DNA of 64,000 nucleotides from Xiphias gladius (Eukaryota; Chordata; Actinopteri; Istiophoriformes; Xiphiidae), in assembly GCF_016859285.1 (NCBI RefSeq), contig NC_053403.1:1-64000 (forward strand), in the 5' to 3' direction. Both the position numbers and the translations under genes were made by a program. Shown piece by piece: positions 1-64,000 of the stretch. Positions within the stretch are counted from its first letter, which is position 1; every line of letters starts with the position of its first letter. The notes under the pieces are model-generated. The model saw only the letters and a program-made list of their open reading frames with translations. It searched no databases and was not told the origin of the DNA.

Positions 1-524
1 ACAATGGATCTAAATAACCAAGCTAAGTTAGCGTCAATTTTTGGTGCAGAAAAGACCGCAACTACATCGCTCATATAACGCCAGCTCAAGCAAATTCAAG
101 CAGTTCAGACACATTCTAGCTCATTGAAAAACATATTTTCCTCAGGAAAAACATTCGCAATAGTGACATTTTGCTGTCAAATGAAAACGTTCACATTCGG
201 GATATTTGTCACTTACCAAGCCTCGAAGCAAAAGGCCACTAAATGCTAGTTAACTGTGTCCTGCTTTTCTGTCCAACTTTCTGTGTGGCGATTGGGCAGG
301 GGGTTTCTAGGCAACACTCACTGTTGCTGGACAGAAGTCAAGGCAATTGCGGGAAATAAATAAGTAGGCTACGTAATCACAATGGATCTAAATAACCAAG
401 CTAAGTTAGCGTCAATTTTTGGTGCAGAAAAGACCGCAACTACATCGCTCATATAACGCCAGCTCAAGCAAATTCAAGCAGTTCAGACACATTCTAGCTC
501 GTTGAAAAACATATTTTCCTCAGA
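1..524. repeat. Direct repeat of about 146 bp, 378 bp apart
   Basis: The segment starting at base 1 recurs at base 379 almost unchanged for about 146 bp. Both copies run from acaatggatctaaataacc to a stretch ending in attttcctcag, with one clear difference (ctcatt against ctcgtt). The 378-bp spacing suggests a tandem unit of that size cut by the window edge, or two ends of one mobile element. I do not recognise the family. Confidence 0.8.
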
Positions 525-2490
525 AAATATACTGATATAATACTTACTTTCCAAGAGTAAAGTAGCTCTATAACAGATGCCCCACTTTTCCACTCTTTAT
601 TTTAGATGGTTGCAGTGCAGTTCGGTTTGATGAACTCTGAGAGGGGAGGGCATTGTGGTGCCCCTGCCAAGCAAAGTGCAGAGTCCAAATATAGCAGGGA
701 AAAATATTTAATAAAATGACACTGAATGCTTGTGTAGTGTTCTTCGCTTGTTTCATCTCTCATTTTTTGTTTTTTGTTGTCTCGTGTTTCTCTTATATAT
801 TATATTTTCTTACTCAGTTATATTTTAAGGTGGTTTTAAAAAGATGGCTGTAATTTAACGATAAATTTAGATTAAATCGTCATGATTAAGACATTGTTTT
901 CAATGAATACGCGGTTCATTGAGACAAGCATAAAATAACACAAACACTGACTGAACAGAAACAATAATCACTGTGGTGTCATCATCTGCAGGTTACCATG
1001 GCGATGACACCATGTGCTCTCATTGGTCAGAACATCAGGTACATAAAGGTCCACCTGATGGTTTAATCTGCGTTTTATTTTCAGTTTTATTCTCGAATCA
1101 GTTTGATTTTTCTCCTCACCTGCAGAGTTCATTTTTATTTACGGTTTATCTTCACTTTTTCTGTTTAATTTCAGTGTATTTTTTGTTAAATCTTTGTCAG
1201 TTTGTGTTTTAGCTTTATTTCAGTTAAAGTCCGTGAATCTGAGGTAACATGATGATGAACCTCAAAGGTATTTTCATAGTTTTGGATGATATCTGGACAT
1301 TTGATGAACAGACATCAAATGCACTGTTATCATAATGTTTATTGAATTTCACTGCTATTTTACCTAACCACCGCTAACGGACAGTGAACTGAAGAGTGCA
1401 GCTGCTTCATAATTGTTTGTGACTGAAATGAAGCTGAGTCATACTTACCGGCGAGTGTCCACCACAGACTGTAGATAGATAAGACTATAACTTTCACATG
1501 TGGGATTTGACAGGTTAGACTGTCACAATATGAACTCTTATGAACAATAAAATAAATAACCCAGATAACCTGTGTAAACTTTTTTTTTCCTCTCAGCTGA
1601 TTTGATGAATCATCACTTTTCATGTCCTGTTAACTTCAACTCTTATATTAATCATTTAAGACTTGGTTCGTCAGTGAACTGCATGTTTGATCTGATTCTT
1701 TATTTGTCAAATGAGATAAGAAAATTTTACTAGATGATTTATTCAATATTAAACTGTTTGCAAGACAGATTCATTTAATGTGCAAAACTTTTTGTTTGTT
1801 GACTTAAGTTAGTTTTATTTCAGCTCAGAGATAATCAGTTGATTATATTCAAATCAACTGATTCCAATCTTAATTCCTCTTTGCTTTGTATGTTTCATAC
1901 TATGTCTCTATGTTCCATGTTTAATATGCAATATAACGCTGTCCTGTGTGATGTCTTTAACTAACATTAATATTCTCTTTTTATTATTGCAGGCTTATAA
2001 ATGATTTTTCAATTTTATTCTTTTATTCTGTTTTTAGGTTGAATCTGTAACATCTGTCCAGAGACTACAGATGGAAAAATCCATATGTTTATTTATGTTA
2101 AATAAACTTATAAACAAATAAAATAATACAATTTTATAGTGAAACAGACTGTGGGGCATGGTAAGAAGATCATGATGTCTTCCACTCAGGTTTAATGAGT
2201 TTGAGAACATCAGTTCCCACTGAGACAAACAGGAAGTGATTAACTGTGTAAATCCAGCAGAAGAAAACTAAACAAACAGAAACATCCTGCTCGAATACAA
2301 ACACACAAGCTCAAGCATTTATTTTACTTCGGAAAGTTCCTGTTTGTCCAGAGTCCAGATTCTAGTGTTTTTAAGCAGAGAGAAGCAGCAACATCAAACA
2401 TCTTTAATTTTAATAAAAGAAACGACCATGAGCAGAGAAACAGGCTGCTCTCATGTTTGATAGGACAGCTCTGTTCTATAGATGTCATGA
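525..2490. other. Intergenic AT-rich sequence, nothing recognised
   Basis: I found no exon with plausible splice sites and protein similarity on either strand. Short open frames occur but have no recognisable domain and look like chance frames in AT-rich DNA. Confidence 0.6.
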
Positions 2491-2497
2491 CAAAATG

Positions 2498-2503
2498 TTT
2501 ATT
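2498..2503 (-). terminator. Poly(A) signal for the cox8 gene
   Basis: Minus-strand AATAAA lies about 145 bases after the cox8 stop codon at 2648-2650. It is the nearest canonical signal downstream of the gene. Confidence 0.55.
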
Positions 2504-2647
2504 GATTGAAGTTCACTTTCAATGATTCAACATGAAATGTATGTATCTGATACATTTGTTAATTAAAGTTTAAAATATATTGACAAATGAACAACATCCA
2601 GCTGTTTGTGCCAAGGAAGAGGAGGAAGAAGATGACAAAGATGAAGA

Positions 2648-3878
2648 TCACGTCCTGGGACGCTGTTGATCCTGTTTGGACCTCTGCCGGTACTCTGGCA
2701 GGTGATGAAGGATCCAGGCAGCTGGAGTCAACATGGCGACCGCAAACACTGACATGACGAAGAAACTTTGCTGTCAGAGACAAATAACAACCAATCTGAG
2801 CCTTTGTTTTTTGTGTTTTTTTACAAGCAATCAGATGAGAGATCCACCTGAAACTTCAAAGGGGAGAAACTGAAAAACAAAGAATAAAGAAAATCTACAG
2901 AACGAAAACACTTTAATGACTTTTTTCTGTTCAAACACTTAAACCTTTTTAAATTCAGATGCAAGAGTTTTAATAAAAAAACACAGAAATATATTAATCT
3001 CATCCTAAAGTCTGCGCACTAGTTAGACCAGATTATATATTCAAGTGTTTTTAGAGTGAAGTCAGAGGTTTTGCAGCCTGCTGGGAGCATGCAGACAAAA
3101 CTCAGGGCTGAAAAAAGCTGAATTGATGTTTTCTTTTATCCTGTCTCTGTCTGAATTTTTGAAGTAATAGGTTTCACTATCAATGTTTACATAAACCAAC
3201 ACTACGAACACACTTGGACACTTTTTGATCCAATGTTCCTTCATGTTTTTGGGTTACTGTTGACAAGCGGTGGACCAGTTGTGGTCCAGATGTGGATCAG
3301 TCCCTGCCATTAACCTTGTAAACCTGCTTTGTTTTAAGTATTTCTGACATGGTCAGATTAGTATTGTATATGTTTTAACTTTGTTCCCCCAGAGGAACAA
3401 GGAAAGTATTTTTGAATTGAACTAAGTTCAACAAAAACATCCACTATCTTAAATGTAATTTTTCTTATTTTTTCTTTTTCTGATGTATTTCACATAATTG
3501 ATAATGATCTTTAACTGGCTGCTGCTGTGTGAAATGAGCATCAGAATAAAAGTTCTTCATCAGATGAGTATTAAATACTTTAAATATTCACAGACATTTT
3601 TCTAATAATTGAATCATCTGACCGTGACTTTACTGCTGCAGTCTGAAGTTTTAAATCAAGTCAAACTATGGACACACCTAAACATGGTTTTTATAGACAA
3701 GTATTTTAGTTAGTCATTACGTTAGTTATTAGTTTCAGAGACTCACCGCAGCTCCGATCTTGTTCCTGGGAGGTTTGCTGTAAATCATCTTCCTTGTCGC
3801 CTTCAGGATTTCTTTTGGACGAGCCAAAGTCAACACTGAAACATTTCCCATAATCATCCTCAGGACACCACTCACCAT
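2648..3878 (-). CDS. cox8: Cytochrome c oxidase subunit 8, mitochondrial (nuclear-encoded)
   Basis: Two coding exons on the minus strand, 3878-3747 and 2770-2648, joined in phase 0 (GCG|CAA), give an 84-residue protein. Both splice sites are canonical (GTGAGT donor, CTGACAG acceptor). Residues about 1-25 form a basic, non-acidic presequence-like N-terminus (ARPKEILKATRKM region). Residues about 45-66 form one hydrophobic helix (FFVMSVFAVAMLTPAAWIL), followed by HHLPEYRQR. The PAAWIL/PAGWIL plus HL-x-Y ending is the hallmark of COX8, the smallest subunit of respiratory complex IV, which sits in the inner mitochondrial membrane. The first ATG in the exon was used; inner ATGs at codons 8 and 10 are possible starts. 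Human COX8C lies near PRIMA1 and UNC79, so this could be its orthologue. The sequence alone does not settle 8A, 8B or 8C. Tail length and presequence are normal for the family. Confidence 0.88.
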
Positions 3879-5483
3879 CGTCACAGCAACTGGCACCTGC
3901 TTACTGAGAAGCTGACTAATTCTGATTGCCTGATGTTGAGTACCTGTTTTTTCTCAATTTGATTATGATGTTTTCAGTTTGAGCTCCTCAGTCCAACTGA
4001 GGCTGTATCTGGAGGACCAGAGGAGGAGTGAGAGGGAAAGCAGGGGGATGACGGAAGGGAGAAGAAAGAGGAAGGGGGGGTCTCTGCAGACTGATGACTG
4101 GACAAATGCAAACAGCTGACTAAAGTTGGTACTTTGATGATCTGCAGATTAAACTGAAAAGATCAAACTGAGTTTAACTAGTGCAGAAACCACAGAATCA
4201 ATGAAATAAATGTTGACGTGACAGAAACATGAATTTATCCAAAAGATCATCTTAAAAAACTGAATTGAAAAACAGTAAGAAGCAGCTGGTCTCCAGCGGA
4301 ACAATCAAGCTGATTACATTTTCTCTGCAGAACAAACAACTGACAGAGAAGAAGAAAAGGACTGATGGAGGAAGAATGAGTGACGTTATGGAGGATGAAG
4401 GGTTAATGTCATAAAGTGTTTGATGTGCAGAAACAGACCTGCAGGTTAAAATCTGTTCAGCTTCAGAAAAAATCAGAAGAGACAGTTTCAGGATAATAAA
4501 TAAACTGAGCAGAGGTGGGATATAACATTTACTCTAGTACTGTACTTTTGCAGAGCTGTGAGATACTAGTACTTGACTATTTCCATCTTCTGCTAATTTA
4601 TACTTTTATTCCACCACATTTCAGAGGAAAAACGATGTACTTTTATTGCACTACATGTATCTGACAGCTGCAGTTACTATACAGATTTTACATAAAAACA
4701 AATAATGTTATAAAACAGATATTAAACCAGTTGTTTCCAAACTTTTAGTCTTGTAACCTCATATATAAAGGAGAAGAAACATAAGTACAATCATATTTCA
4801 ACAGGATATTTTAATCTGATTACCTTGATTTACTGTTTTGTTTCTGAGCCCTGTCACATGAAAAAATAAAGCAAGATCAAGGACAGCTTTGTTTTAGTTT
4901 TCTGCTGTACTCAATAGTAAGAGCGTAGAGGAAACTACAGCATGTCAATACATTACCATCTTACCTTACCCCTTTAACTTTGTGTCTTCATCTCTGCACA
5001 AGGTGTTCAATGTTTGAACAGTATCTTAAGTTTCCACAGCTGGCTGCAGTTGATCTGCTCAGTAAATATCCTATACATTAAACGTCTTTTCTGTGTTAGG
5101 CACTGGATCAAATTGTGGATGCTTCTATTTTTCCTCATTCAAAGTGTGACCAGTGGTGAACAACGGCAGCAGGAACCAGAACCAGAAGTTCCAATTTACA
5201 ATCTCAAATTGACTCAGGGAAGTCGATGTTTTCAGCAACATCCTCCCAAACTCTCATTAGGCAGTTGCTATTAACACTGGCTTTGCAGCAGTCACTAGGA
5301 TCTCAACAGCAGACGCTATGAACTGCAGTTTTAATTTTGATCTCCTTCAGGGAGCGTTTTGTTTCATTTAAAACAACCAGCAGAGATTTAACACTTCCTA
5401 TTAATCAATAATCACTATAATTGATCAGTCCTGTTGAATGATCCCTAAACATGACCAGACTCCATGTTGGTGTTGTGGTTCAG
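3879..5483. other. Intergenic region between cox8 and ubr7
   Basis: It holds the presumed cox8 promoter (just above 3878) and a piece of a common teleost dispersed repeat at about 4505-4720, recognised by its tactttt / ccaccacatttcagagg run. An 86-codon open frame at 5014-5274 has a hydrophobic stretch but no splice context or family resemblance that I can see. I leave it uncalled. Confidence 0.5.
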
Positions 5484-5490
5484 TTTTATT
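5484..5490 (-). terminator. Poly(A) signal for ubr7
   Basis: Minus-strand AATAAAA about 280 bases past the ubr7 stop codon, a normal 3'UTR length. Confidence 0.6.
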
Positions 5491-5765
5491 GGTTTTCATT
5501 AAAAAGGAAACACAGAGAGAACACAAACAGACATTAATGTTGGTGACCTTTGACCTCTGAAACACAAACATTAAAAACAGGAAATTCAGTGTCTCAAAGA
5601 TCTAAATAAACTGAGGATAAAAACTTTAAAATGTCCAGAAAATCCACAAACATCAGCTTTTCAGCAGGAAATGTGAAGAAATGATGTAGGACGATCCCAG
5701 GAAGGAGATCAGGAGAAGGTCAATGGTTATTACATGGTTAGTTGGAGGTCAAAGGTCAGAGGTGA

Positions 5766-8700
5766 TCAGGTGCAGTAGAAACGTCCAGCGTCGACTCGTC
5801 TTCTCTTGCGACTCTGCTGCTGCTCAAAGAACTGACGGATATCATCAGGAGTCACAACCTATCAGAGAACAAAGAGTCACACAACATCAGGAGTCAAGTT
5901 GGCAGGTCAAAGGTCAGCAGGTGAGAGGTCACCTTTAGGGTGAAACTGACCTTTCCTTCAGCTGCGAATCTCTGCAGGAAGTCCTTCAGTTCAGTTTTCA
6001 TGTCGTTGTATCCTGAAACAAACAAACTCACTGTCAGAAAAACACACAAATGTGGCCGACAGCCACATGAAACGGTGGCTCTTGTAGTTTCACGTGCAAT
6101 ATTTTTAGAGTCACGTGCAAAACCTGTAGATTCATATGCAGTGCTTGTAGTTCCATGAGCAGTACTTTCACAATCATGTGTAGTACTGTAGGTCCCTGTG
6201 TGGTACTTGTAGATTCATGTGAGGTACTGTAGTCCCAAGTGCGATATTTGCATATTCATGTGTGACACCTGTAGATTCACGTGTGGTGCTTGGACAATCA
6301 TGTGTGGTACTGGTATTTCCAGGTGTGGTAACTTTTAGTAGTTTTATGTGTAGTGCTTGTAGTTTTGTGTACCATGGATGATCTCGAGTTGCTGCACTCG
6401 GTTCAGGTTGTCCAGCGCTGACATCAGAGGGTCGTGTCCTTGTTGTTTCTGTTCGTTGTTCTTTCCTTTTTTCTCGTAGGCAAGTACAGTGTCAGACTCA
6501 TCCAACAGGAAAGACAGATTAGCTTCAGATAGACGCTCCTGAGGAGACAGAGGTCAGTTAGAGACAAGTATGTTAAAGACAGATAACTTATGATTAAAGA
6601 TGTGAGCTGTACTTTAAATACTCCTTAGGACGATCAGCTTCTTCTTTAGGTGTTCAATGCATTTATCAGATATCCAGTATCAAAGAAACTGAACTACACA
6701 GTAAACAAATCCATGACCTCAAAGTCACATCATAAGTGCCTCGGCCAAAAGAAACTAAGAGAGGTGAATGTTACCTGGCAGGTGTTGCAGGAGCAGAGTT
6801 TAGAGCGCCACGCTGACGGCCAGAACACAGCTCCTGACTGGACTCTTTTCTGATCAATCCCCTGGAGTTCCTTCAGTCCGCAGATAGATTCCGCCTCCTC
6901 ACGGCTCCGCTTACAGCTGGGCTCGATGACATCATCGACCTGACAGATTACTGATCATTAATCAATCACATCAATCAGAGTGAACAGTCATATTTCTGCA
7001 GATGTAAACAGACTGAATCATGACTTGATCATCTTTGAGATGTTTCTACACCTTGATTGGAGTCCACCTGTGGTAAATTCAATTGACTGGACACGATTTA
7101 GAAAGGCACACACCTGTCTATATAAGGTCTCACAGCTGACAATGCATATCAGAGCAAAAACCAAGCCATGAGGACAAGGCAACTGCCTGCAGAGCTCAGA
7201 CACAGGATTGTGTTTATCTGACTCCAGACCATCAGATCAATAATCAGTCTGTGTGTAGGTCATAATTTAAACTAAAATATTCAGTTTTCTGTCACATCAG
7301 AAAGAGAAGCTGGAAGCAGTGAAAAATCACTTTAATGATGAATCATTTATCAAAATATTGATGATAATGAAAATACTTGATTAACTGACTAATTAAACTC
7401 TACTGGCCATAGTAGAATCTGAAACTGATCAGTTGACTCTCATGACTTCAGCTCAGATAATAACTCAAACAGATCTCAGATCAGTGAGTAGAGTCGGTTT
7501 TACAGTTGTTGTGACAGTTTGACTGTATTATTATTGTTTTTATTATTATTATTGTCTTTATTTGCCTGATGTCAATCTCATTTTGTTCTGACAGTCCGTT
7601 CACATTGTTCTACACGTACACTGATATTTAAGCAGATTAGAGAGAAAATCAAACATGTCTAACACCAACTCAAATTCTTCTCTTTTTTTAAAAACAGGTC
7701 AAACTTGGTTAAACTTGGGAAAGTAGAAAAAAAAAAAGTGAGTCCTGATCTCCATCAGTGGAGAAACAGTCAGTCCAGAAAATAATCTAAACTCACTTCA
7801 GTTCATCAAGAAAAAATAAAATAACAGTTAAAGTAAAAACATCAGTTAGTTTCAATCTGATCCAGCAAAGATAAGCCCTCTACAAAGATATCCAGACACT
7901 TATTCGGGAGTTTGAGGATCTTTGAATATGTTGAGAGTGGAGCAGTGTGAGGAACTAAACTGCAAAACTATTTCAGATAGATCGTTAATATTATCAATAA
8001 TACCAGCGAACAGACAACGTGAGCAGCAACAACAAACTGAGACTGATCAGTGAGTTGTCAGTATGATGTTAGAGTTAGTTCAGATACTCAGAACCAGCTG
8101 CTCATCCACAGTCCTCACAAAATATGTAAACTGCTGCAGATAAACTGAAACTGTTTTCACAGTCTGATCAGAAGTGATCACATTGATCACACTGATCAGA
8201 TGTTTCAGAGATGATCTGTGTTACTTACTGATTGAATAAACCTGTTCATAAACATATTAACTTGATTTAAACACTTCAAACAGCACAGACTGAACTGAAC
8301 CTTTTATTAATAACTCACCAGTTTTCACACAACTGAATCAAACATCTATTTAATTATTGAAACTAGATCACTTTTATTTCACCAGCTGCTGTTTGTAACA
8401 GACGTCTGTCAGTAATAAACAGTTTTAGACTTTCAGATCTGTACTTCTACATTCAAACTGACCTGTAAAAACCTGTTGTCTCTGATATTTCATTTAATAT
8501 TTATTTTAATTTATTAGACGGTTAAATGTCTCTGGACCTGGCTGATCTGAGCATATGCAGCAGTTGGATCCAGTGTTTTAAAATGAAATCACTTTCTTTA
8601 ACTCCAAACATGTTTTTTTGTATTTTTCATTTAGATCTATTCAGTGTGTTCAAATTCAGTAATTATCTCTCGGCATAATTACACACTTGCTGTTACCATG

Positions 8701-10577
8701 GTAACCACAGGGTGTCCAAATCAACTCTGAAGGATGAAGACACTTTAACCAGATTAATCCTCTCACCTGTTCTTCTTTTTTAGGAACATCTGTGTTTGAA
8801 TCTCCTCCTGTTTCCTCCTTCAACTGCACTGTTGCACCTGGAACTGAATAGGAAGTACATCTCACAAAGGAAGTACATTACACACAGGAAACACATGACA
8901 CAGCAAGTGTAACCTGATTATTTACCTGCCAGGTGAGCAGCATAGGTCCAGAGAAAGGGGTTTTTGTTCATACAGGACTCACAAATCATTTCCTGCAGCT
9001 CCACACAGTCTGGTACTACACAGCCCAGGTGCTGCAAACACACACAGGTACAGGTAAAGATACACGCACAGGTGTAGGTGCAGGTAAAGATACAGGCACA
9101 TGTACAGGTGCAGCTAGAGGTAGAGCTACAGGTAAAGGTGCAGATACAGGTGCAAATACAGATACAGGTGTAGGTGAAGTCAGTGAAGGTTGACCAGCAG
9201 GGGGCACTACAACAAACACATAGCTCCATTTAGAGTTTTTTAATAAATTCTTATGAAACGTGAAATGAACAAAAAAGCTGAAGAGGAACGTTTGGAATGC
9301 TCTGTAAATGTAAAATGTAAATAATAAATGTGGACTGAAGGAAAACCTTGGGACTGTGATGTCACAACCAATAGATGTGACAGGTGATGTAGGAGCACAG
9401 GATGTATTTGAGTTACACACCTGTCACTCTGATAGCAATAGTGTGCGTATGTGTCTGTGTGTGTCAACGGGGTGTAATTCATATCACCTGTGCACCTGTC
9501 TGTTGTCAGTTTGTTTTTTTATAGTCTCTAAAACAGGTGTACAGCTGTTATTTGTGTCAGGTACTTTTCATGAACTCACCCTGCCATGCAGCCAGTCCTC
9601 ACAGACCACACACTGAATCATCTCATCCTCCACCTGCAGACAAAACCAGCCAATTACAGAAAGACAGCTTCAGTAAAGAGACCTGAATACCACTGGAGAA
9701 CAGGCGAGTGTCAGTTGTGTTTCTCACCTGGTCATCTGGGTCTGGATAAGGCCGGCTACAGGTACAGTAAACTCCAAAGAAGTTATGACTGTATTTATTC
9801 AGACTGTTGACCTCATCTTTATCCTGAAGCACACACACACACACATACAGTGTTGCCTTTATGACAGAGTGAGGAAACCTGACCAGATCATGCATTGTGA
9901 AAACCACCTTTTTACTTATTTATGTATTCTGAAAAACATTAGAGACATCCTGCAGTGATTTTAAATATAAACATCACTTCAACAATCAGAGCTAAGGACT
10001 GTTAATAACCATCTGGAGACCTGACAGGTTTTAAGGTATTTATGAGGACAATCTGTACACACCTGCAGTGTTACTGTCTCATGGGCACCGTGAACAGATT
10101 AGTAAAGTCATGTGTGATCAGTACTCATTATATTTGATCAGAACTCACAGGGTAAAGTTTACACTGCAGCTCTGTGAACTTCCTGTTTCCACAGTCACAA
10201 CGAAAGTTCCTGCAGGAAACACAGAAGAAGAAGAAAAAACAGAGTAAGATTTATGTTTATAAATATAAATATTAAAATCTATTTAAACGCTACTGAAACA
10301 GAGACAAAGTCAGATTTTTAGTGATGATGTGTTAAAGATGCATAAATACTGTATTGATATAGTGATGATGTATTGATGAGGTATTGATGCTGTAGCGATG
10401 ATTTATTTGGTATACATATTATACACTGACAGGTGAGTGCTCACCTCTTGGTGTAGAGTTCAAAGAGGTCATGACCTTCATGACATTTATATGAACAGGC
10501 CAAACACACTCCTGCTGCCTCTCCTCCCTTTGGTGTACATGTGTTACAGGCATACAGAGCCTGGCGTTTCACATAGC

Positions 10578-10643
<66 letters not shown>

Positions 10644-11339
10644 TATACACACATGTATGTATATACAGAAACATACTCAGAGGAAAACTCACAAAGAAAC
10701 ACACAGGGATACACACTATTATATGTAGAGCTCCTCTCACCTTTAAACAGACATCCTTACACACTGACCCCTCAGTAAGATGAATACTACTATTTCTACT
10801 GCTACTGCTGCTGCTACTACTCGTACTACTGCTGCTACTACTACTACTAATGATGATAAAAATGATAATAATGACAGGATGATGATGCCGCCATCTGCTG
10901 GTCAGTGTGTTGGATACTGAAGGAGAATTCACAGTGCACTCTAAACTAAAAAGTACATAAAGTTGACAATGTATATAAACAGTATGAAGTACATATATAG
11001 TGTACACAGTATATAAACAGTATAACGCATATCTTATTTATTCATATAGCACCAAATCATAACAGAGGTTATATCATTGGCACTTTTCATATACCCAGGT
11101 CTAGACCATACTTTTTATAGTATTTACAGAGACAACATTCCCCCATGAGCAATCCCTTGACAACAGTGTCAAGGAAAAACTCCCTTTATATATTATAGTG
11201 TATACTGTATATAAAGACTAACCTGAGGGTAAGAGCAGTGATCTGAGTCACTTCCTGCCAAAACAGCTGAAGCTTCTTCCTCCAGCTCTTCATCTTCCTC
11301 CAGAACATCAACCAGAGACAATGTCTGCTCCTCACACAT
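5766..11339 (-). CDS. ubr7: UBR7: putative E3 ubiquitin ligase with UBR box and PHD-like finger
   Basis: Eleven coding exons on the minus strand: 11339-11223, 10578-10445, 10209-10149, 9823-9728, 9633-9580, 9031-8926, 8843-8767, 6939-6775, 6538-6373, 6012-5951 and 5858-5766. All phases agree and the product is about 376 residues. An acidic N-terminus (SLVDVLEEDEELEEEA) precedes a UBR box at about residues 44-115 (CNTC, CLACSYKC, RNFRCDCGN), which binds N-degrons. A PHD-like finger follows at about 118-180 (YCTC, MIQCVVCEDWLHGRHLGC, CESCMNK). The C-terminal half has WRSKLCSCNTCQ, SFLLDESDTVLAYEKKG and the family ending RKRRRVD...YC. The start was chosen because it aligns with the known N-terminus; a perfect acceptor (TTTTGTAG) five bases upstream implies a noncoding first exon near the gon7 promoter. 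The linker between residues about 190 and 216 is shorter than I recall for mammals, and the 1.8-kb intron there could hide another exon. Confidence 0.96.
9036..9190. repeat. Degenerate ACAGGT-type repeat beside a ubr7 acceptor
   Basis: About 155 bp of loosely repeated ACAGGTACAGGTAAAG-like hexamers in ubr7 intron 5. On the gene's strand this reads as CACCTG/CCTGTA repeats running straight into the acceptor of the exon at 9031. It produces several long antisense open frames with no coding merit. Confidence 0.75.
10585..10640. repeat. (CA)n microsatellite
   Basis: About 28 CA dinucleotides in ubr7 intron 1, ending only a few bases from the acceptor of coding exon 2. On the gene's strand it is a GT run just upstream of TTTTCAG. 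A degenerate CTG/CTA triplet stretch lies at about 10793-10860. Confidence 0.95.
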
Positions 11340-12639
11340 GTTAACTACAAAACAAACAATCAAACAAACAACAGTCTTACCTAGACTGTATGTGTGCGTT
11401 CCAGGTGGCGGCCCGCCACAGTCACGGTAATTAATGGGTTTCATAAAGAACCGGAAATATTTTGACACTTTACGAAAATATTTTTAGACGCTAACAAAAT
11501 CAGGTTCTCAGTTAACACAGAGACACCATCTGCTCATCACACATTTAAACTCTGTTTGATAAACAAATAAATACAACATTAAAATAAATAAGGTTTATGA
11601 CAGGTCTGTGAACAGAGAGATCAACAGTTAACAACAGCAGCAGTGGATATAAACCACAAGGAGTTAAAAATGTGAATAAATGAAAAGAAACACAGTGCCT
11701 TAAGCAGACAGAAGCTGCACAGCTGGACACCTTCATTCCCGACAGACAGCAGGATTTAACAGTCACCTGTGTGTAGGTCTCCAAACCTCATGGTTAATTT
11801 CCTGTTTCCACATTTAAGAACTATTCAACATTTCCCACTGGATGAATAATTTAGAGGAGAGGCAGAACCAAAGAGGTCAGAATGCATTGTGTCAACTGAA
11901 TTACCTGCGCACTTCCAAAGTTACAGCAGGTCTTCACACCTGCAGCAGAAGCAGTAACACACACAGCTGGTAGTTTATTAGTTCCATCAGCTAAAACTGA
12001 GTCTGTCTGATCCACCAGCCCTATAGTACATTTTTGTTCATGACGGTTCCAATGTTCAGCCTGTGTTCAGACTTTCCCACAGGTGTCGACTCACTCGGAG
12101 GATCATGAAGGATTGAGTCTGTGCTGCTGAACTGTACTGTTATACCGAGGGTTTCTGTTATTTTGTCCACCCAATTTATATCAATGAAGGTAGGCGAAAC
12201 AACAGAAACACTTCTCTACTGCCTGTCTCTACTGATTCCACTGTCTGTTATTTGAAGTATACAGGATGAGATAAACAGCGCCACCTTCAGTCTCTGTCTA
12301 TGTGTCAGGGTCTTTTTCTCCCTGTCTATCTGTGTGTGTGTTTCAATTCAGTTTAATCAGGTCATCGCTCAGTCTTATCAGCTGCCGATCAATCAGAAAA
12401 CAGCATCAGTCAGCCTCCTCAATATACACAACTGTCTCCTCTCCGTGCTAATGCTAATGCTAACGGTGGAGGCTCTCTGAATAAAAACACAAACTCACCA
12501 AGTACAACTGGGACCAGACCGGAAATGTAACCGGACAGTTTACACAACTTCTGATCAAACTAAAGCAGCCGCCAAAATGATCAATAATAATCAATAATAA
12601 TCAATAATCAGCTCCGTTCTATGTTCAGCTGATCGGATC

Positions 12640-13237
12640 TTTGTTGTCAAACTGCTAGCTACTGCTACCTGATGACAACTTCCGGCGTATTTCCGCAGGT
12701 CGTATTTGGCGGCATTCTGGGGTCAGAGGTCATCTAGTAAAAAAAACTGAAGTAAAAACGAAAAATCCACCGAAGAACTCAATTGAAGTGTGACAGGGGA
12801 AATTGCAATGCGGTGCGTTCACTAATCACAGAGAAAATCATACACTCAATTAAATCCCTGATAAAACTAAACACTGATCTGTGTAATAGATCACATATCG
12901 GTCCTGTGATCTGTTTTATTTCATATTTGTAAAATAAAAACTGTAAATAAACATACGCATTATTTTAAGTCTTTCTAACAGCTCAAGCGTTCTATAATTT
13001 GAGTACTACTGCTGATGCTGCTTCTGCAGCTACTACTACTAGTAAGAAGAAGAAGTAGAAGAAGTAGAAGAAGAAGTAGAAGAAGAAGAAGAAGAAAAAG
13101 AAAAAGAAAAAGAAAAAGAAAATACGGTCCTGGAGACCTAATGTCTGAATGAGTTATGCCTTGGAGGCGTGACTCTACGTAAAGTACCGGAAGACATCAG
13201 ACACCGCGTGATGACGACCCAGGATGTCGTAATAAAG
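12640..13237. promoter_or_regulatory. Shared promoter of ubr7 (minus) and gon7 (plus)
   Basis: The two genes are transcribed away from each other from this interval. CTTCCGG near 12679 and ACCGGAAG at 13186-13193 are ETS/GABPA-type sites. AAGATGGCGGGC at about 13235-13246 is a YY1-type site placed over the gon7 start codon. A ubr7 noncoding exon probably ends here, with a possible donor CATCAG|GTAGCA near 12670. The interval also contains an AAG/TAG triplet run at about 13040-13122. No TATA box was seen, as expected for a housekeeping bidirectional promoter. Confidence 0.6.
13040..13122. repeat. AAG-rich triplet microsatellite
   Basis: Runs of AGAAG with TAG interruptions, then AGAAAA units, about 80 bp, between the two divergent genes. 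Confidence 0.85.
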
Positions 13238-13812
13238 ATGGCGGGCGTAGCGGTGTTAGCAGAGTTGAAGTTGAGGGATGGACAGAGACAGAAAATATGC
13301 GTTCAAGTAGAAAACAATCTGAGTTCTCTCATCCACGGAATAAACGAACTGAACGTGAATGTCTCACAGCTTCTCAGCGAGCTGGTGGAGCGTGAAAAAG
13401 CCCGCGGAGACTGCGCAGAGGGTGAGTAACCTACTGCTAGTAACTATGACAGAGCTAATGTCTTATTATTATTTACTGATAATGTGTTAAATGTTTTCTT
13501 GTTTGGAAACACCTTATTCGGTTAAAAATACCCGCCGGTTAATTTCCCAGGGTTTCATGTCTTTTATTAACGTGACTGCTCAGGTAAATTTATAAAACGG
13601 ACCTGTTCTAATCCACAGATCTGAGACGAATGTATCGTACTTAAAACAAAACCGTTACCTGTCAGTGTACCTGTTCAGCGGATTTCAGATTCACCTGTGT
13701 TTTAACTGATGCAGGTGAGGAAGACGAGGAGGATAGTGATGAAGAAGACGACGAGCCGGAGGATTCTCAATTTTCTGAGCTACAACCTCCAGCTAAAAGA
13801 TCCAAAACCTGA
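13238..13812 (+). CDS. gon7: GON7: EKC/KEOPS complex subunit
   Basis: Two coding exons, 13238-13421 and 13715-13812, joined in phase 1 (G|GT), give 93 residues, close to the roughly 100 of the family. Residues about 25-60 form a predicted helical segment (GINELNVNVSQLLSELVER), the part that contacts LAGE3/Pcc1. The second exon is strongly acidic (EEDEEDSDEEDDEPED) and ends PAKRSKT, like the ...AKRPKTPS tail of the human protein. KEOPS makes the t6A base of ANN-decoding tRNAs. The ATG at 13238 was chosen for its family-like length and the YY1-type sequence around it; the frame stays open further upstream but only from a GTG. Its head-to-head position with ubr7 matches the human locus. Identification rests on length, tail and synteny more than on strong sequence identity. 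Confidence 0.92.
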
Positions 13813-13935
13813 AACACCTGGAACACCTCAGGACACATGAAGACTCTGTTTGAGACAGGATGACATCACAATTTTACCTGTTTGAACTGAAGAGGATAAT
13901 GGCAGGTGATCAGTTACACGAATGGGTAGAAACTC

Positions 13936-13941
13936 AATAAA
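13936..13941 (+). terminator. Poly(A) signal for gon7
   Basis: AATAAA about 125 bases after the gon7 stop codon. Confidence 0.7.
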
Positions 13942-13949
13942 CCTGTACA

Positions 13950-14891
13950 GGTGTGTCTAAGTTAAAAACTAAGAATAAAATGTGATTTTTTTTTTTAAAA
14001 ACTTCTGCCTCTTCTTCTAATCATCACTACTCGCCAATCAGTTGCCATTGATCCAGAATCAGTTCATGGTGGCAAATGTCTGACTGGACCGCTGCTGTCA
14101 CTTCTGTAAAATCAATCTTTTCAGATTAAAAACGTCTATATTTCATTTTTTTTTTATTATATTGATATTGTAATAAAGTTGTTATGATAACCAGCATGTC
14201 ATGTAACTCATGTTATTACAGAAAAGTACCACAGAATATCCTGCTCTCTGATTGGCCAACAGCTGTCAAGTAACCTCTGTTCTAGATATTAACCTGCAGC
14301 TAGCCGAGGCAACTGGTTAAAGTAACCGTTGGTGCTGCTATCACCATATCAAATACCCTCCAGCCAATCACAGCACAGGACTGTCCGTGATATCTCAATG
14401 ACAAAACAACAGGACATTAATTGACAGCTGCAGACTGAGGCACAAACAACTGTTGGGCTTGAAGGTCAATACTCAGGGGAGCGCTCTTGAACCTGAGAGT
14501 CCGTCTGTATTTTTTTTTTTTTTTTCAACCTAGTTTAGATACAACCACGCCCACTTCAATATTGCTTAGGGTTAGGGCTCCTGGTCATTCTTTCAAGGCT
14601 TTCATCATACAGAACTAGGTTTGGTTTCATTTAAACTGGGTTGGAAAAACGATAGACGCTGAGACTCCAGAGTGGGGACAGAGTGGATTCTCCTAACAGT
14701 CAATACTTAGGGCAACGCTCGTGGGTCTGACAATCCACAGTGAGGGCAGTCCTGAACTCAGTCCCTGCTAGACAGTGTGGAGGATTATATCTGACAAGAG
14801 TCTTACTTTTTAAAAAGGCACACAGGAAGTGACATCACAAACATCAACACAAAAAGTTCGGAGCAGCTGCAGCCTCTGCGATTGGTCCTCT
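13950..14891. other. Convergent 3' ends of gon7 and lyset
   Basis: Roughly 940 bp holding the lyset 3'UTR on the minus strand, a poly(T) run near 14510 and a T-rich stretch near 14150 that gives a minus-strand AATAAA-like signal. No exon was recognised. Confidence 0.5.
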
Positions 14892-15266
14892 CTATGTGTC
14901 AATCACTGACCCTGCCCTGTGATTAGTCAGTGTCTGGGCAGTGGGGCGGCGGCTGCAAAGCAGGGTGATGCAGACAGGAAGTACGCAGTAACCAACAGCT
15001 CGGGGGTCAGCTCTCGTGCATGAGAACAGGAAGAGGAAGAGCTGCAGGTATGGCAGCAGGAAGACCGACGCCCACATCCAGACAGGAAGCGATGGCAGAT
15101 GAGACCAGGTGATGGAAGGGGGTGGAGCTGACGGGCTGACCCCACCTCTCTGCACGCGCTCCAAACTGAGCGTGTGCACCTCAAAGATGTAGTACACCGC
15201 CATGACGCTGAGCACCAGGTAGAGAGCCACGCCCACCCATCCCATCCTCTGACGGAAGTTCATCAT
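14892..15266 (-). CDS. lyset: LYSET (TMEM251/GCAF): lysosomal enzyme trafficking factor
   Basis: A single coding exon of 124 residues starting MMNFRQRMGWVGVALYL, nearly the same opening as the human protein. It has two hydrophobic segments, at about residues 10-28 and 58-84 (VWMWASVFLLPYLQLFLFLF), and then the conserved SCTRADP motif followed by a third, weaker hydrophobic stretch (VGYCVLPVCITLLC). LYSET is a Golgi membrane protein that holds GlcNAc-1-phosphotransferase in place so that lysosomal enzymes receive mannose-6-phosphate. The coding exon begins at an acceptor (CTGGACAG) at 15274. An in-frame stop upstream in the noncoding first exon supports the MMNF start. The C-terminus ends SVIDT, matching the human LIDT ending. 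Its position beside gon7 and ubr7 agrees with the human locus. Confidence 0.95.
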   Translation of the reverse strand: MMNFRQRMGWVGVALYLVLSVMAVYYIFEVHTLSLERVQRGGVSPSAPPPSITWSHLPSLPVWMWASVFLLPYLQLFLFLFSCTRADPRAVGYCVLPVCITLLCSRRPTAQTLTNHRAGSVIDT

Positions 15267-15354
15267 CCTCCATACTGTCCAGATATAATCAATAACCAAT
15301 CAATAATCAAAACATCATCAGTACATGATCATCACATCACCTGTACATCCTCTA

Positions 15355-16585
15355 CAATGGCATGAAAAAGATTGGGCACCCTTGGTCGAAATGTCTGTTA
15401 TTGTAAACAGTTAAGTGAGTAGAAGATGAACTGATCTCAAAAGGCATAAAATTAAAGATGAGACATTCTCAACATTTTTAGCCATATTAGTGAATTATTG
15501 TTAATTTGTACAAGTTTAGAGTGAAAAAAGCAAATGAGCACCGTAACAAAATTTTAGACACTCGAAGAGATTTTAGCTCTCAGATAACTTTTACCAAGGT
15601 CTCAGACCTTAATTAGCTTCTTAGGGCTATGGCTTGTTCACATTCATTGTTAGGAAAGGCCAAGTGATGCAAACTTTCAAAGGTTTATAAATACTCCTCA
15701 GACCTTGTCCCAGAAATCAGCAGCCTCCTCTAAGCAGCTGCCAAGCAGTCTGAAAATTAAAATAATTGATGCCCACAAAGCAGGACAGGGCTGCAAGAAG
15801 ATAGCAAAGTGTTTTCAGGTAGTCGTTTCCTCAGTTAGTAATGTAATTAAGAAATGGCACTTGACAGGAATGGTTGAGGTCAACTTTCAAAGACAACTGC
15901 TTTTAGGATTGCTAGAAAGGCAAATCAAAACTGCCATTCGACTCCAAAAGACTTCCACGAAGATTTAGCAGACTCTGGAGTGGTGGCGCACTGTTCTACT
16001 GTGCAGTGACACCTGCACAAATATGACCTTCATGGAAGAGTAATTTGTGGATTCAATAAAATACCAGGTAATTCTGGAAGCAAACATCACACCGTCTGTA
16101 AAAAAGCTGAAGATGAAAAGAGGATGGCTTCTACAACAGGATTATGATCCTAAACACACCCCAAATCCACGAGGCGCAAGCTGAAGTTTTTGCAATGACC
16201 CTGACTGTTCCCCGACCTAAACATCATTGAAAATCTGTTAATAGACCTCAAAAGAGCATTGCATGCAAGGCGGCCCAAGAATCTCACAGAACTACAAGCT
16301 TTTAGAAAAGAAGAATGGCTGAAATCTCCAAAAACAAGAACTGAAAAAAATCAAATAAGTACTGAGCATGCAGGGTGGCCAAAACATTTGTTTGGACCCT
16401 TTACCCTTTTTGTTATTTTGAAACTATAAAAGATGGAAATAAAAAAGTAATCTTTCTTAAAACATTAAAGAAATGTGTCATCTTTAACTTTCTGCCTTAT
16501 GGAAGTCAGTTCGTCTTTTACTCACTTACCTATTGCCAGTATCAGAAATTTTGACCAGGGGAGCCCAAACCTTTTCATGCCACTG
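15355..16585 (+). mobile_element. Tc1/mariner DNA transposon, degenerate copy
   Basis: A 1.23-kb element with terminal inverted repeats flanked by TA on both sides. The left end reads CAATGGCATGAAAAAGATTG and the right end, reverse-complemented, CAGTGGCATGAAAAGGTTTG, with similarity continuing for at least 38 bases. Inside, a plus-strand frame at 15705-15968 encodes the N-terminal paired-like helix-turn-helix of a Tc1 transposase (KIIDAHKAGQGCKKIAKCF ... SSVSNVIKKWHLTG). A downstream piece near 16215-16290 keeps the N-I-I-E-N and DLKRALHARRPKN region of the catalytic domain. Frames are broken by stops and shifts, so it is dead. It sits in the lyset 5'UTR intron. Confidence 0.88.
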
Positions 16586-16587
16586 TA

Positions 16588-16790
16588 TACATCTCTAACA
16601 CTGAAAGGAAAAATCACCTGTACATCATCTGTACTGAAAGAAATACCAAGTCAGAAATCAATACATCAGTCCATCCTCCATACTCCCCAGAGATAATCAA
16701 TGGCCAATCAATAATCAATACGTCATCCCATCCCCCTGTCAGAGACACCAAACAATCAATGTGATCATCCTGCATACAGTAAGGAGGGGG
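16588..16790. repeat. Diverged copy of the lyset acceptor-side sequence
   Basis: The stretch around 16671-16723 (ccatcctccatactccccag, then agataatcaatggccaatcaa) closely resembles 15263-15315, which spans the lyset acceptor. The Tc1 element lies between the two copies. No MMNF coding part is present in the second copy. Confidence 0.6.
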
Positions 16791-17352
16791 GAATCAATAA
16801 ACAATATATGGTGAAAACATTATCAATACTGATCAATACTTTCTTCCTCAATACTTAGGTAATTCAAATCGTCAGTGTCTATATGCCTATATACACGTAT
16901 ACATACAGTGTGTATGTATGTATGTATATATATATCATAAACTTTACATTTAAAACGGGTGTGATTTCAACCCAGCAGATTGTTTCTTCCAAACTCCATT
17001 CATTTTTAGCCAGTTTTACCGCTGTTGACACATTTTTGACCCCAGCTTTAACGTTAAAACCATTAAATCTGACCTGACCTCGGTTCACCGTAGCAGAATT
17101 CTAGAATCTCTGTTCCATACTCCCTTCACTTTTCATACAGGTTTAACTCAGTCTGATGAATGTCGCTGTAATGTTTCCTGTAGACCTCCATCTTGCTGGC
17201 TGTTTATTTACACTAAGATTGTTAGCCTGTTAGCCTGTTAGCAGCCTGTCTGTAGTGTTAGCAGCCTGTCTGTAGTCTGTTAGCCTGTTCGAGCCTTTAA
17301 GCCTGTTAGCAGCCTGTTAGACTATTAGCTCGTGTGTTTATCGGCTCTCACC

Positions 17353-17530
17353 TTCCTTTGTGCTGATTCTTTCAAATTAAAATTGCGCCGTAGACTCGTT
17401 TCTAGACCGAAGTGGATCCCGGTGGTTCCGGGAAATCTCGCCTCTCTCTTCCTGTTTGGCCATCTGACACCTTTGGATTACGTCATTCACCTGCATTTAT
17501 TTTTGTTTTATTTGGACGCCAAAACAACAT
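17353..17530 (-). promoter_or_regulatory. lyset: Probable lyset promoter and noncoding first exon
   Basis: A minus-strand donor CACAAAGGAAG|GTGAGAG ends an exon at 17353 (GT at 17352-17351) in a locally GC-richer stretch with ttccggg and cggaag-like elements. The frame into the coding exon is closed by a stop, so it is 5'UTR. The exact start site is not visible. Just outside it, at about 17215-17330, is a gttagcctgttagcagcctg repeat. Confidence 0.55.
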
Positions 17531-17599
17531 CCTTTAATAATAATTAAAAAAAACGGTGAAAATATCAGTGGCCACTTAAATAAAGGTTTCTTTTATTGA

Positions 17600-18990
17600 A
17601 CCAAAAATAAACTCATTTAATCACAAAACAACTTCAATCAGAAACATTTCTTATGTAGTTGAATTTTAAACTTATAAATACACTAAAAAGAGGAGAATTA
17701 ATAATAATGAAAAATTTGTGCATAAAGCTGTTGTCCCGGCCTCTGTGAGCTGACCTCAGATTCTCTGGTATCACAAAGCTAGTTCACTTTCAAGGGGCAG
17801 ATCTCCAGGGTTACTGGGGCAGATCTCCATGGTAACCAATGCTGCAGGGCTAACCTGTTAACTTCAGAGGATCACCTGCCCGACCAGCCAGATGACTGAT
17901 CAGATGATGTAATCATTCCTACAGGATTCCGACAGTAAAGTAAGAAAGAGCAGTATTTGTACAGGTCAGTAGAATATTTTTTCTGTTCCAGACTTTCATT
18001 TTACACTCTGGTTTTAAAACATAGCTTCTAACAATCAGATGAGAGTTCATGACACTAAATACAATACGTAATAATGATTAAAGCTGCTTTTTAATTGAGA
18101 AAAGACTCTTCGATTCCCGACAGGATTCCTGACAGTGTCGATGCTTTTACTCTTATTCCATTGGGGTATATGTTAACATATGTAAAGCTGTGTTTACATA
18201 GAGGCCCTAGGTCAAAGGTCCTCAGAAGGTGCCTCACAGTTTGGAAAAGGAAGTTAAGTCTTTGTGACTGAAACCATATGTTAGTGACAGTTTTGATGTT
18301 AGAATCATTGAAGCACGTAACCCCAAGAGGTTGAGACTTAGCTGAGCTCACTTAATGGTCCAGGCCCCAGGTAAGAAAACATGAGCTGTGACTGGTCAGT
18401 TTGAGCTTCCTCTTACCTGCAGCCTCTTGATTTGGTAAGAATTTTAAATTATTTTCTCTCTTGTAACCAGAAAGCAAAACAATAACAACTGGAAATCTGA
18501 CAAACAGGATAAGATCTGGTCTGATGTGGACTGGAACTGGTCTGATGTGGACTGGTGGATCTTGTGTGATGTGGACTGGTCATTGTGTGTTATGCTGTTG
18601 TATGTAGGAAACCTTTTCCCTTGTAATACTGTTACCATGGAGACGTGTTGTTTCTCAAGCAAAGGTGACTTTCAGGTGTCGGCTTATCAGATAAAAGCAG
18701 CTTTGAAGCAGATTATCAGAAACGTTCTGGAATACATCTGGTCAAACCAGCCGAGTCACAACCTCCAATATTAATAACATTAATAACATGAATGATTGTA
18801 TTAATAATAATAATAACTCCACAGTCTGAGTATGTTTATTTTAAACGAAGAAGAAAAAAATGCTTTACTTTCTGTCTAATGATTTTTAAATTTATCAACA
18901 TTTTAAAAACACTTTATACATGAAGGACCAATCTACTTCTGGCTCCACCCACTCTTTCTGTCCACCCAATTACATCAAAAAAAAGAGAAA
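17600..18990. other. Intergenic region between lyset and trim50
   Basis: No exon recognised. A short 21-bp-type tandem repeat of ctggtctgatgtggactgg at about 18514-18590 accounts for the Trp/Asp-rich open frame there. Confidence 0.5.
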
Positions 18991-19000
18991 AAAACATCCA

Positions 19001-19010
19001 TATATAAATA
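19001..19010 (+). promoter_or_regulatory. TATA box of trim50
   Basis: TATATAAATA lies about 195 bases before the trim50 ATG, with a 5'UTR-like stretch in between. A TATA promoter fits a tissue-restricted gene such as TRIM50, which is stomach-biased in mammals. Confidence 0.6.
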
Positions 19011-19174
19011 CAGTCAGCTCAGCTGCACAAACATAAACCAACAGCAGTGAAGTGACTCTGTTTCAGTCTAACTGGTTTAACTGAAGTCTGGATGGTCTGT
19101 TTTTATGAGGACTTTGCTCTCTAGGATTTTACTGGTTCCGTTGCTTTTGGTCCTGTTGGTGATGGTCCTGCTAG

Positions 19175-28665
<9,491 letters not shown>

Positions 28666-28764
28666 CGGAGTCCTTCTTTATTAAACTGGTATATTTTCAG
28701 TGTCAGCTGAGATCATCATCAGTGTCTTTAGTACCGTGTGAATCTGAAATGTTTCCAATATGTA

Positions 28765-28770
28765 AATAAA
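28765..28770 (+). terminator. Poly(A) signal for trim50
   Basis: AATAAA exactly 100 bases after the trim50 stop codon. Confidence 0.75.
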
Positions 28771-30344
28771 AAAATCCATCACTAATCAGCGACTGTTTTT
28801 ATTCAGGCATCATCTCAGAATATTTGTCCGGTGTGAGTTAGCTTCAGTTGTCTGTTATTTTACCAGAGTAGAGTGAAAGTAAAGTTAGACCACAGACTGA
28901 TGTCGGTGGTTTATTTAGTGACCAGTAATTCTATTTAAAGAAACTGTTAAAGAAATTCTATGCATGTATAGAAACATGTTCAAATATGACATATATAAAA
29001 TATGTGTATGTACCATAACACACTGGATACACATATGACACATGTATGAAAAATGTATAATACATTCATGTACAGAAACATAGACATGTACCACACATGT
29101 ATGACACACATTACACGTCTGACATATTCATAACACATGTAAGAACAGAAATATACATGGTTGACATGTATGTACTCAACAGTTTCGTACACTCATTTCA
29201 TGTTTGATGTTTTTTATGAGCATTACAATTCTCTATATATTTAAACATACGGAGTCAATACTATTAGAGTAAATGTTTTAATTTTATTTTTTTAATAATA
29301 ATAAGGTCCAACAGATGGAAAATATAGTTTTAATACATTTATTAATATGCTCTGTCTATATTCAATAAATTCTAAATACATCTAATAATTTGACTTTGGT
29401 AACTTTAAACACATTTGTTGATAGTACTTCTGAATTTTTTTAATAAAATTCTGAATACATGAATTTTTACAGTGTATTTAGTATATTTACAGAGTAGTAT
29501 CAGTACTTTTCTTTCAGAAAATAAAGGCAATACTTCTTCCATTACAGATTATCACTTACTTTGTTTTCATCAAATCAGATTACAAATTTTACTGAATAAT
29601 AGTTTACTGAATAATAAAAAATATATTAAAAACTAAACTCAATTTCGGTTTAAATATTTTTTTTACATTGAAGTTAGTTGTTCACTTTTTGTCCAAACAC
29701 AAGACTTGTCCATTTAAACATATCTGAGTTTTTACTTCACTTACACAGACATAAATATACATATATGACACGTGTATGTACAGAAACATATACATGTATG
29801 ACATGCATATGACACATGTATGAGGCATGTATGTACAGAAATGAAATATACATGAATGAAATATATATGACACGTATGTATAGACACATATACATTTATG
29901 ACATGTTTTTTCAGTTATGAAACGTACGTACAGAAATGTATTCATATAGCAAATATGTAATACATACAAACATGTATGACGTATGAATGTATAGCAAAAT
30001 GTATGACACATGTATGCCACATTTGTACAGAAATATATACATGTATGACATATGTATGACACATGTATGACATATGAATATGTAGCAACATAAACATGTG
30101 TGACACATGTATGTACAGAAACACTTATGCAGTTTATTAATATTTTTCAATATGAGGTCAGAATCTTTATCCTTCAATTTAAAAAAAATCATTTGAACCA
30201 AACAAACAGCAGCTTGATCAACTGATCAAACAATATTTGTTTCTGTTGTTGTTATTGTTGGGGTTAGAGTTGTTGATGTTGTTTTTGTTGTTGTTGTTGT
30301 TTTTATTGTTGTTGCTGTAGTTTTTGTGGTTCCTGTTGTTATTG
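28771..30344. repeat. AT-rich gap with ATGTATGACAC minisatellite blocks
   Basis: Between the 3' ends of trim50 and prima1. Two blocks, about 28960-29200 and 29750-30125, consist of degenerate units of the type acacatgtatgacatatg and tgtacagaaacata. They create His/Cys/Tyr-rich minus-strand open frames that are not genes. At 30240-30345 there is a TTG-rich run. Confidence 0.75.
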
Positions 30345-33300
30345 TTATCCTCCTGTGTTTGTCCTGTTCTCTTCTGTCCTCAGAGGTTTCCTAACAGTAG
30401 AAAACAGTCAAAGAAAAAACCACACTGTGGAAATATGTTTACTGTGTTTGTTCATTTGTTGCTCAGTGAATAAATTCAAATTCCCTCACAGTTTTGTTAG
30501 TTAAAATAATTTCAGTAAACAGACTTCAGTCAGCAGTTTTTTCTGGTCTAAATCAGTCATGAAATTGTAACTTCACTGCTTTAATTATCTCATTAACATA
30601 GACCGAATCCTGCACTATGACTGTCTGAGCAACTGGAAAGTTTCTTACCTACGGCTCCTGTTCAGAGGTGATGTTTGTTAAAACGTTAAAATATAAAGGG
30701 AGAAATTAGTTTCCACTTAAAACCCCACTGATATAAAACCTTATCTTCTGAGGTGAATACACATCATTCAGTTTGCTGGGCTATTAAAACATGACTCTGT
30801 GGACTACAAATATGGCTGCCATATTATTCTTTGTCCTGCTTGTTCTCCATGTCAGTGCATATGTAGAGAGGTTAACATATGTCTGTAACACTTGACATCC
30901 TGCTGAAAGTCCTGCTGGGAATGTTGGACCTTTAAATCTTCACATCACAATCAGATTTACAGACCAATGGTGTTCATTTTACATAGTTATAATATACAAC
31001 ATTAAAATAATCATAAACCAAAGTGTTAAATGAAAATATTTTTCAGTCTGGTTTCTAGTTTACAGAAATATGGAAAACTGAAAAATATAAAAATATAACT
31101 AATGTCTGAATGGTGTGAAAAACACATGTATATATAAAAATATAAATGTAAACAACATCTGAGAACAGATCAAATCTGATGAAATGTGATTTTCACACAT
31201 TTGTCACAAATGACTCACCTCTTCAGTGCCCTATAAGACATTGTGATGATGATCAATAAGATGATAAATAATACAGAGATGATGATGAATATCAGGATGG
31301 ACAGATGTTCAGACCTCTCAGCTGGAACAGCAGAGGGCCACCCTGAAACACAACAATACCACAGAATTAATTGAATCAGACACAAAATTCACTGACAGGG
31401 TCTCTCACAGGGTCTGACAGGGTCTCTCATCAGTAATTCAGCTGCTTCTCTTCAAAATAAAAGATGTACTTTCTTTCTTTGCACGACCTTTATTCAGAAA
31501 ACAGCTGTTGGTTCAGTCTTGACTGGTTTCCGTTTTAAAGCTGATTTTATTTTCAGTTGAAACTTAATCTATTATAGAAAGAAATTAGTGGATAAATAGA
31601 TGTGGTTTCTATTTTTGTTTCTGTAGTTTTATTCCACTACTGGTACAGGTTAGCCCTCAGTAACAACACGATTATGTTAATGTGTGTATAATGTTAGATA
31701 AGAACGTGGGAATTCCGTTGTTGTCTTTGTATTTTAAAAGCTGTTTCTGATTCTGGTTTCTGTTTTATAAATAATATGTGGGATGTTTTTCTAATGAATA
31801 AATATGTGTGTGTGTGTGTAAGCTGTGTATTCATAGAAAGATAAATGACAAAGTTATTTTTTGTGGGAGGATCAGAGACAAACATCAGTCCTGTCTGATT
31901 CTTAGATCATCAGATTTGTTTATTCCAACAGGTTTTTTTGAATTTTTTTAAAAACATTAAACACAGACAGACACACTGAAAACGGTCTGTTTCAGTGATG
32001 GACAGACAGTCTGTCTTCGTGTCTCTCAGTCAGGCTGCAGACAGAGAGAGAGCCAGCATGCATTCTGTGGCTCATTGATTCTAAAAACATTTTGTTTTCT
32101 GCTGATTTGTTTTTCCTGCTCAGGAAACTTTATCGTTGATTTATGTTTATTACACCTGCAGTTACATGGGTTTATTATTATCATGAAAAATCCCGGTCTG
32201 ACAGTGAGGCAGTCACTGAGTTTTGGCTTTCACATGACTATGAGATCAGCAACACAGATTATAATCTGACAGATTACAATCTGACAAATGGTCGTCACAG
32301 ATTGACAGAGATTATTAGTTTTTACTGCAGTTGACGCCGACCTTGCAGCTTTAAAATATGAAACACTCTACAGAGTTAAGCATCGGTCATGTGATGAGTT
32401 TAATATGACAGGGCGTCAGATTATTAACCACAGGCTGGATTAAAGAAACAAATTGATAGTGAACAGAGAGGTTTAGTCTCTAGAAGAGAAACTGGATCAG
32501 ACCAGAGCCAAACAGCTGAGGGGAGTCTCCCCCCCTGAAAGCAGTTTAGACGTTTTCACGTCTGATCTTCTTAATGAAGCTAATTAAACTGTCAGATTAT
32601 CCAAAAAAAAGTCTCCACCAACTGTCAGTCAAAGTCTGATCCCGCCCACACAGGTGATATAACATACATTTGAGGTCAAAGCTCAAACAGCTGAGTCAGG
32701 TCAATCTGGAATCAAATGATTTGTTTTTTTATTGTATTTCACTTCAGTTTGTTTCCTCAGAAAACTTGTTTTTATTACTAACTTGTCTTTATTTTACATG
32801 AATACCGGGGGATTAAACATCAACAGGACAGTTTCCTGATCAAACAATCAGTAACGTAATCAATAACATGATTGATGATGTAATCAATAACATGATCAGT
32901 AATTTGATCAATAATGTGATCAGTTACGTGATCCATAATGTGATTGATAACCAGACAGAAACGAAGATGTAAATATGAAAATCTACAATCATGCTTGTTG
33001 TGTAAAGTCAATTTATCATTGTGATTGTTATTATTAATATCTTCTGAAGAAGGTCATGTGATATGACTGAAAGCTCAAGAACAGTTACTGAGTGGATCTG
33101 TGTTGAGACTTGAACAGCTGATCACTTTGCACTGATCACTTGATATTGATTACTGAACACTTGGTGACAGTAAGGCACACCTGTGTGAGTTTACCTGTGT
33201 TACCTGTGAACGTCAGCTCTCTGGGGGAGGGGGGAGGAGGAGGAGGAGGAGGAGGGGGGGGTGGAGGTAACAGGATGTAAGGACAACACCTGCAGCTCAT

Positions 33301-34611
33301 CTCCATGGCAACATCTGGCCACACTCCCCATCTGACCTGCAAACATAATAGGAAACAGAAACCAGGTGATCCCTCTGTCGTGAAGATTAAATTTAAGATA
33401 ATTATCATTTACCTTTTTTTTAAACTTTAGACCTTAGCTCCAATAATATTTGTCCTCGTGAGCCATGGGTTCTGAGCCACGGGCTTTATCTCACAAACAG
33501 TCTGCCCTACTTTACCGGTGTAGGAAGTACCTGTAGACTATACCGAGGGCTTTTAGTCTATATTTCTAAACATAAAATACTAAATCAGACTGTTTTTAAC
33601 ATTTATACACATATACACATTTATAACACTTATATGATTTGAACCAGAGTTTGTCTATTAATAACATATCTGTTTGCACAGTGTCTCTATTTTCGATGCA
33701 GTTAAAGTGCTTTTGATTTAGAAAAGTTTGTGTTATGTTTTTGTTATCATGTGAACTCAGCGCTGATGTGTACACATCATATTTATTTAAAGGCTTTATC
33801 AGCTGTAAGTAATGGATTTATTAATGGTTAGGGTTACACCATGCTTTACAAATCAGTTATAAGACATTAATAAGAACAGCTTCTGGGTTGCCAGGTTGTG
33901 GAAAATCCTTCTCCAGTATGATACACACACACGCGCGCGCACAATAATAATAACTTTATAAATGAGAATGAATTTTTTAATTAATTCATTAATAAATAAA
34001 TAAATGGTTCTACTAATAAGTCTGCAGCTGTGAAAATTAACAATCAGTTTCTAGATGGATTTTGATCCAGATGTCCTGCAGCTCTTTTCCAGAAGATAAG
34101 TGGTCAAGCAGTCCATTGGAGAGGTCTCACTGATTAATTTAAGAGATTTAAAGACATAGTGTCTGCTGGAGGAGTATTTTCTACAACCTGGCAAACCAGA
34201 AGTTGTTCTTATTAATGTCTTATTAGTGATGTAATATTACTGATCTATGAAGCATCAGTACATAATTTATTAACTATTAATAGTCATTAATTACAGCTGA
34301 TAAAGCCTTTAATTAAATGAAAGTTGTACTGCTATTTGTTTATGTTCTATCTAAACAAATGAACCTGTTTATGTTGAATCTATGTCTTTAAAAACAGAAT
34401 AAAAACAGTTTGAGCCAGAACCAGAATCAGACTAAACTTTTCTAAACAACTCTGAGGTTTGAACCTCACCTGAACATGAACCGGACTGACTCAGTCCAGG
34501 ACCTGGACCTTCATATAAACTGCTGGGATTCATCAGATTTATTTTACTTAATTTAACAGATCTCACCTGGAAGAAATGGAAAAACACCACGACGAAAAAA
34601 CTCAACATCAT
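30345..34611 (-). CDS. prima1: PRIMA1: proline-rich membrane anchor of acetylcholinesterase
   Basis: Four coding exons on the minus strand, 34611-34567, 33336-33204, 31342-31219 and 30390-30345, all phases consistent, give 115 residues (human 153). Residues 1-15 are a hydrophobic signal-peptide core (MMLSFFVVVFFHFFQ). Next come a cysteine group (CRCC) and a run of 13 prolines, the PRAD that binds the tetramer of AChE or BChE T-subunits. A membrane helix lies at about residues 72-92 (LSILIFIIISVLFIILLIII). A short cytoplasmic tail (YRALKRKPLRTEENRTNTGG) follows and stops there. The KRKPLR block matches human PRIMA1. The tail lacks the longer human C-terminus and resembles the short splice form, so an alternative last exon may exist further downstream. 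The protein anchors cholinesterase at synapses. Neighbouring ASB2 agrees with human 14q32. Confidence 0.9.
33228..33272. repeat. In-frame GGA/CCT triplet run encoding the PRAD prolines
   Basis: The plus strand reads ggggagg...(agg)n...gggggggtgg. On the gene's strand this is CCT/CCC codons, a coding microsatellite inside prima1 exon 2. Its length could vary between individuals and change the proline count. Confidence 0.8.
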
Positions 34612-35925
34612 CCTAAAACACTGAGCAGACCTAATCCTGGATCAATGCAGCTCAGTCCAGATTAGTTTGGGTCAGCTGCACCAAGAGTGAGGATCAATCC
34701 AGAGTCCGGATCAGTCAGCAGGGTTCTGGTCCACAAACAGATGCTGCTTCATCTCTGTCTCATCCGGATCTGAATTCCCAGTAAAAACCCAGGAGGAGAG
34801 AGAGAGGAGCTGAGAGAGGAGCTGAGGTGGTGCATTCAGGTGCAGCTCTGTATTTTTACCATGTTTGCAGGAAACGTTCAAAGACATTAAGCATTTATTT
34901 TTCTGCAGTCAGCTGATCTGAGACCAGCTGCTTCATCATAATCTGATTTCTTCCTTAATTAAATAAAGAACAACATCTCTCCATCACCCCGTCATCCCTC
35001 CATCATCCTGTCGTCCCTCTGTCCCTCCTTCAGGCTTCTAAAGAGATTACACCTGGATTCATGATCAAAAAGGTTCAGCCTCTGATGAGATGACAACTGG
35101 AAAAGAGAATAAGAAAAAAATAATCAAAATACAAACATCTGTCTGATCTAAATCACGGCTGACATTTTTTTTACCTTTCAGTTTGATGATAGAACTTCTC
35201 GTGCCTTTGTATTTACAGACCAGAACTGATTTAAAGATCCCACTTCTGACTGATAGAGATTTAAATTGACTTTTTCCTGCGTCCACTCCATTGTCAACTT
35301 AAATCAAGTCACATTTATTTACAGAGCACATTTAAAAACAACGCAAGTTGACCAAAGTGCTGTATAGAATAAAATCAATAAACGCCAGGGCAATAAAATC
35401 AGAATAAAAGACCAAAAAACAAAACAACAAGCAAAACAACAGTGAGGGTTTCAACTCTGTTGGTAGTTGAAAGCCTCACTGTCAACTAGGGTTGGGCCAA
35501 ATTTCCTGGTTTGTTCTCATGATAAGTGAGCAGCCATAAGTCTGTTTTAGTATGGTTATTGAGCAACCATGTTCTACTTTTGTTTTTTATTAATTTATTT
35601 CCCCCAAGGAGATTATGCCTGTTTTGAAATAAAGGGGAACAAAAATACACTCTTTAATAATCCTCCCTGTTATTATTGTTATTATTAAGAGTCAAATTGC
35701 GGCATGTAAACATAATTGCATAATCAGGTTTAAACATAAATGAGTAAACACAAGTTTAGTAACATGTAGGCCAATTGTTAACTAAAAAATAAAATTCTGA
35801 AAAACTACACCTTTTCACATTTTTATTTACAAACATGTTTTTTTTTTCACTTTCTCGTGACATAAAAAGCAGCAGCAGAATGACAACTGAATATTAAAAA
35901 ATATCAAATTTAAAAAACACAGCAT

Positions 35926-36020
35926 GCTGTTGTAGCCTATTGGTTAAGACAAACCCCTCATGACCACAATGTCTGTGGTTGGAAACTGGCAGTGGACTTT
36001 TGTTGCATGTCGCATGTCAG
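35926..36020 (+). mobile_element. tRNA-derived SINE fragment
   Basis: tagcctattggttaag resembles a box A and ggttggaaactggcag a decayed box B. They are followed by tttgttgcatgtcgcatgtc, the body start of a common fish tRNA-SINE. Short and diverged. Confidence 0.45.
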
Positions 36021-36469
36021 AGGTGGGGGGTGACTTTCATGATCTGCCCCTCACGTTTAAACTGACTCATAATTCCACCTACGGTTGTGGAGGATGAATT
36101 ACTCAGAACATTTGTGAGAAAAGCCTCAGCAGAGTGGAAAGGTTGTGCCAAACGTCATGCGATATGGCTTTTGGCTTGTAGGATTTTTTTTTTTGTACTT
36201 GTAAGAGATGCTGTATTTGTTTCTAAAGCATGATGTATTCAAAATATGTTGTGTACAAAAGTAACGTAAATTGCTGAATTTCACTACTTGAAAAGACAAA
36301 GGTATCACAAAGCTCCAATTAATAATCCAAAACTCAGCTTTAATTCCTTTTGAAGAAGTGGCTCACAAATACAGAATAGGCCACAAAGCTTTTTTTTTTC
36401 CAGTATCTACAACTCAAATCAGTCACAACACATAAGGTTAACTTAAAGACATTCAAATATCCACATTAA

Positions 36470-37030
36470 CAGAAGAAATAACAAAGCTCACAATACATGA
36501 TAAAGCCCATTCGAAGCTGTACAAACTTACCAACACTGACCTGACAATATCCTTCCCTACTGCAGAATGGGAGAAGGATTCATCCTTATCTCTAGACAAT
36601 GACTCCTAGACCAAAATCTGTACAAACACATTCAAAATGATAAATAAACCCAACCTCCAACTCAAACAGTACAAGATACCACATAACACACATCACACAT
36701 CCATGCAATCTGGCACTGCCCACCCTTACAACACAGTTGCAAAGAAATCACTGATAAACTGTCCCTCACATTGGACTGTCCGATTCCACTCCCCCCATCA
36801 CTCCACTTATTAGGGCACTTTTCATCAGTCACACTCCCCAACCATGGGATACAAATAGTACTCATCGCTCTAACTATCGCCAAGAAAACCATCCTCCTAA
36901 TCTGGAAAAGCAGGAAAAATTCAGCATCTCAGTATAAATAGACCTCTTTATAGAACACATAACAATGGAAAAACTGACTGCATCTATTAAACACAAAATA
37001 CATCAGCTCCAGAAATGATGCGAGCCAATC
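36470..37030 (+). mobile_element. L1-clade LINE fragment (RT C-terminus)
   Basis: Plus-strand frames give EWEKDSSLSLDND, then ICTNTFKMINKPNLQLKQYK, then WHCPPLQHSCKEITDKLS and IALTIAKKTILLIWKSR. This order and spacing are those of the C-terminal part of fish L1/Tx1-type reverse transcriptases. It is followed by the AMEKLTA-like tail. One in-frame stop and frame changes show decay. Confidence 0.75.
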
Positions 37031-40000
37031 CTAACTGCATTACTTCTTGAATGACATACACAGCACAACACTCATTTTCACTCCTGATACCTACCCTACA
37101 ATAACGTCTTTTTGGTGTTTTTTCGTCTAATTTCATAATAACTAGACTCCTTTTTAATATATATCCACACTATTATTATGATTATTACTGCCTTTATTTA
37201 TTATCGTTATTACGCTAATGTTATGATAAAGTTTGCTATTGTTGAGGTTGGTGTTGTTGCTGTCCCCATTATTATTGGTGGCGATAATGACAAGGATCTT
37301 CAATAGTATGCTTTTCATATTATCACTGTTATCAGTATTTAACTATTATTATTATTATTATCACTATTTGTTACTTCTTTTACTATTATTGTCAGTGTTA
37401 TTTCTATATTTATTTAACCATCTTTTTATTTATCCTTTCCTGCATTCCTTCCACACCATACCTCAGCTATTATCAACATGCCTATTCATGTGTTTCTTTC
37501 TTGTCTTTTTATTGTTATCATTATTACCACTGCCCTCACTATTAGTACTTTCACTATTCACCATTGCTCTAGCTCATGCTACTACTTCTACTGCTACTAT
37601 TATAAATACTGTTATCAGATATGACTTTATCAATCTAATTAACTACTTAATAGAGCAATTAATTGATTCATTTGTCATACAATTTATTTATTTTTTTCTG
37701 GTTAAAGTTTCATAATTCGTATCTATATTTCTACGGGGTACACCCTCCGACAGCCAGCTTCATCCCCAGGGCCTGTGGGCAGCCCTGCCTCACAGAGCAT
37801 AAATAAAATGCTGCAAAATCTGGAAGAAAAGGGAAAATTAAAAAAGAAAAAAACCCAGACAAAATAATAGAAAAATTAAAGAAAATTTCATAAAGCAGCA
37901 TGACCTCAGACATCACAAGACACCTCTTCCAGGAAAATTCAACTAAGTAAGTTTTTTTCTCTCCCTTTCCTTACTTTGTCCTTTTCCTTTTCTCTCCTTT
38001 ATTTATTTATTCATTCATTGTTTGTTTGTTTTTTGTTCATTTAAGGCCTGTCACGTCACCCAGTGTTTAAAGGTCTGTCTTGTCTTGTCTCACCTATTAT
38101 GTCTCATCTCATTAAATAAAAAAGGGGGAAAAGAGAAATATGTTGTGTATTTGAATGATAGGTATGTTTTGTATTTGCAAAACAAATGCACTAATCTGTT
38201 AATGGTGTTTTGTATTAGCAAACCACACTGTGTTTGATAGTGAATTGTAGGGTATTTGTAAAACGAGTTTTAAGTTTTAAGTAAAAAGTTTTTGCAGGAA
38301 ATTAGCTCCATATCCAAAGACTCAAAACAACAACAAAGAAAAACTACACATATCTGTTATTAATTTGTTGATCTGCTGCTGTCCTCATGTAGATTTGATC
38401 ATATATACTAGTGTTTTATAAACAACGTGGTATTCATATTTAATAGTAGTATTAATATTTACACTGTTGTATGTAATGACTTTGTGTTGTTGGCTCAAGT
38501 GTTTAACATGTAGCTTTTAAACACTTTCTATGACTCAGATAAATACTGTTGGTTATTGTGCTGTGTAAATGGATAATGTGTGTAATGTGGATATTAACAT
38601 TTGTGGTCATTAATGTTGTGTTGCTCTGTGTTGCTTTTCATGGCTGCATGGACTAAACACTGGAAGTTTTTATTAATGTTTTACTTGTTCAGTTGTTTTG
38701 TGTGATGTGCTCACTGGCCTGCTAATGACTCTGTTGCTTTACTTGTTATTTCAGTGTCCTATGTTTGTATTTGTGAATCTGTAACTTTATTGGTTTGAGA
38801 ACATTTGACTAGTTTAAAATTAATTACTAGCATTTACCGAAATGCTGATTAATAAAAAGTAAACATGTTTACTTAAAAAAAGAAAACACATTTAACTCAG
38901 TTATTCAAATAAAAATTTGTCATCTGAACACTAAAATTAATAACAATGTATTAGTATCATCAGTATAGATTTAATATAATTGTCTTTAAAAAGTTTTAAA
39001 TTTTAATAAACAAAATAAAAATTATTTAAATTTAATAACCATTCTGAACTCATTTTACTGACAATGAAACCCTAATTTCAGCAGATTTTCTTTCGTAGTT
39101 TTTGTGTGTTTAATGTCAGATATTACACCCAACTGCAGTTTTAAAGGTGTGAAGTCATAGTAAATGTACAGTGATTAATATCAGGTTCATGACCAATGAT
39201 CAGCGTATCTGCTCTGACTGTAAAACTGTCAGGCTGCTATAATAAGAACAACTTCAGGTCTGTTTAATCACACATGAAAGCACCTGTTTTCTATTTCCCT
39301 GGAGATTCAGCTCATTTAATGTCTCATAAAAACATTTGGCTCTGACATCACTGTGTGGATATTGATCTAGCTGATAATTAAACTGATTGATCACCAGTCA
39401 TTCCGTCTCAGAGGTCTCAGGGATCAGACAGATCCTGTAGATGTTAGAGGAAAGAGAGCTGATACATTGATTCAACCACAGTCACATCTTCATTTTTATC
39501 ATCATCATCATCATCATCATCATCAACACTATGAAACCATGATGCTCTCACTTTCTTTCTCTTTCACACTTCAGCTTCTGTCTGTAACGAATTTATGTTG
39601 AGTTATGCATTTTTGCTATTTAAAATTCGTAATTTCTCTCAGCGTCATAAGTTTTAATAAATTCATCCACTTAAACATCAAAGACACATTGAAGTTTAAC
39701 AACAACAATATCTGCTAACACTGAGCTGATGAGACAAAAAATAATTTCTATGATATGTGATCTTCTAGCTTTTAAGAACCAACAAACACATGAGGTTAAA
39801 TAAATGTACTACCTTTGAAAAATGTATATTTTTAATATGGATTCATCTTGTTAGATTTATTTGTGGGAAAAAGTTTTAAGGAAAACAAAATGAAAGAAAT
39901 AACAAAGGAACATTTTTAGGTGTTTAGGATGGAGGACCTGAAGCTCCATGGAAACTCATGGAAACAGCTAATATACAACTCTAAAAGTGATGTCAACAAA

Positions 40001-40435
40001 CAGCTTTTAGTTTTGAGAGAAACATGACACCTACAACACTCCAGTTAAAAAACATCATCTTCAACCTGTTGAATGTCTTGGAATTTAAAAAATGACCAAA
40101 GAGCCTCTTTTTACAGTCAGCTTCAGTCAGCTTTCAGGTGTTGTCCACGAAAACACCTGAAAACACCTGGAAATTCCTGTGCTGTGTTGTGAAAATCCTG
40201 TATTCACTCAGTGATTAGAAAAACGAGTCTGACTACATCATGACAGAGAGGAGGATCAAGATGTGGATTATTTTACAAGTGAACAATACTCAGACTGTAT
40301 GTGAACCTTTTTGTGCTCTGAGTTTTAAACACATCAAACAGTGTCTTCATATTTTCATAATGCCTGCAGGACCCTCATGTACTCTAGTAAACTGCAAAAA
40401 ACTGGGTAAACTCAGTAAATATCAGCTGTACTTCA

Positions 40436-43400
40436 TCAGTCGTCAAGTGATCCCTCCTGGTGTTGCAGGAAGCGGATCAGACCTCCAGGCAGCGGTAACT
40501 TCTTCACACGTCGACATCCAACGAGCTGCAGAATCTGCAGCCTGCAGAGCTGCATCAGCGGCCGTGGGGGAGCTGAAACACAACACAAACCAGTAACTTA
40601 CTGCTAAAATCATTGGAAAACTACCTAACAAACTTGTAACGTCACTGGAAAACTACCAGACAAACCAGTAACATCACTGGAAAACTATCAGACAAACTGC
40701 TAACTTAACTGAAAAAAAATAAAACAACCAGTAACTGCCACCCAAACCTGTGACCTCACTGGAAACTACCAAACAAACCAGTAACTTCACTGGAAAAGTA
40801 CCAGACAAACTGTTTAATTTACTGGAAAAAACAATAAAACAAACGAGTAACTTCACTAGAAAAATGTAACACAAACCTGTGACCTCACCGGAAAACCATA
40901 ACAAAACTGCTAACCTCACTGGAAAACTACCAGACAATATGGTAACATCATCATTTCTTACTGACACGTTTCCTGCAGCAGTATGAAATGAACTATAGCA
41001 TTATTTCAGGCACAGCACTGGTCATACTTGTATTGGTTTATTGGTATCAGGTGTTTCTAATATGTTTTAACAATCAGTGACTCATTGACAGCTCTGTGGC
41101 AAGTAACATCCAGTCATATTCATGCAGGTGTACAGAGCAGGCTTTATAATCTTATACTGTCACTGTTACTCTGTTGATTACATTCATGTCAACACAAATG
41201 GTCAAATCCTTGATGAAAGAGTTTCTGCCTGAAGACTGAATTATTAGTTAATGATAAGTTATTCACCTACCTGCTTTTTCCTTGATGACGCTCCAGTCTG
41301 AGTAACTGTCCAGGTGTTCCATCAGTCTGGAGCAGAGTGTCACATGACCAACGTAGTCCAATAGGACATCAATGATTGGCCCCGCCCACCGACAGATACT
41401 GGGGGCTGAGATCATCTCACAGAACTGTAAATCATTACAATGTTTCTGTTATTAACTCTAAATGAATTAATCAATCAATCAGTCAATCAATCAATCAAAC
41501 AAAGAACTGTCAATCAAACAATCAAACGAAGAGCTGTCGATCAATAACAGGGTCACAAATCTTTTTTTAGACATTAAATACTTTGAATCTCCAAGTTGCT
41601 CTGAAGTGAAATAAAGATGCATTCAACTGACATAGATTTTTTGGACATTTTTGGTAACAGCTGACGTCCCTTCACAACTCTGTCGGTGTAGCTCTTTATT
41701 TAAAGATTTTAAACTCAGGTCACCTGAACTCCTCGCATCAACTGTGTCTCTGCTAGGAATCTGTTGCTGTAGCGGAGGTCATGTCTCTCTGATCGGGTGG
41801 TTTTGATTGGTGGATGAGATTGGCTGCCGTAGATACAGTTGAAGCAGGAGAGGGCATGACCTCCATGGTCCAGCAGGTACTTGAACATGGGGAGGTTTTT
41901 CATGGAGAACATGTAGACAGCGGGGAAGGTGGTGGGGTGGGTGGGAATGCAAGCATTAATGTCAGCTCCGTGCTCCACCAGCAGGGTGACGGTCTGGATG
42001 CAGCCCAGCCTCGCTGCCACCATCAGCGGCTTGAACACATCCAGGTTTGGGTTGGCACCAGCCGCCAGCAGCATGCACACAGAATCAATGTTATTGTTGA
42101 TGACAGCGAAGTAGAGCGCTGTGCTGCGGCGGTCCTCGTACAGCTTTGATCGTTCCTCAGACAGCTGAGCGTTGACATCGAAGCCTGCCTCGATCAGAGC
42201 CTCCAGCACGTCGTCATGGTTATGCTCAGCTGCCACATGAAGCGGACTGATGCCGGTCCGCCAGACTCTGGCCTTACTGGTGGCTGGGATCAACATGGAC
42301 ACAATACTGGAAAGAGGTGAAATCACAGGAATTAGCCCAGATCAACCTCCAACCTCAAGCTGACGTTATCCGACACCTGACAGGAATCCAGAAGTAACTT
42401 CCTCATGAGAAAAAAAGTGTTTTTTTAGTATTATTTATCCGCTTAACAGGGTTATTTGCACCTTTGCTCTTACACCTTCATAGAAAATGTAATGTTTATA
42501 GTACAGATTTACCAATATAACATATTAACAATTTAACATTTCATGCAGTCCTGATGTTTGTTAATGTGCAGTATGTTTTGTTCCACCAGGTGTTGCCTTT
42601 GAGTAATTTTGGTGGATTTTGATCTAGAAGAACAACTACGTTTGTAGTTTTAGCATGCTACTAGACTATAAAGCAAACAGGCTACTTTTTTGTGCAGAAA
42701 GTGCAGAAATAAATATGCTTAGTACTAACATTCAGTGCTATGCAGATAACACCCAGCTCTACACAGCTGTTGATCCTGATGACCTGAGCCTAGTTACTCC
42801 AACTGAATCAGGACAAAACAGAGGTCCTCATTATTGGTCTATACCTGTGCATTCAGTTACATTATTTCAGCCATGCTTTGACCTTCTAATCAAAATTGTA
42901 GTGGTCAGTTATTATTTTAATGTCCCTTCCTGTCACATCAGAACCTAAAAAAATCAAGAACTATGCTGGTTTTAAACCTTGTCAAGTACAGATCATCAGC
43001 ACCTGCTCTGGTCTGGTGGACTTCAGTTCTCCTAACCCTACAAACATGGTATTTGAGATCATGAGGAGTTCAGCAATTATTGAAAGCTATTATTAAAATG
43101 GGGGACATAATAGTCAGTCTGCCTACGTATCACTTCCTCTCTGGGCAGCAATGTGAAGTGGTAATAATCCGGTCTTTCCAGGTTTGTTGGCATCAGCATT
43201 TTGTGAGAGGAGGAGTTTCACAATTTCCTCATGTCCATTTTTAGCAGCTTCATACAGAGCAGTGGCTCCATCACCAGCCTGACTGTTGATATCTGCACCT
43301 GCAGAGAACGGGTAAGGGTTCAGGGTTCAGTGTTCAGTGTTCAGGTGGAGGAAATCCTTAAATCAGTGCTCAGTTCCTATTTGTGAGGACATCACACATC

Positions 43401-46400
43401 ATTCTAAACATAGCAGTATTTATACTGAGAGAGGAGATGACAACCCTTCACTACACTGGTGTTTCTACTGGCTGCCTCAACCCACTGAAACCAGTTAGCA
43501 TGTAGCAACCGTGGTAGTTACTACAATGGGTAACAAACTGGGGACCAGGGTGTTTCTGTGGGGTTTCAGTTAGTTTTTGGTGACCAGTCTGAAACTCAGC
43601 ACAGATGATACATGTTGGTTGCAGTAGCAGAAGCAGTGGTACTTAGTCGTTAGCAGAAGCAGTAGCTGCAGTAATTAGCAGTTAGCAAAAGCAGTTAACA
43701 GAAGCAGAAGTAGTTGTCAGTAGCAGTTAGCAGTTTGCAGAAGCAGTAGTAGAATAACAATAAGATAAACCATCCCATCCATTTACCATGTTTAAGGAGG
43801 AATCGCAGGGTTGCGAGCTGCCCACTCTGAGCTGCAGTAAACAGTGGTGAGATGCCATACATATTGCTGAGGTTGTGTTTGGCTCCAGCCTTCAGCAGCA
43901 TCTCACAGATCTCCACATTGTTTTGAACCACAGCTTCTTGCAGCGCAGTCCAACCCTGAATGCAATGAGTGTTCACCGCTGCTCCATGGTTCAACAATGC
44001 TGCCACCATCGCAGCACTGTTCCTCTCACAGGCTGCAGAGGAAGAAAAAACTGTTCAGGGACAGGACACCAAAAAACACGTAGCAGAGTTTATTAAAGGG
44101 ACAGGCCACCAAAGTCACAGAAACATGCTCACTATCTCCTCCAGCTCCACTCTACACCACAATCACACCAGCTCACAACAGAACAAATTGTTTTCTTGTC
44201 AATGCCAATTTTTACTCTTTCAGACCTATAGAAATAAAAGCTGACCATAGGGAATCCACTTCTCTGATTGGCTGTCAGGTGTCTGTTAAAATCGTATATA
44301 TAGACTCCTCAAACATAATTCCGGTCAAAAGTTAATCACTGATCAAAGTCAGAGCTTAATGTATTCGATATCAACATTTACCTTCCGTTTCAGTGTCAGG
44401 ATCAGGATTGGCACTCGACTTGGCAGCTACTCTCAGTTTAGAAGATAGGATCAGGACTTGAATTGACAGATAATCTGAGTTTCGTGTTAGAATTGAAAAT
44501 GTTACTCTAGGGTATTATTCCACAGCCCAGAAACTATGTAATAAAGGCAAAGCCCTCTTAAAAATATAAAGTAAATCTGAGCACCAAAACAACATAATTT
44601 TGTATCAGAAGAATATTAGACAACAGATTCATTATTTTGTGATACCAGGCCTCAGAAATGATCGGCACCCCTGTCTCCTGTTAACATCCATAATTTAAAG
44701 ACAAATACCTTTTTTCTTCCCTAAGTAAACTCAGCATATGACGTCAAGTGAACTGCGTCTCTTTAGCTGCGATGTGTTCAGATCAATCTGTATGTTGGGA
44801 GACTGACATCACTTCCTGTCAGTGTTACCTTTGTAGAGCGGAGTCTCTTTGTCATGGTTTGTGATGTCAGGGTCAGCTCCATTTTCCAGCAGCACCTGGA
44901 TACATCGTAGTTGGTCTTTGCTGACAGCGACCAGCAGCGCTGACTCACCGCGCTCCGTTCGCTTATTGATCATCCCCGGCTGAGCTGAGCACAAAAACAC
45001 AGACAAGGGACTTCTCTCCCGTGGCCTTTGATGTAATGTTTTTGTTTTTGTCTGTATATATATCTACCTGACAGCAGAATTCTCAGACAGGTGTCCTGGC
45101 CATACCACGCCGCCTGGTGAATAGCAAGCCAGCCCGGTTTACTCGGCAGCATCAAGTTGGTTCCTGGACATTTGGCTAAAGCTCTCACTCTGCTCTTATC
45201 TCCAACACGGATTGCTTTGAACAGAGGCTCCTCCGCCCTGCAGGGGATACACCCATCAGAGACTTACCTCACAGGTCCCACCTTTCCCACCTGGCCTCAC
45301 CTGTCCCACCTGTCTTACCTGACATTACCTGTCCCACCTTTCTCGTCTGTCCCACCTGTCCCGCCTGACCTCACCTGTCCCACCTGACCCCACTTGTGTC
45401 ACCTGACTCCACCTGTCTCTCCCCTTTTTCGGGAAAAAAACATGAAAATTAAAAAAAAAAAAAACACCCTACATGTTCTTCATGAAAAGTGAACTACTTT
45501 TCATGGCTCTTCCCTGTAATAAACATTCATACCTGATGGTTTCAGTTACTGAGATGATACAGGTGAAACAACAGGTGATATAGGTGGTTCCAGGTACAGA
45601 GATGGTTTATGTAGATAGCTGAACTCACTCTTCAGGTTCTGGAGCAAGGTGGACCAGACTGCCATCAGCTGTGCGATAAACCACCATCCGCTTCCCAGAG
45701 CCCGTCATGAAGTGACTGACTGTTCCATCAAACGTCTTCCTGCCACAGCACCAAGACAACAGCCAATCAGAGCAAAGAGACTAATGCCACAGCCGATCAG
45801 AGTACAGAGACTGACAGCTCATCTGTCTCAAATTTAAACCTGGACCCACATTAAGAAAGTGTTAGAATCCCTCCACGTAATCATACTGAAAGTTAAACTG
45901 GGACTAAAATCAGCCCTCACGTCTTAATATACTACTTCGAATAATGGCATGTTTTGCCTTTATTATGCAGTATTTATTATTTATTATTGAGGAGGAGGAG
46001 TTGTATGACTGGTAAAAGTTTGATTGTTTGATTGTTGGTTGTTTATTTTCCCTGGTTCTGTAAGTTTGGGAGGACCTTGTCTCTCTCTTGCATCCTGCAC
46101 GAGGTCGGCCACAAACAAATTTGCTAACACAATATTTTAATAAGGTTGTTGTCATCAATGAAGATCTCTCCTCTCACAGAATATATCTGACTCCATCTCC
46201 TGCAGCTCATAACAAGATATCAGCACAGACAGAAGTCATTTATCTGGTTAAGAAAGTTAATAAAATGATTTTAGTTCTGGTCCTAAAAGTTATATCAAAC
46301 AATTGTCCCTCTGAGAGTTTTTGGCTTGTTGGGACTCATTTCCTACTCTGAGATGACTAATGAATGTACAGTTTGATTAATACATATCAATATTCTAATT

Positions 46401-48422
46401 TAGATTTATAGTGATTTATATATATTGGCTGTTTCAATTCCAGCATCTTCTAACATCTTCTAGTGGGGACTCAGAAGCTAATCAATACATCTGATCTCCT
46501 TACAGCCAACTGTTGAGACTGCATCTTCAGACTGTGATCAGAAATTGAAGTCAACTCTGTAAATCTGATCTGAGGTCTGTCTAGGGACTGTCAGAAAGTC
46601 TGTTGTGTTTTTTATCATCAGCAGATGCACTAATTTATCCGTTTAGTGTGGATGAAGAGAGTTTCCTTGTTGTTACTGTGCAGATGTGCCTGTGGGTGTT
46701 TTCTTGACGTTATTATTTCCAGCTTATTCACTATGAGGCAGATGTTTGGCAGCTATGAGCCGTCACATCTCATTTTCCTTATTATGTTATTATGTCACGT
46801 ATGTTTTTCTGTTATTAAACTGATTCGGTCTTAGGTTTAGAGTCTTTTGGAAAATTGCTACATTGCTGATTTTCTATTCCTGATTTGAATTTTCATGAAC
46901 ATAAAGTGGCAGTCTTCAAGATTTGTATTTAAATAAATGTGTTTTAGTCACCATCTGTTGCCAGATTACGTAACATAATGGTGAAAGAGCCTATGGCCCA
47001 ATGATGAAAGTATTGCAAAATTTATATGTTTGCAGTTTTATGAAGTGGGTGTCTGTGGCGACATTCCGAGAAAAAATGCTGTATTAAGTTATTGCTAATA
47101 AAAACCAAACATTTCCTCCTGCTGCAGCTTCACATTCAAAACATTTAACTGGTGAAACATGAGTTGACTTTTATTATGAAGTAGTCACAGGCAATGCCAT
47201 GTGTTTATCAGTGAGCTTAGCATTTACCACTACCATTCAACAAAAATGCATCTACAAAACAAGACAGTGGCCATTTTGGGTATTTCTGGACGGTGGATCA
47301 GTTTTAAATATTGCTGGGACTAATGGAAGAAGAAGGAGCAGCCACAGTGAGCTGTTAGATGAAGAACTGCAGGCGACAGTCTGCGCACCTCCAACTTCTC
47401 AGCCAGGTAACCAACTCCTTTCACTGTGCCCTGCTCTGCGCAGATTCATGCCATGTGCCACAGAAAATCAAATCATGGTTGCTCACAGAATTTTCGAAAA
47501 AGGCCAATCATTGCCTGACTTCTTTATGAAAACAACAACAGTTTTTTCGGTGCCCCCAGAAAATCTGGGACATGCGTTATTAAACCGCATTTGCTGTTAC
47601 CACCAGTAACTGCAGGGGTCGTCAAATCAACCAGGACTGAAATCTTCCAGACTGCCACTTTAACTGACTGCTATGTTCTAATAGTTGAATTGCAATGTGA
47701 GCTAAAGGTGCAGGATAATTATTCCTATAGTTATTATTCCTATATATGCATGTTCTTAGTTACATGTACAATCATTTGCCTGAGCTGGAGTCTTTTATGT
47801 AATTATCATCTCTGTATTTGTTCAGTCTTTTTTATGTTTTTTTACCTTTTCAGACGCCACACTTAATCTGCCTAAATTACAGTCTTGTCCAATAATCATC
47901 CTCAATAAAGAGACTTTCAATTATAAAGCCATTCTCCTCTGGACTCTTTGAATTCTCTGAGCAGAATCTTGTCTGTATCGATTTCTGCAAAACAGTAAAA
48001 TATCTGAGAACAAGACATGAACTGTGTGACCTCACATACAGATCAGGAGGCTTTTCACTTGGAGGATTTGGAGAACTGTAGTGCGCAGTGGTCGGGGTTG
48101 AAGGGGCATTATGGGAGCTGTAGTTTGCAGTTGGATTATGGGAGTTGTGTCTGGGTTGGTTGGTGTTTCTGGCTGCAGAGTTCAGGCTGGCAGGTTGGTG
48201 AGAATGCATGGGGGCAGCAGCAGGGCTGCTGGTTGCGTTGCTGGTTGCGTTGCTGGTTGTATTGCTGGTTGCGTTGGCGTTATTGCAGTGTGTGTCAGTC
48301 AGACTGCGCTCGATGGCGAGCTGCAGCACTTCTTCATCACTCAGGTTACTGTAGAAAGAATAATCCTCGAAGCCCAGACTGGGAGCTGCTGAGCCAGAGC
48401 GAGAGATGCTGTCTGCTGCCAT
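40436..48422 (-). CDS. asb2: ASB2, first copy: ankyrin-repeat SOCS-box substrate receptor
   Basis: Nine coding exons on the minus strand: 48422-48040, 45739-45629, 45237-45068, 44984-44829, 44032-43787, 43298-43127, 42306-41724, 41424-41271 and 40572-40436. All phases agree and the product is 703 residues. The N-terminus carries a ubiquitin-interacting motif (DEEVLQLAIERSL, about residues 29-41), marking the muscle-type ASB2 isoform, then a Ser/Thr/Asn-rich linker with ATSNTTSN repeats. About twelve ankyrin repeats follow (residues about 165-560). A C-terminal SOCS box has the Elongin-BC signature PLMQLCRLQI and the Cul5-type KKLPLPGG. ASB2 brings filamins and other muscle proteins to a Cullin-5 ligase. 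A 5'UTR exon (donor at 49107) splices to an acceptor at 48452. Oddities: an extra exon, 45739-45629, absent from the second copy; donor GTAGGC after 43127; and the duplicated promoter/exon 1 upstream. Zebrafish also has tandem asb2a genes as I recall; I do not assign .1 or .2. Confidence 0.95.
40595..40960. repeat. About 34-bp minisatellite in the last asb2 intron
   Basis: Ten or so degenerate units around ctggaaaactaccagacaaa, immediately upstream of the SOCS-box exon on the gene's strand. Confidence 0.8.
42640..42960 (+). mobile_element. LINE RT fragment with mutated YADD
   Basis: Plus strand encodes CYADNTQLYTAVDPDD, then after a frameshift LNQDKTEVLIIG. This is the L2-like RT active-site block with the second Asp changed to Asn, so it is inactive. 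It lies in asb2 intron 6, antisense to the gene. Confidence 0.75.
45280..45420. repeat. CCCACCTGTCCCACCTGACC repeat in asb2 intron 2
   Basis: Degenerate 10-20-bp units fill much of this 391-bp intron, close to the acceptor of exon 3 at 45237. They resemble the unit in trim50 intron 1. Confidence 0.8.
46903..47661. mobile_element. Candidate short inverted-repeat DNA element
   Basis: AAAGTGGCAGTCTTCAAGAT at the left end pairs with the reverse complement of the right end (AAAGTGGCAGTCTGGAAGAT). Both are flanked by TA, giving a 759-bp unit in asb2 intron 1. It includes a 136-codon plus-strand frame (47199-47609) that I do not recognise and do not regard as a gene. Confidence 0.55.
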
Positions 48423-49300
48423 GATGGAGGAAGACTGAGTTTCCCAAACCAGCTGAAGAAAAATAAGTTAAAACAGGATTAAAGAGGATCAAAGAGTCTA
48501 TTTTACACATACAGATTTTCCTCATTGCTGACCGAAATGAAGAAAGTTTTGACCAGACTGATATTTTCTGTTTTGTTTTGAGTTCAGATCCTAAAGAGGT
48601 TTGTGTTGATAAACTCCTTTTGATTTGTTTTGAGACAGGATTCATGAACTGAGAAAAGACGTAGAGAAAAAGAACCGTACAAACCCTACATTAAGTTGAA
48701 CTGAGAGCTAAGAGTTTTGTTTGTTTGCTGATTGTCAAAATATTGTTTATGTAGTTTCTAATGCCAATAAAAAGACACAGTAAGTGTCGTGTGAGCTATA
48801 ATTAACTATGCAGCTTGTGGGAGGCACTAAGAGTTAGTCTGTTAGTCTGGTTTCATGTCTTCCGTCGGTGTCATTAATAAACCAGTGGGCTCTGACCTTT
48901 AACCCAGTGACACCAGTATGAGTCCTGATACAGAAAAACTATAAACTGTGACTTTAACTGCAGCAAAAAAACAGCAAACTAAACTGACAGTAAAACTTAA
49001 TATCAATAACTAAACTGAGAGTAAAACTTTATACAAACAACTAAACCAAAGTAAACCACCAAACAATCAGCAGTGAAACCAGATTATGACTGAACAAGAT
49101 ACTCACCTCGTTTTAAAGTTTTTCTTCGTTAATCCAGTGTTTCCTGTCAGTTAAAACACGTCCATCTGTTTTCCGCCTGTTTTCACTCTGTAATGGAGTC
49201 TGCACATGACAGTAGGGGAGGGGTGGGGGGTGGGGTTTGGGGTGGGGTGAAGTTGGAGGGAGGGTTATTTTAAGGACCAGCAGTCTGAGGTTGTTGACTA
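48226..49300 (-). promoter_or_regulatory. Proximal promoter, 5'UTR exon and exon 1 unit of asb2
   Basis: This unit runs from the short ATSN repeat tract through exon 1 (ATG at 48422, acceptor at 48452) and the 5'UTR exon (donor at 49107) to the upstream sequence. A G-rich run at about 49214-49250 with several GGGG blocks may form a quadruplex. The unit ends at 49300 in ttgttgacta, where the distal copy's minisatellite begins abruptly. Confidence 0.7.
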
Positions 49301-50775
49301 GTTGCGTTGCTGGTTGTATTGCTGGTTGCGTTGCTGGTTGTATTGCTGGTTGCGTTGCTGGTTGTATTGCTGGTTGCGTTGCTGGTTGTATTGCTGGTTG
49401 CGTTGCTGGTTGTATTGCTGGTTGCGTTGCTGGTTGTATTGCTGGTTGCGTTGCTGGTTGTATTGCTGGTTGCGTTGCTGGTTGTATTGCTGGTTGCGTT
49501 GCTGGTTGTATTGCTGGTTGCGTTGCTGGTTGTATTGCTGGTTGCGTTGCTGGTTGTATTGCTGGTTGCGTTGCTGGTTGTATTGCTGGTTGCGTTGCTG
49601 GTTGTATTGCTGGTTGCGTTGCTGGTTGTATTGCTGGTTGCGTTGCTGGTTGTATTGCTGGTTGCGTTGCTGGTTGTATTGCTGGTTGCGTTGCTGGTTG
49701 TATTGCTGGTTGCGTTGCTGGTTGTATTGCTGGTTGCGTTGCTGGTTGTATTGCTGGTTGCGTTGCTGGTTGTATTGCTGGTTGCGTTGCTGGTTGTATT
49801 GCTGGTTGCGTTGCTGGTTGTATTGCTGGTTGCGTTGCTGGTTGTATTGCTGGTTGCGTTGCTGGTTGTATTGCTGGTTGCGTTGCTGGTTGTATTGCTG
49901 GTTGCGTTGCTGGTTGTATTGCTGGTTGCGTTGCTGGTTGTATTGCTGGTTGCGTTGCTGGTTGTATTGCTGGTTGCGTTGCTGGTTGTATTGCTGGTTG
50001 CGTTGCTGGTTGTATTGCTGGTTGCGTTGCTGGTTGTATTGCTGGTTGCGTTGCTGGTTGTATTGCTGGTTGCGTTGCTGGTTGTATTGCTGGTTGCGTT
50101 GCTGGTTGTATTGCTGGTTGCGTTGCTGGTTGTATTGCTGGTTGCGTTGCTGGTTGTATTGCTGGTTGCGTTGCTGGTTGTATTGCTGGTTGCGTTGCTG
50201 GTTGTATTGCTGGTTGCGTTGCTGGTTGTATTGCTGGTTGCGTTGCTGGTTGTATTGCTGGTTGCGTTGCTGGTTGTATTGCTGGTTGCGTTGCTGGTTG
50301 TATTGCTGGTTGCGTTGCTGGTTGTATTGCTGGTTGCGTTGCTGGTTGTATTGCTGGTTGCGTTGCTGGTTGTATTGCTGGTTGCGTTGCTGGTTGTATT
50401 GCTGGTTGCGTTGCTGGTTGTATTGCTGGTTGCGTTGCTGGTTGTATTGCTGGTTGCGTTGCTGGTTGTATTGCTGGTTGCGTTGCTGGTTGTATTGCTG
50501 GTTGCGTTGCTGGTTGTATTGCTGGTTGCGTTGCTGGTTGTATTGCTGGTTGCGTTGCTGGTTGTATTGCTGGTTGCGTTGCTGGTTGCGTTGCTGGTTG
50601 CGTTGCTGGTTGTATTGCTGGTTGCGTTGGCGTTATTGCAGTGTGTGTCAGTCAGACTGCGCTCGATGGCGAGCTGCAGCACTTCTTCATCACTCAGGTT
50701 ACTGTAGAAAGAATAATCCTCGAAGCCCAGACTGGGAGCTGCTGAGCCAGAGCGAGAGATGCTGTCTGCTGCCAT
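49270..50775 (-). pseudogene. Distal duplicate of asb2 exon 1 with runaway coding minisatellite
   Basis: Starting at 50775, the first 50 or so residues are identical to asb2 exon 1 (MAADSISRSGS ... DEEVLQLAIERSL ... NNANATSNTTSN). The frame then enters about 55 copies of ATSNTTSN and ends at 49270 in QQPQTAGP and a stop, for 501 codons. It lacks the rest of exon 1 and its donor (present only at 48040). The 24-bp unit contains no GT on this strand, so the array offers no cryptic donor. A transcript using this exon would be cut short and probably degraded, or would make a UIM plus repeat polypeptide. It could also be skipped, because the proximal acceptor at 48452 remains available. Confidence 0.8.
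49301..50635 (-). repeat. 24-bp minisatellite, about 55 near-perfect copies, in frame
   Basis: On the plus strand the unit alternates gttgcgttgctg with gttgtattgctg. On the minus strand it encodes ATSNTTSN. From 49301 to about 50580 every 120-base block is identical. Only the last units next to exon 1 vary (two extra GCG-type half-units). The proximal gene copy has only about two units at 48226-48270. Since 24 is a multiple of 3 and the unit contains no stop in several frames, long open frames appear on both strands. Confidence 0.97.
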
Positions 50776-51654
50776 GATGGAGGAAGACTGAGTTTCCCAA
50801 ACCAGCTGAAGAAAAATAAGTTAAAACAGGATTAAAGAGGATCAAAGAGTCTATTTTACACATACAGATTTTCCTCATTGCTGACCGAAATGAAGAAAGT
50901 TTTGACCAGACTGATATTTTCTGTTTTGTTTTGAGTTCAGATCCTAAAGAGGTTTGTGTTGATAAACTCCTTTTGATTTGTTTTGAGACAGGATTCATGA
51001 ACTGAGAAAAGACGTAGAGAAAAGAACCGTACAAACCCTACATTAAGTTGAACTGAGAGCTAAGAGTTTTGTTTGTTTGCTGATTGTCAAAATATTGTTT
51101 ATGTAGTTTCTAATGCCAATAAAAAGACACAGTAAGTGTCGTGTGAGCTATAATTAACTATGCAGCTTGTGGGAGGCACTAAGAGTTAGTCTGTTAGTCT
51201 GGTTTCATGTCTTCCGTCGGTGTCATTAATAAACCAGTGGGCTCTGACCTTTAACCCAGTGACACCAGTATGAGTCCTGATACAGAAAAACTATAAACTG
51301 TGACTTTAACTGCAGCAAAAAAACAGCAAACTAAACTGACAGTAAAACTTAATATCAATAACTAAACTGAGAGTAAAACTTTATACAAACAACTAAACCA
51401 AAGTAAACCACCAAACAATCAGCAGTGAAACCAGATTATGACTGAACAAGATACTCACCTCGTTTTAAAGTTTTTCTTCGTTAATCCAGTGTTTCCTGTC
51501 AGTTAAAACACGTCCATCTGTTTTCCGCCTGTTTTCACTCTGTAATGGAGTCTGCACATGACAGTAGGGGAGGGGTGGGGGGGGTGGGGTTTGGGGTGGG
51601 GTGAAGTTGGAGGGAGGGTTATTTTAAGGACCAGCAGTCTGAGGTTGTTGACTA
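50580..51654 (-). promoter_or_regulatory. Distal duplicate of asb2 promoter, 5'UTR exon and exon 1
   Basis: It matches 48226-49300 base for base at an offset of about 2353, except for one A fewer in an A-run (near 51021) and two extra G in the G-run (near 51575). The 5'UTR donor (51459) and the exon 1 acceptor (50805) are intact. At 51655 the sequence becomes unique (ctgacctctttac), which marks the duplication end. Confidence 0.9.
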
Positions 51655-52465
51655 GCTGACCTCTTTACTCACTCTAATGTTACAGGTAGAGTTGTACGAA
51701 CAAACAACACAGTCAGCACATCAGACTCTAAATGTTCACTTAAAACAAACATCAAGATGTTTTATATGAAATAATGACCAGGTGTTTAATCTCTGTTGGA
51801 CATTAACTGGGATCATACCGTTTCTGTCCAGCATTAATCCCAGATTAGTCTCAATTTAAACCCCACTCAATTGGCGTTAATCCTTTATCATCCCAAAATT
51901 CACATGTATTCTGTCCCAATTTAATCTCAGATCTATCACACATTTATCCGAGAAAATGTCAGGGTTAATCTCTACTCCTTCTTGAGTTAATCTGAGTCCA
52001 AGATCGATCTTTGAACTGTTAAGAATTAATCCCAGATCTGTCCTGGGTAACTCTTTGATCCGTCCAGGCTCAGGGTAATCTGTAATCTATTTTGAGTTCA
52101 TCCGTAATCCTTCCAGGGTTAATCTCAAAATTTTCCATATTTAGTCTTAGATTTAGAAGAAAATTAATCTAAACTCTGTCTCAAATTAATACTTAATCTA
52201 ACCCCATATATTCCCAGATATGATATGTTCTGATTTGATTCCAGGTCTCAAACTGATCTCATTAAGACCAGTTGATGTTCTGGTCAATCAGGAAATAAAG
52301 ATAAACGTGTTAAACCAACACAGGTTGCTCCATTGGGACCAACAACAATAACCAGGCTAAAGGTTGGGGTCAGGAATTTAGTTGTGATGCTTAAGGTTAG
52401 GGTTAGGGGCTAGAAAATGCATTCTGTAAATATGTAAATGAGGGTCCTCACAACTATAGGAGAAC

Positions 52466-52607
<142 letters not shown>

Positions 52608-52689
52608 TATTTTTAGTTTCAGCTGCTGAGTGAAAGTGAACAGATGAAGACAGATCTGAGTTAAATAGAGACGTTTAAAACAAACACTT

Positions 52690-54175
52690 AATGCAGAGTG
52701 GTAACTGAGTACATTTACTACAGTTCTGTACAGTACAGTACTCCAACAAGCCTTGGCTTTCAGTGGACCAAGAGCCGGGATCACCAGCCCGATCAACCCC
52801 AGTAACCTGCAGTTCCAGGTACAGCCAATGCCTGGCAGTGGAGGTCTCAACATCAGGCTTCCTCTCACCCCCGCTGTGCCCCCGGGCAGTCAGGCACGCA
52901 AGCTCAGGCCTGGCATCCACCCGTGCTGCTTGTTGTCAGCACTTTTATGGTTCGGGAATTGGTGGTACACAGTAGTCAGACTTTCTGCTATCCAGGTGTT
53001 TGCATAAAGGATATAACATCCACCGCTCTGCAGCTTACTGCAGACATACTGTAACTCTGCCTCTGCAGTCGTTGTTCCTGTTGGCACCAACAACATCAAA
53101 AGTCAATGAGGAGTTTGTGCACCTCATGGACAGTCTGCTGGACACCAGAAACCAGGTAATTATCCCCACCCCAGTATTCATTCAACATCCCCTTCTAGCT
53201 CCCCCGATCTGTACGATAGTCAGCGTACAGCATCTGCTACCCCTGTCTTATGGGGGCACAGACCTGTCAATTCAAGGGTCAAGAAGAATATTTCTAATAA
53301 TCTTATCTTTATTGCCCCAGAGTCTCCTCCTGCTGCTGTGAACCCTACATTGTCTAAATGCACCACTCACAAAGTCTGACCCCACTGCTTCTTTAAACTC
53401 AGTCTACTCTACACCCTTTCCTTAATCCTTTAGATTTTAAGAATACGAAAGTTTTAGGTCCCATTCATTTAAATATTAGGAGCATCATTCAGCATGATAA
53501 ATTGGATCAGCTGTAAATCTTGATAACACAAATAGATCTTGATTTTGTGGTATTATCTGAAACCTGGTTAAGATGAACTGTGAGTGATTCTGGGGTAGCC
53601 TCTTGTTACTGTGGTTGGTGTGTACATTCCTCCGTCTGCTTCCTCCTCAGCTATTAATGAAATAGCTGATCTTTTAGCTCCATATAAAAATTCAGAGGTG
53701 ATCCTACGAGTGGATTTTATCTTAAATTGGCTGAGTTCTGCTGCCGATTATTTAAAACAAGTCTGTGGCATTATTCATCTTTCACAGATAGTTACTGACT
53801 CTACCAGGCCAAATTTAAAAGACCCCTCTCAGTCATTTCTGATTGACTTAATTTTAACAAACAGAAAAGAAAAAATGACCAACTCAGGAGTATTTCTAAA
53901 TCAGTTTAGTGATGATTGTCCAACAGTTTGCAATCAGAGTACCAGAATAATTTTTTTTTTTTTTTTATATATTTTCTGTGTTTCCTGGTGACGAGGATCC
54001 TTTGGTTATATTGTAATTTAGTTCTCTACCTCAATGTATTTCCGAGTTAAAATAAAGGTTGAATGAATAAATGAAAAGGTTTATGGTACTTACTACTATA
54101 CTACTTTATACTTTTACTGCACTGCATTTTGGAGGGAAATGCTATTCTTTTTACTGCAATTAATATTTATATCGA
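52690..54175 (+). mobile_element. L2-like LINE nested inside a common fish repeat
   Basis: 52690-52740 (gtggtaactgagtacattta) and 54081-54175 (ctactttatacttttactgc) are the two halves of one widespread teleost repeat. The LINE between them has an ORF1 esterase-like piece (VVPVGTNNIK, NEEFVHLMDSLLDTRNQVI, about 53065-53170). It then has the endonuclease domain of ORF2 (VVGVYIPPSAS ... VILRVDFILNWLS ... QIVTDSTRPNL ... SFLIDLILTNRK, 53611-53940). The reverse transcriptase is missing; the usual GDFN Asp-Phe-Asn is kept only as VDFI, so the copy is dead. A poly(T) run at 53949 ends the endonuclease part. Confidence 0.8.
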
Positions 54176-55118
54176 AATCAATTTAAGAAGTGTAATTATA
54201 ATGTAATGCATTTACATATGTGATTTAAAAGTAATTTAGCTCAAACAAATCAGTCCAAAAAAGCTCAGAGTGCAATTAACACACATTTTACCAGTTGTTT
54301 TCACAGAAATTACACATTTGTAATCGAAAATTATTTTTACAGTACATATCAAAACTCAATTTTGACCAAATATGTAGTCACTGTATTTGGACATTGGAGG
54401 GCAGTTTTGACTGGGTTACAGTTAGATTGCTAGTAAGATGAGTTTTAAATCTCCAGGACATTTATTTTACAGCTCCAGTAATATAACAGAGACACAGTGT
54501 TTGACTCAGGCTACAGCTAAAATGTTACTGACACTTCATCTGACTTAAAAAGAAAACCAACACGTTTAATTTAAACACAAAATGAGTTTTGATGTGAACA
54601 TGTGCAATGTGCAAAATTTACATGCAAGGAGCTTCTGAAATTAATTAATTTATAAAACCTTTATACATTTTCTTAATTTCACTAACCGGGAGGTCCGTGA
54701 CTTAAACTTTAGGAGTTGTTTCAGGTGTATCAGGTGACTTCAGGTGACTTCAGGGGTATGTTCAATCTGAAAATGGCATTCACTGTTTTGCTATGATGTG
54801 AAACACTTTGCACCAGGCTTTTGAGGTATGTTTTCAGTCATTTGGTGGGTGTGTCAGAAGTGTTACCCAGTCAGAAGCAACGTGTATATAATCCCCGCTG
54901 TATATAAAAGGCAGCGCACATGCGTAACAACAGTGGTTGTTCAACACACCACCGTTTCTGTTTAAATGAATGTTTTGCTACGTTTTGTTGGGGCTGAATG
55001 TGCCCCAGGTAAATCAGGTGTATCAGGTTTCTTCAGGTGTATCAGGTGACATGAGGTGTAGTAGGTAAATTCAAGTGACTTTAGGTGACATCAGTTGATT
55101 CAGGTGTATCAGGTGACT

Positions 55119-58100
55119 TCAAGTGAGTGAGCTGTGGACGTCGTAGTGCAGGAACCGGTTGAGTCTGACCGGAAGTGGCAGGGTGTGGAGCAGTTTGAGT
55201 CGTTGGACTCCAACTAGACGTCTGATCTTCAGCCTACAGAGCTGCATCAGAGGATGAGGAGGAACTGAACCATACACACAGACAGAAGGATGGGTTAGAG
55301 GTTTTTATAACTGAGTCTGAACAGACCTGATCCCTGATCTGTGGTCCCGCTGCATGAGTCCCACCCCCCAGATAGTGCCAGCTCCACTCACAGCTCAGCC
55401 AGCCAATCAGAGTGAGACACTACTCACAACTGTGATCTGGACTGGATTATATGAACAAGTGTTTCTTATGGAAATATTAGAAACCCTTTAAAACATAACT
55501 TAATCCACTGACAGTGAATTCTAAAACTGATCAGCTGGACTGTAAGATACAGCAGGAACTTTTCCAAAAAGCCTTTCTAAAACCTCAAGAACTTTTACAG
55601 GAATTTTGAATTTTGAACTCTGAATGTATAAATCTTTTTAAAACCTCAAGTACCTTTTTCAGCACAGAGAAAGCCCTTTAGGACATTTTTTTACAAACTC
55701 TGAGAAACTGAGAAACCTCTTTAGAAAGTATGGAGCCATAACTCAGACAGAAAACTGAAGACGGAAGACTGACGACAGAAACTCTGAAACCCTTTAAGCT
55801 TGTTATGTAAACTGCCACCTATCTGTGAGAGTTGTTTTGTTCCTTACGAGCTTTCAGTTTGATCGGCGCCCAGTCGCTGCAACTGTCCAGAACTTCGAGC
55901 AGCCTCGAGCAGAGACGGACATGACTGACGTAGTCCAGCAGCACCGAGATGATTGGACCAGTGACACGATAGAAAGACGAGCTGGAGACGGCTTCACAGA
56001 ACTGAAACAAGATGGAGGACACTAAGAGAGGAAAGCCTGAGAGGACAGAGGACACTCTGAGAGGAGAGAGGACACAGAGCACACTCAGAGGACAGAGGAC
56101 ACACTCAAAAGACAGAGGACACTTTGAGAGGACTGAAACAAAGATGAACTGCACAGAACTGAAACAAGATGGAAGACACCCTGTATTTATCGGAAACACA
56201 TGCACTGATTTATACTTTATACTCCTGACTCACCTGAATGCTACGTTGCAGTGGCACATCTCCACTGACCTGCATATCTTCAGTGGGTCGGCGTGAGGGT
56301 GTCACAGCTGGATGGGGTTTTTGGCCATATGGACAGTCAAAGCAGGGCCGGGCATCGCAGCCATTGTCCAGTAGCAGTTTGAGCATGGGCAGACACTCCA
56401 TCGTGAGTAGGATCGCGGACGGGAACGAGGTTGGCTGCGTGCAGATCTGAGCGTTGACATTGGCACCATGCCTCAGCAGCAACGCTGCTATGTCCATCCA
56501 GCCAAGCCGGGCGGCAATGAGCAGCGGATTAAAGAGGTCCAGGTTGGGGTCAGCTCCAGCCTCCAGCAGCATCTCAGTGGCCTCCAGGTTCCCATTGTAA
56601 ACGGAGAAGTACAGCGCTGTGCTCCGCCGGTCTTCGTACATCCTGGAGCACTCTTCTGACAGCTCTGAGTTGATGTCGTAGCCGGACTCGATCAGCAGCT
56701 TCAAACACTCGTCCCTGTTCCTCTCTGCAGCGATGTGCAGAGGACTGATACCGCTGTACCGGACTCTGACACTACTGGTGACCGGGATCAGCATTGGCAC
56801 GATTCTGGAAATACAAAATTTAGAGTTCAGGGTGTGCCATGTTTATTTTTGACCAAATATATCTTGCTATCAATAGCAGAGTCAGCAGAGTCTGGCTTAT
56901 TTTGGTGAGCCCTGCGTCTTTAATTTAAAGAGACTGATGTTTGTAATTTCAGACTTCCTTTTAAGTTCTTAAATCCCAGTACCAGAGGATATGTCTGAGT
57001 ATTAATAAAACCAGCAGTGAAACACAGAGCAGTTGATGATGATGCAGGTAAAACAGTGACAGGCAGTTTCAGACTCCTACAGTAAAACCTCTGATTGGTT
57101 CAGACCGTGTGTGATTGTTCTTAACAGCCACATGAAGAGGCAGCAGGCCGGACTTCATGGATCGGTTAGCATCAGCTTTCAAAGAAAGCAGTGCCTCCAC
57201 AACTGAAACATGACCATTCTTAGAGGCTTCAAACAGCGGCGAAGCTCCATCTCCTGCCTGTCCATTTATATCTGCACCTGAAAAACATAAAACACTTTAA
57301 CATAAGCTCCTGAGAGGCACTAAAAATAATTTGTGGACAGGACTGCATGGCTGACCTTTCTTTGCAAGCAAGTGGATGATGTCGACGTGTCCATTCTGTG
57401 CAGCAGTGAAGAACGGTTGGATGCCATAGATGTTTTTGTTTTGTAGATTGGCTCCAGCCTCCAATAACATCCTACAGAGCTTCAGTCTTCCATGTCTGCA
57501 GGCTTCATGAAGAGCAGTTCCTCCCTGACTGCAGGAGCGATTCACCTGAGCTCCAGACCTCAGCAGCAAGTCCACAATGACTTCATTTGGCTGCTCACAG
57601 GCTAAAACACAACAACAATAAGAACATAAGCTTTTTTTTAGACTAAGAGGGTTTTTATTACATTATTTGCAATACTATCCAGTTGAATACTCACTCAGCC
57701 TTTATAAACTTAGCATGTATGAAAGCACAAAGCCTTATGATGCTCTCCCTGTGAACTATGTTAATCCCGAGATTCCCTTTACAACAGTCATGTGATCTCA
57801 CCTGCAAACAGCGGTGTGTCTCTGTCCTTGTTAGCAATGTTTGGGTCAGCTCCATGCTTTAGGAGAAAGTCCACACAGGAAATGTTTCCTCGCTCAGCAG
57901 CCAGCAGCAGAGCGGTCTGGTTCTTCAAACTAAATCTGTTCACTGAGTCGGGATCAGCTGAGGGTGGAGGTCACAGGTCAAACTGTCTGTGTTTGACTCA
58001 CTTGTCCTGGTTTAGCTATGCTTTATTACAACTTTGGTTTTATTTTCATAGCTCTGAAAACGTACTCAACCAAGGAACTTGCTCTGTCTCAATTTGCATT

Positions 58101-60338
58101 CTTCCATACTCACACTTGCTATTTTTGGTGTATAAGTTTGCTTAGACTGACAAGTATATATAACCCAGATAGTGTGTACTTAAAATGGTCAAAAAGTTGA
58201 GTGTGAAAGGATGGACACTTCTCACCCTCAATGGTCACCATCTTGGCTACATAGCAAAAGGAGAGGAACCACCAACCTATTTTTAAACTTGTGAAAATGT
58301 TGGCTGAGGAAAGAGCACACGTAATTGGCACTGATGGTGGTGTTATTTCCCATGTTGCATTAAACATGGGGCACACAAAAGAAAGTAAAACTTTCATTTT
58401 AATTCAAATGAACAAAGCCGCTAGTAGATATTTTGGCAAGCGACAATCACAGTCACATCTTGAAATTGTCATTTCCAGTAACAACACCGCCCTGTTGAAA
58501 TTCACACACTACGCCAGTAAGTATACTGTGTATACAGTGTACTACATGTCAGTGTACTAAATGAAGTATCCAAAGTGAGACACGGCAATTTATTAGTGCC
58601 CCAAGGCAGAAACAGTAGAGTTTTTAACATGTAGAACACACAAGACAAGAAATTATTACAGAGTCACGGAAATTAGGGCCAGTTGAAGCCAGCACAAAGT
58701 ATTTTGGAGTGTGTCGGCAGTACACAGGGCAGAATAAATGACCGTAGAGTAACTGGACATTCACTGGGATTAAATCAAGCAGGAGATAGTAATGCAAAAT
58801 CAAGAATGGCAGCTGAAGTAAAGCTTCATAGAAGACAAAAGTGTAGACTTGTTTGTAACGACCCGGCAGTTTGATCTGACCGCTCAGGTTTGTGGCCTCA
58901 CTTAGCCCATTTTTTTAGCAACATTACCACTTTCTTCAAATGTCAGTAATTACTTTGATGAGTTAATTGTCATAACAGATGACCAGAGCTATGAAAATAA
59001 AACCTAAGTTGTAATTAACTTTCATTTTAATTTAAGGCCCTCGTGCCTACTAAAGTACATAGGTTTAGAAATCTAGTCAGTTTTAGAGGTATCTTAGCAT
59101 GAACAAAAGTGTTGGACAAGTGAAAAAGAACAGCTGCAGGTGGGGCTAGAAGAAAGGTCAGGGAATCACCAAAGTCATTATGATTTACCTCTTGGGGGCC
59201 ATGAATGTCAATTTTATGACAATCCGTGTAATAGATGTTGAGATCAGATTTGAGTCTGGACCAACTGATATTTTCAACACTAGAGCCACCATGGTAGTAA
59301 GGCAAAAAACAGTGGTCATGAAGACTTGACCACTAATTGTAAAGAGCACGAGCAATCAAATTGAACAAAATATTTGTGTTTGAAATATTCTGACCGTGAC
59401 CATCCAGTCTGAAAATCTACAAGGAATGATGAGTTTAATATGAATCGGTGTAAAGTATCAGTTACACCAGGTAGAATCCATTCTGATGATCAGGTACCAG
59501 AAAACAGCAGCATTACTCACCTCTGATGAGGATCCTGACACACTGTAGCTGTCCATAATAAGCAGCTTCATGAAGAGCAATCCAGCCTTCATCATCTGGT
59601 TCCGTCAGACTCGTGGACCTCCGTCTGACCAAATCCATCAAAGCCTCAGCATCTCCATTTATAATCATAGACTGCAAAGGACTGAATTCTCTGAGTCAAA
59701 AATAGAACAATACTCACTATGAAGACCAGGTACTGAGACAGAAAAGAGACAGAAAAAACATTAAGAAACTGCAAACAGCTAGAAAACAATAGGACACCGC
59801 TAATTAAGATCTAAACACCATATACAAACATCTAGCGAAAGTCCAAAATTTGTTGAAGGACTAGTAAATGGTTAGCAAAGAGTGGCTAACATTCAGAAGC
59901 TGTCTGTTGTTAGACGTTTATCGGCTCTTTTTAGATGTTTGCTGGCCGTTTGCTCGCTCTCTGGAATGTTCAATCCGGACTGACTCACCTCTTGAAGGCT
60001 TTGTAGAGAAACTGTGACAGGGCTGTTGGGGGGTTTGCACAGTTTGAGACATTTGGGAGGTCTGCAGGCGGAGGTTGGGATGGAGGTACGTAGTACAGGT
60101 GTCTGGAGGGGTCAGGATGTCTCTCTCTGGGGTTTGGGTTTGTTTTGTTTTGGGCAGCCGGGGTAGGAGGGTCTGAAGATGATGATGCTGATGAAGATGA
60201 CGATGATGTGGTCTGATCTGATCCTGGAGGAAAGTGTGTATCAGCGAGGCTTCTCTCGACAGCAATCTGCAGCACCTCCTCATCGGACAGGTGACTGTAA
60301 ATATTGTAGTCATCCAGATTCACCTCAGAGACTGCCAT
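55119..60338 (-). CDS. asb2: ASB2, second copy: ankyrin-repeat SOCS-box substrate receptor
   Basis: Eight coding exons on the minus strand: 60338-59989, 59690-59521, 57957-57802, 57601-57356, 57277-57106, 56804-56234, 56001-55848 and 55264-55119. All phases agree and the product is 654 residues. Five internal exons have exactly the same lengths as in the first copy (170, 156, 246, 172, 154). A UIM (DEEVLQIAVERSL, about residues 20-32) is followed by a Ser/Pro/Asn-rich linker without the ATSN repeat, ankyrin repeats at about 117-510, and a SOCS box with PLMQLCRLKI and HTLPLPVR. The start MAVSEVNLDDY was chosen by alignment to the first copy; a methionine ten codons upstream is in frame but lies in front of the acceptor at 60345. 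The donor after 57106 is GTCTGA, unusual but at the same position as in the first copy. Likely role: Cullin-5 ligase receptor, perhaps with different substrates or timing from its neighbour. Confidence 0.95.
58025..59012. mobile_element. Inverted-repeat element in asb2 (second copy) intron 2
   Basis: TTTTATTTTCATAGCTCTG at the left (about 58037-58055) pairs with its reverse complement at about 58985-59003. Similarity spans roughly 38 bases on each side. Inside are unrecognised open frames (58291-58560, 58119-58397). It may be a nonautonomous DNA element about 1 kb long. Confidence 0.5.
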
Positions 60339-61599
60339 GTAGGGTCTAATGGGTGGAGAAAGAATCAACTGTTCAGGTCCAGTCAGTTTGGTTCAAAGCG
60401 ATTAAAGTTCTGGTATACTGGATAACAACTCAGCAGAAGTCTCTTAGACTTTCATCAGCAGTGTTTCCCACAGTTACTGGGATGAATAACAGCTCTACAC
60501 GTAAACTGCAGCAGGTCATTTGAGTCGACCTCTTGAAATTTTGGCTGAACCTGCTGGTAAATATGAGGTCAGTGAATGTGACTGGAAGCCGTGGAGGTCA
60601 GCAGTGTTTCTTTTCTCTGTCCTGAGGCCAAAATATTCAAACACACCGAGAACTGTTGATCTGATCTGCAGAAGCTCCAGAAAACTCACACACAGAAAAC
60701 ACAGAAACACAATTCTTTTTGTTTGAATCTGGAGGAGTTTTTACATTTCTAATTCTTCTTAAAACTAAATGAACTGAATTTCAACAACTGAACAAATATT
60801 GACAAAGATCAGTGACATTTATATGATCATTGTATGAACTCTAAAAATGGCGATTTCTGTTGTTTTGTCTTATAAAAATAAAATAATAACAAACCACACC
60901 AAACATAAAAAAGCATACATTACATGACAATAACTAACATTAGCTAACACAACATAACGTAATACAACATAACGCACATAACATAACATGACAAAGCATG
61001 ACAACAAACATGACATAATTTAACATGACACAACATAACAAAAATGCCTAACAAACAACATAACCCACCATAATCTGTGGTTGAGTTAAAGCAGAAAGAC
61101 TCTGATGGTGCTATCTCTTCTGCCAGCAGCAGAAGAGAGTTGGCCAAAGTTCTGATACTGAAACTTTGCTGGCTGAAAGTCAACCAGACTAAACTGAGAA
61201 ACTTCCTGTCTGATTCTAACAGACTTTACTGTCTATGACCTGATTACAGCTATGCTCACATATGGAACTGACGAGTTTAACACAGTCCTCCGCAGATTCA
61301 TCATCACACTCCTAAAACACTCTCGGACTTACAATGGACAGAAAGGATGAAAATTGTGCAGCAGAACCAGAAATCTTTTCTTTTTCTTTTTATTCCACAC
61401 ATTCTTCTTCTTTGTCAAAACCTGGTGCCTACATTACCCACAATGCACCCGGTCCTCTGACAGCTGGATGGGAGATTGGAGTGTGTCGCCTTGAGCCGCA
61501 TGACATTAACTCAGTATACATACTCCGTCCACATACTCTTTCCCATAAAGACTGCGTCTGCCCCAACACTTAATTTCTGAATTTTATCTGAATTTTCAG

Positions 61600-62320
61600 A
61601 ATTTTTATCAAGTTTACTCCTTAGTACAGATAAAGTAATTATAGTAGGTGATTTCAATATTCATGTGGATGTTGATACTGATAGCCTTAGCACTGCTTTT
61701 ATCTCATTATTAGACTCAATTGGCTTTGCTCAGAGTGTAAATAAACCCAATCACCAACCCTGTTCTGACTTATGGCATCAAAATTGATCATTTAATAGTC
61801 TTTCCAAGACATCCTCTTTTACCCGGCCATTGTTTGGCCTACACTGGACTACACATCATTAGCCAAAAATGTCTTTACTAGATTTCTATCTGATAGTGCT
61901 GTAGCTAAATTTAAGGAAGTGATTCCATCAGCACTTAATTCACCGCCATGTTTCACTATAACAGAGGACTGCTATGTTAACTTTAGTCCCTCCCACACTG
62001 ATCATCGTGTTGGTAGTGCTGCAGGCTCAATAAGAATAACACTCAACTCTATTGTCCCTCTAAAAAAGAAGATAATAAAACAAAGGAGGTTAGCGCCATG
62101 GTTTAACTCCCAAACCCGCATATTGAAGCAAACGATACCAAAACTTGAAAGGATATGGCGTTCTACCAAACTGGAAGAAGCCCGCTTAGCCTTGGGTCTC
62201 TGTAGACGTAACTATAAAGAGTACGATCTAGACCTGCTCTATATGAAAAGTGTCCTGAGATAACTTCTGTTATGATTTGGTGCTATATTAATAAAATTGA
62301 CTTGACTTGACTTGACTTCC
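61600..62320 (+). mobile_element. Internally deleted L2-like LINE with intact 3' end
   Basis: The endonuclease part VIIVGDFNIHVDVD lies near 61635-61680. The linker blocks RRLAPWFNSQTRILKQTIPK and LERIWRSTKLEEARLA follow at about 62080-62200, then directly the 3' terminus (gataacttctgttatgattt, ctatattaataaaattgac) with a TTGAC tail at 62297-62318. The whole reverse transcriptase is missing. Confidence 0.8.
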
Positions 62321-63315
62321 CCACACAGACTTACATCCCACAGCACCTAGTGTTGCGTGTCCTCACTGTAATGTCCACAGACGTTACTCAAACTGCTAAC
62401 CCCACACTGATGTCCCAGCCTCTTCTCTATGGAAACAAAATAGGGTCAAAAGTATTGTAGCTGTGTATCACCATATCTGACTGTGTGAAAACATTCTGTA
62501 TGAATACATTTACAAGTGTGAATGTGTAAAAATGTTTTGATCAAATGAATACAAATGTTTGAATGTGTAAAAAAATATCTGAACGAATAGATTTAATTCT
62601 TAAAACCATAAGATCTGTAGCTGTGCATGACATTTTGTGAACGAATGAAAAATATTTGTATCCCAGATTTGACACTTCCTCCTGAGTAGAGAATGGGGAT
62701 TCTCAGATTAACATATTTGTGTATCCAATCAGGAATATCACTTCACTCATGCAGCCAGGGGGTGAGCCTTTGCAGCAGTTTTTTGCTGCAGTCCACCAAT
62801 GGGTAGATCACCTGCAGCACAGAGCCCACCTGGAGACCAAAACATTAATGAGTCTACAGGAGTCGGAAAATCAGACTGAGCTCCCAAATCTAAGGTTAGT
62901 AGGTAAGCGGCTACCTGCTTGTTTTTAGCTAGTCATACAGCAGTTTAGCTAACTATGAAGACAACATTCTTTCTCGTGATGGTTTGATGAAATTGCTAGA
63001 TTGGTGATGTCAGTGTTGCATTGCTAAACAATGAACCTGGCGTAGAATTACAAAAGTTTGCTATTTAGTTCATATTTTGCAGAGTTAAGAAAAAATAGGT
63101 CCACCTAATTCCCCCTATGCGTGTCTGGTAACTTTAGTAAGAAATACTTGGACAGTGTGTGTTACATTAGCAATTCACTGAACAAAATGTTGTGGCCTGA
63201 TTAAACATTTATTCATGTAGTCTAATGGGATGGTTTGGTAGCCTTATGTGATGCTTTATTGTCAACACGAAGAATCGCAAGGACAGCAATACAACCTGTG
63301 ATACAATGCAAAAAG

Positions 63316-64000
63316 GCAGGTAAAGCAATATAGTGGTGGACAAATTCCACTTCACAATTTCAGGAACTGCCATCCCAACACTGACAGAACAGCCATTCAA
63401 GAGCCTAGGCAAGCTTTTTGACAGCAGCCTGAAGGACACAGTCGCCATCCACAAAACCTGCGGAGACCTTGAAGCTTGGTTGACAAATCTGGGTTGCCTG
63501 GTCGTTTCAAGGCCTGGATACACCAACACACCATCCTGCCCAGGGTTTTGTGGCCCCTGCTACTTTATGAGGTTCCAATGTCAACTGTGGAAGCCCTGGA
63601 GAAGAAAATCAGTAGCTACCTGCGAAGATGGCTTGGCCTGCCAAGAAGCTTAAGCAGTGCTTCTCTGTATGGGTCCACCAACACCCTACGGCTCCCCTTC
63701 AGTGGCTTCACAGAAGAATTCGTGGTAACAGGCACAAGAGAAGCAATGCAATACAAACACTCCAGGGACCCCAAAGTAGCAGCAGCTGGCACTGAGGTCT
63801 GCACTGGCAGGAAGTGGAGTGCTCCCAGTGCTGCAGGTGGCAGAGGCAAAGCTGAGGCAGAAGGCTCTTGTCATAACTGTGGCGACAGGGTGAGAAGGCC
63901 TAGGCTACTTTCCAAACTGCTAGGCCAGGAAAGCCAAGGGAATGGAGCGATAAGATCTCCTCCAGGAAGAAGTGTGCAAAGGTGCAGAGGCGGTACGGGT
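63316..64000 (+). mobile_element. Non-LTR reverse transcriptase fragment, runs off the window
   Basis: Plus-strand frames give FHFTISGTAIPTLTEQPFKS and LGKLFDSSLKDT. After frameshifts they give LPRVLWPLLLYEVPMSTVEA, LRRWLGLPRSLSSASLYGST and LRLPFSGFTEEF. This is the post-catalytic part of a LINE reverse transcriptase found widely in fish, distinct from the L2-like pieces elsewhere here. I cannot name the clade with certainty. Confidence 0.7.

Follow-up and report, generated by a model that had tools for sequence, protein, structure and literature searches.

In aromatase excess syndrome, a 79-kb tandem duplication of non-coding exons 1 of CYP19A1 has been described, in which the duplicated exon serves as a start site, and the overexpression of CYP19A1 was ascribed to the added promoters (PMC3272822). 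The locus described in this study, the 5' part of an asb2-type gene, is similar to CYP19A1 in that putative promoters and non-coding first exons are tandemly duplicated upstream of the coding exons, and the coding exons are unchanged. In CYP19A1, the duplicated exon 1 in the distal position starts transcription, whereas the two starts of the asb2-type gene are predicted ones. The asb2-type unit also differs from that of CYP19A1 in being only 1.07 kb long, in cutting into the first coding exon and in having an expanded coding minisatellite at the junction. The asb2-type case may be regarded as a small and young example of the CYP19A1 kind, the coding minisatellite at the junction being the added twist. 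A near-identical exon repeated within one gene of one assembly is also the appearance of false exon gain, as characterized in PMC9516828, but the asb2-type copies have no gap between them. The homogeneous tandem array, with a unit of at least 7 bp and a position in or beside a gene, is like the minisatellite VNTRs treated in PMC8096271 and PMC8024321; in contrast to those VNTRs, the asb2-type expansion sits in a duplicate that is probably skipped. Literature searches on asb2 with tandem duplicates in zebrafish and on minisatellites with first-exon duplication gave no tandem asb2 and no matching case, respectively, among the matches listed, which does not imply absence from print.

If real, this would be a very young natural duplication of a promoter and first exon, caught before the copies diverge, and it would show how such a duplication can be tolerated, because the start codon lies in exon 2 and an extra exon 1 would be protein-neutral. 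Overexpression of the beta isoform of ASB2 has been reported to lead to muscle atrophy (PMC8042406). If it is an artefact, it would be a useful case of false exon gain linked to a minisatellite but lacking an N gap, which is one of the signs used for spotting such errors.

The window, i.e., the whole stretch of DNA that was analysed, comprises the first 64,000 nucleotides of scaffold C4 (C4:1-64000; the scaffold is 26.5 Mb long, and the whole assembly has 1,298 contigs with a total of 690.8 Mb). Judged by its size and its genes, the assembly looks like that of a fish. The duplicated gene start looks like that of an asb2-like, muscle-type gene. The earlier note had assigned it to asb2, and this assignment is supported by the ankyrin repeats (PF12796, Ank_2, 1.9e-65, six stretches in Pfam), by a SOCS box at the C-terminus (PF07525, E 2.2e-8, 34.6 bits against a cut-off of 23.5, residues 661-695) and by the intact frame of 703 residues. 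A UIM-like SDEEVLQLAIERSL near the N-terminus gave a score below the Pfam cut-off (PF02809, 13.8 bits against 21, E 0.053, a 24-residue piece being queried alone). Pfam queries with the whole protein (at E up to 1), with the 196-residue ORF (at E up to 0.1) and with the corresponding piece of the neighbouring paralogue gave no UIM match, and a PDB search for an ASB2 relative gave no ASB-named protein among the matches listed (60 of 384). ASB2-beta is composed of ankyrin repeats and a SOCS box, with a UIM at the N-terminus (PMC8042406).

The gene model is a prediction on the minus strand, the exon borders of which were chosen by eye from the sequence and then tested for frame. The in-frame join has 704 codons with one terminal stop, giving 703 amino acids, and runs from exon 2 (48452-48040) through seven more exons to 41271 and then to the last coding exon (40572-40436). 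The start codon lies in exon 2, exon 1 being non-coding, and it has its counterpart at 50775 in the distal copy; intron 1 is 653/654 bp. The coding exons are:

48040 to 48452, minus strand: proximal exon 2, containing the start codon (48422) and leading on into the asb2-type frame.
40436 to 45739, minus strand: remaining asb2-type coding exons, joined in frame (45739-45629, 45237-45068, 44984-44829, 44032-43787, 43298-43127, 42306-41724, 41424-41271, 40572-40436).

The donor after 48040 is weak (2.3 bits), and an alternative GT at 48036 reaches 6.1 bits but breaks the frame into the next modelled exon; these and all other donor scores were calculated with a matrix of approximate frequencies.

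Blastn and block comparison both showed that the direct duplication claimed in the earlier note is present in the sequence, with 48227-49301 corresponding to 50580-51655 (1075 and 1076 bp) at a start offset of 2353. The two copies, their differences and the repeat arrays are as follows:

48227 to 49301, minus strand: proximal copy, with the first 226 nt of exon 2 including 3 minisatellite units, intron 1, the non-coding exon 1 and a putative core promoter.
50580 to 51655, minus strand: distal copy, with the same content as the proximal unit; its upstream side passes into other DNA at 51656.
48667/51019: first length difference, 1 bp in an A-run.
49231/51583: second length difference, 2 bp in a G-run (as a C-run near the 5' end, 8 against 6 bases in this assembly).
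49302 to 50629, minus strand: minisatellite of 12-bp units, CAGCAA(TACAAC or CGCAAC); by unit parsing, TCCC is followed by (TC)x53.
48227 to 48276, minus strand: proximal exon 2 has a short version of the array here, with the units TCC.

Identity between the copies is 99.7%, both comparisons giving 0 mismatches and 2 gaps, and the identical blocks across the unit measure 440, 563 and 71 bases on the plus strand. The earlier note had counted three length differences and the block comparison reduced them to two; a T/C replacement and an AC insertion sit outside the unit, at the breakpoint, where the array is set against different DNA. Its breakpoints proved correct to within 1 bp when the sequence was read at the junctions. 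After GACTA, one G is common to both sides, followed by the array from 49302 or by other DNA from 51656, and the microhomology at the junction is 1 bp (G). What had been described as duplication of the promoter, the 5'UTR exon and the first coding exon holds for the putative core promoter, exon 1 and intron 1, but of exon 2, which is 413 nt long, only 226 nt are included. Upstream, the unit extends 28 bp beyond the TATA-like TTAAAATA, and its other end falls inside the coding minisatellite of exon 2, so that this second breakpoint can be placed only to within the minisatellite. With no substitution in 1,075 bp, divergence has a 95% upper bound of about 0.28% (Poisson), and the true divergence may be nil since differences confined to homopolymers resemble residual consensus errors. 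A self-comparison was carried out on 264 kb of C4 (224 kb contiguous, including 500 N, and four stretches of 10 kb, each against itself). Apart from shifted self-matches of the array, it gave no further repeat on the same strand that reached 200 bp and 95% identity at an offset above 60 bp. Chance origin of the duplication is excluded because no comparable repeat exists in the 264 kb examined.

The minisatellite at the junction was called by TRF at 49301-50629 (24 bp x 55.4, about 1.33 kb), and unit parsing on the minus strand resolved it into 110 units, or 1,320 bp, with zero irregular units; the array takes up over half of the 2,353-bp period. The array translates as NATS/NTTS in the frame of exon 2, and GT is absent from it on the minus (coding) strand. 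A 37-base pattern of the array, searched with at most 2 mismatches, had 54 matches in the assembly, all within the array. As a cause of the junction, homeology of the array with the promoter breakpoint was considered and rejected, because 1,551 of 13,330 windows align equally well or better, as do 34% of 5,000 shuffles.

Two segments and one reading frame bear on the predicted expression of this gene:

51459 to 51655, minus strand: distal putative core promoter with the TATA-like TTAAAATA (51620-51627), and non-coding exon 1 with its donor GAG/GTGAGT following 51459.
49107 to 49301, minus strand: proximal putative core promoter with TTAAAATA (49266-49273), and non-coding exon 1 with its donor following 49107.
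49270 to 50775, minus strand: ORF of 501 aa that opens at the distal start codon, crosses the entire array and stops at a TAA in the promoter copy; it has the UIM-like motif and NATS/NTTS repeats.

The position of both segments and the box TTAAAATA, which we take to be TATA-like, point to a promoter role, and transcription starts were assumed near the boxes, at 51590 and 49238. Both exon-1 donors are the top ones among the 10 donors of the model (11.5 bits). The donor at 51459 and the acceptors at 50805 and 48452 proposed in the earlier note fit the sequence and the gene model, and the exon-2 acceptors are identical between the copies. As had also been proposed, splicing of distal exon 1 to proximal exon 2 is predicted to be protein-neutral, because exon 1 is non-coding; the predicted mRNAs (last exon omitted) give the same 658 residues whether the distal or the proximal exon 1 is joined to proximal exon 2.

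A point overlooked in the earlier note is that distal exon 2 is a probable dead end, because there is no GT in the array, the composite exon is 1,699 nt long and a premature stop follows. There are 16 GTs from the start of distal exon 2 to 49100, of which the one at 49107 scores 11.5 bits and the next best 2.4; it is by splicing via 49107 that the 1,699-nt composite exon arises. The 501-aa ORF contains 57 NATS and 54 NTTS motifs, and its stop lies nine residues beyond the array and, in the model, 163 nt ahead of the next junction, so that by the usual NMD rule an mRNA keeping distal exon 2 is predicted to be an NMD target. Within the model itself, two donors have scores as low as 2.3 and 2.8 bits, and the weak GTs of distal exon 2 at 50803 (2.4 bits) and 50703 (1.6 bits) are therefore possible donors. 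Since intron 1 is so short, intron definition could favour the distal acceptor, i.e., inclusion. For a gene with long introns, exon size was problematic at 432 nt and skipping was predominant at 526 nt, in an experiment cited by PMC2614967.

None of the 64000 bases in the window is an N or any letter other than A, C, G and T, and hence there is no gap between the copies. The sole N run in the first 224 kb of C4 consists of 500 N at 155948, which makes the window part of about 156 kb of uninterrupted sequence. Positions 48300-48900, a 601-bp segment of the unit, had exactly 2 matches in the 690.8-Mb assembly, i.e., the tandem pair, in a DNA search that skips very common words. As the unit part and the array pattern match only here, no leftover haplotig carrying them is present in the assembly, and a dispersed copy elsewhere was rejected on the same matches. 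The left-flank query (47000-48200) matched elsewhere only over its first 680 bases or so, which belong to a dispersed repeat. This repeat (47000-47680) lies in intron 2/3 of the asb2-type gene and has at least 40 matches elsewhere at 79-88% identity, two of them representing one place, with 40 of 968 candidates scored.

Judged from these sequence comparisons, the duplication is somewhat more probably real in the animal than not. A substantial though less probable explanation is an assembly artefact, in which overlapping contig ends meeting at the minisatellite, either from the same haplotype or from alleles with a short and a long array, were joined unmerged, and one real unit was printed twice. 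The duplication is located at a long and very regular minisatellite, which is a likely break point and a difficult place to assemble, the second copy starts inside the array as a contig end could, and the copies differ in homopolymers only. The 500-N gap also shows that the assembly is scaffolded, gap closing elsewhere being conceivable, and false exon gains have been documented in vertebrate assemblies (PMC9516828). However, gaps between the pairs are listed there as a main sign of false duplication, and the two copies here are not separated by any N; the join overlaps by only 1 bp, which is not the size of a contig overlap, the 601-bp segment of the unit and the array pattern have no further copies, and no similar case occurs within the 264 kb examined. 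The earlier note had suggested two alleles placed in series, which is indeed one form of such an artefact, but SNPs would usually be predicted between alleles and none was found in about 1,075 bp, a point whose weight depends on heterozygosity. The zero substitutions fit better with unmerged ends of one haplotype than with two alleles.

Another explanation, which overlaps with the one we favour and which we consider rather unlikely, accepts the duplication as real but regards one unit as inert, with a single promoter being used or the RNA of the other being degraded. The proximal promoter retains just 28 bp above its TATA-like box and is 2.35 kb away from the native upstream DNA, and the probable dead end at distal exon 2 would suit an inert unit as well; against this, the distal promoter has both its native upstream DNA and a strong donor, and the acceptors of exon 2 are the same in both copies.

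A very recent partial-gene tandem duplication within the asb2-type gene, accompanied by array expansion, is the probable explanation, and it is favoured by the clean direct duplication with 0 substitutions and by the intact 703-residue downstream frame. The breakpoints would have fallen 28 bp upstream of the TATA-like box and inside the coding minisatellite of exon 2, and the junction homology of 1 bp makes end joining or replication template switching likelier than homologous recombination. The junction array would have grown to 110 units during or after the duplication, and both the putative core promoter and the non-coding first exon would now be present twice in the gene. Transcripts starting at the distal promoter would most likely skip distal exon 2 and join proximal exon 2, which leaves the protein unchanged. 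RNA that keeps distal exon 2 would take in the array, then the promoter copy and also the second exon 1, all within a single 1,699-nt exon with its stop, and would end in degradation or in a 501-residue UIM-like/repeat protein. The net effect may be near-silent or a modest change of expression. As a highly speculative extension, to which we give very little chance, the duplication may have turned the coding minisatellite into mostly spliced-out DNA, which, relieved of protein constraint, grew to 110 units and became a length-variable switch. The distal acceptor would then lead to an NMD-prone 'poison' exon, the inclusion of which falls with array growth, and array length would set the yield of asb2 from the distal promoter, or sometimes that of a 501-residue UIM-like-(NATS/NTTS)n decoy.

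A second asb2-type gene lies in tandem upstream at 55822-60392 on the minus strand, with an N-terminal SDEEVLQIAVERSL and ankyrin exons among its ORFs. One of its ankyrin exons is 52% identical over 199 residues to the exon at 41.7-42.3 kb, and the gene is an old tandem paralogue outside the young duplication. Promoter/exon-1 sequence common to both genes was looked for by comparing the 198-bp stretch with the 5' side of this paralogue and was rejected, as the similarity was at chance level (27 of 100 shuffles were as good). The zebrafish pair asb2a.1/asb2a.2 is presumably a parallel to the tandem asb2-type pair. Exons of DUF4611 (GON7-type, plus strand) and TMEM251 (minus strand) were found by Pfam close together at 13142-15299, and we take these neighbours to agree with the human ASB2 region at 14q32. 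A UBR-box-like stretch at 10444-11037 had no Pfam match, nor had a RING-like CPVC stretch at 19465-19758; the latter and an exon with a SPRY domain at 28225-28662 (plus strand, Pfam) possibly belong to a TRIM-type gene. A (GT)70 microsatellite occupies 52468-52607, about 0.8 kb upstream of the distal promoter. On the plus strand at 53599-53988 there is an endonuclease-reverse transcriptase-like fragment (PF14529, 23 bits, below the cut-off of 27.4), likely a retroelement remnant upstream of the asb2-type gene.
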